64,000 nucleotides of DNA, from positions 103,757 through 167,756 of the IMG/VR virus record IMGVR_UViG_3300032224_000591. One strand, 5' to 3'. The number at the start of each line of letters is the position of its first letter. The stretch's first letter is position 1. Of the stretch, positions 1 to 64,000 are shown in pieces. Source of the stretch: a virus. The notes below the pieces were generated by a model. It saw only the letters and a program-made list of their open reading frames with translations, was not told where the DNA came from and ran no database searches. Position numbers and translations under genes: made by a program.

Positions 1-326
1 AGTTGCAGCGCTACTCGGCTACTGGCAAGATCGATACTGGTATCCTTGTCAACCTTGATGAGGAAGCGTTCAATCAGTTGGTTGGTCTACTTAAGGACAA
101 GAACTTTACGAGCATGCGCAAGTGGGTAGATAGCAACACTATCGATCAGACTGCCATGTTCCGTAAGTTCTATGATACTGCAGCTAGCTATATGACGCCA
201 GGTGGCGTAGCACAACTCGTTATGCTACTTGGTAAGTATCAGTATCAAGCTGCATTTGCTGCTGATCCAGTGATCAACTTCACTGCCTTCCTGACTGAGG
301 TCATGACCAAGTGTGAGTTCGAGTAA
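1..326 (+). CDS. 44: Clamp-loader large subunit gp44, C-terminal part (cut by window start)
   Basis: The frame is open from the window edge and ends at TAA 324-326. The visible 107 residues begin with QRYSATGKIDTGIL, which resembles the C-terminal collar domain of T4 gp44 (QRYSSKGVLDAGIL). gp44 is the AAA+ ATPase that loads the sliding clamp gp45 for the replicative polymerase and late transcription. The ATPase domain lies outside the window. The stop overlaps the ATG of the next gene (TAATG), as expected for the 44-62-regA operon. The call rests on C-terminal similarity and gene order. Confidence 0.8.
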   Translation, partial: LQRYSATGKIDTGILVNLDEEAFNQLVGLLKDKNFTSMRKWVDSNTIDQTAMFRKFYDTAASYMTPGGVAQLVMLLGKYQYQAAFAADPVINFTAFLTEVMTKCEFE

Positions 327-703
327 TGGCATATGATTGGCGATACGAGAACAGCATCAACTCCACCAAGGACTATCAGGATCCGGATGGGAATGAGCAC
401 AAGTACTCCGCATGGCGTACAAACTCGTCCCTGTCATACTTCCCTGATACTGTACTCTATGCCAATGATATGAACATGCTTCATCATCTGGATGACAAGC
501 CACAATACGACTACCTCTTCTTCTCCATCCGCCAGAAGAAGAGGTTCTTTAAGAGGGACAAGAAGCAGGACAAAGACAGCAACTTCGCTTTAGTTCAGGA
601 CCACTATAAATATAATAATACGAGAGCAAGGGAAGCACTGCAGATTCTTACGGAGAAGCAGCTCGATATTATTCGACAAAAAGAAGAAAAAGGTGGAACA
701 TGA
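326..703 (+). CDS. 62: Clamp-loader small subunit gp62
   Basis: This is a 125-residue protein directly between gp44 and RegA, the position of gene 62 in T4-like phages. It begins MAYDWRYENS and ends in a charged Lys/Glu-rich helix. gp62 is the single non-ATPase subunit of the gp44/62 clamp loader. T4 gp62 is longer (about 187 aa), so this is a short version. Its ATG overlaps the gp44 stop and its own end overlaps the RegA start, indicating translational coupling. Identification is by synteny plus size; similarity is weak by eye. Confidence 0.75.
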   Translation: MAYDWRYENSINSTKDYQDPDGNEHKYSAWRTNSSLSYFPDTVLYANDMNMLHHLDDKPQYDYLFFSIRQKKRFFKRDKKQDKDSNFALVQDHYKYNNTRAREALQILTEKQLDIIRQKEEKGGT

Positions 704-1098
704 ACTTAATCGAATCACTGGTTGAAGTGAGAATCGCTGAGGAAGAGGACTTCCTAAAGATCAAGGAAACTCTGACACGTATTGGCGTTGCATCTCGTAA
801 GGATCAAAAGCTTTATCAGTCCTGTCATATCCTGCACAAACAGGGTAAGTACTATATCGTCCATTTCAAAGAGCTCTTTGCCCTAGATGGGAAGCCTTCG
901 GACTTCACACCTGAGGACAAGGGAAGACGTAACACTATTGCTTTGCTCCTAGAGGAGTGGGGGCTGGTGAAGGTTGTAGAACCAGAGAGAATCGCAGAGC
1001 CTAAGGCACCGATGAGTCAGGTGAAGATCCTGCCTCATAAGGAAAAGGATAACTGGATTCTGGAAGCAAAGTACAATATCGGCAGAAAGAAGAAATAG
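700..1098 (+). CDS. regA: RegA translational repressor
   Basis: The 132-residue protein begins MNLIESLVEVRIAEEEDF and contains FLKIKETLTRIG and LYQSCHILHKQGKYYIVHFKE, recognisable as RegA. RegA binds around the start codons of early mRNAs and represses their translation. Length matches T4 RegA (122 aa) with a basic C-terminal extension ending GRKKK. The start overlaps gp62 by 4 nt. Confidence 0.93.
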   Translation: MNLIESLVEVRIAEEEDFLKIKETLTRIGVASRKDQKLYQSCHILHKQGKYYIVHFKELFALDGKPSDFTPEDKGRRNTIALLLEEWGLVKVVEPERIAEPKAPMSQVKILPHKEKDNWILEAKYNIGRKKK

Positions 1099-1100
1099 GC

Positions 1101-1472
1101 ATGAAATTTTTTGGTATGAAGGGCAAACGCCCTGCAAAGCCGATCGTTACTAAAACGCCGGCTGAAGTGAAGTTGGATATGATCAGGGACATCCTGTTCC
1201 CGCCGAGCGAATCCCATATCGATAAAGACGGAAGAAAGTTTCTAGTCGACTTCTCAGCTGACTTGAATCTTGACTCCGCCTTGTCGGACCTAGAAGATGG
1301 TTACAATGACAAGGCTTGTCAGCAGACCATCAAGAAAATCTCTAATCGTATTTTCGAGGTCCGAAAGATCCTCGAGGCCCATCAAGAAATCACCGACGCA
1401 GAGTACCTGATCGTCGACGACCTTGCGGAGGAAGCTTATGAAAAAGTTCAGGCGTCAGATAGAGAGCATTGA
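1101..1472 (+). CDS. Conserved phage protein downstream of regA, unknown function
   Basis: A 123-residue soluble protein starting 2 nt after regA, so probably in the same operon. The N-terminus is basic (MKFFGMKGKRPAKP); the rest is charged and mostly helical with an acidic C-terminal half. No signal peptide or membrane segment is visible. I do not recognise the family. Its end overlaps the next gene by 35 nt. Confidence 0.7.
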   Translation: MKFFGMKGKRPAKPIVTKTPAEVKLDMIRDILFPPSESHIDKDGRKFLVDFSADLNLDSALSDLEDGYNDKACQQTIKKISNRIFEVRKILEAHQEITDAEYLIVDDLAEEAYEKVQASDREH

Positions 1473-1653
1473 CAAGTTCATCGAGTCTCTAGAGGAGATG
1501 ATCGATGCCCGCGATGATATGTGGCAGGAGGAGAAGTTCTGCAACTACAAGCAGGCCGAAAAGATCCGCGTGGCTCGATACGAACCAGCTAGAGCTAGGC
1601 TAAAGGAAGCACTCACCGACCACATTGTTGAGGTCGTGGAGGAAGAGGACTAG
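1438..1653 (+). CDS. Small charged helical protein, unknown
   Basis: 71 residues, starting at ATG 1438 behind a good ribosome site (GGAGG). An upstream in-frame start exists at 1423 but is less well placed. The protein is highly charged, likely one long helix or coiled coil (FRRQIESIDKFIESLEEMID), with an acidic C-terminus EVVEEED. It overlaps the preceding gene and is the last gene before the terminator at 1732-1766. Confidence 0.65.
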   Translation: MKKFRRQIESIDKFIESLEEMIDARDDMWQEEKFCNYKQAEKIRVARYEPARARLKEALTDHIVEVVEEED

Positions 1654-1731
1654 CCAGAACCACATCCACCGGCCATGCCCAGAGCGCGTGTGGTGGACGA
1701 TTGCCGATCGGATGCTGGATTCCATACCCCC

Positions 1732-1766
1732 GGGGACTGTGACAAAAAAGTCACAGTCCCCTTTTT
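1732..1766 (+). terminator. Strong intrinsic terminator after the 44-62-regA operon
   Basis: A perfect 12-bp stem GGGGACTGTGAC / GTCACAGTCCCC with an AAAAAA loop is followed by TTTTT at 1762-1766. This is a textbook rho-independent terminator closing the clamp-loader/RegA operon. A related GTGTGAC-A6-GTCACAC stem recurs at 2038-2057. Confidence 0.93.
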
Positions 1767-1791
1767 GTTAGCCCCGGGCCGCATTTTCTAG

Positions 1792-1819
1792 TGTACTCTG
1801 CCGCCGGTTGCTATATAAT
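1792..1819 (+). promoter_or_regulatory. Early/middle promoter, TGTACT-N16-TATAAT
   Basis: TGTACT 1792-1797 and TATAAT 1814-1819, separated by 16 nt. It is preceded by GCATTTT and followed by AGGCCTATCAAATG, elements repeated in the next cassette at 2093-2120. It lies just after the terminator at 1732-1766 and reads into the small gene at 1858. Confidence 0.8.
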
Positions 1820-1857
1820 AGGCCTATCAAATGGTAACCAACCACTGGAGCTTAGCA

Positions 1858-2043
1858 ATGACCAAGGTTCACCAATTCATCACCCGCTATCCCACCGTCG
1901 ATGGCTACGAACTCATCTGCTTCGTCGAGGCATACGGCCGGCTTCTCAGAACCTCTGTTGACCTGCTCCTATCCGAAGGGCTAGAGTCCGACCAGACTGC
2001 TCGATTCTATATCGAGTGCATCGGCCGCATGAAGGGTGTGTGA
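1858..2043 (+). CDS. Small early protein, unknown
   Basis: 61 residues from ATG 1858, chosen because GGAG at 1846-1849 sits 8 nt upstream; an in-frame ATG at 1831 lies too close to the promoter and lacks such a site. Predicted mostly helical (MTKVHQFITRYPTVDGYEL). No known domain. Its TGA stop lies inside the hairpin 2038-2057. It probably belongs to the host-takeover class of small early genes. Confidence 0.65.
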   Translation: MTKVHQFITRYPTVDGYELICFVEAYGRLLRTSVDLLLSEGLESDQTARFYIECIGRMKGV

Positions 2044-2057
2044 CAAAAAAGTCACAC
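2038..2057 (+). terminator. Terminator-like hairpin overlapping a stop codon
   Basis: A 7-bp stem GTGTGAC / GTCACAC with an A6 loop, nearly the inner part of the terminator at 1738-1755. The stop TGA of the upstream gene is part of the stem. There is no U-tract, so termination would be inefficient or the element may stabilise the mRNA end. Confidence 0.55.
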
Positions 2058-2092
2058 GGTACGGCAATCGAGTCTGAGGCCGCATTTTGCGG

Positions 2093-2120
2093 TGTACTTT
2101 CCGGCCAGCTGCTGTATAAT
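2093..2120 (+). promoter_or_regulatory. Early/middle promoter, TGTACT-N16-TATAAT
   Basis: TGTACT 2093-2098 and TATAAT 2115-2120 with a 16-nt spacer containing CCGGCCAGC. The flanks GCATTTTGCGG upstream and AGGCCTATCAAATG downstream repeat those of the promoter at 1792-1819, so the whole cassette is duplicated. It reads into the gene at 2166. Confidence 0.82.
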
Positions 2121-2165
2121 AGGCCTATCAAATGCAGATTGACTGCAGACAACTGGAGCTAGACT

Positions 2166-2417
2166 ATGAAGTTCAGCAAGGCTGATTTCGACTACCACGG
2201 TGGCTACCTGACCTACGGTGCAGACCGTAAGTTTGTTGCCCGGTTTAAGTATCGCGGTAGCGTCGGCAAAGCTGCCTTCGTCCGACTCTTGACGAAGTAC
2301 TACACCGTTGAGGACTACTTTGCTAAGCTTAAGCATAGTGCTCCTTTCAAGATCCTCATGGATGATGGTTTTGTGACTGTCGATACAGTCAACCATCGTA
2401 TTCTTGTGGCCAAGTAA
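2166..2417 (+). CDS. Small early protein, unknown
   Basis: 83 residues with a clear ribosome site (GGAG 2154-2157) copied from the upstream cassette. Basic and aromatic-rich (MKFSKADFDYHGGYLTYG), probably a small beta-rich domain. No recognised family. It sits alone between two promoter cassettes. Confidence 0.7.
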   Translation: MKFSKADFDYHGGYLTYGADRKFVARFKYRGSVGKAAFVRLLTKYYTVEDYFAKLKHSAPFKILMDDGFVTVDTVNHRILVAK

Positions 2418-2419
2418 GG

Positions 2420-2439
2420 GTGTGTCTTTTTTATCACAC
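2420..2439 (+). terminator. Weak hairpin in third terminator-promoter cassette
   Basis: GTGTG 2420-2424 and CACAC 2435-2439 form a short stem around a T-rich loop. It occupies the same place relative to the next promoter as the stems at 1732 and 2038, but is degenerate. Likely a decayed copy. Confidence 0.4.
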
Positions 2440-2474
2440 TGACCAGCTATCGAGTTTGACATCGCATTTTGTGA

Positions 2475-2502
2475 TGTACATAGCCGGCCAGCGTGATATA
2501 AT
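2475..2502 (+). promoter_or_regulatory. Early/middle promoter, TGTACA-N16-TATAAT
   Basis: TGTACA 2475-2480 and TATAAT 2497-2502, 16-nt spacer with GCCGGCCAGC, preceded by GCATTTTGTGA and followed by ATATCAAAT. Third copy of the cassette; it drives the run of small genes from 2538. Confidence 0.83.
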
Positions 2503-2537
2503 GGTCATATCAAATACGGAATGACAGGAACTTGACT

Positions 2538-2651
2538 ATGGACTACGTGATCTTTGGAATCGTCTTTGTTATCGGCTGCTCGATCGCTTGGGCTGTCGGT
2601 GTTCGTCAAGGTGCTGCTTATGCGGCACGTGCTATCATCGAGGGTATCTAA
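2538..2651 (+). CDS. 37-aa single-span membrane peptide
   Basis: ATG 2538 follows the promoter at 2475 and a GGAAC ribosome site. The peptide starts MDYVIFGIVFVIGCSIAWAV, one transmembrane helix near the N-terminus, then a short basic/Ala-rich tail. Its stop overlaps the next ATG (TAATG at 2649-2653). Function unknown; inner-membrane location inferred. Confidence 0.65.
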   Translation: MDYVIFGIVFVIGCSIAWAVGVRQGAAYAARAIIEGI

Positions 2652-2749
2652 TGTCTAGCTATGAAACGTTCCTTGTGTTCTCGCCCCTTCTTGCTCTTGT
2701 TGCGGTCATGCTGATTGGCCTCATCGCGGTTGACTATATCGGAGAATGA
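2651..2749 (+). CDS. 32-aa single-span membrane peptide
   Basis: Starts in the TAATG overlap with the preceding peptide. It reads MSSYETFLVF followed by a hydrophobic stretch SPLLALVAVMLIGLIAV and a short acidic tail. One transmembrane helix. The tight coupling with the 37-aa membrane peptide suggests the two act together, but no function is known. Confidence 0.6.
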   Translation: MSSYETFLVFSPLLALVAVMLIGLIAVDYIGE

Positions 2750-2751
2750 TC

Positions 2752-3081
2752 ATGCGCCGTTCGACTCAGTATCGTGCCACCGTCACGACTCTCAATGATC
2801 CGCTTGTCGGGATCCTTAAACACCTTACTAAGGTGCTGAATCATCGGCAGAAGATGCTCGAGCTTGACGGCAAGGGCAAGGTTAAGGACTACTTTGGTGA
2901 TACCTATGTGACTCGCTATCGGATGATCCCCCGTGGTCGTCTCGGCAAGCACAATGTCCATGCACCTCTCTACGCGGTTGATGGACCACTCCATCGTGAT
3001 GCTGCCCAGACCATTCGGCCTGAGCATGCAAGTCGATTTGATCTGTACGTGTCTGCCTACTCACAGAAGGTGAAGTCATAA
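2752..3081 (+). CDS. Basic early protein, unknown
   Basis: 109 residues. ATG 2752 is preferred over an in-frame ATG at 2746 because GGAG 2741-2744 is then 7 nt away. The protein is basic (MRRSTQYRATVTTLNDPLVG; many Lys/Arg/His), soluble, possibly nucleic-acid binding. No family recognised. Its stop overlaps the next start. Confidence 0.68.
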   Translation: MRRSTQYRATVTTLNDPLVGILKHLTKVLNHRQKMLELDGKGKVKDYFGDTYVTRYRMIPRGRLGKHNVHAPLYAVDGPLHRDAAQTIRPEHASRFDLYVSAYSQKVKS

Positions 3082-3248
3082 TGGATGCTTTGATCGAAGA
3101 ACTCCTCACCCGTGTCCAGCGCTCGTATGAGCTGCTCGAGGCTTATGAAGCTCAAGGTGCTGCTCTATCTGATCGTGAGATAGGCTATGCCCAAGGTATC
3201 CGCGAGGAGATCGGCTTCTTAGAGCGTATGCTAGAGCGTTTCGTATAA
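3081..3248 (+). CDS. 55-aa helical protein, unknown
   Basis: Starts in a TAATG overlap with the previous gene. MDALIEELLTRVQRSYELLE suggests two amphipathic helices, acidic overall. Last gene before the promoter at 3250. No known domain. Confidence 0.6.
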   Translation: MDALIEELLTRVQRSYELLEAYEAQGAALSDREIGYAQGIREEIGFLERMLERFV

Positions 3249-3249
3249 G

Positions 3250-3278
3250 TGTACAAGCGTCCGTGAATGTGGTATAAT
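3250..3278 (+). promoter_or_regulatory. Early/middle promoter, TGTACA-N17-TATAAT
   Basis: TGTACA 3250-3255, 17-nt spacer, TATAAT 3273-3278 preceded by GG. Reads into 3301. Confidence 0.85.
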
Positions 3279-3300
3279 ATTCCTACAGTGGAGATTGACT

Positions 3301-3492
3301 ATGAGCATCAACGAAGCCCTTGACTATGCCGAACGTTTCGACCTCATGATCATGCGCTCTGAGGCTGAGGGTTGGACTCCGTCTGACTTTCGCTCTGAGT
3401 TGCTGATTCTCAATCGTGAATTCCTTGAGGAGGCCGAACGTATCGATCGAATGTTCGAAGCCGAGCACCGCTATCAGCAGGCGACTGCCTAA
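3301..3492 (+). CDS. 63-aa acidic helical protein, unknown
   Basis: ATG 3301 with GGAG at 3290-3293. MSINEALDYAERFDLMIMRS; acidic, likely a helical bundle. Stop overlaps the following start (TAATG). No recognised family. Confidence 0.68.
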   Translation: MSINEALDYAERFDLMIMRSEAEGWTPSDFRSELLILNREFLEEAERIDRMFEAEHRYQQATA

Positions 3493-3854
3493 TGACGATG
3501 CATCTGCTGCCGGCGTTCGTCACCTCGACGAACATGAACCAGAGAAAGGTCAAGCCTAAACAGCTTGACCAGCATGACGTATGGCTGCTGAAGCGCGGGC
3601 TTCATCCAGAGCAGATCCGACTTAAGAAGATTGGTGATCCTAACTGGAAGCAGGCATACACAGAGTCTTTGCGTACCGACCGATCTAGTTATCATTCGGC
3701 AGGCATGGGTTCTGGCAAAACATCTAAAGCTGCACCCAAGGTGTATTCCGGCGAGCGCAAGCTTCTCGGCATCGCCACGATGCATAAGTCTAATATGGTA
3801 CCTGTTTTTGCTAAGCAGGATGCCGAGGATATTGCTAGGATGAGGAGAGGCTGA
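3492..3854 (+). CDS. Basic protein, unknown
   Basis: 120 residues in an operon with its neighbours (4-nt overlap upstream, 1-nt overlap downstream). The middle is basic and disordered; the C-terminal part (KVYSGERKLLGIATMHKSN) looks more conserved in composition. A GMGSGKTSK stretch resembles a Walker A loop superficially but no ATPase fold surrounds it. Function unknown. Confidence 0.68.
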   Translation: MTMHLLPAFVTSTNMNQRKVKPKQLDQHDVWLLKRGLHPEQIRLKKIGDPNWKQAYTESLRTDRSSYHSAGMGSGKTSKAAPKVYSGERKLLGIATMHKSNMVPVFAKQDAEDIARMRRG

Positions 3855-4027
3855 TGGATAGTGTTATGATACAGGCTCGGGATACGACAGGCAACTGGCG
3901 TACCTATCTGATCGTCATGAACGATCCTCAGCGAATTTTGAGTGAGATGCGTTCGTTGCAGTCTCGCTACCCGAGCTATCGCATTCGTGCGGTGGATGGG
4001 CATGATCGAGTGATTGACATGCTCTAA
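3854..4027 (+). CDS. 57-aa small protein, unknown
   Basis: Starts in the overlap with the previous stop (GGCTGATGG). MDSVMIQARDTTGNWRTYLI is followed by a probable alpha/beta mini-domain ending RVIDML. Short but continuous with the operon. Function unknown. Confidence 0.6.
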   Translation: MDSVMIQARDTTGNWRTYLIVMNDPQRILSEMRSLQSRYPSYRIRAVDGHDRVIDML

Positions 4028-4036
4028 AAATAGTGA

Positions 4037-4065
4037 TGTACAATGCCTGAAAAACAGTGTACTAT
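4037..4065 (+). promoter_or_regulatory. Early/middle promoter, TGTACA-N17-TACTAT
   Basis: TGTACA 4037-4042 with a weaker -10 TACTAT 4060-4065 at the standard 17-nt spacing. Located 46 nt before the gene at 4112. Confidence 0.65.
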
Positions 4066-4111
4066 ATACAAGATGACAAATTGTCGTCTACTCAACATGG
4101 AGATAGTGACT

Positions 4112-4360
4112 ATGACGAATAAGACCGCAGCTCTTGTCGAAGCCTTTAAGTCCGGCAAGGAGCTCACCGCTGATCAGATCGCCTCTAAGTATGGCCTCGT
4201 CAACCCGACCGCTTCGGTCACTGCGTTGCGCAAGGCAGGCTATCCGATCTATCTGAATACTCGCAAGGGTGTTTCCAAGTATCGCCTTGGTACTCCTACG
4301 CGTAAGATGATCGCCGCTGGTTATGCTGCGCTTGGCGCACAGGCCGCTGGCCTCGTCTGA
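4112..4360 (+). CDS. Helix-turn-helix DNA-binding protein
   Basis: 82 residues from ATG 4112 (GGAG 4099-4102). An in-frame ATG at 4043 lies inside the promoter and is rejected. The core GKELTADQIASKYGLVNPTASVTALRKAGYPIY fits a winged-helix fold in which residues about 17-45 form the recognition region, split here as GKELTADQIASKYG and NPTASVTALRKAG. The C-terminal tail is Ala-rich. A small phage transcription regulator is the likely role; the target is unknown. Confidence 0.75.
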   Translation: MTNKTAALVEAFKSGKELTADQIASKYGLVNPTASVTALRKAGYPIYLNTRKGVSKYRLGTPTRKMIAAGYAALGAQAAGLV

Positions 4361-4371
4361 AAATAATTTCG

Positions 4372-4398
4372 CTGGAGCGGGTTTATTGCTCGCTCCAG
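4372..4398 (+). terminator. Hairpin after HTH gene
   Basis: CTGGAGCG 4372-4379 pairs with CGCTCCAG 4391-4398 around an 11-nt loop. No U-tract follows; instead CATAAATA at 4401-4408 follows. May act as an end-of-message structure. Confidence 0.5.
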
Positions 4399-4400
4399 TG

Positions 4401-4408
4401 CATAAATA
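4401..4408 (+). promoter_or_regulatory. Late-promoter-like CATAAATA
   Basis: One base from the T4 late consensus TATAAATA. It faces the 400-nt gene-free stretch and the tRNA array, so it could drive late expression of that region. Confidence 0.4.
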
Positions 4409-4810
4409 GGTCGCTGTTTGAAATTGTTAATGGACGCTTCGGCGTCCACTTTAGTCTGCGCCACTTGTTGTCGCATTCTAATGTGGACTTGAAGTGTCTC
4501 TTCATGGATATACAGAGCGACGCAAGATACCTTAGTGGTTGTCGGCATAACATGCGATCTTGGTAGTGTTATGTACTGTAGGCATACAGGCTGTATATCT
4601 TTGTAGAGACAACTTATTAGGTGTGGTGTTATGGAAAACTCCAGTGTTCCTGGATAGCGCACAGTCAATGGGTCCACTGTCTGCAGGCACGGCCAATACT
4701 GAGTTGTAACTGAAAATTGGGGTTGCTCCCATGCATAAGGTTACAGAGTAAAGCGAACGGTATGGCGGTCTATCCATATCCATAACATGACATCACTCCT
4801 AATAGGTTAA
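4409..4810 (+). other. Gene-free leader of the tRNA array
   Basis: About 400 nt without a convincing coding gene. It contains a very stable UUCG hairpin (TGGACGC 4431-4437, loop TTCG, GCGTCCA 4442-4448) and, directly upstream, the late-like box 4401-4408. The rest shows only short inverted repeats. It may be the 5' leader of the tRNA precursor or contain a small RNA; I see no assigned function. Confidence 0.4.
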
Positions 4811-4885
4811 TGGCGCATAGCTCAGTGGTAGAGCACTGTCCTGATAAGACAGGGGTCGATGGATCGTAACCATCTGTGCCAACCA
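4811..4885 (+). tRNA. tRNA-Ile(GAT)
   Basis: Acceptor TGGCGCA/TGTGCCA, anticodon loop CTGATAA, encoded CCA. The T-loop is ATCGTAA instead of TTCRANN: the 54-58 pair is A/T swapped. First tRNA of the array. Confidence 0.88.
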
Positions 4886-5035
4886 GAGTGTGGTTGCTGG
4901 TGACTCGTTGTGGAACCAGCAAACTTATCAATAGTAGTGGTTCGAAACGCTGCTATCTGAGAATACACCGGTGCGCTACGTACTCGGCGAAACACCAAAA
5001 GGGTGGGGTAAGAGCCCCAATGAGTATGGAAATTC
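4886..5035 (+). ncRNA. Structured spacer between tRNA-Ile and tRNA-Lys
   Basis: 150 nt without coding potential. Contains an 8-bp hairpin TTGCTGGT 4894-4901 / ACCAGCAA 4915-4922, plus short stems around CACC-AAAAG-GGTG and GGGG-TAAGAG-CCCC near 5000. The opening GTGTGGTT.CTGGTGAC recurs at about 5310 in the next spacer. Possibly a stable RNA like T4 RNA C/D, or a processing element. Confidence 0.4.
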
Positions 5036-5111
5036 GGACCGTTAGCTCAGCTGGTAGAGCAGGAGACTCTTAATCTCTTTGTCGTAGGTTCGATCCCTAC
5101 ACGGTTCACCA
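5036..5111 (+). tRNA. tRNA-Lys(CTT)
   Basis: Acceptor GGACCGT/ACGGTTC, anticodon loop CTCTTAA, T-loop TTCGATC, encoded CCA. Confidence 0.93.
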
Positions 5112-5121
5112 AATAGAATAT

Positions 5122-5197
5122 GGGGACATAGCTCAGTTGGGAGAGCGTCTGATTTGCATTCAGAAGGTCTGCGGTTCGATCCCGCATGTCTCCACCA
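5122..5197 (+). tRNA. tRNA-Ala(TGC)
   Basis: Acceptor GGGGACA/TGTCTCC, anticodon loop TTTGCAT, T-arm TGCGG-TTCGATC-CCGCA, encoded CCA. The G3:U70 pair typical of Ala tRNA identity is present (third acceptor pair G.T). Confidence 0.95.
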
Positions 5198-5423
5198 AGT
5201 TCAGGACTAACAGAGGAAGCAAATGGTTACCCTCTGTGAATGACAATAAGATGCTGGGAAACCCGATAAATCCAACCATGGAGTGCATCTAGTCAAGATT
5301 CTGAAACAGTGTGTGGTTACTGGTGACACTCCTAAGCTGTAGGAACCTTACTAACTATAGAGTCGCGTACGGGATGGTGTGGCTTGGCGAGGCCTGTGTA
5401 CACAACATCATCCCAACTAATTC
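5198..5423 (+). ncRNA. Spacer with a three-way-junction RNA
   Basis: No coding gene. GACT 5205-5208 closes with AGTC 5291-5294; inside, ACAGAGG 5210-5216 pairs with CCTCTGT 5231-5237 and AGATGC 5249-5254 pairs with GCATCT 5285-5290. The second half carries a GGGATGGTGTG ... CATCATCCC arrangement near 5385-5413 and a GTGTGGTTACTGGTGAC motif shared with the previous spacer. The pattern of nested complementary arms suggests a folded stable RNA. Confidence 0.5.
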
Positions 5424-5499
<76 letters not shown>

Positions 5500-5511
5500 A
5501 AGGCAAATAGC

Positions 5512-5550
5512 ATCAGGTTCCAACCTGATCCAAGGGATTCGCGAGTCCCT
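5512..5550 (+). other. Two adjacent hairpins in tRNA spacer
   Basis: ATCAGGTT/AACCTGAT (5512-5529) and AGGGATT/AGTCCCT (5533-5550) stand side by side between tRNA-Thr and the initiator tRNA. Likely precursor-processing or stabilising structures. Confidence 0.45.
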
Positions 5551-5601
5551 GCTCAACGGTTGTCAGTGACGATGGGTGCTATCGGAACTGTCAAAGTTTA
5601 T

Positions 5602-5676
5602 CGCGGAGTGGAGAAGCAGAATCTCGTTTGGCTCATACCCAAAAGATCGTCGGTGCAATTCCGACCTCCGCAACCA
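5602..5676 (+). tRNA. Initiator-type tRNA-fMet(CAT), atypical elbow
   Basis: Begins CGCGGAG and ends CTCCGCA-ACCA, giving the unpaired C1xA72 that marks bacterial initiator tRNA. Anticodon loop CTCATAC. Odd points: only two of the three initiator G-C pairs in the anticodon stem (TTTGG/CCAAA); the 7-nt D-loop AGCAGAA lacks G18G19; the T-loop TGCAATT has G at position 55. Confidence 0.85.
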
Positions 5677-5698
5677 ATATAGAAGACAGGAGATTGAT

Positions 5699-5998
5699 AT
5701 GCTTAAAGTTGTAGTAGTAGCTACGGTGAGTGCAATTGCACTTGCTGGTTGTACAGCACGAGAGCAACAGCTGCTTGCAGCGGGCGCCGTAGGTGCAGTT
5801 GCTGGTGCGGTTGTTGCTAGCGAGGTGTCTCAGCCTCGTCCATACTATGTGCAGGAACGCCCATATTATGTACAGCCCCGTCCTGCATATTATGAAGAGC
5901 GTCGCCCAATCTATGTGCAACCTCATCGTCGTCCTCAATGTTTCTCCACATGGGAAAACACCCATCGTGGTATGGTAGAACGTCGCGTCTGCCGTTAA
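5699..5998 (+). CDS. Small lipoprotein with PYYVQ-type repeats
   Basis: 99 residues from ATG 5699 behind AGGAG (5688-5692). The first 20 residues are a lipoprotein signal (VVVVATVSAIALAGC; lipobox LAGC, Cys19). A Gly/Ala-rich helix (AAGAVGAVAGAVVASE) follows, then Tyr/Pro/Arg repeats PYYVQ, then a C-terminal part with two Cys. The arrangement resembles small bacterial outer-membrane glycine-zipper lipoproteins. It sits alone within the tRNA array, perhaps captured from a host. Role unknown; envelope location inferred. Confidence 0.75.
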   Translation: MLKVVVVATVSAIALAGCTAREQQLLAAGAVGAVAGAVVASEVSQPRPYYVQERPYYVQPRPAYYEERRPIYVQPHRRPQCFSTWENTHRGMVERRVCR

Positions 5999-6005
5999 GG
6001 TTTGA

Positions 6006-6081
6006 TTCCCGATAGCTCAGCTGGTAGAGCGTCTGACTGTTAATCAGAATGTCCGTGGTTCGAGCCCACGTCGGGGAGCCA
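6006..6081 (+). tRNA. tRNA-Asn(GTT)
   Basis: Acceptor TTCCCGA/TCGGGGA, anticodon loop CTGTTAA, discriminator G, encoded CCA. Confidence 0.95.
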
Positions 6082-6252
6082 ATTCGTAGGGGTTGAGATC
6101 CTACAAATCACCACCTGTTCCGGGTTCAAGCGGTCATGGTGGATATAGGCTAGGGCTGCCTGAAGTGTCCCTGTTTCTTGGACCGTCTTCATCTCGGAAC
6201 CTACTCCGCGTAAAGGGAGAATGCTGGATGGCAGTAACCAGCGGCGAAATTT
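6082..6252 (+). ncRNA. Structured spacer between tRNA-Asn and tRNA-Asp
   Basis: 171 nt without a gene. It opens with a GTAGG...CCTAC hairpin shortly after the Asn tRNA and contains CCACC...GGTGG complementarity. The fold is less clear than in the spacers at 5205 and 8344. Function unknown. Confidence 0.35.
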
Positions 6253-6327
6253 GATCCCATCGATTATCGGTTAAGTCACCTGCCTGTCACGCAGGAGTGA
6301 GGGGTTCGATTCCCCTTGGGATCGCCA
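6253..6327 (+). tRNA. tRNA-Asp(GTC)
   Basis: Acceptor GATCCCA/TGGGATC, anticodon loop CTGTCAC, discriminator G, encoded CCA. Confidence 0.95.
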
Positions 6328-6486
6328 TCTTTGTGGTAAGGAAAGCCTATGGAATACCACTCGCTGCAGCAGCGTGTATGATAGGATCGGAGTAATTGAC
6401 CGATAAAAGGAGAATGGGCAAGTCAAAGGCCTTGAAACCAATGACCAGATACCTCACCTGCCATAATTTAATATAGAGGATAGTAG
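6328..6486 (+). other. Leader of the radical SAM gene
   Basis: No gene. Two hairpins: GTGGTA 6333-6338 / TACCAC 6355-6360 and CGCTG 6362-6366 / CAGCG 6370-6374. AGAGGA at 6475-6480 serves as ribosome site for the following gene. Confidence 0.4.
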
Positions 6487-7434
6487 ATGAAACCTATTGC
6501 AGTATTTTGTAAAGATCCTGAACTATCTGTCTATTGGACTCTTACAGATTTCTGTAATTTTAGTTGTAACTACTGTCCAGCTTTTCTTCATAGTGGCGAA
6601 TATCATAAAGGTATATCCAAGGGTTTTCCAACAGATGAACAGATAATTTCTTTTGTTGATAAATTAGAAGAGTTGTCTAAAACTAGAAAGCTTGAGGTTA
6701 CACTAAGCGGTGGAGAGCCTACTCTTCATCCTATGTTACCCTATATCATAGATAGACTACGGGGCAAATGCATATTATGCATAACATCTAATGGTTCAAG
6801 AGGAAATAACTTTTGGAACACAATTCTTCCTGTGTCTACTGTTCAATTATCTCTTCATCCAGAGTTTACAAAAGCTAATAAAATCAATAGTCTCTCTAGA
6901 GTTATTATTGATAGTGGCACTGTTCTGAGATATAATTTATCATGTGATCCCAATAACTGGGAAAAAGTATTAGCTCTATATGATTCTATAGATGATGAGT
7001 TTAAACCTTTTATTACCCCAAGAGTTCTACAACATTGGGGTACTCAATCTGATGTAAAGCGTATATCTCTAACATATAGTCAAGAGCAATCTGCTTGGAT
7101 TAAAGAGACGTTATTTAAGCATAGGCCATTGAATCCAGTAAACAAGTCTGATTATAAGATGTTTTTCTCTGATGGTTCATCTATATCAGCCCATAAAATG
7201 GGTGTTATAATAGTGAATGAATGGAATGATTTCAAAGGATGGAAATGTTATGCTGGGTCACAATCTATCAATGCAACCTATTCAGGTGATGTGTTTGCTG
7301 GAGTGTGTGGATCAAAATTTCTAGGTAAGATTGATAATTTCGAATTATTCAATGATCACATTATTTGTGAGAGACACCGATGTGTCTGTCTACCAGATAT
7401 TAGAGCTAACAAACAATTAATCATTCCGGAATAG
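6487..7434 (+). CDS. Radical SAM enzyme, AT-rich insert in tRNA array
   Basis: 315 residues. The [4Fe-4S] SAM motif is C-x3-C-x2-C in FCNFSCNYCPAF at residues about 22-33, followed by the SAM-binding GGE motif in TLSGGEPTLHP (about 75-85). The rest fits a TIM-barrel radical SAM protein; C-terminal cysteines around CYAGSQ, GVCGSK and CERHRCVC may hold a second cluster as in SPASM/twitch proteins. The gene is clearly more AT-rich than its neighbours, suggesting transfer. Its TAG stop is formed by bases 8-10 of the tRNA-Gln at 7425. Substrate unknown. Confidence 0.88.
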   Translation: MKPIAVFCKDPELSVYWTLTDFCNFSCNYCPAFLHSGEYHKGISKGFPTDEQIISFVDKLEELSKTRKLEVTLSGGEPTLHPMLPYIIDRLRGKCILCITSNGSRGNNFWNTILPVSTVQLSLHPEFTKANKINSLSRVIIDSGTVLRYNLSCDPNNWEKVLALYDSIDDEFKPFITPRVLQHWGTQSDVKRISLTYSQEQSAWIKETLFKHRPLNPVNKSDYKMFFSDGSSISAHKMGVIIVNEWNDFKGWKCYAGSQSINATYSGDVFAGVCGSKFLGKIDNFELFNDHIICERHRCVCLPDIRANKQLIIPE

Positions 7435-7500
7435 TTCAGCTGGTAGAACATCAGACTCTGAATCTGAGTGTCGGTGGTTCGAGTCCATCTTCCGGATCCA
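7425..7500 (+). tRNA. tRNA-Gln(CTG), overlapped by upstream CDS
   Basis: Acceptor TCCGGAA/TTCCGGA, anticodon loop CTCTGAA, encoded CCA. The first 10 nt also encode the last residues and stop of the radical SAM gene. Confidence 0.93.
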
Positions 7501-7504
7501 ATAT

Positions 7505-7595
7505 GCGTGGGCTGCAGAGACGGTGGTTCTGCGACGGACTGTAAATCCGTTCCCTAAGGGTAACATTGTAGGTTCGAATCCTTCCCCACGCACCA
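7505..7595 (+). tRNA. tRNA-Tyr(GTA)
   Basis: Class II tRNA with a long variable arm. Acceptor GCGTGGG/CCCACGC, anticodon loop CTGTAAA, encoded CCA. T-stem has one mismatch. Confidence 0.93.
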
Positions 7596-7621
7596 CTACA
7601 GGCTAGTTTTATGGTTCTCGA

Positions 7622-7629
7622 GATAAATA
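7622..7629 (+). promoter_or_regulatory. Late-promoter-like GATAAATA
   Basis: One mismatch to TATAAATA, in the spacer between tRNA-Tyr and tRNA-Cys. May serve the downstream half of the array. Confidence 0.35.
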
Positions 7630-7728
7630 AAGCTAGGATTGTCATCGGACCGTGCCCTACTGTGCGGCTGCCGATGTAAAAGAAGCCGCGTGGCGAGTCA
7701 GGAGCCAGTTAACGGTGGGATAGTTTAA

Positions 7729-7803
7729 GTTGCCTGGGCTAGACGGTAAGGCGCGGGTCTGCAAAACCTTGAGAATCCGGTTCGACTCCGGAAGGTAACT
7801 CCA
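7729..7803 (+). tRNA. tRNA-Cys(GCA)
   Basis: Acceptor GTTGCCT/AGGTAAC, anticodon loop CTGCAAA, discriminator T (U73, the Cys identity base), T-arm TCCGG-TTCGACT-CCGGA, encoded CCA. Position 8 is G rather than T. Confidence 0.88.
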
Positions 7804-7820
7804 AACAAAAGGAATATAAT

Positions 7821-7934
7821 ATGCAAACAGAACATGGTGATTTTGTTTATAGGCTTTGTGGTTGGATGTATGTCTACATGAAACGTGTTGGTGAAGCATA
7901 TCACTATTACATTTCACACTCAAAGCTTCACTAA
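7821..7934 (+). CDS. 37-aa small protein in tRNA array
   Basis: ATG 7821 with AAGGA 7809-7813 upstream. The peptide MQTEHGDFVYRLCGWMYVYM and an aromatic, His-rich C-terminus are unlike spacer sequence. It fills the gap between tRNA-Cys and tRNA-Arg, ending 3 nt before the latter. Function unknown; could be membrane-associated. Confidence 0.5.
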   Translation: MQTEHGDFVYRLCGWMYVYMKRVGEAYHYYISHSKLH

Positions 7935-7937
7935 TAC

Positions 7938-8015
7938 GTTTCGGTAGCTCAACTGGATGAGAGCATCGCGCTACGAACGCGAAGGTTGGGGGTTCGAATC
8001 CCTCTCGGAACACCA
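7938..8015 (+). tRNA. tRNA-Arg(ACG)
   Basis: Acceptor GTTTCGG/TCGGAAC, anticodon loop CTACGAA, encoded CCA. A34 implies use of host TadA for inosine formation. Confidence 0.93.
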
Positions 8016-8019
8016 ATTC

Positions 8020-8094
8020 GCCGATGTAGCTCAGCGGTAGAGCACTCGCTTCATACGCGAAGGGTCGTAGGTTCAAGTCCTACTTTCGGCACCA
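8020..8094 (+). tRNA. tRNA-Met or tRNA-Ile2 (CAT)
   Basis: Acceptor GCCGATG/TTTCGGC with a mismatch at position 6, anticodon loop TTCATAC, encoded CCA. Not initiator-like (G1-C72 paired). Whether it is elongator Met or lysidine-modified Ile cannot be decided by eye. Confidence 0.88.
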
Positions 8095-8099
8095 ATAAT

Positions 8100-8176
8100 C
8101 GGAGATTAGCGCAGTCTGGTAGCGTGGCTGGTTTGGAACCAGTAGGTCGCAGGTTCGAACCCTGCATCTCCGACCA
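8100..8176 (+). tRNA. tRNA-Pro(TGG)
   Basis: Acceptor CGGAGAT/ATCTCCG, anticodon loop TTTGGAA, encoded CCA. Confidence 0.95.
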
Positions 8177-8182
8177 CCTCTT

Positions 8183-8257
8183 GCGGAGGTAGCTCAGTGG
8201 TAGAGCTTCTGCTTGCCAAGCAGACGGTCGTGGGTTCGATCCCCATTCTCCGCTCCA
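8183..8257 (+). tRNA. tRNA-Gly(GCC)
   Basis: Acceptor GCGGAGG/TCTCCGC, anticodon loop TTGCCAA, U73, encoded CCA. Confidence 0.95.
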
Positions 8258-8262
8258 TTAAT

Positions 8263-8339
8263 GCCCTCGTAGTCCAACTGGCAGAGGCGCCGGTCTTAGA
8301 AACCGGATGTTGTAAGTTCGAATCTTACCGGGGGCACCA
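8263..8339 (+). tRNA. tRNA-Leu(TAG) with short variable loop
   Basis: Acceptor GCCCTCG/CGGGGGC, anticodon stem CCGGT/ACCGG, loop CTTAGAA, variable loop only ATGTT, T-arm GTAAG-TTCGAAT-CTTAC, A73, encoded CCA. The D-arm is Leu-like, but the long class II variable arm expected for bacterial tRNA-Leu is missing. Confidence 0.9.
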
Positions 8340-8554
8340 TATTCGATGAGCAGAATCGCATCCGATCTGAGAGTAAGCCACTATGTGGACCGTCTTTTCT
8401 CAGGTGAGCTCGGGGTAAGACATCTTACATAAGCTTGGTAACCCGGATTCTGAAAAGAGGGTCGACACTCGTCCTCATCGGACCTAATAGCACGCAGGGA
8501 CCCTTGCTTTTATAGCATCGGTTCTTATTCCATAGTGAGTGTAATGCGTGTCTC
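8340..8554 (+). ncRNA. Structured RNA in spacer, about 8344-8480
   Basis: No coding gene. CGATGAG 8344-8350 pairs with CTCATCG 8474-8480, and the directly adjacent CAGAATC 8351-8357 pairs with GATTCTG 8446-8452. Enclosed are CCAC-TAT-GTGG, CTGAGA...TCTCAG and GTAAGA-CA-TCTTAC hairpins. Two long coaxial helices closing a 137-nt element are unlikely by chance. T4 likewise encodes stable RNAs of unknown function in its tRNA cluster. 8481-8554 shows nothing recognisable. Confidence 0.55.
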
Positions 8555-8629
8555 GCATCCTTAGCTTAGCGGTAGAGCGTTCCCTTGACATGGGAGAGGT
8601 CGTTGGTTCGATCCCAGCAGGATGCACCA
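8555..8629 (+). tRNA. tRNA-Val(GAC)
   Basis: Acceptor GCATCCT/AGGATGC, anticodon loop TTGACAT, encoded CCA. Confidence 0.94.
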
Positions 8630-8631
8630 TT

Positions 8632-8708
8632 GCCCATATAGCCAAACTGGTAAAGGCGGCAGTCTCAAAATCTGTAATCTGTAGGTTCAAATCCTACTGT
8701 GGGCACCA
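8632..8708 (+). tRNA. tRNA-Leu(CAA) with short variable loop
   Basis: Acceptor GCCCATA/TGTGGGC, anticodon loop CTCAAAA, variable loop AATCT, T-arm GTAGG-TTCAAAT-CCTAC, encoded CCA. T-T mismatch at 31-39. Leu-type D-loop but no long variable arm, as in the other two Leu tRNAs. Confidence 0.85.
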
Positions 8709-8709
8709 T

Positions 8710-8786
8710 GATTACGTAGCTCAGCAGGATAGAGCATCGGTTTCCTAAACCGAGGGTCGCATGTTCGAGTCATGCCGTGATCACCA
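8710..8786 (+). tRNA. tRNA-Arg(CCT)
   Basis: Acceptor GATTACG/CGTGATC, anticodon loop TTCCTAA, T-arm GCATG-TTCGAGT-CATGC, encoded CCA. Confidence 0.93.
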
Positions 8787-8787
8787 T

Positions 8788-8863
8788 GCTGTCTTAGTGT
8801 AACTGGTAAGCACGTGAGATTGTGAATCTCGAGGTTTTGGTTCGAACCCAGAAGGCAGTACCA
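8788..8863 (+). tRNA. tRNA-His(GTG) without G-1, A73
   Basis: Acceptor GCTGTCT/AGGCAGT, anticodon loop TTGTGAA, discriminator A, encoded CCA. The base before G1 is T, so no G-1 is encoded and position 73 is not C. This matches the derived alphaproteobacterial tRNA-His type and not the usual bacterial one. Confidence 0.92.
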
Positions 8864-8871
8864 TATAAATA
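8864..8871 (+). promoter_or_regulatory. Late-promoter box TATAAATA
   Basis: Exact T4 late consensus directly after tRNA-His. Transcription would start near 8878, at or after the ATG of the next gene, so it may serve tRNAs downstream or a leaderless message. Confidence 0.4.
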
Positions 8872-8875
8872 TGGC

Positions 8876-9523
8876 ATGAGGACAATTGCGCTATTCATCG
8901 ACGAGTCGTCTGACGCCGCCGCAGAGTGTGGCGATGGAATAGTTGAAGCCCTATCTCCTCATTTTCATATCAAAAGATTCACCGAGGAAGAGTGTACTGC
9001 ATCCACATTCAAGGGTGTGGATATGATTGCTTTTCCCGGTGGCGTTGGTGAGTCGGAAGACTATAACTATTTCTTTCGTCGAAAGAGAGAGATGGCTGTA
9101 GTCGAGTACCTTGCCAACGGTGGTAGTTATCTAGGAATCTGTGTCGGCGCTTATTGGGCCGGCTCGCATTATTTTGATGTACTTGATGGAGTGGATGCTG
9201 TACAATACATAAAGCGTCCAACAGCAGACATAAAACGAAGCTACAATAAAGCTATCCCAGTCACATGGAATAGCAAACCTGAGCGGATGTTTTTTAGAGA
9301 TGGCTGTGCCTTCATAGGAGATCAAACGAAGTTCGAAACTGTCGCTCGCTATGCAAATGGCGATCCGATGGCAATCATACAGGGCAAGATTGGCCTGATA
9401 GGTGCTTGTCCTGATTCATTACGTTCATGGTACATAGAACCATACAACAAACCATTTTGGCATGATGGTGCACATCATCAGTTGCTACTAGAGTTCGTAA
9501 ACAAAGTTGGAGCTTTCGTCTAG
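8876..9523 (+). CDS. Glutamine-amidotransferase-like protein (BPL_N type)
   Basis: 215 residues from ATG 8876; a GTG at 8822 lies inside tRNA-His and is rejected. The class I GATase-like fold is shown by MIAFPGGVGES (oxyanion strand, about 45-55) and the nucleophile elbow YLGICVGAYWAG (Cys near 85), with the late His in HDGAHHQLLLEF. This arrangement resembles the BPL_N family (N-terminal domain of biotin-protein ligase), which usually lacks glutaminase partners. Substrate unknown. The C-terminal residues and TAG stop come from the tRNA-Glu at 9509. No clear ribosome site. Confidence 0.8.
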   Translation: MRTIALFIDESSDAAAECGDGIVEALSPHFHIKRFTEEECTASTFKGVDMIAFPGGVGESEDYNYFFRRKREMAVVEYLANGGSYLGICVGAYWAGSHYFDVLDGVDAVQYIKRPTADIKRSYNKAIPVTWNSKPERMFFRDGCAFIGDQTKFETVARYANGDPMAIIQGKIGLIGACPDSLRSWYIEPYNKPFWHDGAHHQLLLEFVNKVGAFV

Positions 9524-9585
9524 CGGTTCAGGACATCGCCCTCTCACGGCGAAGATCACGGGTTCGAATCCCGTAAGCTCTACCA
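9509..9585 (+). tRNA. tRNA-Glu(CTC), overlapped by upstream CDS
   Basis: Acceptor GGAGCTT/AAGCTCT, anticodon loop CTCTCAC, T-arm ACGGG-TTCGAAT-CCCGT, encoded CCA. Its first 15 nt encode GAFV-stop-region codons of the preceding gene. Confidence 0.94.
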
Positions 9586-9590
9586 AATAA

Positions 9591-9667
9591 CCCGTGTTCT
9601 TCTAAAGGCCTAGGAAAACTCGCTTTCAATGAGTGTAATGTCGGTTCGACTCCGTCACACGGGACCA
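9591..9667 (+). tRNA. tRNA-Glu(TTC)
   Basis: Acceptor CCCGTGT/ACACGGG, anticodon loop CTTTCAA, encoded CCA. C1-G72 start and one T-stem mismatch. Confidence 0.88.
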
Positions 9668-9671
9668 ATTC

Positions 9672-9747
9672 GCCTTCTTTGTATAGCTGGTGCGTACGCT
9701 GGTCTGAAGAACCAGAGGACTCCGTTCGATTCTGAGAGAAGGCACCA
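9672..9747 (+). tRNA. tRNA-Phe(GAA)
   Basis: Acceptor GCCTTCT/AGAAGGC, anticodon stem CTGGT/ACCAG, loop CTGAAGA, encoded CCA; one T-stem mismatch. Confidence 0.92.
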
Positions 9748-9753
9748 TAAATA

Positions 9754-9843
9754 GGAGAGTTGGCCGAGAGGCTTAAGGCACACGTTTGCTAAATGTGCGA
9801 ACCCTAACCGGTTCCGTGAGTTCGAATCTCACACTCTCCGCCA
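9754..9843 (+). tRNA. tRNA-Ser(GCT)
   Basis: Class II with long variable arm. Acceptor GGAGAGT/ACTCTCC, anticodon loop TTGCTAA, G73, encoded CCA. Directly preceded by CATAAATA (9746-9753). Confidence 0.95.
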
Positions 9844-9847
9844 CTAT

Positions 9848-9921
9848 ATCGGTAAAGTGTTACGGTAGCACGATGGTCTCCAAAACCGCAAGCCTGGGTT
9901 CGACTCCTAGTACCGGTGCCA
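9848..9921 (+). tRNA. tRNA-Trp(CCA)
   Basis: Acceptor ATCGGTA/TACCGGT, anticodon loop CTCCAAA, G73, encoded CCA. Confidence 0.92.
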
Positions 9922-10124
9922 AACATATATAGTTCGTCTGCCACGGAATGTCAGTCGGAATAATAGTTAGTAGCTAGTCACTGCAACTACCGAGCCAACC
10001 GTGCCTCTAGATCTTGTTATATCAGACTGGTATAACTTAGGGAGTGACTTCCGAGATTGGCTGGATAGAGGGCGCTGCAGTGGGGCAGCAGGCAAGTAGC
10101 GGAGAGCTACACCCACAAGAATTA
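9922..10124 (+). ncRNA. Structured spacer between tRNA-Trp and tRNA-Ser
   Basis: 203 nt without a gene. Contains GTTATA 10016-10021 / TATAAC 10031-10036 and GTAGC-GGAGA-GCTAC just before the Ser tRNA. Fold only partly resolved by eye. Confidence 0.35.
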
Positions 10125-10208
10125 GGAGGGTAGCGTCTAAGGTAGACACACAGTCTTGAAAACTGCGCCACCTCACGGTTGATGGTTCGATTCCTTTACC
10201 CTCCGCCA
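10125..10208 (+). tRNA. tRNA-Ser(TGA)
   Basis: Class II with long variable arm. Acceptor GGAGGGT/ACCCTCC, anticodon loop CTTGAAA, G73, encoded CCA. Confidence 0.93.
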
Positions 10209-10239
10209 TTATACGGTTAGTCGCGCTAAATAGACTCGT

Positions 10240-10259
10240 GTGGGCCACGGTTAGCCCAC
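10240..10259 (+). promoter_or_regulatory. 5'-UTR hairpin before 2OG oxygenase gene
   Basis: GTGGGC 10240-10245 pairs with GCCCAC 10254-10259, 20 nt before the start codon. Similar in position to the longer hairpin at 12175-12217. Confidence 0.4.
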
Positions 10260-10279
10260 GACTTCAATTGGAGTTTATT

Positions 10280-10858
10280 ATGCAATTCATGAACTTATGG
10301 GCAACTCCTGTTGCCATCTTTCAAAATAGAGACTATAGAGATATTAACGCTGAGATCCTTAAGCACGAGGAACTTAGGGGTTGCACGTTTCTTAATAAGA
10401 AGGATGTGTGGGACTATAGAGATACTGTCCCAGCCTTACAAACACTATATGATTGGATGCTGGAATGCACGGCCAAGTACGCTGAAGAGTGTTTTGGTAT
10501 GGAGTATACGCCAGAGATTTTCTATCATGGCCATGGTTCAATGAACTTTCGTGGCAAGGGTGAAGAGGCACTTCTGCATACTCATCGCCTCACTACTGTG
10601 GTGATGACGTATTATATCGACGTCCATGACAATTGCGGCGACATCAGACTCCTAGACCCCAGGAGCACGCTAGGTTGGATCAGCCGTAATGACGGCAGAC
10701 CTTATAATCAGTACACACATAGTCCTAACAATGGTGAGCTTATCATGTTCCCTGGTTGGGTTACACATATGGTTGCTCAGAACCAAACTGACAAGGAGCG
10801 TGTCGCTCTTACGTCAAACGTATATCTTAAGGATGAGCACAAGGATAAAGTGTACTGA
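10280..10858 (+). CDS. 2OG-Fe(II) oxygenase (first of pair)
   Basis: 192 residues from ATG 10280 (GGAG 10270-10273); an upstream in-frame ATG at 10238 overlaps the leader hairpin. The C-terminal half shows the double-stranded beta-helix pattern: HTHRLTTVVMTYYIDVHD, then GDIRLLDPR, then NGELIMFPGWVTHMVAQNQT with the distal His, and KERVALTSNVYL with the 2OG-binding Arg. This resembles the putative 2OG-Fe(II) oxygenase family common in T4-like cyanophages. Substrate unknown. Overlaps the next oxygenase gene by 1 nt (TGATGG). Confidence 0.82.
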   Translation: MQFMNLWATPVAIFQNRDYRDINAEILKHEELRGCTFLNKKDVWDYRDTVPALQTLYDWMLECTAKYAEECFGMEYTPEIFYHGHGSMNFRGKGEEALLHTHRLTTVVMTYYIDVHDNCGDIRLLDPRSTLGWISRNDGRPYNQYTHSPNNGELIMFPGWVTHMVAQNQTDKERVALTSNVYLKDEHKDKVY

Positions 10859-11343
10859 TGGATAGATTCTATGTAATTGACGATGTCTTTGACGAGCGTA
10901 TTCGCCTCAAGATTCGTGACTTTGAATATGGTCCTGCATCACCACAGAAGTGGTATGACTTGGGTTCTAATCCAGATCATGAGAAGATCTTTGACATTGC
11001 GGTCGAGCTTGGGTTTGGATTTATTCATGGCGCCGGTATCATTGGCTATGAGATGTGGTGCAACACCAGGGCTGTTGGTTGGCATTACGATCATGATGAG
11101 GTAGCCTCGCGTGAGGCTGGTAAGCTCATCACTCCTATCTTTGCTGCTGTATACTATGCCGAGGTGGCAAACCTAGAGGGTGGTGACCTAGTGACAGAGT
11201 CACATCGTATCACACCAAAGACTAATCGTCTTGTCATCATGAGCGGTGGTTTGAAGCATGCTGTGTATCCGTATGCAGGTACACGTAAGGCCATCACAAT
11301 CAATCCATGGGATCATAAAATAATCAATGCGGGTGTGGTATAA
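10858..11343 (+). CDS. 2OG-Fe(II) oxygenase (second of pair)
   Basis: 161 residues, prolyl-4-hydroxylase-like. Iron ligands are visible: HYDHDE (HxD, near residue 80) and the distal His of MSGGLKHAVYPYAGTRKAI, with Arg for 2OG nine residues on. Coupled to the preceding oxygenase by overlap, so the two probably act in one process. The last residues and the TAA stop are formed by the 5' part of tRNA-Gly at 11329. Confidence 0.85.
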   Translation: MDRFYVIDDVFDERIRLKIRDFEYGPASPQKWYDLGSNPDHEKIFDIAVELGFGFIHGAGIIGYEMWCNTRAVGWHYDHDEVASREAGKLITPIFAAVYYAEVANLEGGDLVTESHRITPKTNRLVIMSGGLKHAVYPYAGTRKAITINPWDHKIINAGVV

Positions 11344-11403
11344 GGGTTGTGCCTTAGCCTTCCAAGCTAATGAAGACTGGTTCGAGTCCAGCCATCCGCT
11401 CCA
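11329..11403 (+). tRNA. tRNA-Gly(TCC), overlapped by upstream CDS
   Basis: Acceptor GCGGGTG/CATCCGC, anticodon stem TTAGC/GCTAA, loop CTTCCAA, U73, encoded CCA. First 15 nt are also coding. Confidence 0.92.
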
Positions 11404-11415
11404 TTAAGGTACATA

Positions 11416-12156
11416 ATGTTCACATTCTTCCATCGTAAAAAGAGAGTGACGGTCGATTGCTTCACCTGCATTCCGGCAGTTCACGAGTATACACCAATCG
11501 TAAGAGCGTCTAAGACGATTCCCGATTGGTGGAAGAACTTGCCTAAAGTTGGGCCTCTTAAACGTGACGATGATGGAATATTTCAACTAGACAATAACAT
11601 GCGTCGGTGCTATGGTTTTCTAGAGCTCTACAAGCGTGGAGCTATCATTGAATCATGGACCGATGCGCACTTTGAGATAGCACCCGATACATATAGGTTC
11701 CATGTTACAATTGGTGATAAGCCTACATGGCATCTGAAAGAACAGTTCAAAGGTGGTTTCGATAACTATCATCATATTAAGTTAATGAGTCCTTGGCATT
11801 TCCGTGAGAAATCCGGAATGCCCTTTTTATTCATGGGAGCCGAATGGTCTATTGAGTTTCCATTTAAGGTTCTACCCGGAGTTGTTGAGTACCAGAACGT
11901 ATCAGGTACTCACATCAATATGATGGCTCCTAAGTATACTGATCCATACGAGATGACAATCAAGCTTGGGCAACCTCTTGTACATGTTATCCCATTACAG
12001 GACGATGTGCATGTAGACTTTAAGTCACATCTACTGACAAAGCCTGAGTTTGATAAGGTTACTCTTCACGGAGGTATATCATACGACGGTCTTCGAGGTA
12101 TGGTAGGTATGCGTAAAAGGAATGCTGAGAGGAAGTGTCCGTTTGGCTTCGGATAA
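11416..12156 (+). CDS. Conserved phage protein, unknown (possible oxygenase-associated)
   Basis: 246 residues beginning MFTFFHRKKRVTVDCFTCIP. It is rich in aromatic residues and His/Asp, with IVRASKTIPDWWKNLPK near the N-terminus and a C-terminal MRKRNAERKCPFGFG. The pattern IPDWWK resembles uncharacterised proteins that accompany 2OG oxygenases in marine myoviruses, but I cannot name a family. No signal peptide. It starts 12 nt after tRNA-Gly with a weak ribosome site. Confidence 0.7.
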   Translation: MFTFFHRKKRVTVDCFTCIPAVHEYTPIVRASKTIPDWWKNLPKVGPLKRDDDGIFQLDNNMRRCYGFLELYKRGAIIESWTDAHFEIAPDTYRFHVTIGDKPTWHLKEQFKGGFDNYHHIKLMSPWHFREKSGMPFLFMGAEWSIEFPFKVLPGVVEYQNVSGTHINMMAPKYTDPYEMTIKLGQPLVHVIPLQDDVHVDFKSHLLTKPEFDKVTLHGGISYDGLRGMVGMRKRNAERKCPFGFG

Positions 12157-12159
12157 ATA
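12152..12159 (+). promoter_or_regulatory. Late-promoter-like GATAAATA
   Basis: One mismatch to TATAAATA, 67 nt before the start of the large envelope protein gene; it fits late expression of that gene. Confidence 0.5.
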
Positions 12160-12174
12160 AACACATGAACGCAT

Positions 12175-12217
12175 CGTTATGAAATCCTGATGATTGGTAA
12201 TCCTCAATTTCATAACG
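12175..12217 (+). promoter_or_regulatory. 11-bp hairpin abutting ribosome site of envelope protein gene
   Basis: CGTTATGAAAT 12175-12185 pairs perfectly with ATTTCATAACG 12207-12217. The 3' strand touches the ribosome site GGAG (12217-12220). The structure may tune translation or protect the 5' end of the late message. Confidence 0.65.
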
Positions 12218-12226
12218 GAGTTTCAG

Positions 12227-14053
12227 ATGAAGAGATTTTTAGTAGCCCTAATTGGGCTATGCGCATTTACGTGTGCAGCCGTAGCACAGAACCTACCAGC
12301 CGGTTCGTTAGGAATCGTCAATAACAATACGCCAAACACATGGCAGACATTTACCTACTCGTTCACACCATCGACAACAGGTGCTAATTTCGTAGGTTTT
12401 GCATTTCGTCAGGATCCAGCATTCTGGACTTTCGACAATGTCAGACTAACAGCAGCTGGTTCATCAACCAACCTGCTAACTAACGGTGCCTTTGATACAG
12501 GCGGACAGTTCAGTGTAACAACCACTAACGGTCCTTCCTCTATGCAGGCACCAACTAATTGGGGCGTATGGTATCAAAATGGAACATATCCTGCTGCCGC
12601 TGGCACTTGGACTAACGTTGGGGGGACTCATGGTGGCGTATGGTATGACGGAGCTGTTGGCTCGTTCGACGGTATCTATCAAGGCGTGGCTCTCCAGGCG
12701 GGCACCACTTACACAATTTCTTTTGAAGTTAGCGGGAATCACGCTGCTGACAATGGTGCTGTTCAGCTTGGCATTTATGGCGGCGCTTGCGCAACTGTAA
12801 GTATTGCACCTAATCAGTGCACGATCCCACCATCCGCCGGATTCACTACGCTTGCTACACCTGCTCAAGGTGCAGCTGCTGGTGGACCTGCAGTTCCTAC
12901 TATCGTAAGTGAATTGCCTGGAACTCCTAGTGTATCATCATCTAGCGCCCCTGGCACATTAGTAACCACAACAGCAAGCACAAGAGGCACTTCAACAACG
13001 GCAATCGCCCGTTCAGATGCTGCTGCTAGATCCGTTAACAATATCAATATAACAAGAACTACTGTGACCACAGTTACGACGCCGGTCACAACTGTTACCA
13101 CGCGTACAACTCCTATCGTCACAACGACAACGACTATACCTAGAACAGTCACAACGTGGAGCGATGGTACCACAACGACAACTGATGGAACACCGGTTGT
13201 CACACGCACAACAACCAATCAGATTGTCACATCATCAGCAATAGCTAACGATGTACAGTCGACAACGGGAACACAATCACAGTCTGTTAGCTCTAATGGT
13301 GCTAAGAGTGCTGTGTCTTATCGTAACAATAATCCATTCATTGTCGACACACTAAGTCAGAAAGATGGTGCATGGATCAGTCCATCGGCTAGCTACTACA
13401 AGTCAGTAGGTAGCATGTCATCAGGTGGCATCGCTGCTGGTTATCAATGGACTGTTGAGAATAACACGTTCGGTACTGCATTTGCATACAACAGTGCAAA
13501 GAGTGGTGGACTAGTTGGATCTGATGTTCAAGCTGTCACCTACGATGGTGTTGCATATGCACTTAGCAAGCAGGATGGTGTTTGGTTCAAGGGAACCATT
13601 GGCTATGGTTATGGTGACTACACAACCAACACATCGATCCCACTATTTGCCCTGTACAATACGGGTAAGATGAAGCAAAAGTCATACGTAGCTGACCTGA
13701 CTCTTTACAGTGCAGCAGACTACATAGGCTTCCGTCCACTGATTGGCGCTACGATCAATAAGAGCCAGATTGAGGCTTCTGCTGCTGGTAGTCCACTATT
13801 AGACACTACGGGTGACATCAAGTCTACAACTACGGTAAATCCATATGTAGGTGCTAGATATGACTTCACAGATAGTGTGGGTATCGAGATGAGAGCCACA
13901 CAGACTAAGGACTTCAAAACAGTCGGTGGAATCCGCGCTGTTGCCAAGACTGAGCTGTTTGATGGTGTGTTCCTGAATGCTACGGTAGGACTAGATAAGG
14001 GAACAGGCTATCAAGCAGCCTCCGGAACACTAGGTATCAAGGTCGCCTTTTAA
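12227..14053 (+). CDS. Exported passenger plus C-terminal beta-barrel protein (autotransporter-like)
   Basis: 608 residues from ATG 12227 (GGAG 12217-12220). A signal peptide (MKRFLVALIGLCAFTCAAVA-Q) is followed by a Gly/Asn/Thr-rich beta domain to about 215 with carbohydrate-binding-like features (FDNVRLTAAG, GTTYTISFEVSGN). A Thr/Val-rich low-complexity linker (about 240-350) follows, then a C-terminal domain of about 250 residues with alternating hydrophobic strands (WFKGTIGYGYGDY, VGIEMRATQTKDF) and terminal Phe (GIKVAF), as in autotransporter barrels. Likely inserted in the outer membrane of the infected host or exposed on its surface. Unusual for a phage. Alternative: host-derived adhesin. 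Confidence 0.75.
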   Translation: MKRFLVALIGLCAFTCAAVAQNLPAGSLGIVNNNTPNTWQTFTYSFTPSTTGANFVGFAFRQDPAFWTFDNVRLTAAGSSTNLLTNGAFDTGGQFSVTTTNGPSSMQAPTNWGVWYQNGTYPAAAGTWTNVGGTHGGVWYDGAVGSFDGIYQGVALQAGTTYTISFEVSGNHAADNGAVQLGIYGGACATVSIAPNQCTIPPSAGFTTLATPAQGAAAGGPAVPTIVSELPGTPSVSSSSAPGTLVTTTASTRGTSTTAIARSDAAARSVNNINITRTTVTTVTTPVTTVTTRTTPIVTTTTTIPRTVTTWSDGTTTTTDGTPVVTRTTTNQIVTSSAIANDVQSTTGTQSQSVSSNGAKSAVSYRNNNPFIVDTLSQKDGAWISPSASYYKSVGSMSSGGIAAGYQWTVENNTFGTAFAYNSAKSGGLVGSDVQAVTYDGVAYALSKQDGVWFKGTIGYGYGDYTTNTSIPLFALYNTGKMKQKSYVADLTLYSAADYIGFRPLIGATINKSQIEASAAGSPLLDTTGDIKSTTTVNPYVGARYDFTDSVGIEMRATQTKDFKTVGGIRAVAKTELFDGVFLNATVGLDKGTGYQAASGTLGIKVAF

Positions 14054-14055
14054 GG

Positions 14056-14084
14056 TGTACAAACTCTCTCCATCGTGGTATAAT
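14056..14084 (+). promoter_or_regulatory. Early/middle promoter, TGTACA-N17-TATAAT
   Basis: TGTACA 14056-14061, TATAAT 14079-14084 preceded by GG, starting right after the stop of the envelope protein gene. Confidence 0.85.
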
Positions 14085-14107
14085 ACTTAAATGATGGAGA
14101 GAGACAC

Positions 14108-14338
14108 ATGACTGAAGTTATCCAGTTCCCACTGCAATCTAGAGATGCTACGATTATCCAGGGAGTAGCAACTCAGCGGCCTTATAACAAGGCTAAGTAC
14201 GTTGCCCTCATCGAGAGGTTCTTGACTGAGGATGATTTCGATTTTGTGATGAGAGCCATTGAGGAACCATTCCTCTATGCTGCTCTTGAGCCTCAACTGC
14301 AAAAGATCGTTGACTGTTACTTTAGTTACGATTCTTGA
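14108..14338 (+). CDS. 76-aa early protein, unknown
   Basis: Starts 24 nt after the promoter at 14056-14084, with GGAGAGAGAC as ribosome site. Acidic, helical C-terminal half (FLTEDDFDFVMRAIEEPF). No recognised family. Confidence 0.68.
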   Translation: MTEVIQFPLQSRDATIIQGVATQRPYNKAKYVALIERFLTEDDFDFVMRAIEEPFLYAALEPQLQKIVDCYFSYDS

Positions 14339-14340
14339 TG

Positions 14341-14348
14341 TATAAATA
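14341..14348 (+). promoter_or_regulatory. Late-promoter box TATAAATA
   Basis: Exact consensus, 27 nt before the ATG of the ArfA-like peptide; spacing suits a short leader with AAAGGTG ribosome site. Confidence 0.65.
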
Positions 14349-14374
14349 AACTTACGAACACGCAAAGGTGCACC

Positions 14375-14503
14375 ATGACTAAGCAGATTACACATCGTAA
14401 TCCAGTTGCTAAGGCTCTGAAGAGCCAGTCTTGCCGTGCGCGTGTGGTCGCTGCTAAACGCGGCAAGGGTTCCTACAAACGTCAGAGCTTCAAAAAGTTC
14501 TGA
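14375..14503 (+). CDS. ArfA-like ribosome-rescue peptide
   Basis: 42 residues behind the late box at 14341. The sequence NPVAKALKSQSCRARVV then RGKGSYKRQSFKKF resembles bacterial ArfA, whose conserved core is a short helix ending RQRV followed by KKGKGSYxRK. ArfA recruits RF2 to ribosomes stalled on non-stop mRNAs. The phage copy ends soon after the GKGSY motif, as active truncated ArfA does. Followed 6 nt later by tRNA-Lys. The match is by eye; a chance basic peptide remains possible. Confidence 0.65.
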   Translation: MTKQITHRNPVAKALKSQSCRARVVAAKRGKGSYKRQSFKKF

Positions 14504-14509
14504 GGTCAC

Positions 14510-14586
14510 GGATCCTTAGCTCAGTAGGTTAGAGCAGCGGTCTTTTAAACCGACGGTCCCGGGTTCGAATCCCGGAGGATCCACCA
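14510..14586 (+). tRNA. tRNA-Lys(TTT)
   Basis: Acceptor GGATCCT/AGGATCC, anticodon loop CTTTTAA, T-arm CCGGG-TTCGAAT-CCCGG, encoded CCA. Confidence 0.95.
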
Positions 14587-14611
14587 TTATTCTTATTCAA
14601 AGTTTTATATC

Positions 14612-14710
14612 ATGTGCAATCTACGTGACTTTATTATGGTAGTGATTATGTGCAACTTGATTGCAATCTTAGCATCTTGTGTTATAATTGCATTGAGTTA
14701 TTGGAATTAG
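14612..14710 (+). CDS. Possible 32-aa membrane peptide
   Basis: ATG 14612 to TAG 14708-14710. The peptide MCNLRDFIMVVIMCNLIAIL is almost entirely hydrophobic, with three Cys. No ribosome site is seen and the region also contains a sigma70-like promoter, so this may be a chance frame. Confidence 0.25.
   Translation: MCNLRDFIMVVIMCNLIAILASCVIIALSYWN
14671..14698 (+). promoter_or_regulatory. Host-like sigma70 promoter before porin gene
   Basis: TTGCAA 14671-14676, 16-nt spacer, TATAAT 14693-14698, located 34 nt before the porin start codon. The -35 differs from the TGTACA phage class, suggesting the gene came with its own promoter. Confidence 0.5.
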
Positions 14711-14731
14711 AAACAAACAAGGAGCAATAAA

Positions 14732-15283
14732 ATGCAAAAGACTATCATTACGGCGCTTGTTCTTCTTGCGTCGACAGCAGTGGCTTCGGCTACTGATCTG
14801 CCAAGCAAGACGAAGGCACCGTCTCTACCCACTCTAGCTCAGTCAACAGACTTCTACGCTGGTGTGAATGCAGGCGGTAACTTCAACGATGCACGCGTCT
14901 ATTCTGGTGGTGCTGTTGCTGGCTGGAACGTCCTACCGTTCCTCGCAGTAGAAGGTACATACGACTTTTCTGTTCCACAGAATAAGATCAAGGGTGATTA
15001 CAACTACCAGAATACGGTTGCTGTAAACGCTGTACCGCAGTACAAGGTTCCCGCTCTTCCAGTCACTGTCTATGCACTAGGCGGCGCTGGCTATCGCTGG
15101 AACACTGCAGCTACCGTAGCGGATATTTCCGTTTATAACTTCGGTGCTGGTGCTAAGTATGAGTTTGCTAAGGGGATCGAAATCGATGGTCGCTACCGTC
15201 GTATTGATGCCATTGAGTCAAAGAACCGTACTTCGACTTCGGCCGAAGATCGTGCTACGATTGGTGTGAACGCAAAGTTCTAA
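14732..15283 (+). CDS. Omp25-like outer-membrane beta-barrel protein
   Basis: 183 residues with AAGGAG ribosome site. Signal peptide MQKTIITALVLLASTAVASA, mature start TDLPSKTKAPSLP, which resembles the ADLP...AP start of Rhizobiales Omp25/Omp31 porins. About eight amphipathic strands follow (DFYAGVNAGGNF, VYALGGAGYRW, FGAGAKYEFAKGIEIDGRY) and the chain ends in Phe (GVNAKF), the Bam recognition signal. It probably inserts in the host outer membrane during infection; roles could be receptor masking or envelope support. A terminator follows. Confidence 0.85.
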   Translation: MQKTIITALVLLASTAVASATDLPSKTKAPSLPTLAQSTDFYAGVNAGGNFNDARVYSGGAVAGWNVLPFLAVEGTYDFSVPQNKIKGDYNYQNTVAVNAVPQYKVPALPVTVYALGGAGYRWNTAATVADISVYNFGAGAKYEFAKGIEIDGRYRRIDAIESKNRTSTSAEDRATIGVNAKF

Positions 15284-15295
15284 TCTAGTACTAAG

Positions 15296-15333
15296 CTCAG
15301 GCGCAGTGATCACAGATACTGCGCCTGAGTTGT
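15296..15333 (+). terminator. Intrinsic terminator after porin gene
   Basis: CTCAGGCGCAGT 15296-15307 pairs perfectly with ACTGCGCCTGAG 15318-15329 (10-nt loop), followed by TTGT. A 12-bp GC-rich stem with a weak U-tract. Confidence 0.85.
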
Positions 15334-15346
15334 ATGCAAATAGCAG

Positions 15347-15374
15347 TGTACAAACCTGACCGGCGTGATATAAT
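15347..15374 (+). promoter_or_regulatory. Early/middle promoter, TGTACA-N16-TATAAT
   Basis: TGTACA 15347-15352 and TATAAT 15369-15374, spacer containing GACCGGCGTG. Heads the operon beginning at 15404. Confidence 0.85.
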
Positions 15375-15403
15375 ATACTAATGAATAAGACGAGGTTAAC
15401 ACT

Positions 15404-15760
15404 ATGAATGATTTCAACACAGCACTGACTAAAAACTATACGAAGTTGTCGCTCATCACGGTAGCTTCATTATCGAGTACCCTTGGTCTTCGTACCGAGT
15501 TAGCTATCATCCTGAATGATATGGCCATGGCTACGTGGATCTCTATCATGTGGGTTTTTATCATCATCGCCGTCTTGGCCTACTACAAGTCTAAAGCTGA
15601 TGTTGAGTTGGAAAAGTTTCGCGAGGGCGAGAAAAATCGCATCTTGATGGGTCTAAAACCACTCTCCACGTATACATACACAGGCCAGTCTGAACAGGTG
15701 ATTGGCAAGGAAACATTGGATCGCCTAAACTCAGTGGATACTAAAGTTAGGGAGAAGTGA
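15404..15760 (+). CDS. Small membrane protein, unknown
   Basis: 118 residues. Two hydrophobic segments, about 17-45 (LITVASLSSTLGLRTELAII, weak) and 46-64 (ATWISIMWVFIIIAVLAYY, strong), followed by a charged cytoplasmic helix. First gene of an operon of overlapping small genes running to 18707. Function unknown. Confidence 0.7.
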   Translation: MNDFNTALTKNYTKLSLITVASLSSTLGLRTELAIILNDMAMATWISIMWVFIIIAVLAYYKSKADVELEKFREGEKNRILMGLKPLSTYTYTGQSEQVIGKETLDRLNSVDTKVREK

Positions 15761-15761
15761 A

Positions 15762-15962
15762 ATGAACCGCTTTATCGTAAAGTACGACATTAAGCATACC
15801 GAGCGTTCGTCTCTTTTGAGTGGTGTGCTCATGCCTGAGCAGTGCAAGTTTGTTAATCTGCAGGATGCGATCAAGTTCGTTCGTGCGATGCGTGGTCATC
15901 GCACTCCTAAGTACGAGGTTGTTGGCATGCCTGTCATCGAGCACATCTCTAACTTCTCATGA
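15762..15962 (+). CDS. 66-aa protein, unknown
   Basis: MNRFIVKYDIKHTERSSLLS; alpha/beta mix, basic. One nt after the previous stop; its end overlaps the next gene (ATGA). No family recognised. Confidence 0.68.
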   Translation: MNRFIVKYDIKHTERSSLLSGVLMPEQCKFVNLQDAIKFVRAMRGHRTPKYEVVGMPVIEHISNFS

Positions 15963-16747
15963 GCGACTGGGAAACTAAAGAAAACCTCACTAGAATGCGT
16001 AGCGGTGAAGCTATCGCTGCTTTTGACTCTGATGTATATAGTGAACTTGAGAAAACGTATGGAAAATATCTCTATGTGCCATATGATGTGCCAAAGATAC
16101 TTCCATACGACATCAACAAGTTTGTAGACTTCTACTTCCGCAATGCTAAGTTCTCCCAGAAATTGAGAGAGGACATTGCGGAAGGTATCCCACCAAAGTA
16201 TGAGACTACACCCTATCTGTCTGTTGATGGCGATGAAACCAATAAGAACTCAGTGTGGAGTAAGAACAGGGTACCAGAGATCTTCACGGAATTTCCGGAA
16301 ATCTTTGAGCAGATAAATGAGTATATGCCATGGGTGAATGGTCCACAGAGTTTGTCGTGGACGATGTGGTCCAGCGCTAAGGACATACTACCTCATCGTG
16401 ACCTAAAGTCTATGTTGGATATGCCTATCAGGGTACGAATAAAGTTATTCGATAGTAATCCTGTGGAGACATTGAGTGTTCAACTTGCACCGGTCGAAAA
16501 GGATCAGGGTGAGTTCATTCCGCTAAGCATTCCAAGTGATACTAACTCGTTCGCCTGGAATAATCTGAGGACGCGTCATAGGAGTTTGTTTACTCCTCCA
16601 TATAGGAAAATACTGATGATCTTCTTTGCTAACTACAAAGGAGTGTCGATGAATAAGTACGTAGACATGCTTGATAGAAGTGTCCACAAATACAAGGATC
16701 ATCTGATTGTAGACAATCAGACAACAGCGAAGGATTATATATTATGA
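15959..16747 (+). CDS. Aspartyl/asparaginyl beta-hydroxylase-like 2OG oxygenase
   Basis: 262 residues. Near residue 140 the text WSSAKDILPHRDLKSMLDMP gives an HxD pair (His-Arg-Asp), followed by RVRIKLFD and SFAWNNLRTRHRSLF with the distal His and then an Arg-containing strand PPYRKILMIFF. This order fits the 2OG-Fe(II) beta-hydroxylase family. It is the third such enzyme in the window. Substrate unknown. Overlaps both neighbours by 4 nt. Confidence 0.68.
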   Translation: MSDWETKENLTRMRSGEAIAAFDSDVYSELEKTYGKYLYVPYDVPKILPYDINKFVDFYFRNAKFSQKLREDIAEGIPPKYETTPYLSVDGDETNKNSVWSKNRVPEIFTEFPEIFEQINEYMPWVNGPQSLSWTMWSSAKDILPHRDLKSMLDMPIRVRIKLFDSNPVETLSVQLAPVEKDQGEFIPLSIPSDTNSFAWNNLRTRHRSLFTPPYRKILMIFFANYKGVSMNKYVDMLDRSVHKYKDHLIVDNQTTAKDYIL

Positions 16748-17244
16748 TGAAGTTTGTGATCGTCCCAGCTATGGCTCTTGCTCTGGCTGGCTGCAACATG
16801 GAACCTTCTAGTGATCGCCAACAGCGTGAGCAGCAGGAAGCAATTTCGAAACAAAGCCATATGGCCGTAGGCATGCCTGCTATCACTCGCTTCTCTGAGA
16901 AGCGTATGATGAAAGACATCCTAGAGATGCGTGATCAGATGCATCCTACCTACACGTACCTTGTCGGTGAACAGGCCGGTGTGATTGGTGAGAAGGTTTG
17001 TGACTCACTTGGTTATGGCCTCAACGGCGCTACGCAGTATACTAATCCTCAGAAAATGACATACTCTGATGGTGGTGGACATGTGCTAGTTCTCCCTCAG
17101 GCTGATCCTAATGGTTTGTTCTCACCCGCTACCACCGAAGGTACGTGGGTGATGTGTAAGGTTCCTGGTACTGATAAGATCTTGCCTCAGTATATCGAGC
17201 CTCGTGTTATTGTGCTGACATTCCCCAAAGAAGCGAGGAAGTGA
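16744..17244 (+). CDS. Lipoprotein, unknown
   Basis: 166 residues. Signal peptide MMKFVIVPAMALALAGC with lipobox LAGC (Cys17), then a polar mature part with two further Cys. Targeted to the envelope. Overlaps both neighbours by 4 nt. A role in lysis or exclusion is possible but not shown. Confidence 0.78.
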   Translation: MMKFVIVPAMALALAGCNMEPSSDRQQREQQEAISKQSHMAVGMPAITRFSEKRMMKDILEMRDQMHPTYTYLVGEQAGVIGEKVCDSLGYGLNGATQYTNPQKMTYSDGGGHVLVLPQADPNGLFSPATTEGTWVMCKVPGTDKILPQYIEPRVIVLTFPKEARK

Positions 17245-17438
17245 TGAAAAAGCTGAGTGAATATAATAGAGATAAGGGCGAAAGTTCGAAACCCTCTATC
17301 GGTTATGCAAATGTGAAATGCGATGATTGTGATGTTGAAATGTACTATGACAATCCATATGTTGCTCTTGCAAGTTTGCCAATGCAGCAATCAGTTGTTT
17401 GTCCTAAATGCAACAAACGTGACTATAAGGTGCTGTGA
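17241..17438 (+). CDS. Zinc-ribbon-like small protein
   Basis: 65 residues with two CxxC pairs: KCDDCDVEMY and VCPKCNKRDY, about 28 residues apart. Likely binds one zinc ion. Could be a transcription or translation modulator; no specific family. Confidence 0.7.
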   Translation: MMKKLSEYNRDKGESSKPSIGYANVKCDDCDVEMYYDNPYVALASLPMQQSVVCPKCNKRDYKVL

Positions 17439-17794
17439 TGAGCTATAAGAATGATGCAAAAGAAGTCGCCCAGTTCTTTTCCCTGTTTGGGTTTGGTGTT
17501 TGGGGAATAGTGTTGGTACTCCTGCCGCTGATTGGTGGTCTTGGATATATTTCCTACCTTGCGTATTCGTTCTATGCTCCCAAGTATGAGCAGGTTCGCT
17601 ATGATACGTTCAAGCAGAGTCAGACGTACAATGATGGTATGCTCCGTGACCTGCAGGATCTGCAGATGGAGTACATGAAGGCTAACGACGAACAGAAGGC
17701 TGCTATGAAGGCAATCATCCTTCACCGCTTTGCTGTCTATGACGTTAATCGTCTGCCAATCGACCTTCGTTCATTCTATCAGAGTATCCGATAA
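17435..17794 (+). CDS. Membrane-anchored helical protein, unknown
   Basis: 119 residues with one strong transmembrane segment at about 18-45 (LFGFGVWGIVLVLLPLIGGL) followed by a long charged helix. Overlaps neighbours. Function unknown. Confidence 0.7.
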   Translation: MMSYKNDAKEVAQFFSLFGFGVWGIVLVLLPLIGGLGYISYLAYSFYAPKYEQVRYDTFKQSQTYNDGMLRDLQDLQMEYMKANDEQKAAMKAIILHRFAVYDVNRLPIDLRSFYQSIR

Positions 17795-18039
17795 TGAATC
17801 TCGAGGGTGGAGAGATTTATAAGAAGTTTATGGATGAGGGTAAGCTAATGCAGTTTATGGTTAAGCATCAGAAGTCACTGCAGTATGAGATTGACTATCT
17901 GAAGACTCAGCTAAAGGATCATGACACTGGTCATATCCGTACCGCTATCTCTGTGCTAGAGGAGCGTGTAGTTGAGATTCAGAAGTATATCGACAGTGTA
18001 CACGATATGATTATTAGAGCGCAGGCGGTGCTAGGATGA
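17794..18039 (+). CDS. Coiled-coil small protein, unknown
   Basis: 81 residues, predicted coiled coil (YEIDYLKTQLKDHDTGHIRT). Starts in a TAATG overlap with the membrane-anchored protein before it; the two may pair. No known domain. Confidence 0.66.
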   Translation: MNLEGGEIYKKFMDEGKLMQFMVKHQKSLQYEIDYLKTQLKDHDTGHIRTAISVLEERVVEIQKYIDSVHDMIIRAQAVLG

Positions 18040-18707
18040 AAGTAAACATTGGTCCCTATTTGACTTGGTACGGTCCTTATCAGATCGCTGATATGATTTT
18101 CTTTTGGATTAAGACCAGGGGCATTTATCTGAAGGATGATGACCCGCTCAATGAGCGTTGGGACTATGTAGCAAAAGAAAAGTTTGGTGACTGGCTGGCT
18201 GATACTTGGGTTGCTAATTTCTGTAACTGGATCCAGGATAAGCGTAAGCGCACAGAAAAGGTTGAGATTCATCATTATGACGTATGGTCCATGGATCACA
18301 CGCTCGCGCTTATCATTCATCCTATGCTGGTAAAGCTAAAGGAACAGAAACATGGGGCTCCCTTTACCGAGGATAAAGATGTTCCAGAGCATTTGCGCTC
18401 TACCTCTGCACCTCCGCTGACTGAAGATGAAAAAAACTGTGGTTCTACTGATAAGCTGTTCTTCGATCGCTGGGAATATATTCTTAATGAGATGATTTGG
18501 GCTTTCTATCAAGCTGCAAAAGACGATCCGGACGCGCCTGAACAACCTAAATTCTATACGCGCAAGCTGCTTGACAATGATTTCGATGATTCTCCTGATA
18601 ACGTTGAAGCTTGGAAAAACTATCAAGTGGAAAATGTCAAGTTTGAGAAGCGTAAAGAGAACGGTTATTTGCTATTTGGTAAATACTATCGTGGGCTGTG
18701 GGACTGA
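18036..18707 (+). CDS. Conserved phage protein, unknown
   Basis: 223 residues. Trp/Tyr-rich start (MKVNIGPYLTWYGPYQIADM), acidic centre (TEDKDVPEHLRST), ending YLLFGKYYRGLWD. It resembles an uncharacterised protein common in T4-like phages that reads GPYQIA near its start; I recall no function. Ends 4 nt before tRNA-Gln. Confidence 0.72.
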   Translation: MKVNIGPYLTWYGPYQIADMIFFWIKTRGIYLKDDDPLNERWDYVAKEKFGDWLADTWVANFCNWIQDKRKRTEKVEIHHYDVWSMDHTLALIIHPMLVKLKEQKHGAPFTEDKDVPEHLRSTSAPPLTEDEKNCGSTDKLFFDRWEYILNEMIWAFYQAAKDDPDAPEQPKFYTRKLLDNDFDDSPDNVEAWKNYQVENVKFEKRKENGYLLFGKYYRGLWD

Positions 18708-18711
18708 TTGA

Positions 18712-18786
18712 TCGGGGTTAGTTTAATAGGTAGAACGAAGGACTTTGAATCCTTTGGTCGAGGTTCGAGTCCTTGCCCCCGAGCCA
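18712..18786 (+). tRNA. tRNA-Gln(TTG)
   Basis: Acceptor TCGGGGT/CCCCCGA (one mismatch at 7-66), anticodon stem AAGGA/TCCTT, loop CTTTGAA, G73, encoded CCA. Confidence 0.92.
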
Positions 18787-18802
18787 ACGTTGGAGATATA
18801 TG

Positions 18803-18997
18803 ATGAACGATAAGTTGATAGCAGAGCTTGTCAATAAAGACAAAATTATTGATGATTTGAAGGCAACGATGCGGGACGCAATGTTTCAAATCAATTGTGA
18901 AGACCCTTGGCAAGCCTACGAAATTCTTGAAGAAGCGGTACAAAAAAACAACGGCGATTGGGAAAAATTAGATGTTGTTCTTCAGCAAGAATGTTGA
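18803..18997 (+). CDS. 64-aa acidic helical protein, unknown
   Basis: ATG 18803 is 7 nt from GGAG 18792-18795; ATG 18800 is possible. MNDKLIAELVNKDKIIDDLK is coiled-coil-like. Its 3' end overlaps the next gene by 26 nt. Confidence 0.6.
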   Translation: MNDKLIAELVNKDKIIDDLKATMRDAMFQINCEDPWQAYEILEEAVQKNNGDWEKLDVVLQQEC

Positions 18998-19181
18998 GAA
19001 ACGAATTGCTTGGAAGATTGAGATTGATGGTATTACCACAGAAGGTAAACCAATCTATCACGTTTACAAAGCAAGAGCACCTTATGGCATGGATTTAGTT
19101 TGTGAGTTCCATGACTATGATATGGCAAAACGATTTGTAGAAAAGCACATCGACTTTCCTGTCTATTTCTACGAGGATTAG
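18972..19181 (+). CDS. 69-aa protein, unknown
   Basis: MLFFSKNVEKRIAWKIEIDG then an alpha/beta pattern ending DFPVYFYED. Overlaps the previous gene by 26 nt in another frame. Function unknown. Confidence 0.62.
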   Translation: MLFFSKNVEKRIAWKIEIDGITTEGKPIYHVYKARAPYGMDLVCEFHDYDMAKRFVEKHIDFPVYFYED

Positions 19182-19184
19182 CAA

Positions 19185-19469
19185 ATGCCTTTTGGTGGAT
19201 ATAACCCATTAGATGATGGCGAGTATGAAGATTTTTCGCCATGGTTCAAACCTGAAAGAAAAGTGGAAAAAGTAGTGACAGAGACTTTAACATTCACCTG
19301 CAAAGAACTATACGACCTCTATAAGTGGATTGATGCTATGGATCCAAAGCCGCATCTTATTAAGATCTATAGCACGCAGACCGGCATCGGTCCATCTCTG
19401 CGTGCTGAGATTGATAACGGTGAAGGTGAAGGGATCTATAAGGACTTTACCGACTATGAGAGTTGGTAA
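19185..19469 (+). CDS. 94-aa acidic protein, unknown
   Basis: MPFGGYNPLDDGEYEDFSPW; acidic, mostly soluble, with central TLTFTCKELYDLYKWIDAMD. Ends 10 nt before tRNA-Val. Function unknown. Confidence 0.65.
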   Translation: MPFGGYNPLDDGEYEDFSPWFKPERKVEKVVTETLTFTCKELYDLYKWIDAMDPKPHLIKIYSTQTGIGPSLRAEIDNGEGEGIYKDFTDYESW

Positions 19470-19479
19470 ATAGAGTAAT

Positions 19480-19555
19480 GCCCGGTTAGCTCAGCGGTAG
19501 TAGCATTTCCTTTACACGGAAAATGTCGGCGGTTCGATCCCGTCACCGGGTACCA
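19480..19555 (+). tRNA. tRNA-Val(TAC)
   Basis: Acceptor GCCCGGT/ACCGGGT, anticodon stem TTTCC/GGAAA, loop TTTACAC, encoded CCA. Its CCA abuts the stop codon of the convergent o-spanin gene. Confidence 0.93.
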
Positions 19556-19846
19556 CTACTCTTTCTTAGAAGCCTCAGTGGTCTTCTTTGCACCATCCAA
19601 GAACTGATAGATCGAGTTGATGTTCTTCTGACACTGTGTATTATTGGTGTGCAGTTGAACAAGCAGCTTTGAAACTTCTACGTCCGTTAATGATTCCGGA
19701 TTCGGAAACTTGCGGACGTTTGGACAATTGAACAAGCTTTTGTCTGGCATGATCACAACCTGTTCAGTCTTGGTCAGTACCTGAGGAGGAAGTGGCTTAG
19801 CGCAACCGACTACGATGAATGGAAGGAGTAGTACTAGCTTCTTCAT
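19556..19846 (-). CDS. Outer-membrane spanin lipoprotein (Rz1-like)
   Basis: 96 residues on the minus strand. Signal MKKLVLLLPFIVVGCAKPLP with lipobox VVGC (Cys15), then a Pro-containing mature chain that ends in a charged helix. It overlaps the i-spanin gene by 4 nt, the classic paired spanin arrangement. With the inner-membrane subunit it would fuse the membranes at lysis. Larger than the shortest Rz1 proteins but in range. Confidence 0.82.
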   Translation of the reverse strand: MKKLVLLLPFIVVGCAKPLPPQVLTKTEQVVIMPDKSLFNCPNVRKFPNPESLTDVEVSKLLVQLHTNNTQCQKNINSIYQFLDGAKKTTEASKKE

Positions 19847-20190
19847 TTCGGTGCATCCTTTAGCTTGGTCACTGTCATCTTCAATACCTCAGAGGCAGGA
19901 CGATCTAGCTTCTTTGTCTCTGCTGCAGACAGATAATCATCTGCCGCTTTCATCTTAGCATCGAAAGCATCTTTCTCAGCCTTATTTTTCTTAATAATCT
20001 CTTCTTGAGAGGCTTGGATGGCTTCCATCTTGGCCTTAAACTCTTGCTGGTCCTTAATGGCCTGTTCGATTTGTTTTTGATTGTATTCCATAAGAGCTTC
20101 ACGTTCGATGCTTGAACGCCACCCATAATAGCCTGCAGTGAGTGCTCCGAAGAACATCAACCCACCGATAATGATAATGTACAGACGCAT
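19843..20190 (-). CDS. Inner-membrane spanin (Rz-like)
   Basis: 115 residues, minus strand. One N-terminal transmembrane helix (LYIIIIGGLMFFGALTAGYY) followed by a long coiled-coil periplasmic domain (KQIEQAIKDQQEFKAKMEAI). GGAGG lies upstream on the minus strand. Expressed from the divergent late box at 20212-20223. Confidence 0.85.
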   Translation of the reverse strand: MRLYIIIIGGLMFFGALTAGYYGWRSSIEREALMEYNQKQIEQAIKDQQEFKAKMEAIQASQEEIIKKNKAEKDAFDAKMKAADDYLSAAETKKLDRPASEVLKMTVTKLKDAPK

Positions 20191-20211
20191 GATAACCTCC
20201 GTGTTCTGGTC

Positions 20212-20223
20212 TATTTATAAATA
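20212..20223. promoter_or_regulatory. Palindromic, bidirectional late promoter box
   Basis: TATTTATAAATA is self-complementary and contains TATAAATA on both strands (plus 20216-20223, minus 20212-20219). The minus direction reaches the spanin genes, the plus direction the gene at 20244. Confidence 0.75.
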
Positions 20224-20243
20224 TGACGTATCAGGAGGTTTAT

Positions 20244-20468
20244 ATGAGACAAGTTCCACTAATAGGTAATATGCAAATCGTCCCTGAAGAGATTGTCGAG
20301 TACTGTGCCAATCAACTTCCAAAAGACGAGGATAATAACTTTTCAATGTTTCTAAAGGTTGCTAAGCAGCTTAGGCACGCCGGTCTGACACCGATATTCC
20401 TGTGTTCGCAGGACCTAAGGGATCTATACGTAACGTCAGAAGAGAAACTTCAAAAAAAGTTCCACTGA
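20244..20468 (+). CDS. 74-aa protein, unknown
   Basis: ATG 20244 with a full AGGAGG ribosome site (20233-20238); an upstream ATG at 20223 lies in the late box. MRQVPLIGNMQIVPEEIVEY; likely alpha/beta. Divergent from the spanins and under the shared late box. Function unknown. Confidence 0.68.
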   Translation: MRQVPLIGNMQIVPEEIVEYCANQLPKDEDNNFSMFLKVAKQLRHAGLTPIFLCSQDLRDLYVTSEEKLQKKFH

Positions 20469-20563
20469 CCATGTAAATTTTGTGCGTGAGCACATATATA
20501 GGATTGTGAGATGCCATCCGGGTCTTATGATAAACCAACTAACTCGCTTAATAGGAGATAGAC

Positions 20564-21076
20564 ATGACTACTACACCTTGGCCTACATATAAGTTCGATC
20601 ATACGTTCGCAGACTTTAACAAGTTTGACAAGTACTTCGTTGGAGCCGACAAGTTCTTCGATCGTCTCAAAGAGACACACGATCTGATCGCTAACACTGC
20701 TGCCGTAACATACCCTCCATTCAACCTCAAGAAGACAGATGATAACGTATATGTCCTTGAGATGGCTGTTGCAGGTTTTGCTAAGCAAGACATCGAGCTT
20801 ACACTCGAGGACAACAAGCTGAAGATTGCTGGTAAGGTTGAGGGTGACGATGCAGTGACTGATGAGTACCTGCATAAGGGTATCTCAGCCCGTCCGTTCC
20901 AGCGCTCATTCGTTCTGAATGATAATGTCGTTGTCAACAACGCACAATACTTTAATGGATTGCTGAAGATCTGGCTTGAGCATATCATCCCCGATGATAA
21001 GAAGCCTAAGAAGATTAATATCGAGGATACCGACTCTCCTGCTCCTAAGGGCAAGAAGCAGTTCCTCGCAGAGTAA
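20564..21076 (+). CDS. Small heat-shock protein (Hsp20/IbpA)
   Basis: 170 residues. The N-terminal arm (TFADFNKFDKYFVGADKFFD) is followed by an alpha-crystallin domain from about 50 (YPPFNLKKTDDNVYVLEMAV, AGFAKQDIELTLEDNKLKIA) with the end motif ARPFQRSFVLND. Binds unfolding proteins; such Hsp20 genes are frequent in T4-like phages. AGGAG ribosome site. A GC-rich hairpin follows. Confidence 0.93.
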   Translation: MTTTPWPTYKFDHTFADFNKFDKYFVGADKFFDRLKETHDLIANTAAVTYPPFNLKKTDDNVYVLEMAVAGFAKQDIELTLEDNKLKIAGKVEGDDAVTDEYLHKGISARPFQRSFVLNDNVVVNNAQYFNGLLKIWLEHIIPDDKKPKKINIEDTDSPAPKGKKQFLAE

Positions 21077-21106
21077 TTCCCCGCCAGTAGATACGTCGAT
21101 TGGCCC

Positions 21107-21135
21107 CTCCCGGCTCCGGCCGGGAGACTTCTATT
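21107..21135 (+). terminator. GC-rich hairpin after hsp20
   Basis: CTCCCGG 21107-21113 pairs with CCGGGAG 21120-21126, loop CTCCGG, followed by ACTTCTATT. Stem is strong, U-tract poor. Confidence 0.65.
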
Positions 21136-21149
21136 CAAGGAATAAGAAA

Positions 21150-21329
21150 ATGACAAATCTAATATCAACTTTCAGCAGCTGGCTGAAGGGTACATCATAC
21201 TATTATAATACAATTTACGAACTATCTAGATTGACGGATAGAGAGCTACAGGACATCGGGCTTACACGTAATGAAATCATCCATATTGCAAATGAGCAAT
21301 ATATCAAGCGGATGATAAATAATTCGTGA
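21150..21329 (+). CDS. DUF1127 (YjiS-like) small protein
   Basis: 59 residues from ATG 21150 with AAGGA upstream. The C-terminal motif YELSRLTDRELQDIGLTR-NEI is the DUF1127 signature. In Rhizobiales, DUF1127 proteins are abundant and linked to RNA and phosphate/carbon regulation. Presence in a phage suggests capture from, or mimicry of, an alphaproteobacterial host. Confidence 0.82.
   Translation: MTNLISTFSSWLKGTSYYYNTIYELSRLTDRELQDIGLTRNEIIHIANEQYIKRMINNS
21314..21321 (+). promoter_or_regulatory. Late-promoter-like GATAAATA
   Basis: One mismatch to consensus, 33 nt before the endolysin start; fits late lysis-gene expression. Confidence 0.55.
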
Positions 21330-21353
21330 TCCACTCACATTTATGGAGTTACA

Positions 21354-21968
21354 ATGTCGATTACACTAGAACAACTCATTAATTTCTTCGAAGACACTGA
21401 CGACTTCGTACTAGAGAAATATGTTGAGCCTCTCAACAAGACTTTCGAAAAGTTCGAAATCAATACACCAGATCGTATTGCTATGTTCCTTGCACAGGTT
21501 GGACATGAGTCCGGCGGTCTTACTAAGATTCAAGAGAACCTAAACTACAAGCCGGCTCGTCTGGCACAAATCTTTCCCAAATATTTTAGAGATGTTGATC
21601 CTGATGACTACGGTGGCAAGCCTGAAATGATTGCTAATCGTGTCTATGCCAGTCGCATGGGTAATGGTGATGAAGATTCTGGTGATGGTTATCGATTCCG
21701 TGGTCGTGGTTTGATTCAGCTGACTGGTCGTAATAACTATGAGTCATTTGCTGAGGACATGGAGATGGATCTAGATGCTGCTGTTGAGTATCTAGGTACA
21801 CCAGAGGGCGCGTGTATGTCTGCAGGTTGGTTCTGGGATCAGAATGACTTGAATGACCTGGCTGACAAGGGTGACATCACGCGATGCACTAAGAAGATCA
21901 ATGGTGGTACCATCGGTCTTGAAGAGCGTACTGAGCTCTTCGAAGAGGCAAAGACAATTTTTGCCTGA
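21354..21968 (+). CDS. Endolysin, glycoside hydrolase family 19
   Basis: 204 residues. RIAMFLAQVGHESGGLTKIQ holds the catalytic Glu (residue 52) and a second acidic residue near 61. FRGRGLIQLTGRNNYESFA (about 122-140) is the hallmark GH19 substrate segment, and GLEERTELF closes the domain. No signal peptide, so a holin is needed for release. Cleaves peptidoglycan glycan chains. Confidence 0.93.
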   Translation: MSITLEQLINFFEDTDDFVLEKYVEPLNKTFEKFEINTPDRIAMFLAQVGHESGGLTKIQENLNYKPARLAQIFPKYFRDVDPDDYGGKPEMIANRVYASRMGNGDEDSGDGYRFRGRGLIQLTGRNNYESFAEDMEMDLDAAVEYLGTPEGACMSAGWFWDQNDLNDLADKGDITRCTKKINGGTIGLEERTELFEEAKTIFA

Positions 21969-21984
21969 CTCTAGAACCGAGTCA

Positions 21985-22013
21985 TTTACTTTTACGTGAA
22001 ATTATTGTATAAT
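21985..22013 (+). promoter_or_regulatory. Promoter TTTACT-N17-TATAAT before gene 43
   Basis: TTTACT 21985-21990 and TATAAT 22008-22013, 17-nt spacer, 21 nt before the polymerase start. A variant of the TGTACA class. Confidence 0.7.
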
Positions 22014-22033
22014 GTACCTACAATGGAGGTCAG

Positions 22034-24541
22034 ATGACTCGGTTCTACACACACGTCTATATGCGCGGCAACAAGATCTACGTCCGCGGTTACCAGAATG
22101 GCAAGCCCTTCAAGGAAGAAGAGCACTATCAGCCGTATCTGTTTGAGTACGTTCCCAACCAGAACTCGAAGTACAAGTCACTCGATGGGCGTCCAGTCCG
22201 TCGACGTGACTTTCGTAGTATCAAAGAGGCGCGTGACTATGTGAAGTCGATGGAGGGTGTGTCCAACAAGCAGATGTTTGGCACTACTCTATATCAATAT
22301 GTGTACCTGAATGATGAGTTCTCAGGTGATGTTGAGTATGATCCATCTGTCATATCTGTAGTCAGCATCGACATCGAAACACCAACCGATCAAGGTTTCC
22401 CTGATCCTACAGTAGCTGAGACGCCTATTAGCAACATCACAATCAGCAAGAATGGCAAGATCGTTGTGTTCGGTTGTGAGTACTACAAGGTTAAGGAACC
22501 TAACGTCTACTACTTCCTCTGTAAGAACGAGGAAGAGATGCTGCGTAAGTTCCTCATGGTCTGGAATGATGAGGACTGGACACCTGATGTTCTGACTGGT
22601 TGGAATATCGATGGATTCGACGTGCCATACCTGTACAATCGTATCACTAAGCTACTTGGTGAGAATGAAGCACGTAAGCTCTCGCCGTGGCGTATGGTTG
22701 AGGCACGTGAGGTGAAGATGAAGTCAGGCGAGGTCAAGATCATCTACGATCTTGTCGGCATTGCCGTGCTTGACTATCTTGAGTTGTATAAGAAGTTCTC
22801 ATTCACCAATCAGGAAAGCTACAAGCTCGATCATATCGCTAATCTCGTTTTAGGTGAGAACAAACTGGACTACTCTGAGTACAACTCACTGTATGACTTC
22901 TACAAGAAGGACTATGAGCGATTCGTCGACTACAATATCCACGATACTGTTCTAGTTGAACGCCTTGAGGATAAGCTCGGCATGATCAAGCAGGTGTTTG
23001 CGCTTGCTTATGACGCGAAGGTTAACTATAACGACGTACTCACGACAACACGTCAGTGGGACATCATCATCCATAACTATCTAATGAAAGATAATATTGT
23101 TGTGCCATTCTTCTCTACCTTTAAGGAGGAGTTCACTCTTATCGGCGGTTATGTGAAGGAGGTACAGACTGGTATGCATAAGTGGGTTGTGTCGTTCGAC
23201 TTGAACTCGCTCTATCCTCATCTCATCATGCAGTACAATATCAGTCCCGAGACGTTTGTTAGTCGTCAACGTAATGTGCCATCAATCGACAATATCATTA
23301 AGGGTATGTATCGTGCGCCTGATGGTAATGAAGCTGTGGCTGCTAATGGCTGTACATATCGTAAGGACAAGCAAGGGTTTTTGCCAGCTCTTATGGAGAA
23401 GATGTATGATGATCGTGTGATCTACAAGAACATGATGCTTGATGCGAAGAAGCGTTATGAGCAGACGAAGAGCAAGGAGGATGAGAAGCTAATCTCTCGC
23501 TATCACAACCTACAGCTTGCCAAGAAGATCCAGTTGAACTCAGCTTACGGTGCTCTCGGCAATCGCTACTTCCGTTGGTTCTCATTCGATAATGCTGAGG
23601 CTATCACTACATCTGGCCAGCTCTCTATTCGTTGGATCGAGAGCCGTATGAATGAGTACATGAACAAGATCTGTAAGACGAAGGGTGTTGACTATGTTAT
23701 CGCGTCCGATACAGACTCTATCTATGTCACATTCAAGAACCTGATCCCTGTAGGTGCTGATGAGCTCGAGTCTGTTAAGCTTATCGATGAGTTCTGTGAG
23801 ACTAAGATCCAGTCGTACATCAATAGCTGCTATGATGAGCTGGCTGGCATGATGAACGCCTATCAGCAGAAGATGCAGATGAAGCGTGAGACAATCGCTA
23901 ATAAGGGTATCTGGAAAGAGAAGAAGATGTATATCCTCAACGCCTGGAACGTTGAAGGTGTGCAGTATGATAAGCCTAAGTTGAAGATGTCTGGTATCGA
24001 AGCTGTTCGTTCATCTACTCCTAAGAAGTGTCGTGAAGCTATTAAGACCGCCCTCGAGGTGCTTATGAATCAGACTGAACCTGAGTTTCAAAAGTTTATC
24101 GCTGACTTCAAACTTAAGTTCATGGAGATGCCGTTCGAGGAGGTTGCATTCCCACGTGGTGTCCGCCTGATGGGATATAAGACATCACCTACCGGTGGAT
24201 CATATAAGACCACTTATAAGCTTGGCGACAAGTCATTACCTATTCAAGTCCGTGGTGCTCTACTCTATAACGACATGATCAAGCGCATGGGACTAGAGAA
24301 AAAGTATGACATGATCAAGGAGGGTGACAAGATTAAGTTTGCGTATCTGACATCACCAAATCCATTACGCTCTAATGTGATAGCAGTACTAGATGTACTG
24401 CCACCAGAGTTCAAGCTTGATATGCATATCGATCGTGATATGCAGTTCGATAAGACATTCCTCGATCCACTCAAGTCCATCACTGAAGTTATCGGATGGC
24501 AGATCGAGAAGAAGGCAACGCTACAATCTTTCTTCTACTGA
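22034..24541 (+). CDS. 43: Replicative DNA polymerase, family B (gp43)
   Basis: 835 residues (T4 gp43 has 898). The 3'-5' exonuclease motif I is VSIDIETPT (Asp113, Glu115); Exo III includes DYNIHDT-VLVE. Polymerase motif A is DLNSLYPHLI near 388, motif B KKIQLNSAYGALGNRYFRW, motif C IASDTDSIYV near 557. The C-terminus is hydrophobic (LQSFFY), as in the clamp-binding tail of T4 gp43. No intein or split is seen. Preceded by its own promoter and GGAGG-type ribosome site. Confidence 0.97.
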   Translation: MTRFYTHVYMRGNKIYVRGYQNGKPFKEEEHYQPYLFEYVPNQNSKYKSLDGRPVRRRDFRSIKEARDYVKSMEGVSNKQMFGTTLYQYVYLNDEFSGDVEYDPSVISVVSIDIETPTDQGFPDPTVAETPISNITISKNGKIVVFGCEYYKVKEPNVYYFLCKNEEEMLRKFLMVWNDEDWTPDVLTGWNIDGFDVPYLYNRITKLLGENEARKLSPWRMVEAREVKMKSGEVKIIYDLVGIAVLDYLELYKKFSFTNQESYKLDHIANLVLGENKLDYSEYNSLYDFYKKDYERFVDYNIHDTVLVERLEDKLGMIKQVFALAYDAKVNYNDVLTTTRQWDIIIHNYLMKDNIVVPFFSTFKEEFTLIGGYVKEVQTGMHKWVVSFDLNSLYPHLIMQYNISPETFVSRQRNVPSIDNIIKGMYRAPDGNEAVAANGCTYRKDKQGFLPALMEKMYDDRVIYKNMMLDAKKRYEQTKSKEDEKLISRYHNLQLAKKIQLNSAYGALGNRYFRWFSFDNAEAITTSGQLSIRWIESRMNEYMNKICKTKGVDYVIASDTDSIYVTFKNLIPVGADELESVKLIDEFCETKIQSYINSCYDELAGMMNAYQQKMQMKRETIANKGIWKEKKMYILNAWNVEGVQYDKPKLKMSGIEAVRSSTPKKCREAIKTALEVLMNQTEPEFQKFIADFKLKFMEMPFEEVAFPRGVRLMGYKTSPTGGSYKTTYKLGDKSLPIQVRGALLYNDMIKRMGLEKKYDMIKEGDKIKFAYLTSPNPLRSNVIAVLDVLPPEFKLDMHIDRDMQFDKTFLDPLKSITEVIGWQIEKKATLQSFFY

Positions 24542-24570
24542 TGTACAAGCTTGCACGCTTGTGATATAAT
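24542..24570 (+). promoter_or_regulatory. Early/middle promoter, TGTACA-N17-TATAAT, before uvsX
   Basis: TGTACA 24542-24547 and TATAAT 24565-24570. The spacer includes an inverted repeat ACAAGC 24545-24550 / GCTTGT 24557-24562 that could be an operator. Confidence 0.87.
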
Positions 24571-24596
24571 AACTGAAGTAACCAAAAGGAGACTAC

Positions 24597-25652
24597 ATGT
24601 CGCTTAAGGACAAACTTATTAAGAACAGCACTATTAACTGGACGTCGACACTGACCGACAGTAAGATCTTTACTAAGAAGGACATTATCCAGACCCCTGT
24701 GCCTATGATCAACGTAGCTCTATCAGGTACTGTCGATGGTGGCTTGACGCCTGGTGTGACAATGCTTGCTGGACCTTCGAAGCACTTTAAGACTGGCTTC
24801 GCTCTTCTACTCGCATCCTCATTCTTGAAGAAGTACAAAGATGGCGTCATCCTTTTTTACGATTCTGAGTTCGGTACTCCTCAGTCTTATTTTCAGACCT
24901 TTGGTATACCTTTTGATTCTGTGGTTCACACGCCTATTACTGACATTGAGGAACTTAAGTTCGACATAATGCAACAGTTGAAGGAGCTCGGTCGTGATGA
25001 TCATGTCATGATCGTGATTGACTCTATCGGCAACATCGCTTCGAAGAAGGAAGTTGATGATGCTCTCGATGGTAAGTCTGTTGCTGACATGTCACGTGCT
25101 AAGCAGTTGAAGTCTCTGTTCCGTATGATTACACCACATCTGTCTCTCAAGGATATTCCTTTGGCAGTTATCAATCATACGTACAAGGAAATTACCATGT
25201 ATCCTAAGGACATTGTGTCTGGTGGGACTGGTTCGTACTATGGTGCAGATAATATCTGGATCCTTGGTCGTCAACAGGATAAGGATGCAGATGGCATTCA
25301 GGGTTATCACTTCGTCATTAACGTTGAGAAGTCGCGCTTCGTTCGTGAGAAGTCGAAGATACCTATTACAGTGTCATTTGAGGGTGGCATTAATCGTTGG
25401 TCTGGGTTGCTTGATGTGGCACTTGAAGGAGCCTACATCGTCAAGCCCAAAGCAGGTTGGTACGCGCTCGTCGATCGTGAGAGTGGAGAGGTAAAGCAAC
25501 CTTCAATGAGAGCTGCAGACATTGTTGATAACAAGGATTTCTGGATGAAGATGTTTTCAGAGACAGACTTTGCTAAGTTCATCGAGGCAAAGTATCGTAT
25601 GGCAACTACATCTATTATGGAGGACCAGGATGGCGTGGAAGGAAGTATCTGA
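24597..25652 (+). CDS. uvsX: UvsX recombinase (RecA-like)
   Basis: 351 residues. Walker A GPSKHFKTGF at 59-68, preceded by PMINVALSGTVDGGL; Walker B VMIVIDSIGNIAS near 140; SGGTGSYYGAD in the L2 region. UvsX forms filaments on ssDNA and drives strand exchange and recombination-dependent replication. AAGGAG ribosome site and own promoter. No uvsY is recognised nearby. Confidence 0.96.
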   Translation: MSLKDKLIKNSTINWTSTLTDSKIFTKKDIIQTPVPMINVALSGTVDGGLTPGVTMLAGPSKHFKTGFALLLASSFLKKYKDGVILFYDSEFGTPQSYFQTFGIPFDSVVHTPITDIEELKFDIMQQLKELGRDDHVMIVIDSIGNIASKKEVDDALDGKSVADMSRAKQLKSLFRMITPHLSLKDIPLAVINHTYKEITMYPKDIVSGGTGSYYGADNIWILGRQQDKDADGIQGYHFVINVEKSRFVREKSKIPITVSFEGGINRWSGLLDVALEGAYIVKPKAGWYALVDRESGEVKQPSMRAADIVDNKDFWMKMFSETDFAKFIEAKYRMATTSIMEDQDGVEGSI

Positions 25653-25845
25653 ACATGTTGGTGCATATCTGAAGAGACACGCGTATGTAAATTATGATAT
25701 GGATGAGGAGTGCTACTTCATTGACTTCTATCAGGATGACAATTATGTCACTAGTGAGCGTTACCCGGGTAAGAGCATTCACTTTGCAGAGGATGCTGCA
25801 GAGAACTATGCAATAGGTATCTTAAATGTACCACAAACAGCCTAG
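25630..25845 (+). CDS. 71-aa acidic protein overlapping uvsX end
   Basis: ATG 25630 lies inside the last codons of uvsX in another frame; this start avoids the non-coding N-terminal extension. MAWKEVSEHVGAYLKRHAYV then an acidic alpha/beta core. Position between uvsX and the helicase gene; function unknown. Confidence 0.65.
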   Translation: MAWKEVSEHVGAYLKRHAYVNYDMDEECYFIDFYQDDNYVTSERYPGKSIHFAEDAAENYAIGILNVPQTA

Positions 25846-25887
25846 TTCCATTAAGTATGACTACAACAAAGAGGAGACCGTACGCAA

Positions 25888-27294
25888 ATGTCCATTGAGC
25901 AAACCATTCTCAGCAATCTCGTCTATAATGAAGCGTACGGTCGTAAGGTTATCCCATTCCTCAAAGATGAATACTTTTCGGATGTTCCTATTCGAACAGT
26001 ATATCAACTCATTGATGCGTACGTTAAACAGTACAACGCATTTCCTTCCAAGGAGGCGCTGGCTATCGACTTATCCAATCGAGTTGGTACTCCAGAAAAC
26101 GTGTTCAAGTCTTCTAAAGATATTGTAGAGAGTTTAAGCTTTGACAAAGACACGCAAGTCGAATGGCTTGTCACCCAGACAGAGAAGTTCTGTCAAGAGA
26201 AGGCAGTATACAATGCGATCATGTCATCCATCCAAATATTGGATGACCGTGATGGGAAAATCTCTAAAGGCGCCATTCCGCAAATCCTATCGGACGCGCT
26301 CGGTGTATCATTCGATACTAACATCGGGCATGATTTCATTGAAGATGCGGATGCTCGCTATGAATTCTATCATACAAAAGAAAATCGCATCCCATTCGAT
26401 CTTGACTACCTCAACAAGATCACGGGTGGCGGGCTACCTAACAAGACGCTGAATATCATCCTTGCTGGTACTGGTGTCGGTAAGTCGTTGATGATGTGTC
26501 ATATGTCAGCTGCTAACCTTATGGTTGGTAAGAACGTTCTCTATATTACCATGGAGATGGCTGAGGAACGTATCTCTGAGCGTGTTGATGCTAACCTGCT
26601 TGATGTACCATTGGATCAACTCAAGGTTATTCCTAAAGACATCTACGATAAGAAGATGGACAAGATACGTAAGAAGACTCAGGGTAAGCTTATCGTTAAG
26701 GAATATCCTACTGCCTCTGTTGGGTCTGCAAACTTTCGTCATCTGCTTAATGAGTTGAAGCTTAAGAAGAAGTTTGTCCCTGACATCATCTATATCGACT
26801 ATCTGAATATCTGTACGTCTTCGAGGATTAAGCATGGAGCCCAAGTCAATTCTTATACCCTTATCAAGGCAATCGCAGAAGAGCTCAGGGGATTGGCAGT
26901 CGAGTTCAATGTACCTGTCGTCTCTGCGACTCAAACAACTCGAAGCGGATATTCGAGCAGCGACTTGGAACTGGGAGATACGTCAGAATCCTTCGGACTC
27001 CCAGCCACAGCTGATTTTATGTTTGGTATCTCCACATCAGAAAAGCTGGATGAACTCGGCCAGATCATGGTTAAGCAGCTCAAGAATCGCTATGGTGATC
27101 CCAGCACTAATCGTAGGTTCGTTGTTGGGGTGGATCGCAGCCGCATGCGTCTATATGATGTAGAGCAGTCTGCACAGGATGACATCATGGAGGATCGTCC
27201 TGTTATGGACAATGGTCACTTCATGACTGAGGATACTGAACGCAACAAGCCAAGGCAGAAGTTCACTAAGGACGTATTCGCGGGGTTCAAATGA
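25888..27294 (+). CDS. 41: Replicative DNA helicase gp41 (DnaB family)
   Basis: 468 residues. N-terminal helical domain, then the RecA-like core: Walker A LAGTGVGKSLMM near 192-203, Walker B DIIYIDYLNICTS near 305-317, and VVSATQTTRSGY (Q-loop) near 345. Hexameric 5'-3' helicase of the phage replisome, partner of primase gp61 (at 39559). Overlaps the next gene by 4 nt. Confidence 0.96.
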   Translation: MSIEQTILSNLVYNEAYGRKVIPFLKDEYFSDVPIRTVYQLIDAYVKQYNAFPSKEALAIDLSNRVGTPENVFKSSKDIVESLSFDKDTQVEWLVTQTEKFCQEKAVYNAIMSSIQILDDRDGKISKGAIPQILSDALGVSFDTNIGHDFIEDADARYEFYHTKENRIPFDLDYLNKITGGGLPNKTLNIILAGTGVGKSLMMCHMSAANLMVGKNVLYITMEMAEERISERVDANLLDVPLDQLKVIPKDIYDKKMDKIRKKTQGKLIVKEYPTASVGSANFRHLLNELKLKKKFVPDIIYIDYLNICTSSRIKHGAQVNSYTLIKAIAEELRGLAVEFNVPVVSATQTTRSGYSSSDLELGDTSESFGLPATADFMFGISTSEKLDELGQIMVKQLKNRYGDPSTNRRFVVGVDRSRMRLYDVEQSAQDDIMEDRPVMDNGHFMTEDTERNKPRQKFTKDVFAGFK

Positions 27295-27623
27295 AAGCTA
27301 TCTGGAAGTTCGGGCCACTTCATGTAGGTCAGCCTATGAAAGTTATGGGTCGACCGGTACATTTGAATATATCTGACGGCAACAATATACATGTTTGGTG
27401 TGAGGTAGATCCTGCTTGGCGTGATCTTCCTAACACAAAAGAGGGTCCTGCTTGGCGTGATCTTCCTAACACAAAAGAGGGTGAAAGTGAAGTTGAATGG
27501 CATACTGTAGTTCTTGTACCTACAGGCGAATCTTATGAAGGCAAGTACTTGTTTAGTACCTATGTAACTTACTATGATCGTGGTATGAAGTACTACTATC
27601 ATCTAATTGAGGTAGAGCGATGA
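27291..27623 (+). CDS. 110-aa protein with internal 12-residue tandem repeat
   Basis: Beta-rich protein of unknown function. PAWRDLPNTKEG occurs twice in direct succession, the result of a perfect 36-nt duplication. Without it the protein would be 98 residues. Overlaps neighbours by 4 nt. Confidence 0.7.
   Translation: MKAIWKFGPLHVGQPMKVMGRPVHLNISDGNNIHVWCEVDPAWRDLPNTKEGPAWRDLPNTKEGESEVEWHTVVLVPTGESYEGKYLFSTYVTYYDRGMKYYYHLIEVER
27411..27482 (+). repeat. Perfect 36-nt in-frame tandem duplication
   Basis: Two identical 36-nt units, 27411-27446 and 27447-27482, both beginning CCTGCTTGGCGTGATC and ending AGAGGGT. Zero differences indicate a very recent event. Confidence 0.95.
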
Positions 27624-27838
27624 AGGGTTTTGTAATATCACATCCAGATCCAAAGGCGCGGGAGCTTTGCTGGGGATACTGGACATTCGCACCTACTGCA
27701 TCGGAAGCGTGGTTCCGCTGGATGGGCCACGAGCATCATGATATTGATCGCCCATATCTAATCCAAAAGTGGCATGATAAGGGCTATCGTGTAAGAGAAG
27801 CAGAGCTAACTGTATTTAAGGGCGAAGACGAGAAATGA
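27620..27838 (+). CDS. 72-aa protein, unknown
   Basis: MKGFVISHPDPKARELCWGY with several Trp and His; alpha/beta. In an overlapping operon with the phosphoesterase gene. Function unknown. Confidence 0.68.
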   Translation: MKGFVISHPDPKARELCWGYWTFAPTASEAWFRWMGHEHHDIDRPYLIQKWHDKGYRVREAELTVFKGEDEK

Positions 27839-28338
27839 GAGACATCTACGTAATCAGCGACACACACTTTGGCCATGAGAACATCCTCAAGTTCGTTGAT
27901 ACTGAGGAGAAGCCTCTGCGTGAGTTCCATGATATTCATCACATGAATGAATTCATGATTGACCGTTGGAACAAGACGGTTAAGGACAATGATATTGTCT
28001 ATCATCTGGGTGATGTGTACTTCGGTAAGGGCTATGAAGTTCTGTCGAGATTACGTGGTCGTAAGCGTTTGATTCTTGGTAACCATGATGATGGTAAGTC
28101 AAAGTATCTTCAAGAGACGTTCGAGAAGATTCTGATGTGGAGGGAGTTCAAGGAGTTTGACTGTATCCTGACACACGTACCTATTCATGAGAGTGCACTG
28201 TACAAGCGTAAGTACAATCTGCATGGGCACGTGCATAAGGGCAGTCACCGTGGCCTAATTCAGGATGATAGATATATCAACTGTTGTGTTGAGGTCCGTG
28301 ACTATATGCCTGTTCATATTGAGGAGCTTGTGAAATGA
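27835..28338 (+). CDS. Calcineurin-like metallophosphoesterase
   Basis: 167 residues. The five metal-binding motifs are visible: SDTHFGHEN (9-16), HLGDVYFG, LGNHDD, THVPIHES and NLHGHVHKG. Small single-domain phosphoesterase of the YfcE/ligase-associated type; could act on nucleotides, RNA ends or phosphoproteins. Overlaps both neighbours by 4 nt. Confidence 0.92.
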   Translation: MRDIYVISDTHFGHENILKFVDTEEKPLREFHDIHHMNEFMIDRWNKTVKDNDIVYHLGDVYFGKGYEVLSRLRGRKRLILGNHDDGKSKYLQETFEKILMWREFKEFDCILTHVPIHESALYKRKYNLHGHVHKGSHRGLIQDDRYINCCVEVRDYMPVHIEELVK

Positions 28339-28784
28339 CTGATAAGAATGATATGTGGGAAGACTTCAAGGCCATTGGTGATGCTATGAAGTCACGTGAG
28401 GATGAACTCGATAAGCTTGCTGAAACTTGTGACTATGATATGAAGCTGGCGGTCACTCGCTGGGTGATGAAGCATATTGTTGAGCATGCTGAGGAATCTG
28501 GGTCTTATCGATACCTAATCTATGATCGTCTTGGCTTTGGCCCTGATGCATATGCACCTCTTTGTAGTTCTGGTCTTACTATCAGCAATGAGTTCGACCT
28601 TGGCTTAAAAGAAGAGATAACTAAAGCTCTTGTGGCCGAGGATTATAAGCAGGTTAAATCGATAGTTGGCTTATGTGATGTTGATGGTTGCTACGATCAT
28701 GTTAGTTGTGGTTGGCCTTCACCTGACGGTTACCGCATGACCTGTAGTAAGCACATGAGGGAGTTAGATAATGAACAGGCGTAA
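28335..28784 (+). CDS. 149-aa protein with C-terminal Cys cluster, unknown
   Basis: Acidic helical N-terminus (MWEDFKAIGDAMKSREDELD). The C-terminal 40 residues hold CDVDGCYDHVSCGWP and CSKH, probably a zinc site. Function unknown. Overlaps the next gene. Confidence 0.68.
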   Translation: MTDKNDMWEDFKAIGDAMKSREDELDKLAETCDYDMKLAVTRWVMKHIVEHAEESGSYRYLIYDRLGFGPDAYAPLCSSGLTISNEFDLGLKEEITKALVAEDYKQVKSIVGLCDVDGCYDHVSCGWPSPDGYRMTCSKHMRELDNEQA

Positions 28785-29178
28785 GTTCTTTGCATTCCTT
28801 CCTGCTGCTCCATTTGCAGCAGTAGCGGCTGCTGAAGCAATGGCTAAGACTCCTCCTGCATCGATGGCGCCAGAGAAAGCATTGATGACGTTGACTGCTC
28901 ACAAGCAACCTCCGCCTGTTATGCCTCGCGACCCATTTACGTTTGCACCCAAGTATCCTTCATGGGGTGAACATTATATCTCTAAGGCGAGTTTAGACAA
29001 TTTTAATTATGTTACTTCTGGTCAATACACCAATAATAAGCTGACAATTGGTAAAGGTATGGAAGTAGAGGCAGATCAACATTTTGACGAAGAAATAAGA
29101 GTAGCTATGTCTGTTGGTAAGGATGGACATCTGTGGTTGAAGATAAATGATGAATGGAAGAGGATTGTGACAGAATGA
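28771..29178 (+). CDS. Exported protein with Tat-like signal, unknown
   Basis: 135 residues. N-terminus MNRRKFFAFLPAAPFAAVAA has a twin-arginine motif (RRKFFAF) and an Ala-rich hydrophobic core, consistent with a Tat signal. The mature part is Pro-rich then beta-rich. Envelope target inferred; role unknown. Confidence 0.68.
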   Translation: MNRRKFFAFLPAAPFAAVAAAEAMAKTPPASMAPEKALMTLTAHKQPPPVMPRDPFTFAPKYPSWGEHYISKASLDNFNYVTSGQYTNNKLTIGKGMEVEADQHFDEEIRVAMSVGKDGHLWLKINDEWKRIVTE

Positions 29179-29405
29179 GTGACTCGCTAATTCAAGACAT
29201 TAGAGCTGTCAACTATTGGGAGTACATTGAACCACCGTGGGATGGTGTCACTATTCCTCGTCCAGAGAAGCAGCTAGTTGTTACCAACTATCAGCTACAG
29301 ATACGCAAGATTGTCGTAGATGCTCAGGGTCAGCCGACTCTAAGTGACTGGACTCCGATTCAAGTTCTCGATCATTATCCATCAACGATAAAGGTAACTC
29401 CATGA
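29175..29405 (+). CDS. 76-aa protein, unknown
   Basis: Start ATG 29175 overlaps the previous stop (ATGA). MSDSLIQDIRAVNYWEYIEP, beta-rich C-terminus. No family recognised. Confidence 0.62.
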   Translation: MSDSLIQDIRAVNYWEYIEPPWDGVTIPRPEKQLVVTNYQLQIRKIVVDAQGQPTLSDWTPIQVLDHYPSTIKVTP

Positions 29406-29611
29406 ACTACAAGATCGTATCTACAAGCGAGCTGCACCAGATCCTAGAGACTGCGACAGAGCAGGTGATCGAATCATTCCCAACTAAAGAAGAGGCACGT
29501 AAGATGCTGCGCCACTTCAACCTTGGTGGTGGGTTTGATGGGTACACACCAACCTTCATGGTAAAAAATTGTTCTAAACTTCTTCAAAAATTAGAATCCG
29601 CGTATAAATAG
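29402..29611 (+). CDS. 69-aa protein, unknown
   Basis: MNYKIVSTSELHQILETATE; helical with a Gly-rich turn GGGFDG. Its last codons and TAG coincide with the late box TATAAATA 29603-29610. Confidence 0.62.
   Translation: MNYKIVSTSELHQILETATEQVIESFPTKEEARKMLRHFNLGGGFDGYTPTFMVKNCSKLLQKLESAYK
29603..29610 (+). promoter_or_regulatory. Late-promoter box TATAAATA before ncRNA
   Basis: Exact consensus at the end of the upstream gene. Expected transcript start about 29616-29618, exactly where the closing helix of the structured RNA begins. Confidence 0.7.
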
Positions 29612-29616
29612 GTTCA

Positions 29617-29750
29617 CGAGCGAACTGTGTACTGTGTCTGCAGCACAAGTGGCAAGTTAGTAACGTTGGAATAGTCGGGAATAACGGTGGGGTTCCGCCT
29701 GACCACATTCGCTAGTGATACGAGGGGTGAGCGCAAGCTCACCCCTTTTT
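29617..29750 (+). ncRNA. Structured ncRNA with its own late promoter and terminator
   Basis: About 130 nt with no coding frame. AGCGAACTGTG 29619-29629 pairs with CACATTCGCT 29704-29713 (one bulge), closing the element. Inside are a GGTGG-GGTT-CCGCC hairpin near 29685 and a TGTG...CACA stem near 29633-29648. The molecule ends with an intrinsic terminator. Promoter, closed fold and terminator together argue for a discrete late small RNA. No known family recognised. Confidence 0.7.
29724..29750 (+). terminator. Intrinsic terminator
   Basis: GGGGTGAGC 29724-29732, GCAA loop, GCTCACCCC 29737-29745, TTTTT 29746-29750. Perfect 9-bp stem with a GNRA loop. Confidence 0.93.
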
Positions 29751-29756
29751 AGTTTG

Positions 29757-29764
29757 GATAAATA
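29757..29764 (+). promoter_or_regulatory. Late-promoter-like GATAAATA
   Basis: Immediately after the terminator and 28 nt before the start of the head-protein-like gene at 29792. One mismatch. Confidence 0.6.
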
Positions 29765-29791
29765 CTAAAAAACCTATTTTAGGGATCCAAC

Positions 29792-31063
29792 ATGCGCTCA
29801 TTTCTAGCTTTCTTAAGAGAAGACTTCCTGGTTGAAAGGGACACTAGTGCGGCTGCAGCCGCTAGTGCTAATAACAATGCACTTGGTGCTGCATATGAAA
29901 CAGCCACTGCATTAAGACTTCATTCGATGACGGGATCATCAAAGAATAAGGATGCAGCTCATAAGAAGCGTATTGAGAGAATGCAGACACTACACGATGC
30001 CTCTATGACTTCTCTCTCACCTGAGAAGCAAAAGCAGGTCCTAGAGTATGCCAATAACTCTGCTACGGCATATCTAGATAGCTTGAAGAAGAATAAGGGT
30101 ATTAAGCCTGAGGATATTCATGAGGTTCATCACACGTATGCTGGTATCGATGATCTGATGGGCAAGAAGGTTGATCGTGCCGGTAACCCACACGACATTG
30201 CTATTAAGACGAAGGACGGCACACTGCATGGTGCATCACTAAAGTTTAAGCCTGGCACATTAAGTAACTCAACAACTAATACATTCGATCAGGCATCTAA
30301 TGCAGCTGGTATCAAGACAGATATTACTGGAATTTGGAATGCTGCTAAGAAGAAGGCTGGTTTAGAAGGCCTATCAGGTAAAGAGATTAAAGCTAGACGT
30401 GAAGATCCACAAGTTCTAGCAGCCAATAAGGCTGCACAATTAGCAGCCGCTAAACATCACTCAGAGGCTTTTAATTCAGCAAAACCGGCTCAGAAGAAAG
30501 CAATGCTTCAAAGCCTGATGAAGACATCTCCTGACTTAGACTATGATTATGTTGTAGGTTCAAAGAAGACGTCTGAACCTATTATGGAGAAGAAGCATAC
30601 GCAGGTTGTTAACAACGCAAAAGACTTTAAGGCTACACATACGCCTGGCGGTGTTGTTCATATTCATGACCAAGATGGTAATCATGTTATGTCGTATGAG
30701 CATCGTCCAACTCATGGTGCATTCTCATCCATACAGGTTAATGGTAAGCTAGGTAATCTTGGTGGAAAGAAGCCAGCTGCACCAGCCGCAAAGCCTATTG
30801 CTAAACCACCAACTACAAAGCAAACTATTAAGAAGGTTATTGGCGGACGCGCGCGCAATCCATCCGCTCCTAAGCCAGTTAAGTCTGCAGCCGCTGCCGC
30901 CGTTCAAACAGCAGCACAACCTGCTCGAGCTGCACAGATGGCACCGCCACCTAAACCTGCTCCAGCACCTACACCGACGCCATCAACTGGTAATTATCTT
31001 CAGGCTCCACCACCACGCATGAAGATTCAGAATCATATTAACACGATAAAGAAAACAAACTAA
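29792..31063 (+). CDS. Putative internal head protein with capsid-targeting-like N-terminus
   Basis: 423 residues. It starts MRSFLAFLREDFLVE, similar in shape to the T4 capsid targeting sequence MKTYQEFIAEA, which the prohead protease removes. The middle (about 120-180) looks globular (AGIDDLMGKKVDRAGNPHDIAI, split here for length: DDLMGKKVDRAGNPHDIAI). The C-terminal 100 residues are Ala/Pro/Lys-rich and disordered. Likely packaged in the head and possibly injected. Enzymatic role unknown. Overlaps the next gene by 1 nt. Confidence 0.68.
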   Translation: MRSFLAFLREDFLVERDTSAAAAASANNNALGAAYETATALRLHSMTGSSKNKDAAHKKRIERMQTLHDASMTSLSPEKQKQVLEYANNSATAYLDSLKKNKGIKPEDIHEVHHTYAGIDDLMGKKVDRAGNPHDIAIKTKDGTLHGASLKFKPGTLSNSTTNTFDQASNAAGIKTDITGIWNAAKKKAGLEGLSGKEIKARREDPQVLAANKAAQLAAAKHHSEAFNSAKPAQKKAMLQSLMKTSPDLDYDYVVGSKKTSEPIMEKKHTQVVNNAKDFKATHTPGGVVHIHDQDGNHVMSYEHRPTHGAFSSIQVNGKLGNLGGKKPAAPAAKPIAKPPTTKQTIKKVIGGRARNPSAPKPVKSAAAAAVQTAAQPARAAQMAPPPKPAPAPTPTPSTGNYLQAPPPRMKIQNHINTIKKTN

Positions 31064-33180
31064 TGCTAGTTTTTAAGAACTATCTAATCGAGTCACTCGA
31101 CATCGAGAAGCTAAAGCATCTTGAGCATGCAGAGGATCATATTGTCAATGCTGGTAATGAAGGTGTTGCTCATGCCCATGACTCGATGATGGATGTGATT
31201 AAGATTATTGAAGGCATGCCTACAAAGAGCATCATTACAACAAAGTATGATGGTGCACCTTCTATTGTGTTTGGAATTAATCCAGAAAATGGTAAGTTCT
31301 TTGTAGCATCAAAGTCTGCATTCAATAAGAATCCAAAGCTAAACTATACACCTGAAGACTGTGAGACTAACCACGGCCATGCACCTGGACTTGTGGCTAA
31401 ACTTAAGGCTGCCCTTGAGGAACTGCCTAAGATTATGCCTAAGAAGGGTGGTGTGTTCCAGGGCGACCTAATGTACACCAAGGATGATGTTAAGGACGAT
31501 GGTGATAGCTATAGCTTTACACCTAACACAATCACATATAGTGCAAAGAAGGATGGTCCACGCGGGCGTAATATCACTGCCGCAAAGCTAGGTGTTGTTA
31601 TTCACTCGTATTATGAAGGTAAGACCCTAGCTGATGCTAAGGTTAGATTTGACCTAGACCATGGTCAGTTCCGTAAGGATGCAGACGTTGATGCGATCAA
31701 TCCTGAGATTGGTCCAACATCTATTAGCCCGATGGAGAAGAAGAAGTTTGAGAGAGAAATTGAAGAGGCCAATCAAGTATTTGCTGGCATGGACTCTGAC
31801 TGGTATAATGTTCTCTCTGGCCATGAGATTACAATCAAGACTTATATCAATGACCTGGTCCGTAAGGGCACATGGAAGAATGCAAGTGCTGATGGATATA
31901 TCAAATTCCTAGGTGATAGAACTACTAAGGATATTGATGCATATGCTAAGAAGGCAACAAAGCCTGAGTTGATTGCAAAGAAAAGAGAGAAGCTGCTAGC
32001 TGACTTCAAGCTTATCTCAGACCACATCAAGCTTCATAAGCAGCAGTTCAACTCAATCTTCAAGCTTCATAGTACGCTACAGAGAGCTAAGGATACATTA
32101 GTTGGTTCTCTATCACGTGCAGATAATGGGTTCACAACAACAAGCGGTGGTGAAGCTGTTAAACCTGAAGGATTTGTCATCATTCGTAATGGCAAGCCTA
32201 CAAAGCTCGTTGATCGTGCTGAGTTCTCACGTAATAACTTCCTTCGTGGTTCTTTCCAGAAGATGGGTGAGGATGAGCCGGCTGATAGCGCAATGCCAAA
32301 AAAGCCTATTGTTACTACCTTTGGTCGTATGAATCCACCTACATATGCCGGTCACGGTGCAGTTGTTGGTAGAGTTCAAGAGCTTGCTAAAGAGAATAAG
32401 GCTCAGGCTGATATTACACTTTCAAGATCACAGGATCCTGAAAAGAATCCATTGACACCAGAGCAGAAGCTGAAGCATGCAAAGCGTATGTTCCCCGGTG
32501 CTCCTATTCGTATCACTGATGAAGATGCACCTAGCATTATCGATCATGTCAAGAAGCTAGCAGCGGCGGGACATGATCATCTTATTATGGTCGTCGGTTC
32601 TGATCGTGTTGAGGGTATTAAGAAGCTTCTCGATAGCTATAATGGTAAAGAGTATAACTTCAAGAAGATTGATGTTGTATCTGCCGGTGAACGTGACCCC
32701 GATAGTGAGGCAGATGACGATGAGAAGCCACAGTCCGCTGATGATGTAAGACGTAAAATGTCTGCATCTAAAATGCGCCGTCACGCTCTAGCAGGTAAGA
32801 AGGCAGACTTCAGAGCTGGTATGCATCCAACTGCATCTGATGAGCATGTCGATGAGATGTACAATGAAGTACGTCAGGGCATGGATATTAAGATCGATGC
32901 TAATACTCCTATGAGGTCTCTATTAAACCACGCTCGTCGTAAGGACAAGATTGGTACACGTGCACGTAATGAGGTGAAGCGCCGCGAGCTTGCTAGAACT
33001 GTTGCAAAGCAGCAGACCGCAAGAGCAAAGGTAGCTAAGAAGGTTCAACCTAAAGTAGCAGCCCCGAAGCCTATCAAGGCGGCCCAACCAAAACCAGCAG
33101 TACCTAAACCACCTATGAAATCGATTCGTGAAGAGTTTATATCAAACCTATTGCAAACTATAAGAGAGCGAAATTGGTAA
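31063..33180 (+). CDS. Fusion of ligase-type and HxGH-type nucleotidyltransferase domains
   Basis: 705 residues in two enzyme domains. Residues about 50-390 resemble the ATP-dependent RNA/DNA ligase fold: motif I ITTKYDGAPS with Lys61, GGVFQGDLMY (motif III-like), KPEGFVIIRNG (motif IV) and KLVDRAEFSR (motif V). Residues about 415-600 are a nucleotidylyltransferase: TTFGRMNPPTYAGH (GxFxPxHxGH-like), VVGSDR, and SASKMRRHAL in place of ISSTxIR. A basic Lys/Pro-rich tail follows. The N-terminus MLVFKNYLIESLD resembles a capsid targeting sequence, so the enzyme may be packaged. Reaction unknown; NAD or end-repair chemistry is plausible. Confidence 0.75.
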   Translation: MLVFKNYLIESLDIEKLKHLEHAEDHIVNAGNEGVAHAHDSMMDVIKIIEGMPTKSIITTKYDGAPSIVFGINPENGKFFVASKSAFNKNPKLNYTPEDCETNHGHAPGLVAKLKAALEELPKIMPKKGGVFQGDLMYTKDDVKDDGDSYSFTPNTITYSAKKDGPRGRNITAAKLGVVIHSYYEGKTLADAKVRFDLDHGQFRKDADVDAINPEIGPTSISPMEKKKFEREIEEANQVFAGMDSDWYNVLSGHEITIKTYINDLVRKGTWKNASADGYIKFLGDRTTKDIDAYAKKATKPELIAKKREKLLADFKLISDHIKLHKQQFNSIFKLHSTLQRAKDTLVGSLSRADNGFTTTSGGEAVKPEGFVIIRNGKPTKLVDRAEFSRNNFLRGSFQKMGEDEPADSAMPKKPIVTTFGRMNPPTYAGHGAVVGRVQELAKENKAQADITLSRSQDPEKNPLTPEQKLKHAKRMFPGAPIRITDEDAPSIIDHVKKLAAAGHDHLIMVVGSDRVEGIKKLLDSYNGKEYNFKKIDVVSAGERDPDSEADDDEKPQSADDVRRKMSASKMRRHALAGKKADFRAGMHPTASDEHVDEMYNEVRQGMDIKIDANTPMRSLLNHARRKDKIGTRARNEVKRRELARTVAKQQTARAKVAKKVQPKVAAPKPIKAAQPKPAVPKPPMKSIREEFISNLLQTIRERNW

Positions 33181-33185
33181 ATACC

Positions 33186-33254
33186 ATGTCAGCAGAAAGC
33201 TACGGCAATCCTGCAAAATTCATGGTTAAGCCCACGGGAATCACCAATGTCTGA
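33186..33254 (+). CDS. Possible 22-aa leader peptide
   Basis: ATG 33186 to TGA 33252-33254, MSAESYGNPAKFMVKPTGIT, overlapping the next start by 8 nt (ATGTCTGA). The downstream gene has a poor ribosome site, so translational coupling through this peptide is plausible. Short; could be chance. Confidence 0.35.
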   Translation: MSAESYGNPAKFMVKPTGITNV

Positions 33255-34302
33255 AGAAACGAAGTCTCCTACTAGTCCTCAGCTAGCGTTCGACGAATCG
33301 AGCGGGCTTGCCGTAGTCCTGACACCTAAACAAACTGTCTCCCTATACAAGAAATCAAAGTCATCTGGAATCCCGTTTGATACACTGGAGGAAGTGTATC
33401 GCCGTGGGTATTCAGAGACATTATCAGAACAGGTTGCATACGACCGTATCAACTCATTCATCGCAGGCGGAGCAGCTATAATGATAGATAAAGACCTTTT
33501 AGAAGATGCTAAAGGATATAAAAATCCAACCGGTGGATTAACTCAAAAAGGGCGTGACCACTATAATAGAGAAACCGGTGGACATTTAAAGGCACCAGTA
33601 ACTACTTCCCCATCAAAATTAAAGGCTGGTTCAAAAGCAGCAGGCCGTCGTAAATCATTTTGTGCCCGTATGGGTGGTGTTGAAGGCCCAATGAAAAAGC
33701 CAAATGGTGAACCCACACGAAAGGCATTAGCATTGCGTAAATGGAATTGTCGTAGCGAAGAAACACAGATTGATGAAAAGACATGTAATTGCTGGGATGG
33801 TTATAAGCGTGTTCGAGGAACAAAACCGTGCGCTCCGGGCTCATGTGTCAAAGAATCTAATATTACTGAAAAGCGTGGGCTATGGGATAATATCCATGCC
33901 AAGCGCGAAAGAATTAAGCACGGATCAGGAGAGCATATGCGTAAGCCTGGATCTAAAGGTGCTCCTTCAGCCAAAGACTTGAAAGACTCACAGGTTACTG
34001 AAGTATCAGCCGAGTTAGTCGGTAAGGTTAATAAAGCCAGAACAATTGATAAGAGGCCGAGTAAAACCGAAGCTGGTGCAAAGACATTGCAGCTAGCCGT
34101 CAAGAAGGCGTTTATCGGTAAGAGTGTCAAGGAAGCCTATACCAACGGAGAGCCAATCTCTGCAAACAAGGATGATGCATCAAACCGTTTTACTGGCACA
34201 GACTCTCTAGTTCAGAACTACAAAGAAACTACACCAGGTCAATCTAGCCGACTAAGTATTATCAAGAAGGTGGTAAGGGAATCTAGATGTACAAATGATT
34301 AG
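33247..34302 (+). CDS. Basic protein with DUF6321-like segment, putative virion protein
   Basis: 351 residues, strongly basic. The segment from about 98 to 160 (GGLTQKGRDHYNRETGGHLK, SFCARMGGVEGP, RKALALRKWNC) is a conserved block I recall from many large phages, thought to be DNA/nucleoid associated but uncharacterised. Two Cys-rich turns follow (TCNCWDGY, CAPGSC). Located among putative head proteins. Confidence 0.68.
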   Translation: MSEETKSPTSPQLAFDESSGLAVVLTPKQTVSLYKKSKSSGIPFDTLEEVYRRGYSETLSEQVAYDRINSFIAGGAAIMIDKDLLEDAKGYKNPTGGLTQKGRDHYNRETGGHLKAPVTTSPSKLKAGSKAAGRRKSFCARMGGVEGPMKKPNGEPTRKALALRKWNCRSEETQIDEKTCNCWDGYKRVRGTKPCAPGSCVKESNITEKRGLWDNIHAKRERIKHGSGEHMRKPGSKGAPSAKDLKDSQVTEVSAELVGKVNKARTIDKRPSKTEAGAKTLQLAVKKAFIGKSVKEAYTNGEPISANKDDASNRFTGTDSLVQNYKETTPGQSSRLSIIKKVVRESRCTND

Positions 34303-34316
34303 GATTGTAGTACAAT
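34288..34316 (+). promoter_or_regulatory. Promoter TGTACA-N17-TACAAT
   Basis: TGTACA 34288-34293 and TACAAT 34311-34316 at 17-nt spacing, within the end of the previous gene; it serves the HAD gene at 34343. Confidence 0.7.
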
Positions 34317-34342
34317 AGACCAGAGATTGGAAAGGTACTACG

Positions 34343-34951
34343 ATGCTGAAGTTTAGAGATTATGTAACAGACAGGGCTACGCTGTTTGTGTTTGATATTG
34401 ATGATACGATGTTCCATACCACAGCCAAGGTTAAGGTTGTGAGGAATGGTAAGATTGTAAAGACTTTGGATACAAGTGAATTCAATACGTATACACTTGG
34501 ATCAGGTGAGCATTATGACTTTAGTGAGTTCCATGATGCTAAGAAGTTTCATGATGAGTCGGTACCTATTGAGAAGATGTTGGAGACTGTAAAGAAGATT
34601 CATGCTTTGGTCCGCAAGGACCCCAATAGTAGAGTTATCATAAATACAGCAAGAGCGGACTTCGATGACAAAGTTACGTTCTTGAACACGTTTCGAAAGT
34701 ACGGTATCAATATCGATGGTATTCATGTTGAGCGCGCCGGCAATATTCCTGGTAAGGAAGCGCCTGCCTCAAAGAAGGTATCGATCCTGAAGAGGTACAT
34801 CGATCTTTTGAAATTTAAGAAGGTAGTCATGTATGACGACAGTAAGTCGAACCTGAAGGCTTTATTGTCTATGAAGAATGAATTTCCAGACGTCAGGTTC
34901 GTCGCTTATCATGCACAACCCGATGGGTCTATTAAACACTATGGAGTATAA
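34343..34951 (+). CDS. HAD-superfamily phosphatase
   Basis: 202 residues. HAD motif I FDIDDTMF (Asp18, Asp20), motif II INTARAD near 100, motif IV VVMYDDSKSN near 165. Resembles the polynucleotide 3'-phosphatase / acid-phosphatase HAD type. The N-terminus MLKFRDYVTD also has the FxxYx(T/L)-like start of the head-targeted group. May process nucleic-acid ends together with the ligase-like protein upstream (inference). Confidence 0.82.
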   Translation: MLKFRDYVTDRATLFVFDIDDTMFHTTAKVKVVRNGKIVKTLDTSEFNTYTLGSGEHYDFSEFHDAKKFHDESVPIEKMLETVKKIHALVRKDPNSRVIINTARADFDDKVTFLNTFRKYGINIDGIHVERAGNIPGKEAPASKKVSILKRYIDLLKFKKVVMYDDSKSNLKALLSMKNEFPDVRFVAYHAQPDGSIKHYGV

Positions 34952-34954
34952 AAC

Positions 34955-35371
34955 ATGGAAACGTTAATTGGCATTGCATTTATTCTAGCGGTTGGTTTTG
35001 TTCTTTGGAAGGTCCTTGTTAAGAAGGAGACCGTTCAAGAGGCAGTTAATGAAACAGTGGCTGATGTGAAGAGCGCAGCTGATGTTAATAAGGATGGACA
35101 GATTAATACGGCAGACCTAGTAGCCGCTGTTCAAGAGATTAAGGCGGTTGAGGCTAAGGTTGAAGTGGTCGTTAATAAAGCTACAGAAGAAATCAAGGCT
35201 AATATCGATGCTAAGACAGAAGAAGCTTTTGTTAAGGCGATGGAAGAAGCCGCTAAAGTTGAAGTAGCTGTCGAGAAGGCAGTTGAAGAGGTTAAGGTTG
35301 TTGCTGAAAAAACCAAAGCGGTTGTTAAGAAGGCAACATCACGTAAGAAGAAAGTAAAGAAGAATGGATGA
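34955..35371 (+). CDS. Membrane-anchored Lys-rich coiled coil with EF-hand-like loop
   Basis: 138 residues: an N-terminal transmembrane helix (LIGIAFILAVGFVLWKVLV), then ADVNKDGQINTADLVAAV, a dockerin/EF-hand calcium loop (DxNxDGxI), then a long Val/Glu/Lys heptad-rich helix ending KKATSRKKKVKKNG. Overlaps the Dps gene by 8 nt. Role unknown. Confidence 0.7.
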   Translation: METLIGIAFILAVGFVLWKVLVKKETVQEAVNETVADVKSAADVNKDGQINTADLVAAVQEIKAVEAKVEVVVNKATEEIKANIDAKTEEAFVKAMEEAAKVEVAVEKAVEEVKVVAEKTKAVVKKATSRKKKVKKNG

Positions 35372-35801
35372 GCTTATTGAGCAAATGAAGGTGTCTCTTG
35401 CTAGCACCTTTGCTTTCTATTTGAAAGCCCACAATTTTCATTGGAATGTGGAAGGTCCAAACTTTCCACAGTACCACGAGTTTTTAGGCGATCTCTGGGA
35501 GGAAACATTTGCAGCTGTCGACGGAATTGCTGAGCACCTTCGTACTCTTAGGGCTTATGCTCCAGGCTCTCTTTCACGCTATACTGAGCTATCAATTGTT
35601 CACGATGAAGTAAATATCCCATCAGCTATGGCTATGTTTCAAAAGCTTAGCTCTGATAATGATATGCTTCTTGCGCAACTTACGAAGACACAAACTCTAG
35701 CCGAATCTAATAAGAAGATGGGTTTAGCTAATTACCTACAGGATCGCATCGACGCCCATGAGAAGCATGGCTGGATGATCCGTTCAACTATAAAGGGCTA
35801 A
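35364..35801 (+). CDS. Dps-family ferritin-like protein
   Basis: 145 residues. FYLKAHNFHWNVEGPNFPQY then HEFLGDLWEETFAAVDGIAE carries the Dps ferroxidase residues (His, Asp, Glu in HNFHWNV...D..E). Dps dodecamers oxidise iron and bind DNA. A phage copy could protect DNA in the cell or in the head, since neighbours look head-associated. AATGGATGA start overlaps the upstream gene. Confidence 0.9.
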   Translation: MDELIEQMKVSLASTFAFYLKAHNFHWNVEGPNFPQYHEFLGDLWEETFAAVDGIAEHLRTLRAYAPGSLSRYTELSIVHDEVNIPSAMAMFQKLSSDNDMLLAQLTKTQTLAESNKKMGLANYLQDRIDAHEKHGWMIRSTIKG

Positions 35802-35802
35802 C

Positions 35803-37002
35803 ATGAAAGACTTTCGCAGCTTAGAGCAAAAGATCAGAGCTATGTACGAGGCAAAGGTTCCCGATAATTGGGAAGAGAACTCTAAGTCAAAGCGTGCGGC
35901 TACTGCAAAGAAGGTAGCTAATGATGCTATGGATCATGATAAGACCGATAAGATTATTCCGCATGTTCCAAAGATCACTGAGGCTGCGAAGGACGATGAC
36001 AACGATGCAGACAATAAGCCTAAGGCTAAAAAGTCTGACAACGATGGCGATGCTGATAACATGGACGCCAAGGAAATTAAGGGCGGTAAGACCGACGTCG
36101 ATCTAAACCCAAAGACTGATGATAAGACTGAGGGCGAGAACGATGACGATAAAGCCTCAAAGTCTGCAAAGAATAAAGCTAACAAAGATATTGGACAAAA
36201 GGGAGTCAAGGAAATGCATAATCCTACAAAGAATTTTGGGCTCTCTGATAGCCTAGTTGAAGCAGTTCGCAAGGTCATGACCAGTCGTGTTGAAGAAGAG
36301 CTCAAGGGCGGCCAGAAGAAGCTTGATAAGAATCATAATGGTAAGCTTGATAAACAGGATTTCAAGATGCTTCGTAATGAAGAGGCAGTTGAAGAAGGCA
36401 ATGCAGACAATAAAGCTAAGAAAAATGCTGCAGTAGCCGCTGTTGGCGCTAAAAATAAAGATAGTCAGTATCTAAATAAAATGAATCCAGCCGTGGCTGA
36501 TAAGATTCGTGGTCGCGAAAAGATGTCAGGCAATGATCGTAAGCAGTTTGAAGAAGTCGAGCAGGTTGACGAGCTATCAAATAAGACACTCTATAGCTAT
36601 GGCGCTAAGGCACACAATCAAGTTATCAAGACTGGTATGGGCTTAACTAAAAAGCAGGGTGGTCTTAGAACTAAGGGTGTATCTTTAGAAGACGGTAAGA
36701 GAAAGATGGCCAATAGAAAAGCTGGTGTAGAACTAGCTCATAAGAAGGCACAGTCTAGGGCTAATGAAGAAGTAGTTGCCGAGGGTCCGACATCTCCTGT
36801 TGTTAAGAGCAAAGATAAGTACGACGTTTCTGACATGGTTGCAAAGTTTAAGGCTAAGGGTGGCGCTGTCACTCAGGGTAAGACTGGTGCTGCCTACGGT
36901 GCTAAGGTTCCGAAGCGCACTAAGGCTATGAGGGAAGAGGTCGAGCTATCAGCTGATGAGATGGCACGCATCGAGGCAATCATCGCCGAGATCAAGCTGT
37001 AA
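35803..37002 (+). CDS. Highly charged, disordered putative head/scaffold protein
   Basis: 399 residues rich in Asp, Lys, Asn and Ala. Starts MKDFRSLEQKIRAMYEAKV (targeting-like), has an EF-hand-like LDKNHNGKLDKQDFKML near 180, and VEQVDELSNKTLYSYGAKAH near 250, a motif I associate with internal or scaffold proteins in marine myoviruses. Low complexity elsewhere. Probably an internal head protein or scaffold element. Confidence 0.65.
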   Translation: MKDFRSLEQKIRAMYEAKVPDNWEENSKSKRAATAKKVANDAMDHDKTDKIIPHVPKITEAAKDDDNDADNKPKAKKSDNDGDADNMDAKEIKGGKTDVDLNPKTDDKTEGENDDDKASKSAKNKANKDIGQKGVKEMHNPTKNFGLSDSLVEAVRKVMTSRVEEELKGGQKKLDKNHNGKLDKQDFKMLRNEEAVEEGNADNKAKKNAAVAAVGAKNKDSQYLNKMNPAVADKIRGREKMSGNDRKQFEEVEQVDELSNKTLYSYGAKAHNQVIKTGMGLTKKQGGLRTKGVSLEDGKRKMANRKAGVELAHKKAQSRANEEVVAEGPTSPVVKSKDKYDVSDMVAKFKAKGGAVTQGKTGAAYGAKVPKRTKAMREEVELSADEMARIEAIIAEIKL

Positions 37003-37011
37003 GGTAAACTA

Positions 37012-37245
37012 ATGGCTATTACAATTAATGTGCCTCCGCCGCCTCCCGAACCAACCGGTCCTCCAGTTAACATGGCGATCAGTGACAGGTTGAGGATTAT
37101 TCAGAGAGAAAAGGAATTAGAGGCTTTAGAAGCCGCTAAACTTCCATTTTCAGCGGATCATCATCTTTTAGTCGTGGACGGTAAGGCTAAGAAGGTCAGT
37201 AAGCGATCTCAGTACCTCATCGACATGATGACCGTAGACGAATAA
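37012..37245 (+). CDS. 77-aa Pro-rich small protein, unknown
   Basis: MAITINVPPPPPEPTGPPVN followed by a charged helix. Fits with virion genes around it. Function unknown. Confidence 0.65.
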   Translation: MAITINVPPPPPEPTGPPVNMAISDRLRIIQREKELEALEAAKLPFSADHHLLVVDGKAKKVSKRSQYLIDMMTVDE

Positions 37246-37248
37246 ATA
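37241..37248 (+). promoter_or_regulatory. Late-promoter-like AATAAATA
   Basis: One mismatch, at the end of the preceding gene, 32 nt before the virion protein gene at 37280. Confidence 0.5.
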
Positions 37249-37279
37249 AGAATAACAAAGCTCTCTAGGAGGAAATCTA

Positions 37280-38314
37280 ATGGCACAATGGGGTAGAAAC
37301 GATCAGGCTGTTACAGCTAACAGCTCAACAACTAAGGAGTCCTCAAATGGAGCTCCGATTGGTACATACGCTCTCGTAAACGGCGGTAGCACATCTAACA
37401 TTGCAACAATCTCTGTAGCTCACACGCCGAACGGCCACTTTGGTAACACATCGTCTGGCTCTCGTGCATCAGTTGATGCTGCAATGTTTGGCAACACAAC
37501 TATCAATGCCTTCCGTCAGGGTCAAGCAGTTGGTGTCTTCGGCCTTGATACTACTGAGATGAGTGTTACTACCGGTACTTCAAACGGTATCTATCGTGTG
37601 ACTTCGGGTGGTACAGGTTACGGAGCTAATGCTTCTGTGACTCTAACCTTCTCGAACAGCACATCAACATATTCAAATGCTCTAGCTGTTAACTCAACTG
37701 CTGGTTCAACTGGCACAGATGCCGGTCGTATCACTGCGCTGACAGGAAACGCTACTGTTACCGGTATTATCGGTCAGGTCTCGCTGGCTATCGCTGCTCC
37801 TGCTGCAATTAATATCACTGCAAACTCAACAAGCTTTGCTAATGGTACAGTTGCTGGTGCTTCGAATAGCTCGTTCATTATTGCATCTGCTAACTCAAGA
37901 TGGCAGACAGGCGACCGTCTATACTACGGTGTTCCTGCAGCTAACACACCTATCGCGCCTCTAACTGGCAACACATACTACTATGTGTCATTTGCTAACA
38001 CAACTGTTATCAAGCTAGCAACTACTGCAACCGGTGCAAATATTGCTATCACTGATACACGTGTGCTTGGTGCTGCTGAGACTCATACGTTCGCCGGCGA
38101 TACTGCTACTGGCGTACTGATTCCATCGGGTGCTAAGCGCCATGCTGCTCACGCTGGTTGGGTTCTTCGTACAGAAGGAACTGGCGGACGTGCAGGTCGT
38201 GTACAGTATGAGACACTTGTAGCTATGGGTTCACTTGGTGCTCAGACTGCTGCTTATGGTACAGCTGCGCTGGTTGCTGACGCAGCTGATGATAACATCT
38301 TCCACGACGCCTAA
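37280..38314 (+). CDS. Putative virion structural protein
   Basis: 344 residues, Ser/Thr/Ala/Gly/Asn-rich and beta-like, no signal peptide. Begins MAQWGRNDQAVTANSSTTKE and ends ADAADDNIFHDA. The GxTGYGANASVTLTFS and GNTYYYVSFANTTVIKLATT segments resemble repeats in phage decoration or tail proteins. AGGAGG ribosome site and late box indicate abundant late expression. Exact virion place unknown. Confidence 0.72.
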   Translation: MAQWGRNDQAVTANSSTTKESSNGAPIGTYALVNGGSTSNIATISVAHTPNGHFGNTSSGSRASVDAAMFGNTTINAFRQGQAVGVFGLDTTEMSVTTGTSNGIYRVTSGGTGYGANASVTLTFSNSTSTYSNALAVNSTAGSTGTDAGRITALTGNATVTGIIGQVSLAIAAPAAINITANSTSFANGTVAGASNSSFIIASANSRWQTGDRLYYGVPAANTPIAPLTGNTYYYVSFANTTVIKLATTATGANIAITDTRVLGAAETHTFAGDTATGVLIPSGAKRHAAHAGWVLRTEGTGGRAGRVQYETLVAMGSLGAQTAAYGTAALVADAADDNIFHDA

Positions 38315-38332
38315 TAGTTAGGACTTTAGTTA

Positions 38333-38563
38333 ATGGCTAATAATGGTATAAAAATATCTGATTTGCCTATAGCAAATTCAGTAGCTACTGGAGATAGGCT
38401 TGTACTTTACAGGCCTAACTCTGGTACTTCTGTACGTACTATTGCATTTACTAATATAATTCCTGGACCGTTTGCTAACAATGCTGCAGCTAATACTGGT
38501 GGTGTTGCGCTTAAAGGTCTCTATTACGATTCCTCGGGAAATGTAAAAATTAGATTAACTTAA
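38333..38563 (+). CDS. 76-aa putative virion protein
   Basis: MANNGIKISDLPIANSVATG contains the KISDLP...GD..V motif common at the start of phage structural proteins, followed by a short beta-rich tail. Overlaps the next ATG by one base. Confidence 0.66.
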   Translation: MANNGIKISDLPIANSVATGDRLVLYRPNSGTSVRTIAFTNIIPGPFANNAAANTGGVALKGLYYDSSGNVKIRLT

Positions 38564-38964
38564 TGTATGAAAAACTGACTGATGATAATTTTCTGATCTA
38601 CTGTGCAAAATATTATGATAATCCACAATGCCACTCTACTGAAGAGTTCATCGAGGATCTGAAGCGAATCAAGTATATCAAGAAACTGATTACACGATAC
38701 ATTGAAACTGATGAACTGAAGGAACGATTGATCCTCAACCATTTGACGATCCTCTGTAATGTATTTGGCCCTGATCATCTGAACAGGATTTTATACCTGA
38801 AGATGAAGCCACAGTTTAAGTATATTAAGCCGTTTTTAGTATTACTAAATATATTACAACCTCGAATATTTGAGGTAAGAAACGAGAAGATAGTTGACAC
38901 CGACACCATTGAGATGGATGAAGGTGTCATTCAAGTATTAAGGACGATCAATGACGAAGCTTAA
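38563..38964 (+). CDS. Conserved T4-like phage protein, unknown
   Basis: 133 residues, helical. YYDNPQCHSTEEFIEDLKRI and LNHLTILCNVFGPDHLNRIL form a block widely seen in T4-like marine phages without assigned function. Followed by a short, overlapping gene. Confidence 0.72.
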   Translation: MYEKLTDDNFLIYCAKYYDNPQCHSTEEFIEDLKRIKYIKKLITRYIETDELKERLILNHLTILCNVFGPDHLNRILYLKMKPQFKYIKPFLVLLNILQPRIFEVRNEKIVDTDTIEMDEGVIQVLRTINDEA

Positions 38965-39124
38965 AGAAGATGGCGAGGGGGCTGCTCCAACAAACTCTGT
39001 AGCGGGTGTAGCCGGAACTGGTGACTCTCGTCTACCTGCTAGTCAGCGCGAACCAGGCGTCAATAAGAAGAAGAAACTTCGTACAATTTTACCTCCTAGT
39101 CCTCTAACACGTAAGTTACCATAG
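38951..39124 (+). CDS. 57-aa conserved phage peptide
   Basis: ATG 38951 inside the end of the previous gene. MTKLKEDGEGAAPTNSVAGV-AGTGD then Pro/Lys-rich tail with KKKKLRTILPP. The VAGVAGTGD...KKKK pattern is familiar from small virion-cluster genes of T4-like phages. Function unknown. Confidence 0.62.
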   Translation: MTKLKEDGEGAAPTNSVAGVAGTGDSRLPASQREPGVNKKKKLRTILPPSPLTRKLP

Positions 39125-39501
39125 TGGCCCCGGATCCGACACCAGCAATTATCGAGAGATTGACTCAGATCTCTATGGACATCAAGTCCATGCTGGCTGT
39201 CCACGAGCAGCGTCTCACACAACATGAGAAGGCTGTGGATAATATCGCAGTCTATATTGAAAAACGTAGAGATGAGTTGGATCAGAAATTAAAAGACGTC
39301 TACGAAACTATTCGAACACGTGACGATAGACTCCTGGAGGAGATTAAAGCATCACGTGAAGAGCACAACAAGCACTACAACTGTCTAAACGAAAAGTTCA
39401 ATACTATCCAGCGCTACGTATGGATGGCTATCGGTGGCGGAGTCGCCCTAGGCTATGGTTTCTCCTTCATAGCCAACTATTTTAAGGTACTAGGACATTA
39501 A
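39124..39501 (+). CDS. Coiled-coil protein with C-terminal membrane span
   Basis: 125 residues from GTG 39124 overlapping the previous stop. A long coiled coil (TQHEKAVDNIAVYIEKRRDE) is followed by one C-terminal hydrophobic segment (WMAIGGGVALGYGFSFIANY). Topology resembles XhlA-type haemolysin/holin accessory proteins. Function uncertain. Confidence 0.65.
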   Translation: MAPDPTPAIIERLTQISMDIKSMLAVHEQRLTQHEKAVDNIAVYIEKRRDELDQKLKDVYETIRTRDDRLLEEIKASREEHNKHYNCLNEKFNTIQRYVWMAIGGGVALGYGFSFIANYFKVLGH

Positions 39502-39504
39502 CAA

Positions 39505-39533
39505 TGTACATCTGAGTGTGTTGGTGGTATAAT
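39505..39533 (+). promoter_or_regulatory. Early/middle promoter, TGTACA-N17-TATAAT, before primase
   Basis: TGTACA 39505-39510, TATAAT 39528-39533 preceded by GG. Confidence 0.87.
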
Positions 39534-39558
39534 ACTATCAACGACTGGAGATATACAG

Positions 39559-40584
39559 ATGTGGCTAGAACGAAAGTACATCAGCCTGCTGTCTGGCAGA
39601 CTGCAGCAATTCAAACCACGTAATCATGGCTTCAACTTCCGCTGCCCCTTCTGCGGTGATAGCCAGACGTCTAAGTACAAGACACGTGGTTGGATCTACG
39701 AGAAGAAGGGCGACTACAAATTCCACTGCTTCAACTGCAATGCATCCAAGGGGTTTTCCTACTTCCTGAAGGAGCTTGATCAGCAGCTGTACAACGAGTA
39801 CCGTATGGAGGTCTTGAAAGATTCAAAGACTCTGGAGCAGGAAGAGCTTGAGGTCTTCATCAAGAAGATGGAGAAGCCTAAGTTCATGAAGGAAGGTGTT
39901 CTTAAGGGACTCAAGAAAGTCTCTCAGCTATCACCTGACCACAAAGTCAAGAAGCTTGTCGACTCTCGAAAGATCCCAACAGACGTACACTACAAACTAT
40001 TCTCATGCCCGAACTTCTTCAAGTTCTGCAACAGTGTGATCCCCGGCAAGTTCAGCGATAAGACTCTTGAGCACGATGAAACTAGGTTGTTGATACCGTT
40101 CTTTGATAAGGACAAAAATGTCCATGCCTTTCAGGGTCGTGCGCTAGGTGAGTCTAGAGTTAAATATGTGACGATCGTTATTGATGAGTCTGTTCCCAAG
40201 GTGTATGGACTTGATACGGCTAACTTTGATAAAACCGTGTATGTGACGGAGGGCCCAATTGATTCTATGTTTATCCCCAATAGTATTGCTACTGCTGGTG
40301 GTGATCTTGTTTCTGCTCTGGGTGCTTTTCAAGGCGAAGCCAAATCTTCCTTGGTGATCGTGTACGATAACGAGCCTAGAAGTAAGGACACTGTAAAGAA
40401 GCTTGACAAAGCTATCCTCCAGGGTTATCGTGTCTGCATCTGGCCCGATAACCTTGATCATAAGGACATCAATGACATGGTAATGGCTGGTCTTTCATCT
40501 GACTTCATCAAGCACATTATCGATACAAACACGTACAAAGATCTAGCTGCAAAGTTAGCACTAAACCGGTGGAGCAAAGTCTAA
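39559..40584 (+). CDS. 61: DNA primase gp61
   Basis: 341 residues. N-terminal zinc domain CPFCGDS (about 31-37) and CFNCNAS (about 59-65). Toprim core with VYVTEGPIDSMF near 225 and LVIVYDNEPRSKD near 270. Makes RNA primers with helicase gp41. Own promoter and GGAG ribosome site. Confidence 0.95.
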   Translation: MWLERKYISLLSGRLQQFKPRNHGFNFRCPFCGDSQTSKYKTRGWIYEKKGDYKFHCFNCNASKGFSYFLKELDQQLYNEYRMEVLKDSKTLEQEELEVFIKKMEKPKFMKEGVLKGLKKVSQLSPDHKVKKLVDSRKIPTDVHYKLFSCPNFFKFCNSVIPGKFSDKTLEHDETRLLIPFFDKDKNVHAFQGRALGESRVKYVTIVIDESVPKVYGLDTANFDKTVYVTEGPIDSMFIPNSIATAGGDLVSALGAFQGEAKSSLVIVYDNEPRSKDTVKKLDKAILQGYRVCIWPDNLDHKDINDMVMAGLSSDFIKHIIDTNTYKDLAAKLALNRWSKV

Positions 40585-40796
40585 TGAATGATAAAATTGA
40601 AAACCTGCTAAACGAACTTGGTTGGGGTATGGGTGATCCTGCAGATGACTGCATGCAGTGTAGCCCATTTGATCCCTATGAGTTTGCTATTAGGATTATC
40701 GAAGAGTGTATGGAAGTTGCTGATGATTCAGTAGAACATGGCATTCCGTCTGCACATATTGCTAAACATTTTGGCATGGAGGTTGAGTATGATTGA
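40584..40796 (+). CDS. 70-aa acidic protein, unknown
   Basis: ATG 40584 overlaps the primase stop (TAATG). MNDKIENLLNELGWGMGDPA with two Cys and a helical C-terminus. Function unknown. Confidence 0.65.
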   Translation: MNDKIENLLNELGWGMGDPADDCMQCSPFDPYEFAIRIIEECMEVADDSVEHGIPSAHIAKHFGMEVEYD

Positions 40797-41127
40797 ACCA
40801 TTAAAGCTTACAGACATTGGCTCTTTCGAAGAGTTTGCTACTATGGAGATGAGTCGTCTTCTTGAAGCACTTAGAATTGCATCCGAACGCATCGAGCAAC
40901 TGACTTCTGGCCCTGGCGGCATCATGGAAATGAAGCAGACCATTGCAGATAAAGAACAGCGCATCGAAAAACTAGAGACGGCATTGGAGCATACAATGGA
41001 GTGCTTCCTCGGTGCTAGAGAGGCGTTGAAGGAATGCGTCATTGAGCGGGATGAAGCCCGCAAAGCACTGGAGAGGACAGAGAACTATGGGCAAGGTTCA
41101 GAACCCTGGTTAGAGGACACAAAATAA
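40789..41127 (+). CDS. 112-aa coiled-coil protein, unknown
   Basis: ATG 40789 behind GGAGG; an earlier in-frame ATG at 40738 yields an implausible N-terminus. Contains long heptads (ADKEQRIEKLETALEHTMEC). Function unknown. Overlaps the next gene by one base. Confidence 0.65.
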   Translation: MIEPLKLTDIGSFEEFATMEMSRLLEALRIASERIEQLTSGPGGIMEMKQTIADKEQRIEKLETALEHTMECFLGAREALKECVIERDEARKALERTENYGQGSEPWLEDTK

Positions 41128-41426
41128 TGAGCGGATATATATCCAAGAAGATGATGGCCAGGAGCCGCGAGCCAGAGGAAGATGCAATTATGGGTTTCAT
41201 TAAGCTAACTAATAGGGCAGGTAAGCATGCTGGCATGCCACTGTTATTCAACGTTGATTGGATTACGACTGTCTATGAAGAGGCAGGCCCTGATGGTGGT
41301 AGCCTTAGTACTATGGTTTATTGTATTCAGGGTAATAAGTCATGGGTTGTTGAGGAGAGTATGAGTGAGGTCTTGAAGAAGATTGTTGCTGCATCGAGTC
41401 CAGTTAAAGCGTGTACATGTCCATAA
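41127..41426 (+). CDS. 99-aa protein, FlbD-like shape, unknown
   Basis: MSGYISKKMMARSREPEEDA then FIKLTNRAGKHAGMPLLFNV and DWITTVYEE, a beta pattern faintly like FlbD/SH3-type small domains, ending VKACTCP. Unassigned. Confidence 0.62.
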   Translation: MSGYISKKMMARSREPEEDAIMGFIKLTNRAGKHAGMPLLFNVDWITTVYEEAGPDGGSLSTMVYCIQGNKSWVVEESMSEVLKKIVAASSPVKACTCP

Positions 41427-41476
41427 CAGTCCCTGACGTTGATTATCACTATCGTGAATATGACGAGGTAAAGCGA

Positions 41477-42157
41477 ATGAATACTGCTAAAATTATTGCT
41501 ATGACACAACCTACTATTTGGACTGATGCACCCAGTGAACCACAGAAGCTTACTGTCGATGAGTTCATTGCATATGTTGCACGTGTATCTAATCCACAGA
41601 ACCAGAATAACACACTAACTGCGCCTAAGCTTCTCCGCTACCTCGCTAAACATAAGCATTGGTCACCATTCGAGATGGTCCATGTTGTAATGGAAATCAA
41701 TACCACTCGTGACATTGGCCGTCAGATCCTTCGTCACCGTTCCTTCAGCTTCCAGGAGTTTTCTCAACGCTATGCAGATCCAACCAAAAATATGGGGTTT
41801 ACCTTTCGCGAAGCCCGTTTACAAGATACAGCCAATCGACAAAATTCCATCGAAACTTCCGACAAAGAAACAAAATTTGAATGGCAAAAACTCCAATGTA
41901 TCGTCAGAGACACATCAAGAGGAGCCTACGAGCAAGCTATCAATATGGGCGTAGCAAAGGAGCAGGCACGTGCATTACTACCTGAAGGACTTATTCTTAG
42001 TCGCATGTATATGGCTGGCAGTCTTCGCTCTTGGATTCATTATTGCCAACTGAGAATGACTGAAGGTACGCAAAAAGAACATCGTGAGATTGCTCTTGAT
42101 GCATGGTATCAGATCACTGAGGCATTCCCATCTCTTAAGGATGCATTGGATATATGA
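41477..42157 (+). CDS. thyX: Flavin-dependent thymidylate synthase ThyX
   Basis: 226 residues from ATG 41477 (GAGG 41464-41467); an upstream in-frame ATG at 41411 would add 22 residues. The signature RHRSFSFQEFSQRY (RHRxxSxQxxSxRY) is at about 82-95, and SRMYMAGSLRSWIHY near 180 forms the dUMP site. Makes dTMP with FAD and methylene-THF. Works with NrdA/NrdB to supply dNTPs. Confidence 0.95.
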   Translation: MNTAKIIAMTQPTIWTDAPSEPQKLTVDEFIAYVARVSNPQNQNNTLTAPKLLRYLAKHKHWSPFEMVHVVMEINTTRDIGRQILRHRSFSFQEFSQRYADPTKNMGFTFREARLQDTANRQNSIETSDKETKFEWQKLQCIVRDTSRGAYEQAINMGVAKEQARALLPEGLILSRMYMAGSLRSWIHYCQLRMTEGTQKEHREIALDAWYQITEAFPSLKDALDI

Positions 42158-42372
42158 TTAAGAAGCCGGTAATTCCTGACCATGTCTGTCCATATGTCGA
42201 TTTAGCTATTGAGCTTATTGAAGGCATGGCTGATCAAGAAGATAAGGCCTGGAGAAAATCCCAGGCCACAATGGCAATTGCACTAATGGAACATGTTAGG
42301 GTTAGTGCTGAGAAGCTTAGGGCTAGCAGTCAATATTGGTATGATAAGAGTAAAAGGCTGCCTAAAGTATAA
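42154..42372 (+). CDS. 72-aa helical protein, unknown
   Basis: Overlaps ThyX by 4 nt. MIKKPVIPDHVCPYVDLAIE then helices. Its stop lies in the late box 42368-42375. Function unknown. Confidence 0.65.
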   Translation: MIKKPVIPDHVCPYVDLAIELIEGMADQEDKAWRKSQATMAIALMEHVRVSAEKLRASSQYWYDKSKRLPKV

Positions 42373-42375
42373 ATA
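42368..42375 (+). promoter_or_regulatory. Late-promoter box TATAAATA heading the curli-like operon
   Basis: Exact consensus, 24 nt before the CsgF-like start. No other strong promoter is seen before 48891, so the chain csgF to radical SAM is probably one late transcript. Confidence 0.72.
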
Positions 42376-42398
42376 GTCTGAGTACAGAGGATTAAAAG

Positions 42399-42845
42399 AT
42401 GAGAAGTTTTGCAGCCATCCTGGTAGTATATCTCGCGTCGACACTGGCGGTGGCTGCAGAACAACTTACCTTTCAGTTTAAGAATCCATCATTTAATGGT
42501 AATGGATGGTCATCTATGGCTCTGACTATCCAGCAACAAGAGTTTAGTAGAGAGCAACAGATTAAGGCCGATAAGAAGGCTGCAGCCGATGCTATCGAAG
42601 CTGCTAAGACAAATACGAACTTACAGAAGTTTCTTAATAACCTAGAATCACGTATCTATGCACAGATTAGTCAGCAAATGGCTAACAATATGTTTACCGG
42701 TACTGGTGGTTCTACGGGCACAATGAACTTTGAAGGCAACACAATCTTCTGGGTTAAGAGTACTGATAGCGTTATGTTACAGGTGACAGATACAACGGGC
42801 AGTGTGACAACGATCACTGTACCAATTGGGAGCTTTGTGTTCTAA
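42399..42845 (+). CDS. csgF: CsgF-like curli assembly protein
   Basis: 148 residues. Signal peptide MRSFAAILVVYLASTLAVAA, mature start EQLTFQFKNPSFNGNGWSS, matching the CsgF N-terminal peptide (TFQFRNPNFGGN in E. coli) that inserts in the CsgG pore. Helical middle, beta C-terminus VTTITVPIGSFVF. CsgF couples CsgG to the curlin nucleator at the cell surface. TAATG overlap with csgG. Confidence 0.9.
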   Translation: MRSFAAILVVYLASTLAVAAEQLTFQFKNPSFNGNGWSSMALTIQQQEFSREQQIKADKKAAADAIEAAKTNTNLQKFLNNLESRIYAQISQQMANNMFTGTGGSTGTMNFEGNTIFWVKSTDSVMLQVTDTTGSVTTITVPIGSFVF

Positions 42846-43657
42846 TGAAAATGATCTTCGCTATTGCTCTGGCGGCGGCCTTATCAGGCTGCGCTACGAT
42901 TGACTCTACAATGAAAGAACAAAGCGGCGCGATGGATGAGCCGCAGGTTATTACTAAGCAGCGTATCCCTGAAATTCTGACTGTTCCAATGAATGCTGGT
43001 GACCCGATTCCGATTGCGGTATATGCATTCAATGATAAGACTGGTCAGCGTAAGCCTAACGATAATGTTGCACTGTTAAGTAGTGCAGTGACACAAGGCG
43101 CTGAAGTATTCCTTATCAAGGCACTTAAAGATGCTGGTAGTGGTAAGTGGTTTAAGCCTATTGAAAGAGTTGGTCTTGATAATCTAGTTAAGGAACGTCA
43201 GCTTATTCGTTCACAGCGAGAGACGTATGAGGGTCAACAAGCAAAGCCTCTAGAACCTCTATTAGTTGCTGGTGTAATGATCGAAGGTGGTGTTGTTGGA
43301 TTTGATACCAACATTGCTAGCGGTGGTATAGGTGCAGCTTTCCTTGGCATTGGCGCTGATAAGCAGTACCGCGTTGATCAAGTAGTTATTGTTATGAGAC
43401 TTATATCCGTACAAACAGGAGAAGTTCTTCTGAGTGTTGGAACAAGTAAGACAATATATAGTACAGTTGGTAGTGTCAACCTTCTGAAGTTTGTAGACAG
43501 TGGGACTAAAGATGTCCAGTTCGAAGCTGGAAGCAGTATTAATGAACCTACAACATATGCCGTGCGAGTTGCTATTGAAGCAGCAGTAGTCGATATGATA
43601 CGTGAAGGACAAAAGGCAAAGCTCTGGTTCTATAAGCCAGTGCCAAAGAAAAAGTAG
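42845..43657 (+). CDS. csgG: CsgG-like outer-membrane secretion pore
   Basis: 270 residues. Lipoprotein signal with lipobox LSGC (Cys16). IPIAVYAFNDKTGQRKPNDN and RVGLDNLVKERQLIRSQRE are the conserved CsgG core; YRVDQVVIVMRLISVQTGEV and SVGTSKTIYST form the transmembrane strands. Nine copies form the curli export pore. In E. coli CsgG is 277 aa, so this is full length. Phage csgGF pairs have, to my recollection, been reported in marine phages. Confidence 0.94.
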   Translation: MKMIFAIALAAALSGCATIDSTMKEQSGAMDEPQVITKQRIPEILTVPMNAGDPIPIAVYAFNDKTGQRKPNDNVALLSSAVTQGAEVFLIKALKDAGSGKWFKPIERVGLDNLVKERQLIRSQRETYEGQQAKPLEPLLVAGVMIEGGVVGFDTNIASGGIGAAFLGIGADKQYRVDQVVIVMRLISVQTGEVLLSVGTSKTIYSTVGSVNLLKFVDSGTKDVQFEAGSSINEPTTYAVRVAIEAAVVDMIREGQKAKLWFYKPVPKKK

Positions 43658-43668
43658 GAGTAAAACAA

Positions 43669-44358
43669 ATGAGAAACATTATAGCTTTTGCTATGGTTTG
43701 TTTCTCACTTCTGTTAAGTAACGTATCTTATGGAGCTGGAAACTCGGTCTATATGGACCAGATAGGCGATAACTCAACATTGACTGTTACCCAAACAGGT
43801 AGTGGGAATGCATTAGGAACAAATATGGCTAGCGCCAAGTTTGGTGGTGATTCACAGACTGTGCTCATTACTCAAATTGGTATGAATAACATACATGATG
43901 TGGTTGTTGATGGTTCAAGAACGACTGTCAACAGCATTGTAACTGGTAACAATAACCGCACTACTATCGGATGTGGTACGGTTGGTGGTGGTCAGTGTGC
44001 TGATGCTAATATTGCTGCTAATGCTACAGGTGGTGGTAACATCATGAAGATTACTACACAAGGGATGTCTGATTCTCAGATTCAAATTGTTGGTGATCAA
44101 AACGAAGCGCAAATCAATAACACTTCTACGTCATTGCTCGGCGCTAAGGCTCTTATAGATATTTCTGGTGGTAATGGTAACTATGTCGGTATAGTCCAAG
44201 ATGGACCTGCCGGTGTCAATGGACACGATGCTTCTGTGACTGTGGTCGGTGCAACAAACACCGTGAACGTGGCACAAGGAGGCAGCGTTGACTCAATCGT
44301 ACGTGTTACGACTACCGGTAGTAGCAACACTATTAGCGTTAAGTCTAACCACCAGTAA
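43669..44358 (+). CDS. Curlin-repeat protein (CsgA/CsgB-like), larger
   Basis: 229 residues with AGGAG ribosome site. Signal peptide to about 23 (SYGA-GN), then curlin-type repeats with Gln/Asn ladders: NSVYMDQIGDNSTLTVTQTG, SQTVLITQIGMNNIHDV, TTVNSIVTGNNNRTTI, DASVTVVGATNTVNVAQGG, SIVRVTTTGSSNTISV. It carries a Cys pair (Cys102, Cys110) not found in E. coli CsgA. Predicted substrate of the CsgG pore and able to form amyloid. A ribosome site for the next gene lies inside its 3' end. Confidence 0.85.
   Translation: MRNIIAFAMVCFSLLLSNVSYGAGNSVYMDQIGDNSTLTVTQTGSGNALGTNMASAKFGGDSQTVLITQIGMNNIHDVVVDGSRTTVNSIVTGNNNRTTIGCGTVGGGQCADANIAANATGGGNIMKITTQGMSDSQIQIVGDQNEAQINNTSTSLLGAKALIDISGGNGNYVGIVQDGPAGVNGHDASVTVVGATNTVNVAQGGSVDSIVRVTTTGSSNTISVKSNHQ
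44275..44290 (+). promoter_or_regulatory. Internal ribosome site AAGGAGG with TTG start
   Basis: AAGGAGG 44275-44281, 6 nt before TTG 44288, inside the curlin gene. This is the strongest site for the FecR-domain protein and fixes its unusual start codon. Confidence 0.75.
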
Positions 44359-45418
44359 GGCCGAAGTTGGCAAAATAACGGAACAAACAGGTCCGACAGA
44401 GATTCAAAGACTAAGGGAAGTGATTCCTGGTTCTTTAACTGTCGGGCTTGAGATGAAAGATGCTATTGTTACTGCTAATGCTCGTGCTGGTATAACATTC
44501 AAAGATAACACCCGTGTTCAGATGACTGAGCAGTCTAAGCTTGTCATCGATACATTCGTGTATGACCCAGCTGCATCTGATGCAGGTAAGCTTTCAATGA
44601 AAGCAGCATTCGGCACTATTAAATACGCAAGTGGCCAGATAGCACGTTCGAACCCCCAAGAAGTAAAGATCGAGACACCCACCGCTTCTATCGGTGTTCG
44701 TGGAACCGACTTTACTATGACTGTCGATGAGTTAGGTCGTAGTCTTATCATCCTACTACCATCTTGTCCAACTGGATTCAGAAGTGTCGAGAGAGATTGT
44801 GTAACTGGCAAGATCATAGTCACGACTGATATGGGTGAGGAGATTCTTGATCGACCATTTCAATCGACTATCACTACATCGAGAGAGAAGAATCCATCTA
44901 AGTCTGTAATACTGAAGCTCGACCCATCAGACATCAGCAACATGTTAATTCTGACTCCACCTAGGACTGAAGAGCAACAAACTAAAGTAATGCAGAAGCA
45001 GATAAAGACCGCACTTGATATTAACTACCTAGATCAGAACTTCCTTGATACCAGCGGCATGCTTGATAACATGCTGACATATACAGTGCTTGATGTGAAT
45101 AGGTTGAACACAAACTTCCTATTCAATATGCTTGACCTACTCAATCAGATCCTACTTGATAATGCACTTGATGAGTTTTCAAAGACTGGCAACATGCTAC
45201 CGAACTATACGAAGATCAATAAGGTTCTCGGTCTACAGTATGCAGTTGATGGTGATACTCTCATGCTGTACAAGGAGAGTCCTATCTCTGATTATGTTGA
45301 ACTTAAGTTCAATAAGTATCGTGATGGCACATTAAACCTGACTCAGAACTCAATAGCCCTTACACAGAAAATAAATAGAGGATCTAGCACTAATATTACT
45401 ATCAAGCAGGGGCAATGA
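44288..45418 (+). CDS. FecR-domain exported protein
   Basis: 376 residues from TTG 44288. A signal peptide (VLRLPVVATLLALSLTTSKA) precedes a FecR domain: AIVTANARAGITFKDNTRVQ, SKLVIDTF, GTIKYASGQIA, VKIETPTASIGVRGTDFTM. The C-terminal half is helical with Leu/Asn-rich repeats (NYLDQNFLDTSG, NRLNTNFLF). Periplasmic; FecR proteins pair genetically with CHASE2 cyclases in bacteria. It overlaps the curlin gene by 71 nt in another frame. Confidence 0.88.
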   Translation: MTQSYVLRLPVVATLLALSLTTSKAEVGKITEQTGPTEIQRLREVIPGSLTVGLEMKDAIVTANARAGITFKDNTRVQMTEQSKLVIDTFVYDPAASDAGKLSMKAAFGTIKYASGQIARSNPQEVKIETPTASIGVRGTDFTMTVDELGRSLIILLPSCPTGFRSVERDCVTGKIIVTTDMGEEILDRPFQSTITTSREKNPSKSVILKLDPSDISNMLILTPPRTEEQQTKVMQKQIKTALDINYLDQNFLDTSGMLDNMLTYTVLDVNRLNTNFLFNMLDLLNQILLDNALDEFSKTGNMLPNYTKINKVLGLQYAVDGDTLMLYKESPISDYVELKFNKYRDGTLNLTQNSIALTQKINRGSSTNITIKQGQ

Positions 45419-45675
45419 TGAAAGCGCTAATCCTTCTACTCATGTCTACAACATTCGCCTTTGCTGGCAACTCTGTCACTGTGACCTCAACGGGGAATCG
45501 TCAAAATGTTACTATTACTCAGTCTGGCGGGAATCATTCTACTAATCTCAATCTGGTCGGGAATGATGTTTCCGTTATCGCAACCCAGTCTGGTTCTGTT
45601 TCTAAATCTTTCAGCATTGATATTAATTGTGGCAGCACTTGTCCTACTAGTCCCTATACCATCGACCAATACTGA
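45415..45675 (+). CDS. Short curlin-repeat protein (CsgB-like)
   Basis: 86 residues. Signal peptide MMKALILLLMSTTFAFA, mature start GNSVTVTSTGNRQNVTITQS, then NHSTNLNLVGNDVSVIATQS, two to three curlin repeats. C-terminal NCGSTCPTSPYTIDQY has a C-x3-C pair (Cys72, Cys76). Could be the nucleator. Overlaps both neighbours (ATGATG, TGATGG). Confidence 0.82.
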   Translation: MMKALILLLMSTTFAFAGNSVTVTSTGNRQNVTITQSGGNHSTNLNLVGNDVSVIATQSGSVSKSFSIDINCGSTCPTSPYTIDQY

Positions 45676-47750
45676 TGGAAACAATAGGAAAATATCTAAC
45701 TGGCACTTGGGCAGCTGTTATCAGCGTCTGTCTCCTGTTGACATTGTTTGTAATCAATCCAGGGTTTATGCAAACCCTACAGCTAAAGACATTTGACTAT
45801 CTAATCACATCGCTTGAGCAGAAGAAGTCTGATGAGATTGTCATAGTCAATATAGGTGAAAAGTCTGTTGAGAAGTTTGGTCAGTGGCCATTCAACAGAT
45901 CCGATCTATCAACTATTATCGAGAAGCTAAGAGATAATGGTGCCGGCGTCATAGCAGCACCTATACTGTTTTCAGAGAAAGATAGAGCTGGAGGCGATGA
46001 TGATTTTGCAAAGGTTCTCGATGGTGTGGTCCTCGCACAAATCCCAACTATTCAGAATAGTAAACCTGATTCGGTCCGCCGTGGTTTTTCTGCTATTGGG
46101 CCTATTAATCCTAGTACTAGTGTCTACGGTTGGCCTGGTGGATTACGCCCTCTTGATAAGTTCTCCGAAAATGCCTCAGGCGTTGGTGTGGTCGCAACAG
46201 TTCCTGAATTGGACGGTGTGGTTCGTCGTATTCCTTTACTGGTCAATATTGCATCTGGTCTTTATCCAAGCTTTCCTTTGGAAACCATTCGTGTCGCTGC
46301 TGGAGATATTAGTTTCCAAGTTAAAACAAATGATGAGGGCATTGAGGCGGTTAGAATCCCACAGTTCCCTGCTATATCGACCGACACACGAGGACGCATC
46401 TGGCTAGCATGGAACAATAAGTTCGAAACCCTAGAAGCATCCGAAATTGATGATAGGGTCAAAGATAAAGTAGTTGTACTTGGGCTTACGATTGAAGGTG
46501 TCGGTGGTATTATAGCCACACCAATCGGTGAAAAATGGGCGCACGAAATTCAAGCTCAGGCTCTCCAGACTCTTGTTGATGGTACTTCTATCTCTCGCCT
46601 ATCCGTAGCAAAACTATTAGAAGGAACATTACTAGCATTGCTACTAATGCTACTTCTGTATATAGTTCCAAGACTGACTGTAAGTTTGACAGTTCCATTT
46701 TACGCCCTCTGTATTGCATGCATATCATATGGATCCTATTACTTATTTAAGACACAACTTCAGTTATGGGATCCAAGCTATATCATATTGGCAACAACTG
46801 CTGTATATGGTCATCTTGTATTCAATAACTTTGCCCGTGAGTTCAGACTTAAGCAGCAGATTAAGAAGCAGTTTGGTACGTACCTATCACCAGCACTTGT
46901 TGAGAAGCTTCAGAAGAACCCTGAGCTACTACGTCTTGGTGGTGAAACACGAGAGCTATCGATTATGTTCACGGACGTCCGTGGCTTTACTACTATTAGT
47001 GAGCATTATGGCAGTGATGTTCAGGGTCTGACAAAGATCATGAATCGCTATATGACAGCGATGACTGCAAAGATTATTCAGAATGAAGGTACACTAGACA
47101 AGTATATTGGTGATGCTCAGATGGCTTTCTGGAATGCGCCATTAGATGATAAAGAACACGCTAAACATGCAGTTAAAACAGCATTGGAGATGTTGGATGA
47201 CCTCAAAAGATTTAACACCGAGATTTTGGCTGAAGGTGTGCCTCCCTTTGGTATGGGTCTTGGCATTAACACAGGTAGTGTCGTTGTGGGGAACATGGGA
47301 TCTTCTCAGCGTTTTGATTACACCTGTCTTGGCGATACTGTTAACTTGGCAAGTCGTTTGGAAGGACAGAGTAAACCGTACCATGTAAAGATGGTTATCG
47401 GTCCACTCACATACCAATATGTGAAGGACGAGTATCTATGCCTAGAGCTTGATTGCCTTGCAGTTAAGGGTAAGAGCGAGGGTGTTAAGATCTATACGAT
47501 CGTTAACAAGAATGCTATCAACAATGCCTACTCAAAGACACATGCTGACTTCCTACAACACTATCGCGATATGAACTGGGAGAAAGCACTTGAGTACATA
47601 CCCTACCTTGATAGTGCTTTCGAAGGCGATATGACCGAGTACTACCATATGATGGTAGAGAGAATTGAAGAGTATAAGAAGACACCACCTGGTGTATGGT
47701 ATGATGGGGAGCAGATCTGGGATGGTGTCTTTAGAACAAACAGCAAATAA
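45675..47750 (+). CDS. CHASE2-domain membrane adenylate cyclase
   Basis: 691 residues. N-terminal transmembrane helix (about 12-31), a periplasmic CHASE2 sensor (about 35-310: IVIVNIGEKSVEKFGQWPFN, GRIWLAWN), three transmembrane helices (about 315-390), then a class III cyclase domain. Catalytic features: first metal Asp in MFTDVRGFT (Asp434), adenine-selecting Lys476 and second metal Asp480 in DKYIGDAQMAFW, and CLGDTVNLASRLE with the transition-state Asn/Arg. All appear intact, so it should make cAMP in the host cytoplasm in response to an envelope signal. Confidence 0.93.
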   Translation: METIGKYLTGTWAAVISVCLLLTLFVINPGFMQTLQLKTFDYLITSLEQKKSDEIVIVNIGEKSVEKFGQWPFNRSDLSTIIEKLRDNGAGVIAAPILFSEKDRAGGDDDFAKVLDGVVLAQIPTIQNSKPDSVRRGFSAIGPINPSTSVYGWPGGLRPLDKFSENASGVGVVATVPELDGVVRRIPLLVNIASGLYPSFPLETIRVAAGDISFQVKTNDEGIEAVRIPQFPAISTDTRGRIWLAWNNKFETLEASEIDDRVKDKVVVLGLTIEGVGGIIATPIGEKWAHEIQAQALQTLVDGTSISRLSVAKLLEGTLLALLLMLLLYIVPRLTVSLTVPFYALCIACISYGSYYLFKTQLQLWDPSYIILATTAVYGHLVFNNFAREFRLKQQIKKQFGTYLSPALVEKLQKNPELLRLGGETRELSIMFTDVRGFTTISEHYGSDVQGLTKIMNRYMTAMTAKIIQNEGTLDKYIGDAQMAFWNAPLDDKEHAKHAVKTALEMLDDLKRFNTEILAEGVPPFGMGLGINTGSVVVGNMGSSQRFDYTCLGDTVNLASRLEGQSKPYHVKMVIGPLTYQYVKDEYLCLELDCLAVKGKSEGVKIYTIVNKNAINNAYSKTHADFLQHYRDMNWEKALEYIPYLDSAFEGDMTEYYHMMVERIEEYKKTPPGVWYDGEQIWDGVFRTNSK

Positions 47751-48891
47751 TTATTGTTCGTTGGCTTATGGTGGGTTATTTTATCAGAATGGCTCAGCAT
47801 CTTCTTGTTGTGCTATGAAAACACAACCAATGTCACCGGATGAATATCTAAATCATCCTGATACTATAAAGCTTCGACAAGATTTTACTAATGGGTTAAA
47901 ACCTGAAAAGTGTATTAACTGTTGGGATAAAGAAGATCGTGGTCATCGTAGCATTCGTAGCTATTTTCAGAAAGAACGTGATCCTTCTAAAATTACACAC
48001 ATGGAGCTCCGTGAAAGTAATCTATGCAATTATGGTTGTAGGATGTGTGATCGCTCGAGTAGTAGTGTAATAGAGCATGAGATGGATAATAATCCTCAGC
48101 TTGAAAAGTATTTTAATCGCGATAAGGATTCAGACACGCTAGAGACTGATACCGACACTTCACCGACTTCTAATAAAAATTGGAATGAAATACTAGTACT
48201 AGCCCATGGGTTAGAATCACTCATTCTAACCGGTGGTGAACCAATGTTAATGAAACGATACTATGATCTTTTAGATTATCTAGTTAAGATTGGAAAGCAA
48301 AATATAAAGTTAATCATATACACAAATGGTAGTGTGTATAATCCTATTATTGTTGATAAGCTTAAGAACTTTCCTAATCTAATCTTAAAGTTTAGTATTG
48401 ACGGTGTTGGAAAAGTTGGTGAGTATCAAAGACATAGGTCAGATTGGAATGTAGTAAGTTCTAACCTTTTACGATTTTCAGAATTACCATTGACAATCAA
48501 GATTCATACTACTATAACAGCATATAATATATTAGATATTTCTAATCTAGCAAAATATTTAGTTTCACTACAACTTCCACATTATAATAATGCTGCTACA
48601 ATAAGTGATGCTACAGCACATGTTGTCGCGCATCCAAGAAGTCTTGAATTTCTTAATCTAAATGTACCTCTAAAGATACGAGCTATACAAGAAATTAATA
48701 AAGCAGTTAAATTAATGGAAGGCTATAAATTCTTAGCATCATATTCAAATGATCTTATGGCAGTACAAAATATGCTAGTAGAAACTAAACACGAAGAAAC
48801 TAAGTTTCATAAATTTGTTGAGATGACTAAAGCATTAGATAAAGTTAGAAACGAGAGGTTTGAGGATGTCTTTGGCTACAAGCTATACTAG
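47722..48891 (+). CDS. Radical SAM enzyme coupled to the curli-like operon
   Basis: 389 residues from ATG 47722, 29 nt inside the cyclase gene; earlier in-frame starts lie in cyclase sequence. Radical SAM motif SNLCNYGCRMCDRS (Cx3Cx2C), GGE motif LILTGGEPMLM, and an N-terminal Cys group (CSLAYGG, SSCCAMKTQ, CINCWDKE) recalling twitch/SPASM cluster binding. AT-rich after 47750, unlike the upstream genes. Resembles twitch-domain radical SAM proteins found in phages. Possible peptide-modifying role on the Cys-containing curlins is inference. Confidence 0.88.
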   Translation: MVSLEQTANNYCSLAYGGLFYQNGSASSCCAMKTQPMSPDEYLNHPDTIKLRQDFTNGLKPEKCINCWDKEDRGHRSIRSYFQKERDPSKITHMELRESNLCNYGCRMCDRSSSSVIEHEMDNNPQLEKYFNRDKDSDTLETDTDTSPTSNKNWNEILVLAHGLESLILTGGEPMLMKRYYDLLDYLVKIGKQNIKLIIYTNGSVYNPIIVDKLKNFPNLILKFSIDGVGKVGEYQRHRSDWNVVSSNLLRFSELPLTIKIHTTITAYNILDISNLAKYLVSLQLPHYNNAATISDATAHVVAHPRSLEFLNLNVPLKIRAIQEINKAVKLMEGYKFLASYSNDLMAVQNMLVETKHEETKFHKFVEMTKALDKVRNERFEDVFGYKLY

Positions 48892-48922
48892 CCTAGGCAT
48901 CCCCATCTTCCTAGTGTGGACC

Positions 48923-49333
48923 TTACTTGGTCTTCTTCTCTGGTACCGGTACGGTACTATCATCTACTTTGACAGCCTCGTGGTTATGTTTAGCTGCTAG
49001 TTCTTCTGCCGCTTTGACCTGCTTATCGGCGGCTTCAAGCTCTCGTTTCTGAGCTTTAGCTGCTGTTTCCACGTCATGCAGGTGGCGCTCTGACTCAATC
49101 TCTTTACCACGTAGCTGAAGCACAATATTAATTTTTTGATTTAATCTAATTAAATCGTTATCCAGCATGCGGATGCGGTCTATCAGAGCGATAAGTACTG
49201 TGTTAGCATCTGAGAGGACGGGTTTGACCTCTTGTGTTGCCCATATCCAAACATAGTAAATAAGATACCCCATGCCGCCAGCAGCGATAATAGGAAAGCC
49301 ATATTTGTTAATCAGGTCTGCAATATCGCTCAT
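48923..49333 (-). CDS. Holin-like membrane protein with coiled coil
   Basis: 136 residues, minus strand. N-terminal NKYGFPIIAAGGMGYLIYYV is one transmembrane helix of the GFPI type, followed by a long charged coiled coil and acidic/Lys tail. Similar start to the next minus-strand gene (VGFPIAAACAGGYFVFL): they are tandem paralogues. Holin or antiholin role is inferred from topology and the opposite orientation shared with the spanins. Confidence 0.65.
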   Translation of the reverse strand: MSDIADLINKYGFPIIAAGGMGYLIYYVWIWATQEVKPVLSDANTVLIALIDRIRMLDNDLIRLNQKINIVLQLRGKEIESERHLHDVETAAKAQKRELEAADKQVKAAEELAAKHNHEAVKVDDSTVPVPEKKTK

Positions 49334-49336
49334 CTA

Positions 49337-49618
49337 TCAATCCCTTCTTGCGTCGTTCTTGCCATCAGCTCGTGCGATACGGTCTGTGTCAGGCTTAACA
49401 CCCAGAGCATTTGAGACTAGAGTATCGATACGGATGACGTCATGATTCATAGTTCTCACACGATTATCCAAAGCTGTAATGATGCCAGAAAGCCCTTTGA
49501 CAGAGCTCATAACACCAGCTAGAATAAACTTCATAGTGAGGAACACGAAGTACCCACCGGCACATGCTGCAGCTATTGGGAATCCAACCTCAGCAACTAA
49601 CTTAAACCATTGATCCAT
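49337..49618 (-). CDS. Holin-like small membrane protein
   Basis: 93 residues, minus strand. One or two hydrophobic segments (EVGFPIAAACAGGYFVFLTM, then KFILAGVMSSV) with a charged C-terminus. YvrJ/BhlA-like GFPI start. AGGTG ribosome site on the minus strand and a GATAAATA late-like box at 49665-49672. Three nt from the paralogue downstream. Confidence 0.68.
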   Translation of the reverse strand: MDQWFKLVAEVGFPIAAACAGGYFVFLTMKFILAGVMSSVKGLSGIITALDNRVRTMNHDVIRIDTLVSNALGVKPDTDRIARADGKNDARRD

Positions 49619-49633
49619 GTAACACCTTTTTGT

Positions 49634-49662
49634 TGTACATTGTTGATTGAGTGGTGTATAAT
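49634..49662 (+). promoter_or_regulatory. Early/middle promoter, TGTACA-N17-TATAAT, before nrdA
   Basis: TGTACA 49634-49639 and TATAAT 49657-49662, 28 nt before the nrdA start. Confidence 0.87.
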
Positions 49663-49664
49663 CA

Positions 49665-49672
49665 TATTTATC
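49665..49672 (-). promoter_or_regulatory. Minus-strand late-like GATAAATA
   Basis: Reverse complement of TATTTATC at 49665-49672, 46 nt before the minus-strand holin-like start. It overlaps the transcription start region of the plus-strand nrdA promoter. Confidence 0.5.
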
Positions 49673-49689
49673 GGTTCAGGAGAAGAAGA

Positions 49690-51981
49690 ATGATCAACAC
49701 AGTATTGGTAACTAAGCGTAGCGGTGATCGTGAACCACTAGATCTTAATAAGTTTCATAAGGTAGTTGCATGGGCATGTGAGGGTATTAACACAGTCTCT
49801 GCATCTGAAATCGAGCTCCGTTCACATATCCAGTTCTACGATGGTATCAAGACTTCTGACATTCAGGAAACACTTATCAAGGCAGCCGCCGACCTTATCA
49901 GCGAAGAAGCCCCGGGTTACCAGTACGTAGCTGGTCGCCTCATCAACTATCATCTGAGGAAGCAAGTATATGGTACCTACCGTGAGCCTCATCTCGCTAG
50001 TCATATTGATAATGTTATTGCAGCTGGATACTATGACAAGGATATTAAAGAATGGTATTCTTTTGCTGATATTAATACTCTTAATGGGTATATTGATCAC
50101 AAGCGAGACTTTTCAATTGCTTATGTTGGTATGGAGCAGTTCCGTGGCAAATATCTAATTCGTAATCGTGTGACAGGGCAGATCTTTGAGACACCTCAGA
50201 TGCTCTATATGCTTATCGCTATGGTGCTCTTCAGAAACTATCCGAAAGAGACACGACTGAAATGGGTAAAGGAACTATATGACGCAACATCTACTTTTGA
50301 AATTTCATTGCCGACTCCTATTATGGCGGGTCTCCGCTCGCCTCAGAAGCAATTCTCTTCGTGCGTCCTTATCGAGACGGATGACAGCCTTGATTCAATC
50401 AATGCTAGCGCTTCCGCAATTGTTAAGTATGTGTCTCAAAAAGCTGGCATTGGTATTAATGCTGGTCGTATTCGTGCTATCGGCTCTCCCATTCGCGCTG
50501 GTGACGCTAGCCATACTGGTGTTATCCCATTTTACAAGCACTTCCAATCCGCCGTTAAGAGTTGCAGCCAGGGCGGTGTACGAGGCGGTGCAGCGACTCT
50601 TTACTATCCTATCTGGCATCTGGAAGTTGAGGACCTACTAGTACTTAAGAACAATAAGGGTACAGAGGATAATCGTATTCGTGGGCTGGACTATGGTGTC
50701 CAATTCAATAAGGTGATGTATGAACGACTTCTTGTTGGCGGGAATATTACTCTTTTCAGCCCTAGTGATGTCCCTGGTCTATATGATAGCTTTTTTATTG
50801 ATGTTGATAAATTCAGATCGCTATATCAAAAATACGAGGCAGATCCGGCGATCAGAAAGAAGTCAATACCCGCTGTGGACCTATTCTCATCGTTCATGCA
50901 GGAAAGAAAAGATACCGGACGAATCTACCTCCAAAATGTCGACCACGCAAACGACCACGGATCGTTCATCAAAGAGCTAGCGCCTATTCATATGTCTAAT
51001 CTTTGTTGTGAAATTACTTTACCAACCAAACCACTCAATGATATTAATGATCCTGATGGAGAGATTTCACTATGTACTCTAGCCGCTATCAACTGGGGGA
51101 AGATTCGTGATCCTGCAGATTTCGAACGTCCTTGTACTCTTGCTGTGCGCGCTTTGGATGAGCTTCTTGATTATCAAGACTATCCTGTTCTTGCAGCTAA
51201 AAATTCTACCATGGCCAGACGCCCTCTTGGTGTTGGTATCATTAACCTCGCTTATTGGTTGGCTCGTAATGATCTTAGCTATCAGCACATTGATCACGAT
51301 GGGTTGAATAAGCTTCATGCATTTGCAGAGGCTTGGTCTTATTATTTAATTAAAGCATCTGTTGATCTAGCAGAGGAGAAGGGTGCCTGTGAGAAGAGTA
51401 ATGAAACAAAATACAGTCAAGGTGCGTTCCCCATACACACCTACAAGAGAGAATTGGACGAAATCGTATCGCCGGAATATCGGATGGACTGGGCTGCGTT
51501 GGGCGATAAGGTTCAGCTTCACGGCATCAGGAACTCAACGCTCATGGCTCTCATGCCATCAGAAACATCAGCACAGATTAGCAACGCAACGAATGGTATT
51601 GAGCCACCAAGATCGCTTGTCTCTGTTAAACAGTCTAAAGATGGCGTCCTTAAACAAGTTGTACCAGAAGTTCGTAAACTTAAAAAGAAATACGACCTAC
51701 TTTGGGACCAACAGTCCCCCGAAGGATATATTAAGATTTGCGGGGTATTGCAAAAGTTCATTGATCAAGGAATTTCCGTCAACACCTCGTACAACCCTAA
51801 ATTCTACGAAGATGAAAAGATACCGATGAGTGATATGATTGGGCATCTGTTGATGTTCTATAAGTATGGCGGAAAACAGCTATACTACTTCAACACCAAT
51901 GATGGTGCTGGAGAATATGAAGAAGCACCTTTGGCTGCTGGTGTTGTTGAAGATGAGGATTGTGAAAGCTGTAAGATATGA
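49690..51981 (+). CDS. nrdA: Ribonucleotide reductase class Ia large subunit NrdA
   Basis: 763 residues from ATG 49690 (AGGAG 49678-49682). An N-terminal ATP-cone (VLVTKRSGDREPLDLNKFHK) is present. Active-site segments: QFSSCVLIETDDSL (redox Cys), MSNLCCEITLPT (thiyl Cys), RNSTLMALMPSETSAQI. The C-terminus EDEDCESCKI carries the mobile CxxC pair that glutaredoxin (62744) reduces. Full length. No intron or intein visible. Confidence 0.97.
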   Translation: MINTVLVTKRSGDREPLDLNKFHKVVAWACEGINTVSASEIELRSHIQFYDGIKTSDIQETLIKAAADLISEEAPGYQYVAGRLINYHLRKQVYGTYREPHLASHIDNVIAAGYYDKDIKEWYSFADINTLNGYIDHKRDFSIAYVGMEQFRGKYLIRNRVTGQIFETPQMLYMLIAMVLFRNYPKETRLKWVKELYDATSTFEISLPTPIMAGLRSPQKQFSSCVLIETDDSLDSINASASAIVKYVSQKAGIGINAGRIRAIGSPIRAGDASHTGVIPFYKHFQSAVKSCSQGGVRGGAATLYYPIWHLEVEDLLVLKNNKGTEDNRIRGLDYGVQFNKVMYERLLVGGNITLFSPSDVPGLYDSFFIDVDKFRSLYQKYEADPAIRKKSIPAVDLFSSFMQERKDTGRIYLQNVDHANDHGSFIKELAPIHMSNLCCEITLPTKPLNDINDPDGEISLCTLAAINWGKIRDPADFERPCTLAVRALDELLDYQDYPVLAAKNSTMARRPLGVGIINLAYWLARNDLSYQHIDHDGLNKLHAFAEAWSYYLIKASVDLAEEKGACEKSNETKYSQGAFPIHTYKRELDEIVSPEYRMDWAALGDKVQLHGIRNSTLMALMPSETSAQISNATNGIEPPRSLVSVKQSKDGVLKQVVPEVRKLKKKYDLLWDQQSPEGYIKICGVLQKFIDQGISVNTSYNPKFYEDEKIPMSDMIGHLLMFYKYGGKQLYYFNTNDGAGEYEEAPLAAGVVEDEDCESCKI

Positions 51982-52190
51982 GATATTTCTGTTACTATGA
52001 GTGGGATGAAAATCGTAAATGGGTCGAAACAGTATCAGAGCAACAGATTCGTGATTGGGAATGGTACGCATGGCAACGTAGGAAGTCTTGGAAAGAAGGA
52101 ACAGATTATGTGAACAAAACCTACTGTTTCCAAGACTGTCTAGATGAATGGATCATTGTAAATCAAGCGTGGGAGAGCACTGATGAATGA
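51978..52190 (+). CDS. 70-aa Trp-rich protein, unknown
   Basis: Overlaps nrdA by 4 nt. MRYFCYYEWDENRKWVETVS; many Trp/Tyr. Small protein between nrdA and nrdB. Function unknown. Confidence 0.66.
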   Translation: MRYFCYYEWDENRKWVETVSEQQIRDWEWYAWQRRKSWKEGTDYVNKTYCFQDCLDEWIIVNQAWESTDE

Positions 52191-52392
52191 TTTAAGCTTC
52201 ACACTATATGAAAGACTAGAAAATAACGAATCAAAATTTGTTGGAAGATATTATAACGGATACTCAGAAAAACAAGTGATTGATATTGTTTGTAATCGCA
52301 CTAAAGCATTTGATAAAGGAAGAATGCTTTATGTGGTAGATGATCTAGTTGGAAATATTATCGCAGAAATTAAAGATGGGAAACGGCTATGA
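52183..52392 (+). CDS. 69-aa protein, unknown
   Basis: MNDLSFTLYERLENNESKFV; alpha/beta. Overlaps the previous gene by 8 nt and the next by 4 nt. Function unknown. Confidence 0.65.
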   Translation: MNDLSFTLYERLENNESKFVGRYYNGYSEKQVIDIVCNRTKAFDKGRMLYVVDDLVGNIIAEIKDGKRL

Positions 52393-53090
52393 CATATCAA
52401 AACGAATCACAAGCATATCCAGCACCAGTAGTTGATTGGGGTCTAAGAACATATCTCGTTGGTGTGTTCAATCACATGGGAATCGCATTGTTAATCAGTG
52501 CGATTGTCAGCGCATACATTGGTCTGTCACCTGAGATTGGTGCTGCTATCTGGGGGACACCGTTCAAGTGGGTTGCTATCTTTGCACCTCTTGCATTCGT
52601 GTTTCTGTTTGCATATATTGCAGATAAGATTTCATCAGGCACTGCAGCAATCATGCTCTATGTTTTTGCTGGCTTGATGGGCTTGAGTCTTAGTAGCATT
52701 TTTATGATATTCAAGTTGGGCAGTATTGCTAATGTGTTTTTCATTAGTGCTGCTACATTTGGTGCTACTGCATTGTATGGATACACAACCAAGCGTGACC
52801 TAAGTAGCATGGGATCATTCCTAATGATGGGTGCTATTGGTTTGATGATTGCTGGTGTTGTCAATCTGTTTCTACAGAGTAGTATTATGGCCTTTGTCAT
52901 CAGTGTTATTGGTGTACTTATCTTTGTTGGCTTCACCGCATATGATATGCAGGATATTAAGGAGAAGTACTACGAACTAAATGATGATGAAGAGATCCGT
53001 AAGGCTGGTATCTTTGGCGCTCTTAATCTTTACCTAGACTTTGTGAATATCTTTATCAATCTGCTACAGTTGTTAGGAGATAGGAAGTGA
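52389..53090 (+). CDS. Bax-inhibitor-1 family membrane protein (YbhL/YccA-like)
   Basis: 233 residues with seven hydrophobic segments; first near 30-45 (MGIALLISAIVSAYIGLS), last near 215-230. The block SSIFMIFKLGSIANVFFISA with TKRDLSSMGSFL and the late FTAYDMQDIKEKY acid motif identify the BI-1 family. In bacteria YccA-type members interact with the FtsH protease; a phage copy may protect proteins or membranes. Embedded in the nrd operon. Confidence 0.92.
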   Translation: MTYQNESQAYPAPVVDWGLRTYLVGVFNHMGIALLISAIVSAYIGLSPEIGAAIWGTPFKWVAIFAPLAFVFLFAYIADKISSGTAAIMLYVFAGLMGLSLSSIFMIFKLGSIANVFFISAATFGATALYGYTTKRDLSSMGSFLMMGAIGLMIAGVVNLFLQSSIMAFVISVIGVLIFVGFTAYDMQDIKEKYYELNDDEEIRKAGIFGALNLYLDFVNIFINLLQLLGDRK

Positions 53091-53269
53091 AAGTAAAGAA
53101 AACTAATGTGATGAATGAGCATGTAAATCACTATTATGCTATTATGATCGCTCGAAGAAATAAATGTTTTGGTCCAGTTTATCGTATTCATGATAGATGG
53201 GGTGGATACTGGCAAACCACTTCTCCAGAAGGTTATGCTTATAATTTTAGAACCTTGGTTAAAGGATGA
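53087..53269 (+). CDS. 60-aa basic protein, unknown
   Basis: GTG 53087 overlaps the previous stop; an in-frame ATG at 53111 is an alternative start. Aromatic and basic (HYYAIMIARRNKCFGPVYRI). Function unknown. Confidence 0.55.
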   Translation: MKVKKTNVMNEHVNHYYAIMIARRNKCFGPVYRIHDRWGGYWQTTSPEGYAYNFRTLVKG

Positions 53270-53275
53270 CAAGAA

Positions 53276-53521
53276 ATGAACGAGCGTATCACAGAACTTT
53301 CTATGGAAGCAGAAACTTATGCACGAAGTATATGTAATCCAGCTGGTAACTATCGAAACGAAGAAACTGATGAAGTAAAACCATTCTGGCGAGTTTCAAG
53401 AGAAAAGTTCGCTGAGTTGATTATTAAGGAAGTTTTGGCAGTTCAAGAACAACTGATTGCTGAAGGTCACAATGCTTGGCATGTGAATAAACCCACACGA
53501 GAACATTTTGGAGTTGAATGA
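53276..53521 (+). CDS. 81-aa acidic protein, unknown
   Basis: MNERITELSMEAETYARSIC; helical, acidic. Stop overlaps the next ATG (TGATG). Function unknown. Confidence 0.65.
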   Translation: MNERITELSMEAETYARSICNPAGNYRNEETDEVKPFWRVSREKFAELIIKEVLAVQEQLIAEGHNAWHVNKPTREHFGVE

Positions 53522-53661
53522 TGAAACTTGCTTGGTTATGTTATCTACACGATGAAGACGATTTGCTGCCAGTGATTCGTTTCGAAGAACCAGAGCGTTG
53601 GATATATCGCAAGATTGTTCCTATCGTCTATGCTGTGTTGGAGAGTAATGATGATAACTGA
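53521..53661 (+). CDS. 46-aa protein, unknown
   Basis: MKLAWLCYLHDEDDLLPVIR, then RWIYRKIVPIVYAVLESN. Overlaps neighbours at both ends. Small soluble protein; function unknown. Confidence 0.55.
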   Translation: MKLAWLCYLHDEDDLLPVIRFEEPERWIYRKIVPIVYAVLESNDDN

Positions 53662-53824
53662 AATCAAATGCATTGAGTGTGAGGAAGTTGCAACATGGAT
53701 ACGCCATACGCAATTTGCTGGCTCTCACCCTTTCTGCGAACATCATGCTAAGTTACAGACTGACTTCTATAATAGTGATAGCTATTTGGACTGGGAAGAG
53801 TTGACTGATGAAAGAGATGAATAA
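53651..53824 (+). CDS. 57-aa zinc-finger-like protein
   Basis: ATG 53651 is 7 nt from GGAG 53640-53643 (ATG 53648 possible). CIECEEVATW and PFCEHHAKL give a CxxC...CxxH pattern, likely one zinc site. Acidic C-terminus. Confidence 0.62.
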   Translation: MITEIKCIECEEVATWIRHTQFAGSHPFCEHHAKLQTDFYNSDSYLDWEELTDERDE

Positions 53825-53987
53825 AAACGATAGAATTTATCATGATATGTCAACTATGATTGATGTAAAGTATCATGATAAGTATTTTGTTCACAGAGTG
53901 ATAAGGTTTCTCCGCGATCACCCTGAAAGAGCGCCAGACTACGAAGATTTTGTGCCTGATTGGCAGACGAGGAAGTTAGATGAGTAG
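53808..53987 (+). CDS. 59-aa protein, unknown
   Basis: ATG 53808 (ATG 53817 possible), overlapping neighbours. NDRIYHDMSTMIDVKYHDKY; His/Tyr-rich, alpha/beta. Function unknown. Confidence 0.55.
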   Translation: MKEMNKNDRIYHDMSTMIDVKYHDKYFVHRVIRFLRDHPERAPDYEDFVPDWQTRKLDE

Positions 53988-54201
53988 CTCTGTTACACAA
54001 TTAAATCCACCTATTCCTTTAATGACACCAAAGGGTAGAGCTACGGCTCATTTCCTTATCGACTATGGTGTTGAAAATGATCTTATGTGGGTATGTTTTC
54101 AAGATGACACAGGTGAATCGTGGACTTGGGAAAATGCATATATAAGAGCCAGAGTTAATGAAACAATTGGCAGAAGAAAGATAAGCAAGATAAATGTTTG
54201 A
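53980..54201 (+). CDS. 73-aa protein, unknown
   Basis: MSSSVTQLNPPIPLMTPKGR then a beta-rich domain with WVCFQDDTGESWTWENAYIR, resembling small phage MuF-like or SH3 folds. Function unknown. Confidence 0.62.
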   Translation: MSSSVTQLNPPIPLMTPKGRATAHFLIDYGVENDLMWVCFQDDTGESWTWENAYIRARVNETIGRRKISKINV

Positions 54202-54367
54202 AGTAACAAAAGACAACTATCATACTTTTTTAACATTTCATGGTATGAATCCTGAAGTGGCTGAATATGTTATCAATCAATATGATAACACTGAAGGTTA
54301 TCATAATTTGATGAGTGTTCGTTTATGGGTTGAAGCCTCTAAGTTTGTAGTAGGGATTAATAAATGA
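54194..54367 (+). CDS. 57-aa protein, unknown
   Basis: ATG 54194 overlaps the previous gene; stop overlaps nrdB start. MFEVTKDNYHTFLTFHGMNP; helical. Function unknown. Confidence 0.58.
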   Translation: MFEVTKDNYHTFLTFHGMNPEVAEYVINQYDNTEGYHNLMSVRLWVEASKFVVGINK

Positions 54368-55464
54368 GCTATAGCGTATTCGATTCAAAAAATAAGAAAG
54401 ATGCAACACAGGTAAGAGCATTCTTCGATGATGCTCCTACCATTGCTCGTTACGATAAGCAAAAGTATCCATGGATCGAAAAGCTCACTAATCAACAGCT
54501 TGGATTCTTCTGGCGCCCAGAGGAAGTAGACATCTATAAAGATTCTAAAGACTTTAAGGATCTAACAGTTCATGAACAACATATTTTTACCTCAAATCTT
54601 AAGCGACAAATTCTCCTTGACTCAGTACAGGGTAGAGCACCAACAATGGCATTTGGACCTATTTGTAGTTTACCTGAACTCGAAACATGGATCACAACTT
54701 GGGCATTCTCAGAGACCATCCACTCACGCAGCTATACGCACATCATACGAAACATTTATCCAAACCCATCCAAGATATTCGATGAGATAATGGACATTCC
54801 TGAGATCGTTGAATGCGCAGGTGATATTAGTAAGTATTATGATAAGCTGATCATGTATAACTCATTTCCTATGTCGAACCCTAATAACACTGTTCATCCA
54901 ATGGCACATAAAAAAGCTCTTTGGTTGGCTCTTATGTCTGTTAACGTACTTGAAGGAGTTAGGTTCTATGTATCTTTTGCGTGCAGTTGGGCTTTCGCAG
55001 AAGTTAAAAGAATGGAGGGAAATGCCAAGATCATCAAGCTTATTGCCCGTGACGAGAACCTTCATCTTGCTGGAACACAACAGCTACTCAAGGCGCTTCA
55101 GAAAGAAGATGAGGACTTCGCCGCAATTGCTCAAGAAACGAAAGATGAATGCATCCAACTTTTCGTTAGTGCTGTTAACCAAGAGAAAGCTTGGGCGAGT
55201 TATCTATTCAGAGACGGGTCGATGGTTGGTTTGAATGAGGCTCTGCTGAACGAATATATAGAGTGGATTGCCAACAAGCGTATGACTGCGGTCGGTCTAC
55301 CGACACCTTATAAAGGTGGAAGCAATCCACTGCCATGGACGCAAAAGTGGATCAGTGGCAGCGAGGTGCAGGTTGCCCCACAAGAAACTGAGATCACAAG
55401 TTATATTAATGGTGGTGTGAAGAAGGACGTTAATGAGAACACATTTAAGGGTTTCAGTCTATGA
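54364..55464 (+). CDS. nrdB: Ribonucleotide reductase small subunit NrdB
   Basis: 366 residues. Di-iron ligands: FFWRPEEVD (Asp/Glu site), WAFSETIHSRSYTHI (Glu, His), and IKLIARDENLHLAGTQ (Glu, His). Radical Tyr expected in SKYYDKLIMY region context. C-terminal tail VNENTFKGFSL binds NrdA. Full length for class Ia. Confidence 0.96.
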   Translation: MSYSVFDSKNKKDATQVRAFFDDAPTIARYDKQKYPWIEKLTNQQLGFFWRPEEVDIYKDSKDFKDLTVHEQHIFTSNLKRQILLDSVQGRAPTMAFGPICSLPELETWITTWAFSETIHSRSYTHIIRNIYPNPSKIFDEIMDIPEIVECAGDISKYYDKLIMYNSFPMSNPNNTVHPMAHKKALWLALMSVNVLEGVRFYVSFACSWAFAEVKRMEGNAKIIKLIARDENLHLAGTQQLLKALQKEDEDFAAIAQETKDECIQLFVSAVNQEKAWASYLFRDGSMVGLNEALLNEYIEWIANKRMTAVGLPTPYKGGSNPLPWTQKWISGSEVQVAPQETEITSYINGGVKKDVNENTFKGFSL

Positions 55465-56162
55465 TTTCATTCATCATACCATGCTACAACGAGCAAGACT
55501 ATATTAAAGAATGCATTCAATCTATCAAGCGTGAAGCTAAATGGATTCCACACGAGATTATTGTGGTTGATAATAACTGTACTGATAACACAGTGTATAT
55601 TGCTATACAAGAAGGTGCGATTGTTGTCACTGAGAAGCAAAAGGGTGTGGTATTTGCACGTCAATCTGGGTATGAACACGCTAAATATAGTCTGATTGCA
55701 AATATCGATGCAGACTCCAGATTATTTCCAGGCTGGATCTGGATAGCAATGAAGCACATATCACAACCAGATGTTGTAGCTGTAACAGGACCAATCATAT
55801 ATGATGGTGCATCATTAGCGCTGCGTGTTCTCACGAGAATCTACTATTGGTTTGCCCTACAAAGCAATAAGTATATCGGTGTCTTTCTACAAGGTGGCAA
55901 CTGCTTAATAAGAAAGTCTGCCCTAGATTTGGTTGGTGGTTACGATCGATCAATAGCCTTCTATGGTGAGGATACGATGACAGCCAAACGACTTGAGCAA
56001 TCTGGTAAGATTGTATTTGAACCAGGTCTGTTTATCTACTCCTCTCCAAGGAGATTGAAAGACCAGGGCATTATCAGCACTACATGGTTATATCTAACGA
56101 ATTATTTCTCGGTGACTTTTAAGAACAAATCCACTACAGACGATTACAAGGATTTTAGATGA
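55461..56162 (+). CDS. Family 2 glycosyltransferase
   Basis: 233 residues, GT-A fold: SFIIPCYNEQDYIKECIQSI at the start, HEIIVVDNNCTDNT, NIDADSRLFPGW (DxD-like DAD motif), and GYDRSIAFYGEDTMTAKRLE (acceptor/base motif). Overlaps the LpxH-like gene by 4 nt, so both may act on one glycolipid or surface glycan. Confidence 0.92.
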   Translation: MISFIIPCYNEQDYIKECIQSIKREAKWIPHEIIVVDNNCTDNTVYIAIQEGAIVVTEKQKGVVFARQSGYEHAKYSLIANIDADSRLFPGWIWIAMKHISQPDVVAVTGPIIYDGASLALRVLTRIYYWFALQSNKYIGVFLQGGNCLIRKSALDLVGGYDRSIAFYGEDTMTAKRLEQSGKIVFEPGLFIYSSPRRLKDQGIISTTWLYLTNYFSVTFKNKSTTDDYKDFR

Positions 56163-56908
56163 AGTCATACAAAACCATTTTTGTTTCTGATATACATTTG
56201 GGAACAAAGATGAGTCAGGCAGACCAGCTGCTTGAGTTCCTAAAGACAGTTGAAACAGAGAAGATATATTTAGTTGGTGACATTATTGATTGTTGGGCCA
56301 TGTCGAAGAAAAAGATATGGTCACAATTTCATAGTGACGTAATTCAGAAGCTACTTCGTCGAGCAAGAAAGGGTGTAGAGATTGTCTACATTCCTGGTAA
56401 TCATGATGAGATGATGCGTGAGTATTGTGACGCAGAGTTTGGTCATATTATGCTCGTTGAGGAGTGCATACATATAGGTGTTGATGGCAAATTATATCTT
56501 GTTACTCATGGTGATCAGTTTGACATCGTTATGAGAAATAGCAAGTGGCTAGCACATCTAGGATCTTGGGCGTACGATGTTAGTATTGATTTAAGTCGTG
56601 TTGTCAATAAAATTCGTGGGATTCTTAAGTTGCCTCACTGGTCTCTATCGGCGTACTTAAAGTATAGAGTTAAAGAATCTGTAAACTTTATTGGTGACTA
56701 TGAAGAGACTCTTACTAAGTACGTGAAAGGTAAGAAGCTAGATGGTATTATTTGCGGTCACATTCACCATGCTAATATTCGTGATATTGGCGGCATTAGA
56801 TATATGAACTGTGGTGATTGGGTAGAGTCATGCACTGCTCTTGTAGAGAACCATGATGGATCATTTGAGATTGTCAAATGGAATTTAACTAAAGGATTAA
56901 TAAAATGA
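56159..56908 (+). CDS. LpxH-like metallophosphoesterase
   Basis: 249 residues. Motifs: VSDIHLGTKMSQ, LVGDIIDCW, PGNHDEMM, THGDQFD, ICGHIHHANI and NCGDWVES. The NCGDWV ending is typical of UDP-2,3-diacylglucosamine pyrophosphatase-like enzymes (LpxH family). Together with the glycosyltransferase it may modify lipid A or another envelope glycolipid. Overlaps both neighbours. Confidence 0.88.
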   Translation: MKSYKTIFVSDIHLGTKMSQADQLLEFLKTVETEKIYLVGDIIDCWAMSKKKIWSQFHSDVIQKLLRRARKGVEIVYIPGNHDEMMREYCDAEFGHIMLVEECIHIGVDGKLYLVTHGDQFDIVMRNSKWLAHLGSWAYDVSIDLSRVVNKIRGILKLPHWSLSAYLKYRVKESVNFIGDYEETLTKYVKGKKLDGIICGHIHHANIRDIGGIRYMNCGDWVESCTALVENHDGSFEIVKWNLTKGLIK

Positions 56909-57705
56909 AATTAACATCCTTGGTGGTTGCACTTTTAGCGACCACAGGATTTGCCTATGCGGCAGATCAAGCACCACCTAAGCCAGTTGCTGCATGTGCA
57001 GCGATGGTACCATATGGAATGCCAGGGTCAAAGCCTAATGAGCCAGTCATTTGCCGCGGTGGTTATATCCTAGAGCATAATAACACAGCCAAGATTCCAG
57101 GTTGGGTTGCATGGACACTAACGACTGAACACGCCATCAGCTGTCTTCCACGCGAGGATGCCTTCGCTGCAGATTTGTCGCTTGGTCCTAATTCAGCTAA
57201 GCCTTCTGATTACGTTGGTTCTGGTTATGACCAGGGCCATCTAGCACCAAATGCTGACATGTCTTACAATGCAACTATTGCTCGTGAGTCGTTCATCATG
57301 TCTAACATGAGCCCACAGCTCCCCGGTGTTAATCGTGGTACGTGGAAGAATCTTGAGTCTGCTGGTCGTGCATGGGCATACTCAAACAAAGCTTCCTATA
57401 CTATCTACGCTGGTAATATCTGGAAGCCGACTAGTAAGACGATTGGACCAGGTAAGGTTGTAGTCCCTGACTTCCTCTTTAAGATCTTGGTAAATAACAA
57501 CACTAAGCAGTCACTAGCATTCATCATGCCTAATATTCCCGGTACAGATCAGAACTTTACGCTTTATCAAGTGACAGTTGCTGATGTTGAGAAAGCGTCC
57601 GGCTATACATTCCCGGTTCCTGATGCTAAGACAGCTAAGAACAAAGTCCCGCCAGTTGATCTTAAGACGATCACTGCCGACAAGAAGAATAAATGTAAGG
57701 CTTAA
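56905..57705 (+). CDS. Secreted DNA/RNA non-specific endonuclease (NucA/EndoG type)
   Basis: 266 residues. Signal peptide MKLTSLVVALLATTGFAYA. Catalytic segment GYDQGHLAPNADMSYN is a DRGH-type motif (D-Q-G-H here, His as general base), followed by the metal-site Asn in QLPGVNRGTWKNLE. Several Cys (CAAMVPYG, ICRGG, CLPRED, KNKCKA) suggest disulfides. It should act in the periplasm, degrading nucleic acids there. Confidence 0.92.
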   Translation: MKLTSLVVALLATTGFAYAADQAPPKPVAACAAMVPYGMPGSKPNEPVICRGGYILEHNNTAKIPGWVAWTLTTEHAISCLPREDAFAADLSLGPNSAKPSDYVGSGYDQGHLAPNADMSYNATIARESFIMSNMSPQLPGVNRGTWKNLESAGRAWAYSNKASYTIYAGNIWKPTSKTIGPGKVVVPDFLFKILVNNNTKQSLAFIMPNIPGTDQNFTLYQVTVADVEKASGYTFPVPDAKTAKNKVPPVDLKTITADKKNKCKA

Positions 57706-57707
57706 TC

Positions 57708-57860
57708 ATGGGAACCGATTATCTATGTGAACAATGCGATGCAGAGTATCAAGTCATTCATCGCGAGAAAGATCCAGTGTCCTTTTGTCCCTTTTGTGGG
57801 TGGCAGAAGGATCTAGATGAAGAAACTGAGGAAGACGAAGAGCTCTGGGACGACGAGTAG
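57708..57860 (+). CDS. 50-aa zinc-ribbon protein
   Basis: ATG 57708 two nt after the nuclease stop. CEQCDAEYQV and CPFCGWQKD form a zinc ribbon; acidic tail EEDEELWDDE. The tail's stop overlaps the next GTG start. Possibly a transcription or nuclease accessory factor. Confidence 0.65.
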   Translation: MGTDYLCEQCDAEYQVIHREKDPVSFCPFCGWQKDLDEETEEDEELWDDE

Positions 57861-58270
57861 TGTCCTACGAAAATCCGTGGACCTATGAAGGTAACTTAGT
57901 AGATGAAGAATTAGTGTACAATCATGTTGGTTTTGTGTATAATATAACCAACATGACAACAGGTAGAAGCTACATTGGTAAGAAGCTTTTCACTAAGGCT
58001 AAGACTAGGCAAGTGAAGGGTAAGAAGAAGCGAACTAGAGTAGCGTCTGACTGGATGGATTACTACGGCTCGAATAAAGAGTTACAAGCTGATGTAGAGC
58101 AACTAGGTATCTACAACTTCAAAAGAGAGATACTAAGACTATGCAAAACCAAGGGCGAGTGCAACTATTGGGAGGCTCGATACCAATTCGATTATCGAGT
58201 TCTCGAGTCTAACGACTATTATAATTCGTGGATCATGGTTAAAGTCCACAAAGCGCATCTGCCCATGTAG
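57860..58270 (+). CDS. GIY-YIG-like homing-type endonuclease
   Basis: 136 residues from GTG 57860. HVGFVYNITNMTTGRSYIGK is the GIY-YIG core (GFVY for GIY, SYIG for YIG), then YYGSNKELQADVEQLGIYNF and a late Glu-containing helix (CNYWEARYQFDY). Similar to T4 Seg-type proteins. The TAG stop is formed by bases 8-10 of tRNA-Leu 58261, so the gene sits tightly against a tRNA, a common homing target. Confidence 0.82.
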   Translation: MSYENPWTYEGNLVDEELVYNHVGFVYNITNMTTGRSYIGKKLFTKAKTRQVKGKKKRTRVASDWMDYYGSNKELQADVEQLGIYNFKREILRLCKTKGECNYWEARYQFDYRVLESNDYYNSWIMVKVHKAHLPM

Positions 58271-58338
58271 GCCAACTGGTTAGAGTCAGCGGACTTAAAA
58301 TCCGCACAGTGTCGGTTCGAATCCGACCATGGGCACCA
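58261..58338 (+). tRNA. tRNA-Leu(TAA) with short variable loop, overlapped by upstream CDS
   Basis: Acceptor GCCCATG/CATGGGC, anticodon stem GCGGA/TCCGC, loop CTTAAAA, variable loop ACAGT, T-arm GTCGG-TTCGAAT-CCGAC, encoded CCA. No long variable arm. Confidence 0.92.
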
Positions 58339-58360
58339 AACTTCTAAAGGATGTACTTTC

Positions 58361-58690
58361 ATGAGTAGTATCATTATGCCGTCTCGAAGATTATTCCTTG
58401 GCGGGCTTATAGCTGCACCTGCTGTTATTGCAGCAAATAAGCTTATGCCTATCAAGTCCTTCGATTTACTGGATGTACCTCAGGAAGAATGGGTTTTGAT
58501 AAAGCACTTTGGTAATAATCCAACTTCTATGGCTTGGATGCCTAAGATTAAATTTGCTACTCAAAATACTGTTGATCTTTCTGAATATAGAATTGTTAGA
58601 ACAGAAAAAGTTCCCGCTCGTACTAATTATAAAACAATACATGCAGGAACTGAATTTTTAACAATTCACAATGCACCGATCATTACTTAA
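58361..58690 (+). CDS. Exported protein with Tat-like signal, unknown
   Basis: 109 residues. SRRLFLGGLIAAPAVIAANK is a twin-arginine signal (SRRLFLGG). The mature part is about 80 residues, basic and beta-rich (NTVDLSEYRIVRTEKVPA). Function unknown; similar export type to the protein at 28771. Confidence 0.7.
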   Translation: MSSIIMPSRRLFLGGLIAAPAVIAANKLMPIKSFDLLDVPQEEWVLIKHFGNNPTSMAWMPKIKFATQNTVDLSEYRIVRTEKVPARTNYKTIHAGTEFLTIHNAPIIT

Positions 58691-58697
58691 ACACTAA

Positions 58698-58774
58698 ACT
58701 CGCGTCGCCAAGTGGTCTAAGGCCAGTCGCTCATAACGGTTTCATCGGGGGTTCGAATCCCTCCGCGAGTACCA
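58698..58774 (+). tRNA. tRNA-Met or tRNA-Ile2 (CAT)
   Basis: Acceptor ACTCGCG/CGCGAGT, anticodon loop CTCATAA, T-arm GGGGG-TTCGAAT-CCCTC, encoded CCA. Elongator-type; Met or lysidine-Ile cannot be resolved by eye. Confidence 0.9.
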
Positions 58775-58794
58775 TTTCAACAAAGGAGTATACT

Positions 58795-58884
58795 ATGGCA
58801 CATCCTCATAAAAATCGTCCTCGTAAGGGCCGTCGTAAGATTGGCTCTAAGAAGCGTAAGCAGAGGAATAAGAGGAAGAGGTGA
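58795..58884 (+). CDS. 29-aa highly basic peptide
   Basis: ATG 58795 with AAGGAG upstream. MAHPHKNRPRKGRRKIGSKK then RKQRNKRKR: 18 of 29 residues are Lys/Arg/His. Could bind nucleic acid or ribosomes. Stop overlaps the next GTG start (GTGA). Confidence 0.62.
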   Translation: MAHPHKNRPRKGRRKIGSKKRKQRNKRKR

Positions 58885-59240
58885 AACTCTTCCTACTAGC
58901 TATGGCCATGGTATTCCCACTATCAGCATATTCCGCTGATATGAATGGGCAATACCATGGCACTGCTTCTTGGTACCAGAAAGGCACCAAGACGGCAAGT
59001 GGCCAAAAATTCAATCCTCATAAGTATTCAGTGGCACATAAAAATCTACCATTTGGTACGATGTTGCGTTTGACTAATATAAAGACTGGTGCTACGATCG
59101 ACGCGGTCGTTAATGATAGAGGACCGTTTAAGAAGGGCCGAGAGCTTGATGTGTCACGTGCTGGTGCAATCTCTCTTGGATTCTTCCATAGTGGTACGGC
59201 AAAGCTTCTAATTGAGGTGTTGACCGACCTAAAGAAATAA
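58881..59240 (+). CDS. RlpA-like exported lytic transglycosylase
   Basis: 119 residues from GTG 58881. Signal peptide (LFLLAMAMVFPLSAYSA), then the RlpA double-psi beta-barrel: YHGTASWYQKGTKTASGQKF, LPFGTMLRLTN, AVVNDRGPFKKGRELDVSRA. RlpA cleaves denuded glycan strands. Periplasmic; may weaken the wall late in infection. Confidence 0.92.
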   Translation: MKLFLLAMAMVFPLSAYSADMNGQYHGTASWYQKGTKTASGQKFNPHKYSVAHKNLPFGTMLRLTNIKTGATIDAVVNDRGPFKKGRELDVSRAGAISLGFFHSGTAKLLIEVLTDLKK

Positions 59241-59251
59241 TGGAGAATGAT

Positions 59252-60160
59252 ATGCACAAGACACTTCTAACTGTAGGGATTATGTTTGCAGCTATAACTG
59301 CCACCACACCAGTACGTGCTTGGTCTCTGTCTGACCTTTTTTCTAGTCCACAACCAGAGGTTCAGCAACCAGTACAGCAACCGAAGAAGGTTGTCAAGAA
59401 GCGTACTAAGAAGCCAGTAAAGCAGGTTAAGGCTCCTGTTAAAGTAGCACCTGAGAAGAACGCGTTCACAAAGTGTGATTCAGTGTTTGGTATTGGTTGT
59501 GGCATGGTAGCAGCGGCACCCACTGCAGCGGCTATCACATATGGTGTTGGTATGAATGCACCATCAATCTCAAGTGAAGATATGTCTGCCTCACAGTATT
59601 GGGCAGAAGAGGCTAAGCGCACTCAAAAGACTGTAGTTGCATCATTACCTAAACAGTCTATCGCTAAGAACTTAAAGACACGTGAAGAGCATCGTCGTGA
59701 GATGGTGATGAACTGCAGTTGGTTCACATGCACTCCTGGTTTTGCTGAACCGGTTATGGAAGCAAAGAAGTGGGAAGGCAAGACTGCTAAGGCAAATAAG
59801 AAAGAATTACAATCGTTGTTTGCTGATGGTAAGATTCCACCTATCGATCCATCACGTATCCCATGGTGTGCCGCATTTGCTAATGCGATCCTATCTAGAA
59901 CTGGTCATGCTACAACTGGTAGTTTGACTGCTAGAAGCTTCCTTCACTGGGGTACAAAGACTAAAGACCCTAAGGAGGGTGATATTGTAGTTCTTGCGCG
60001 CGGCCGTGATAGCTGGTCCGGACATGTTGGTTTCTTCCAAGGCTTTGAAGACTTTGAAGGAGTCAAATACGTTAAGGTGCTTGCTGGTAATACAGACAAG
60101 GCAGTTCAGGTTGGCTACTTCCCTGTGAGTAAAGTTCTTGGATACAGAACAGCAGCCTAA
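59252..60160 (+). CDS. Exported CHAP-like (TIGR02594 type) peptidoglycan hydrolase
   Basis: 302 residues from ATG 59252 (GGAG 59242-59245); ATG 59240 is less likely. Signal peptide MHKTLLTVGIMFAAITATTP, a Pro/Lys/Val-rich linker, then a catalytic domain from about 165: PWCAAFANAILSRTG holds the nucleophile Cys, GDIVVLARG and SWSGHVGFFQGF the His, and VLAGNTDKAV the third residue. Cleaves peptide crosslinks. Follows RlpA directly. Confidence 0.85.
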   Translation: MHKTLLTVGIMFAAITATTPVRAWSLSDLFSSPQPEVQQPVQQPKKVVKKRTKKPVKQVKAPVKVAPEKNAFTKCDSVFGIGCGMVAAAPTAAAITYGVGMNAPSISSEDMSASQYWAEEAKRTQKTVVASLPKQSIAKNLKTREEHRREMVMNCSWFTCTPGFAEPVMEAKKWEGKTAKANKKELQSLFADGKIPPIDPSRIPWCAAFANAILSRTGHATTGSLTARSFLHWGTKTKDPKEGDIVVLARGRDSWSGHVGFFQGFEDFEGVKYVKVLAGNTDKAVQVGYFPVSKVLGYRTAA

Positions 60161-60190
60161 CGATCGATATATAAGTTATAGAAAAATAAA

Positions 60191-60220
60191 CGGGCAGTAT
60201 GTTATTCTCGATACTGCCCG
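60191..60220 (+). terminator. Hairpin after cell-wall hydrolase operon
   Basis: CGGGCAGTAT 60191-60200 pairs perfectly with ATACTGCCCG 60211-60220. No U-tract on the plus strand, so termination strength is uncertain. AAATAAA precedes it. Confidence 0.6.
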
Positions 60221-60282
60221 TGATCAAATCTTACTATTAACAATTGAGAAAAAAGTTTGCTTGTTTATCATGGAGATTTTGA

Positions 60283-60444
60283 ATGGCAGAGGTCGACCTA
60301 GTAAAGGTTGAGCTCGAGTGGTATAAACAAATCCTCGAGCATATCAATAAAGTTCTATCTAATCCGCAAATGACCGATGATGAAAAGGTCAGTTCAGCCA
60401 CGTGGCTTGTCAAACAGTTGAAGAAGAGTGATCGTGATGATTGA
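60283..60444 (+). CDS. 53-aa helical protein, unknown
   Basis: ATG 60283 with GGAGATTTTGA upstream. MAEVDLVKVELEWYKQILEH; single long helix, acidic. Overlaps the protease gene by 8 nt. Function unknown. Confidence 0.58.
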   Translation: MAEVDLVKVELEWYKQILEHINKVLSNPQMTDDEKVSSATWLVKQLKKSDRDD

Positions 60445-60997
60445 TAAGGATGAGAAGAAGACCGAGATTCCTAACATCGAAGACCATCACTACTTTATGT
60501 TCACTAAAGAATTTGATGCCGATTCATCAGCCGACGCCATTGAGTTCATTATTGCTCGTAACCTGATGAAGATCAAGCCGAAGATGATGAAGATGATCAT
60601 TAATTCTCCAGGTGGAGAAGTGTCTGCTGCCTTTGCACTGATTGATACGATGAAGGGATCTCGTATCCCAATCTATACATATGGTCTTGGCGAGATTGCA
60701 TCTTGTGGCTTGATGACATTTATTGCAGGTGATCATGGTCATCGCTACATCACACGTAATACGGCAATCCTATCACATCAATATAGCTGGGGTCACTTTG
60801 GTAAAGACCATGAGCTTATGGCACGTGTGAAGGAATTCAATAATACCCATGCACGTATCCTTGATCACTATAAGAAGTGCACAGGCATGTCTGAGAAAGA
60901 TGTGAAGAAGTATCTACTTCCACCTGAAGATGTATGGCTTACGGCTAAAGAGGCTGTTAAGTATGGTATTGCTGATGAGATTGTGGACTTTTACTAA
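60437..60997 (+). CDS. ClpP-like serine protease
   Basis: 186 residues. KMIINSPGGEVSAAFALIDT (oxyanion strand), YGLGEIASCGLMTFIAGDHG with the nucleophile Ser in IASCG, TRNTAILSHQYSW with catalytic His, and the late Asp in YGIADEI. ClpP-fold; the usual GxASM is altered to EIASCG. Might degrade host proteins, alone or with host Clp ATPases. Confidence 0.88.
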   Translation: MIDKDEKKTEIPNIEDHHYFMFTKEFDADSSADAIEFIIARNLMKIKPKMMKMIINSPGGEVSAAFALIDTMKGSRIPIYTYGLGEIASCGLMTFIAGDHGHRYITRNTAILSHQYSWGHFGKDHELMARVKEFNNTHARILDHYKKCTGMSEKDVKKYLLPPEDVWLTAKEAVKYGIADEIVDFY

Positions 60998-61152
60998 TGT
61001 GGAAACTCTGGGCAAAAGCGCTTGGGGAAAAAGCGAGCGATGCGGATGGTGAGGCTGATAAGGTCGCTATCATCAGGACATTCATTATTATTAGCTACAT
61101 CATCACTAACATGTTCATCGTTGCAGGCGTAATTAGGCATTGGAATGGGTAA
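60997..61152 (+). CDS. 51-aa membrane peptide, unknown
   Basis: TAATG overlap with the protease gene. Charged N-terminal half then a transmembrane helix (FIIISYIITNMFIVAGVI). Function unknown; overlaps the next membrane gene by 8 nt. Confidence 0.62.
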   Translation: MWKLWAKALGEKASDADGEADKVAIIRTFIIISYIITNMFIVAGVIRHWNG

Positions 61153-61375
61153 ATACAATTGGGTATTTTGGGCCGAGTGGATTTCAACTGCGGTCCTCAT
61201 ATGTGGTTGTGTTCTAACAGCCTTCAATATCTACCCACTCAACATATATCTAAGTCTAGCTGGTAACTTTGGTTGGGCTATAGTTGCAGTTGAGTGGCGT
61301 AAATGGTCACTGTTAGTTATTCAAGGCGTAGTATCAATCATCTACATAGCTGGTGTTGTAAAGGTGCTGACATGA
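61145..61375 (+). CDS. 76-aa membrane protein with three spans, unknown
   Basis: MGKYNWVFWAEWISTAVLIC; three hydrophobic segments (STAVLICGCVLTAFNIY, YLSLAGNF-GWAIVA, LLVIQGVVSIIYIAG). Small integral membrane protein, PnuC-like in shape but too short. Function unknown. Confidence 0.68.
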   Translation: MGKYNWVFWAEWISTAVLICGCVLTAFNIYPLNIYLSLAGNFGWAIVAVEWRKWSLLVIQGVVSIIYIAGVVKVLT

Positions 61376-61788
61376 CAGATAAAATTAACATTAAAACGTA
61401 TCAAACAATTGTGCCGGAACCATTCTCACCAGAGGCGACAAGGTTCGAGTACTTCTGGCGTAATCAACTAGATGATGATAATAGGAAGGATCTTGAGTCA
61501 CTCTGCGATGGTGAGGAGCTCTATAGTACTTTCGATAAGTCTGCCTGGATCATTGTGTATGATGGTGATAAGGCTATCGCGTTTACTAAGTTCCTAGTGT
61601 ATCCTGACCGTTCAATCAGTGAGCTGACATACTCGCCTAATATTGAGATTGCCAATGAGTTGTTTTTCTATGAGATCATGATCATGAGTCAGATCATGTG
61701 GGAAGGACAATACCACTTTCTAGCTGATACGTACCAACCTCTCTTTGACAAAACAAAGATCCCAGGATTCGAGAAGGTCGATATATAA
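61372..61788 (+). CDS. 138-aa protein, unknown
   Basis: ATG 61372 overlaps the previous stop. MTDKINIKTYQTIVPEPFSP, acidic alpha/beta with DKSAWIIVYDGDKAIAFTKF, a pattern mildly like a GNAT acyltransferase core but without a clear acetyl-CoA loop. Function unknown. Confidence 0.65.
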   Translation: MTDKINIKTYQTIVPEPFSPEATRFEYFWRNQLDDDNRKDLESLCDGEELYSTFDKSAWIIVYDGDKAIAFTKFLVYPDRSISELTYSPNIEIANELFFYEIMIMSQIMWEGQYHFLADTYQPLFDKTKIPGFEKVDI

Positions 61789-61791
61789 ATA
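61784..61791 (+). promoter_or_regulatory. Late-promoter box TATAAATA
   Basis: Exact consensus, 20 nt before the nucleotidyltransferase gene at 61812. Confidence 0.68.
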
Positions 61792-61811
61792 CCCAAAAAC
61801 ATGGGTGTAAC

Positions 61812-62540
61812 ATGCAGAGCTTCACAGAATATCTGACCGAAACTAAAATCTCACTTGAGTATCATAGTGAGCTAAACCAGAAGCTCTGGAACGGAACTAA
61901 CCTAAAACCACAGGTTAGGGCTAAACTACTTCAGTTTGCGTACGCGTGGGCTGACTTTGCAAAGATTCCACGTAGCATGATTCAAGACATCATAATGATC
62001 GGTGGAAATGCAAACTATAACTATACACCCCAATCAGACATCGATGTACATCTAGTCATCAATAGAAATGCATTTGCTAGAGGTGCTAGCAGAGAAATCA
62101 TCGATGAGTACCTGCAGGATAAGAAGCTACTATGGACACTTACACACAAGGTGTCTATCCTAGGTTACTCAATTGAGCCGTATGCTCAACATAGTGAAGA
62201 TCGCGCTGCTGCTAATCAAGGTGTGTTCTCTCTGAAGAATAATAAATGGTTACAGTTCCCCAATCGCGGAAGTTATAATTGGAAGAACGATCCTTCGCTT
62301 AAGCGCAAGGTCATTTTTTATAAACGATCAATTGATGAAATTATTAAGAATAAGATGGATGGTGAAGCTGTTAGAGAGATGAAGCGTAAGATACGAGATA
62401 TGCGTAGTGCGGCTATCACAAAGGGTGGCGAGTTTAGTTTTGAGAATCTCGTCTTCAAAGAGTTGCGCAATCGTGGTTATCTAGACCGCATCAACCGCTA
62501 CGAGCAAACACTCAAAGATCAAACTTTGAGCTTAAAATAG
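61812..62540 (+). CDS. Pol-beta-type nucleotidyltransferase with capsid-targeting-like N-terminus
   Basis: 242 residues. MIGGNANYNYTPQSDIDVHL is the GS...DxD active site (Asp76, Asp78), followed by a helical domain. The N-terminus MQSFTEYLTETKISLE strongly resembles T4 capsid targeting MKTYQEFIAEA, so the protein may be packaged. It could add nucleotides to RNA, antibiotic-like molecules or proteins; substrate unknown. Late promoter 61784. Confidence 0.78.
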   Translation: MQSFTEYLTETKISLEYHSELNQKLWNGTNLKPQVRAKLLQFAYAWADFAKIPRSMIQDIIMIGGNANYNYTPQSDIDVHLVINRNAFARGASREIIDEYLQDKKLLWTLTHKVSILGYSIEPYAQHSEDRAAANQGVFSLKNNKWLQFPNRGSYNWKNDPSLKRKVIFYKRSIDEIIKNKMDGEAVREMKRKIRDMRSAAITKGGEFSFENLVFKELRNRGYLDRINRYEQTLKDQTLSLK

Positions 62541-62543
62541 TGG

Positions 62544-62572
62544 TGTACAAACCAGCTATTTGAATATATAAT
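62544..62572 (+). promoter_or_regulatory. Early/middle promoter, TGTACA-N17-TATAAT
   Basis: TGTACA 62544-62549 and TATAAT 62567-62572, 29 nt before 62601. Confidence 0.85.
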
Positions 62573-62600
62573 AGATCTACAATATGCAGAGGATCATGAC

Positions 62601-62756
62601 ATGAAGACTTTGAAATCAGTCCTTACTAAGTGGGAAACAATGACCGACTTCGAACGAATGGTCGCCGAAGATATGGTCAAGCAGGGATATGATTATCTAG
62701 ACCCTGCTGACATCCAAGAATTTTGGCGGGAGCTTATATCCACATGGACAGAGTAG
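62601..62756 (+). CDS. 51-aa protein, unknown
   Basis: ATG 62601 with AGAGGA upstream. MKTLKSVLTKWETMTDFERM; acidic helical. Overlaps the glutaredoxin gene by 13 nt. Function unknown. Confidence 0.6.
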   Translation: MKTLKSVLTKWETMTDFERMVAEDMVKQGYDYLDPADIQEFWRELISTWTE

Positions 62757-63004
62757 TAATATATAGTAGGGATAACTGTGCCTACTGCGCATACGCTAAG
62801 AACCTTTTAGAGTCTAAGGGAATTGACTACATGGAGCTTAAACTCGACGTAGACTTCTCGAGAGAAACTCTAGCAGAGAACTACCCAACAGCTAAGACTT
62901 TTCCTGTTATCACAGTCGACGGTTTCTACATTGGTGGTTACTCACAACTCGCAGAACGAATCAACTCAACAGCAAGTGAAAATACACAACTTCTAACTGA
63001 ATAG
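62744..63004 (+). CDS. Glutaredoxin
   Basis: 86 residues from ATG 62744. VVIYSRDNCAYCAYAKNLLE carries the CAYC redox motif; AKTFPVITVDGFYIGGYSQL has cis-Pro TFPVI and GG. It likely reduces NrdA, as T4 NrdC does. A TTG at 62723 would extend it by 7 residues, less likely. Confidence 0.94.
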   Translation: MDRVVIYSRDNCAYCAYAKNLLESKGIDYMELKLDVDFSRETLAENYPTAKTFPVITVDGFYIGGYSQLAERINSTASENTQLLTE

Positions 63005-63012
63005 GTGATGAT

Positions 63013-63288
63013 ATGAATGGTAAGTACCAGCGTGATGCAGTCCTTAAGGATCTGCATGAGAATGTTATTGAAGTGACATTCACTAAGGTCAATGGTGATC
63101 AGCGAGTTCTTCGTTGTACTCTTGATCCTAAGTATCTCCCTCCTAACTACGATGCGCAGCATCTTGATGAGCAGCATAAGAAGAAGGAAAATCTTTCTGT
63201 GATTGCTGCATGGGATTTGAACAACAACGGTTGGCGCTCCTTCCGTATTGAATCAATCCAGTATCTTCAGGTCATTGACGCAGGATAA
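63013..63288 (+). CDS. Small SH3/WYL-like beta protein (DUF2693-type)
   Basis: 91 residues. VIEVTFTKVNGDQRVLRCTL followed by DPKYLPPNY and a C-terminal WDLNNNGWRSFRIESIQYLQ match a small phage family I know as DUF2693-like, sharing a WYL/SH3-like fold. Possible regulator; function unproven. Confidence 0.72.
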   Translation: MNGKYQRDAVLKDLHENVIEVTFTKVNGDQRVLRCTLDPKYLPPNYDAQHLDEQHKKKENLSVIAAWDLNNNGWRSFRIESIQYLQVIDAG

Positions 63289-63292
63289 TATC

Positions 63293-63580
63293 ATGACTAA
63301 GTTGGTTATGGTTGAAACTCTATCACAGTTTCGACATAGATATGTCGTAGAACTGCCAGACAATGCTGAAAACAACTGGGCAGTTGAGGACGTCATTATC
63401 ACGGGTGGCGTTGAAGAGTTTAGTCAGACTCACTTGGGTGAGCTTGACTTCTCAAGTCGTGAAATCACAAAAGAAGAGTACCTACGCTTGTTCGATGAGG
63501 ATGTATCCTATTGTAGGGATTGGTCCGAAGAGCAGAAGCTTAAGTTCATCCATCAATCAACTGCACTAGAAGGAAAATAG
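63293..63580 (+). CDS. 95-aa acidic protein, unknown
   Basis: ATG 63293 chosen over an earlier in-frame ATG at 63248 that overlaps the previous gene. MTKLVMVETLSQFRHRYVVE then ELPDNAENNWAVEDVI; found near many phage nrd genes in similar form (a small beta-alpha protein). Function unknown. Confidence 0.65.
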   Translation: MTKLVMVETLSQFRHRYVVELPDNAENNWAVEDVIITGGVEEFSQTHLGELDFSSREITKEEYLRLFDEDVSYCRDWSEEQKLKFIHQSTALEGK

Positions 63581-63581
63581 T

Positions 63582-63950
63582 ATGTCACACTATTGGGGGT
63601 ATCACCTCATGCTGGATTGCGCTGAATTGGATCATGATTCAATCACAGACGCTGAAGTAATTTATAAGTTCGTCAAGCGTCTTGTCAGAGATATTGAGAT
63701 GGTCGCTTATGGCGAACCACAGATTGTAAACTTTGGCTCAGGTAATAAGGCTGGCTACACGTTGGTCCAGTTGATCGAGACATCTAACATCTGTGCACAC
63801 TTTGTGCCTGATGATGGTAATGGTGGCAACGCCATGTACCTCGATGTCTTCTCTTGCAAGTCGTATGATGATGAGGTTGTGATCGATCTTGTTCGCCAGT
63901 ACTTCGGCGCAAAGTATATTCGACCTAACTATCTGACGCGTCAAGCCTAA
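63582..63950 (+). CDS. S-adenosylmethionine-decarboxylase-like protein
   Basis: 122 residues. HYWGYHLMLDCAELD, GYTLVQLIETSNICAHFVPD and AMYLDVFSCKSYDD follow the prokaryotic AdoMetDC order (HLxxD, self-cleavage Glu-Ser region, YxDVFxC). In canonical enzymes the cleaved bond is Glu-Ser; here ETS is present, so processing is uncertain. Would make decarboxylated AdoMet for spermidine. Similar speD-like genes occur in marine T4-like phages. Confidence 0.68.
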   Translation: MSHYWGYHLMLDCAELDHDSITDAEVIYKFVKRLVRDIEMVAYGEPQIVNFGSGNKAGYTLVQLIETSNICAHFVPDDGNGGNAMYLDVFSCKSYDDEVVIDLVRQYFGAKYIRPNYLTRQA

Positions 63951-63960
63951 GGAATTTATA

Positions 63961-64000
63961 ATGAGTTTGATTTTCTCTGATTTCGATCAGAATTCTGAAA
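63961..64000 (+). CDS. Start of an unknown gene cut by window end
   Basis: ATG 63961 with AAGGAATTT upstream; only MSLIFSDFDQNSE is visible. Confidence 0.5.
   Translation, partial: MSLIFSDFDQNSE

Follow-up and report, generated by a model that had tools for sequence, protein, structure and literature searches.

A phage-encoded curli secretion cassette with FecR, a CHASE2 adenylate cyclase and two small membrane proteins

Curli genes occur in many aquatic phages and are missing from the known hosts of these phages; their purpose is a standing question, to which sibling capture, lysis timing and uptake have been proposed as answers. Here, we consider this question at a locus of a large T4-like virus of bacteria, within a window of 64,000 nucleotides (the whole stretch of DNA that was analysed, part of a 167,756-base record). 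The window encodes, in this order, csgF, csgG, a curlin-repeat protein, FecR, a short second curlin-like protein, a CHASE2 adenylate cyclase and a radical SAM enzyme, in the following setting:

41411..42157, plus strand: thyX, bordering the insertion site of this clade on the left
42368..42375, plus strand: T4-late-type promoter element TATAAATA, exact match, 24 nt 5' of the csgF ATG
42399..42845, plus strand: csgF, 148 aa, apparent signal peptide (Pfam CsgF 1.1e-19; aligned to CsgF of PDB 6l7a)
42845..43657, plus strand: csgG, 270 aa, lipoprotein-type start, outer-membrane secretion pore (Pfam CsgG 5.7e-49; PDB 3x2r CsgG 8e-47)
43669..44358, plus strand: first curlin-repeat protein, 229 aa, secreted fibre candidate (Curlin_rpt above cut-off)
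44288..45418, plus strand: FecR-domain periplasmic protein, about 370 aa (Pfam FecR 2.8e-10)
45415..45675, plus strand: second, short curlin-like protein, 86 aa (assigned via relatives)
45675..47750, plus strand: CHASE2 sensor and class III adenylate cyclase, 691 aa (CHASE2 4.4e-40; Guanylate_cyc 2.5e-21)
47722..48891, plus strand: twitch-domain radical SAM enzyme adjoining the cassette (Radical_SAM 1.3e-10; start chosen by inspection)
48923..49333, minus strand: small membrane protein 1, 136 aa, phrog_18771, near-obligate cassette companion
49337..49618, minus strand: small membrane protein 2, 93 aa, phrog_18771, paralogue of small membrane protein 1
49651..51981, plus strand: nrdA, bordering the insertion site on the right (named by sequence inspection)
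54364-55464: nrdB-like gene (typed by PHROGs)

Pfam supports every domain that a sequence-only reading of this DNA had named (CsgF, CsgG, Curlin_rpt, FecR, CHASE2, Guanylate_cyc and Radical_SAM), and the late promoter at the head of tightly spaced genes, which it had also described, was confirmed by the exact TATAAATA before csgF and by neighbouring cassette genes that abut or overlap. The promoter element overlaps the stop of a preceding 72-aa ORF and occurs 8 times in the window versus 3.15 times expected, a count that was reached in 1 of 100 shuffles. In relatives, nrdA lies directly 3' of thyX, which is the cassette insertion site in this clade, and the functional unit reaches past position 48891 to include the two small membrane-protein genes on the minus strand. 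A search of 39500-49700 for a Melnitz-like glutamine riboswitch gave nothing credible, the sole match, to an animal miRNA family, being due to chance. The radical SAM gene turned out to be an accessory neighbour: the identity of the enzyme (NCBIfam NF033640, 250.3 bits versus a curated cut-off of 170) and its adjacency were upheld, but it is present in only 3 of 87 loci and was rejected as a member of the operon.

The cassette itself is already known from ocean phages. A type VIII secretion system (T8SS) with FecR, an adenylate cyclase and curlin substrates was described in pelagiphages in 2022 (PMC9599517), and the cultured phages HTVC008M and Melnitz carry the cassette, with the same gene order annotated in Melnitz, so that the novelty implied for the combination of curli and FecR/cyclase genes did not hold. 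Like the window, the pelagiphage module (PMC9599517, PMC7029224) has csgF, csgG, csgA/B-like, FecR, second curlin and cyclase genes in order and no CsgE. The window phage differs in not obviously being a pelagiphage (GC content of about 39-50% in 2-kb blocks and 31 tRNAs across the window), in a second curlin of only 86 aa and in having two short membrane proteins downstream on the minus strand instead of the histidine kinase gene(s) before csgF. HTVC008M gp11-gp19 and Melnitz genes 97-104 share with the window the small pair, csgF, csgG, curlin, FecR, second curlin and CHASE2 cyclase, whereas the small pair of the window lies downstream on the opposite strand and identity amounts to 42-48% for CsgG and the cyclase. 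Phage contigs as large as 285-344 kb have the cassette too.

Of the parts of type VIII (curli) secretion, the locus has a CsgG pore, a CsgF with a CsgG-binding N-terminus and a curlin-repeat substrate. The N-terminal CsgG-binding stretch of CsgF, TFQFKNPSFNGN, is conserved (aligned as TFQF.NP.F.GN against PDB 6l7a), and apparent signal peptides are found on CsgF, CsgG and the first curlin protein. For the latter, Pfam Curlin_rpt scored 3.1e-5 (24.3 bits versus a cut-off of 20.7), the family profile matched PDB 8c50 (2.1e-12) and CsgA 8enq (0.0014), and Curlin_rpt was recognised in 29 of 37 relatives; its single-sequence AlphaFold model (pLDDT 52) was only beta-rich and too low in confidence for interpretation. 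Two curlin-repeat proteins had been claimed, and while the first is recognised directly, the 86-aa second has no Pfam match of its own and is assigned because 15 of its 28 relatives match Curlin_rpt. This second protein is modular, its position in other phages being taken by a fusion of curlin with PA14 or F5/8C domains (PA14 plus Curlin_rpt in HTVC008M gp018, F5_F8_type_C plus Curlin_rpt elsewhere). Curlin substrate genes are kept in 164 of 167 csgG loci, and the near-universal presence of substrates together with the PA14 or F5/8C fusions in several phages points to surface adhesion.

CsgE, rightly said to be absent, was not matched (PF10627) anywhere in the 167,756-base record. Curli secretion in E. 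coli is strongly raised by CsgE (quoted in PMC7029224); published viral modules likewise lack it (PMC9599517), so CsgE is no requirement of the viral subtype. The absent gate fits an uptake role, suggested in PMC7029224 and PMC9599517, by which the ungated CsgG pore would admit large molecules, e.g., iron or vitamin complexes, and FecR and the cyclase would report on this; such a role leaves CsgF, two secreted curlin proteins and the fused adhesin-type domains unexplained, and we regard it as quite improbable. Still more improbable is that the curlin-repeat and PA14 or F5/8C proteins are virion or tail-fibre components with CsgG and CsgF as by-passengers. The late-type promoter and the position of the cassette just before tail/baseplate genes in HTVC008M and Melnitz would suit particle components, but the apparent signal peptides do not, and neither does the tight co-variation of the pore genes with the curlin gene (r 0.84-0.85).

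The FecR-domain protein, whose TTG start is uncertain and whose gene overlaps the first curlin gene, yielded an AlphaFold model (pLDDT 64) with a weak best match (E 2.4e-3) to the FecR-type cell-surface signalling domain of PupR. In the cyclase, the catalytic residues are complete, as had been claimed: the two metal Asp, the substrate Lys and Thr/Asp and the transition-state Asn and Arg were tested, and all six were found (D434, K476, D480, T550, N557 and R561; DKDTNR). The nearest solved enzyme, P. aeruginosa CyaB (3r5g, 6.9e-33), likewise has Thr at the purine-selecting position. Across 154 cyclases compared, D434, K476, D480 and R561 are invariant and N557 is kept in 145. Unlike the window cyclase, that of the Melnitz lineage has Ser in place of the transition-state Asn, so cyclase activity may not be required in every phage. 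The window cyclase may raise host cAMP. A phage-encoded cAMP receptor was rejected, as no cAMP-binding (PF00027) protein was found in the record.

In the bacteria sampled, the curli genes and the FecR and cyclase genes were found apart. Alphaproteobacterial curli operons (6 loci) resemble the window in having csgF and csgG adjacent and curlin genes beside them, but neither FecR nor a CHASE2 cyclase lies within about 10 kb. Conversely, bacterial clusters such as S. meliloti SMc02177-CyaD1 (PMC5498481) and those of Campylobacterota (PMC9239204) pair FecR with a CHASE2-class III cyclase; in 18 of the 80 closest relatives the two genes lie no more than 500 bp apart, and csg genes adjoin them in 0 of 80. 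Unlike these clusters, the window phage was not found to have a dedicated CRP/Clr regulator. Thus, csgF-csgG-curlin and FecR-CHASE2-cyclase form separate clusters in the sampled bacteria. Related phages, by contrast, keep them together: in 99 of the 102 loci with room the cyclase follows csgG on its strand, and FecR lies 3' of csgG in 130 of 130. The sequence-only reading had named a constant separation of cyclase and csg genes in related phages as a ground for refutation, and it withstood this check.

The order of FecR and cyclase is thus conserved, but the co-variation of FecR is stronger with the pore/fibre genes (r 0.91 with the curlin gene versus 0.71 with the cyclase; bootstrap difference 0.11-0.28), so that the proposed FecR/cyclase signalling pair, common as a gene pairing in bacteria, is only tentative for the viruses. 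Among themselves, csgF, csgG, curlin and fecR co-vary as a block (r 0.84-0.91, n=16) that tracks the backbone gene nrdA weakly (r 0.42-0.47, n=16 loci), while the cyclase (r 0.75 versus nrdA) and the small pair track the phage backbone better. Divergence is fastest among the parts that are exported or periplasmic (43% for curlin, 44% for CsgF and 49% for FecR versus 85% for nrdA and 91% for small protein 2), and the four genes appear to be swapped between phages as a block. That the cyclase follows nrdA more closely than the block does would be expected if it were a mere positional neighbour, separate from the fibre genes, that reprograms host metabolism or defence via cAMP, as would its location on the other strand or upstream in some loci (L131, L235 and L216). 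We consider such independence unlikely; the prevailing same-strand position 3' of csgG argues against it, as do the closest alphaproteobacterial relatives of the cyclase, which often lie beside FecR genes.

In 144 of 145 resolvable loci the cassette comes with the two small proteins, placed next to csgF or the cyclase and sometimes between csgF and csgG. Both are present in 12 of 12 CsgG-positive phage contigs and neither in 11 of 11 CsgG-negative relatives, and one fragment (L099) retains the pair without csgG. Each has one hydrophobic segment, of weak hydrophobicity, and a helical tail. No kinase domain was detected at E<=0.1 in 28 members, and a search that lacked a positive control in cells found no bacterial homologue in 385 alphaproteobacterial genomes. 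Short genes upstream of csgF have been named 'histidine kinase, sometimes two' (PMC9599517); these are probably the same small pair. A terminase query without positive control identified no podoviral contigs in which the two could be compared.

A pinholin-like role of CsgG/CsgF was proposed for Melnitz (PMC9004378), and the small proteins could extend it to a lysis device, in which the gated outer-membrane pore and the pair as holins would time depolarisation and lysis. Their hydrophobic segment and helical tail, the weak matches of 9 of 28 relatives to the holin phrog_4898 (best 6.2e-5), their place beside csgF or the cyclase and the late-type promoter are consistent with this. CsgG, however, is an outer-membrane and not an inner-membrane pore, substrate genes are almost always kept and some are fused to adhesin-type domains, and the argument for Melnitz assumed that csgA/B were absent, yet Melnitz has two curlin-repeat genes. 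Moreover, cassette-less relatives are devoid of the pair as well, which makes it a less likely candidate for the general holin of the clade. Altogether, a lysis device seems rather unlikely.

On balance, we lean towards a late-expressed, self-contained type VIII secretion and adhesion cassette that would export an adhesive surface fibre and include an envelope-to-cAMP relay. Without CsgE, CsgG and CsgF would form a pore in the outer membrane of the host, through which the first curlin-repeat protein would leave the cell to build a fibre; the second curlin, which in several phages carries PA14 or F5/8C domains of glycan-binding type, would serve as nucleator or adhesive subunit. Before lysis, the fibre might coat the infected cell and promote adhesion to or aggregation with new hosts, or shield it against rival phages. 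The periplasmic FecR, grouped with the pore/fibre block, would signal the state of this block to CHASE2 in the inner membrane, upon which the cyclase would make cAMP that acts through CRP-type regulators of the host; the two small inner-membrane proteins would be dedicated partners of the system, not a general holin. Several points weigh against this reading: the curlin repeats are degenerate, with few canonical motifs per protein, the single-sequence model of the first curlin protein is of low confidence, neither CsgE nor a cAMP receptor was found in the phage record, the Melnitz lineage has Ser at the transition-state position of its cyclase, and Melnitz cultures showed no clumping (PMC9004378).

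New here are the small pair, the block co-variation, the modular second curlin and the separate bacterial csg and FecR-cyclase clusters. Tentatively, and with somewhat less confidence than for the fibre, we propose that type VIII secretion has a viral subtype of its own, with an obligate two-protein inner-membrane component that was not found in the sampled alphaproteobacterial genomes. Its exported half (pore, chaperone, fibre and FecR) would be exchanged as a unit and its inner-membrane half (cyclase and small pair) would stay phage-bound, making it a phage-made, sensed and interchangeable surface-fibre machine. The small pair, the swappable fibre half and the adhesin-type fibre proteins make the purpose of the cassette testable, and the small pair and the block exchange provide concrete genes for deciding between the published ideas, in phages such as HTVC008M and Melnitz that are already in culture.

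The 167,756-base IMG/VR virus record whose final 64 kb make up the window belongs to a T4-like phage, with a recognised DNA polymerase, UvsX-like recombinase, DnaB-type helicase and ribonucleotide reductase small subunit. The window carries an unusually large set of 31 tRNA genes (4811-19555 and 58261-58774) and, unlike Melnitz, no tmRNA that could be found. An exact TATAAATA precedes seven genes, most of which overlap or touch their neighbours: csgF, csgG, and then those for a curlin-repeat protein, a FecR-domain protein, a short second curlin-like protein, a CHASE2-adenylate cyclase and a twitch-type radical SAM enzyme. The sequence-only reading had described this chain as a curli secretion and FecR/CHASE2-cyclase operon ending at 48891, and two small genes lie just past that interval.

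42368-42375, exact TATAAATA, upstream of csgF
48923-49333, minus strand, small paralogous gene 1, PHROG family 18771
49337-49618, minus strand, small paralogous gene 2, PHROG family 18771

The domains and their order are confirmed, with Pfam backing every cluster gene (CsgF, CsgG, FecR, CHASE2-cyclase, radical SAM) except the 86-aa second curlin, and the interpretation given to them is partly supported. Of the two curlin-repeat proteins claimed, the first has its Pfam match; the second has none of its own and is assigned through its relatives, Curlin_rpt being matched in 15 of the 28 proteins of the family alignment.

The order of the cassette, from csgF to the cyclase gene (42399-47750), recurs in two cultured phages, HTVC008M and Melnitz, and in IMG/VR loci reached from three different queries. 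Among the 167 csgG loci left once duplicates were removed, a curlin gene lies next to csgG in 164, and FecR is present in all 130 with enough sequence. The cyclase and csg genes stand together in these phages, as the joint operon requires: the cyclase lies downstream of csgG on the same strand at 99 of 102 loci. The radical SAM gene, previously counted as part of the operon, comes after the cyclase at just 3 of the 87 loci; it is therefore accessory and was ruled out as a cassette member. A group of relatives (L055 4593-6605, L064 3429-5570 and L068 5399-7903) has an additional gene, of amidoligase type (PF12224), after the second curlin and before the cyclase. The cassette and the small pair also occur in far larger contigs (L114, 343.6 kb; L154, 328.1 kb; L123/L061, 285.3 kb), so the cassette reaches jumbo-size phage genomes.

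A profile of the first curlin finds two solved proteins, the curlin-repeat protein 8c50 (2.1e-12) and CsgA (0.0014). The second curlin varies in size among phages: HTVC008M gp018, annotated as hypothetical, combines PA14 with Curlin_rpt and has similar counterparts in L182 and L225, those of L068 and L072 join F5_F8_type_C to curlin repeats, and the second-position protein of L055 carries F5_F8_type_C. Because PA14 and F5_F8_type_C domains bind glycans in other proteins, these fusions favour an adhesive fibre. The short second curlins of the window (45415-45675) and its relatives share a conserved C-terminal end (consensus C-x-S-x-C ... SPYxVNQY), which may provide a disulphide and a tail for sorting or pore targeting.

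The cyclase had been credited with apparently complete catalytic residues, and all six active class III residues are indeed present (D434, K476, D480, T550, N557, R561). Among 154 sequences, D434, K476, D480 and R561 are invariant, the T550 position holds T, S or D, and N557 is kept in 145 but replaced by S in 9, including Melnitz. The nearest solved enzyme, P. aeruginosa CyaB, shares the Thr of the selecting position, a point in favour of ATP as the predicted substrate, and cyclase activity of the window protein is very probable. The Melnitz cyclase (L003 14826-16874) and eight other sequences carry Ser in place of the transition-state Asn, and Asp at the substrate position, so the enzyme of this lineage may be less active or act differently. 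No CRP-like gene was found in the 167,756-base record, so any reader of cAMP would be the host's.

Across 50,697 phage records the small pair matches only the six cassette-bearing ones, directly upstream of csgF. In IMG/VR it lies upstream of csgF on the same strand with both members at 88 loci and one member at 1 locus, and downstream on the opposite strand at 56; one member stands between csgF and csgG at five loci (L180-L183 and L185). None of the 167 csgG loci lacks the pair where both flanks are long enough, the remaining 22 having short flanks. Contig-wide, exactly two copies were found in 12/12 csgG-positive contigs and none in 11/11 csgG-less relatives; the one-sided hypergeometric probability of 7e-7 is indicative, because the contigs were hand-picked, four positives through the pair itself. 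In L099 (IMGVR_UViG_3300027782_000120, 274-2570) the thyX-to-pair interval holds two other genes instead of the cassette (phosphoesterase-like and glycosyltransferase-like, named by eye), and csgG is absent from the whole 51.8-kb contig, so the pair can persist alone. In L360, L359, L362 and other thyX relatives, nrdA directly follows thyX with neither cassette nor pair, which offers a naturally unoccupied counterpart of the window's insertion site.

The pair proteins have a hydrophobic N-terminal stretch (weak by Kyte-Doolittle); their polar helix (LIALxDRIRMLDNDLIRL) is conserved, whereas the tail varies. Among 28 of them, 9 weakly match a holin PHROG and none matches a kinase; a search of 385 alphaproteobacterial genomes gave no homologue. 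We think that they are probably the genes called "histidine kinase, sometimes two", always upstream of the set, in PMC9599517. This weak holin resemblance is the chief reason to consider a role of the cassette in lysis, as proposed for Melnitz in 2022 with csgA/csgB noted as missing (PMC9004378). However, the Melnitz record lists two curlin-repeat genes, the second with Pfam-backed Curlin_rpt, so the missing-substrate premise fails, and we regard a lysis role as improbable.

Pairwise protein distances over 80 dereplicated loci correlate at 0.84-0.91 among CsgF, CsgG, the first curlin and FecR; against these four the cyclase reaches 0.64-0.76 and the small pair 0.32-0.50, the pair correlating at 0.84 internally and 0.62-0.66 with the cyclase. 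The FecR-curlin correlation exceeds that of FecR and cyclase by 0.11-0.28 (bootstrap). Against nrdA (16 loci), the cyclase reaches 0.75, small protein 2 0.82, small protein 1 0.54 and the csg/fecR block 0.42-0.47; the simplest reading is that phages exchange the pore-fibre-FecR block, although sixteen loci make a small sample and distances do not amount to a phylogeny. Conservation relative to the window is lowest in exported or periplasmic parts (curlin 43%, CsgF 44%, FecR 49%; nrdA 85%, small protein 2 91%), and within the cyclase it is 55% for periplasmic CHASE2 versus 80% for the catalytic part, as expected for surface-exposed parts under diversifying pressure, although relaxed constraint may also account for it.

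Most of the nearest cellular cyclases found, at 29-40% identity, come from Alphaproteobacteria; a FecR gene shares the locus with 30 of the 80, in 18 cases no more than 500 bp away, and none of the 80 has a csg gene beside it. Published examples of FecR/CHASE2 clusters come from S. meliloti (PMC5498481) and Campylobacterota (PMC9239204). At six alphaproteobacterial csgF loci, csgF is accompanied by csgG and curlin genes but by neither FecR nor a cyclase. Since the two kinds of locus stand apart in the bacteria sampled, the viral cassette looks like a union of two bacterial modules and the small pair, though a bacterium carrying everything together may exist outside this sample.

We propose that an adhesive curli-type fibre would be exported late through a CsgE-less CsgG-CsgF pore, that FecR and CHASE2 would pass envelope state on to cAMP, and that the small pair may act as inner-membrane partners. 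Fibre export is reasonably likely, whereas the relay from FecR to the cyclase has the least support of all the steps and is tentative. The competing accounts do not shut one another out: fibre export could, for instance, go along with a cyclase that works independently. Fibre export with cyclase signalling in some form is, by a slight balance, our favoured account.

A CsgF/CsgG cluster was reported in pelagimyophages in 2020, with sibling capture proposed (PMC7029224). The whole module, curlin fibre genes, FecR and adenylate cyclase included, was described in 2022 and given an alphaproteobacterial origin (PMC9599517), so the core finding is already published and the window is a further member. 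What is added, and is worth a specialist's time, is the companion pair, the block exchange, the adhesin-type second curlin, the separate bacterial modules and the radical SAM correction.
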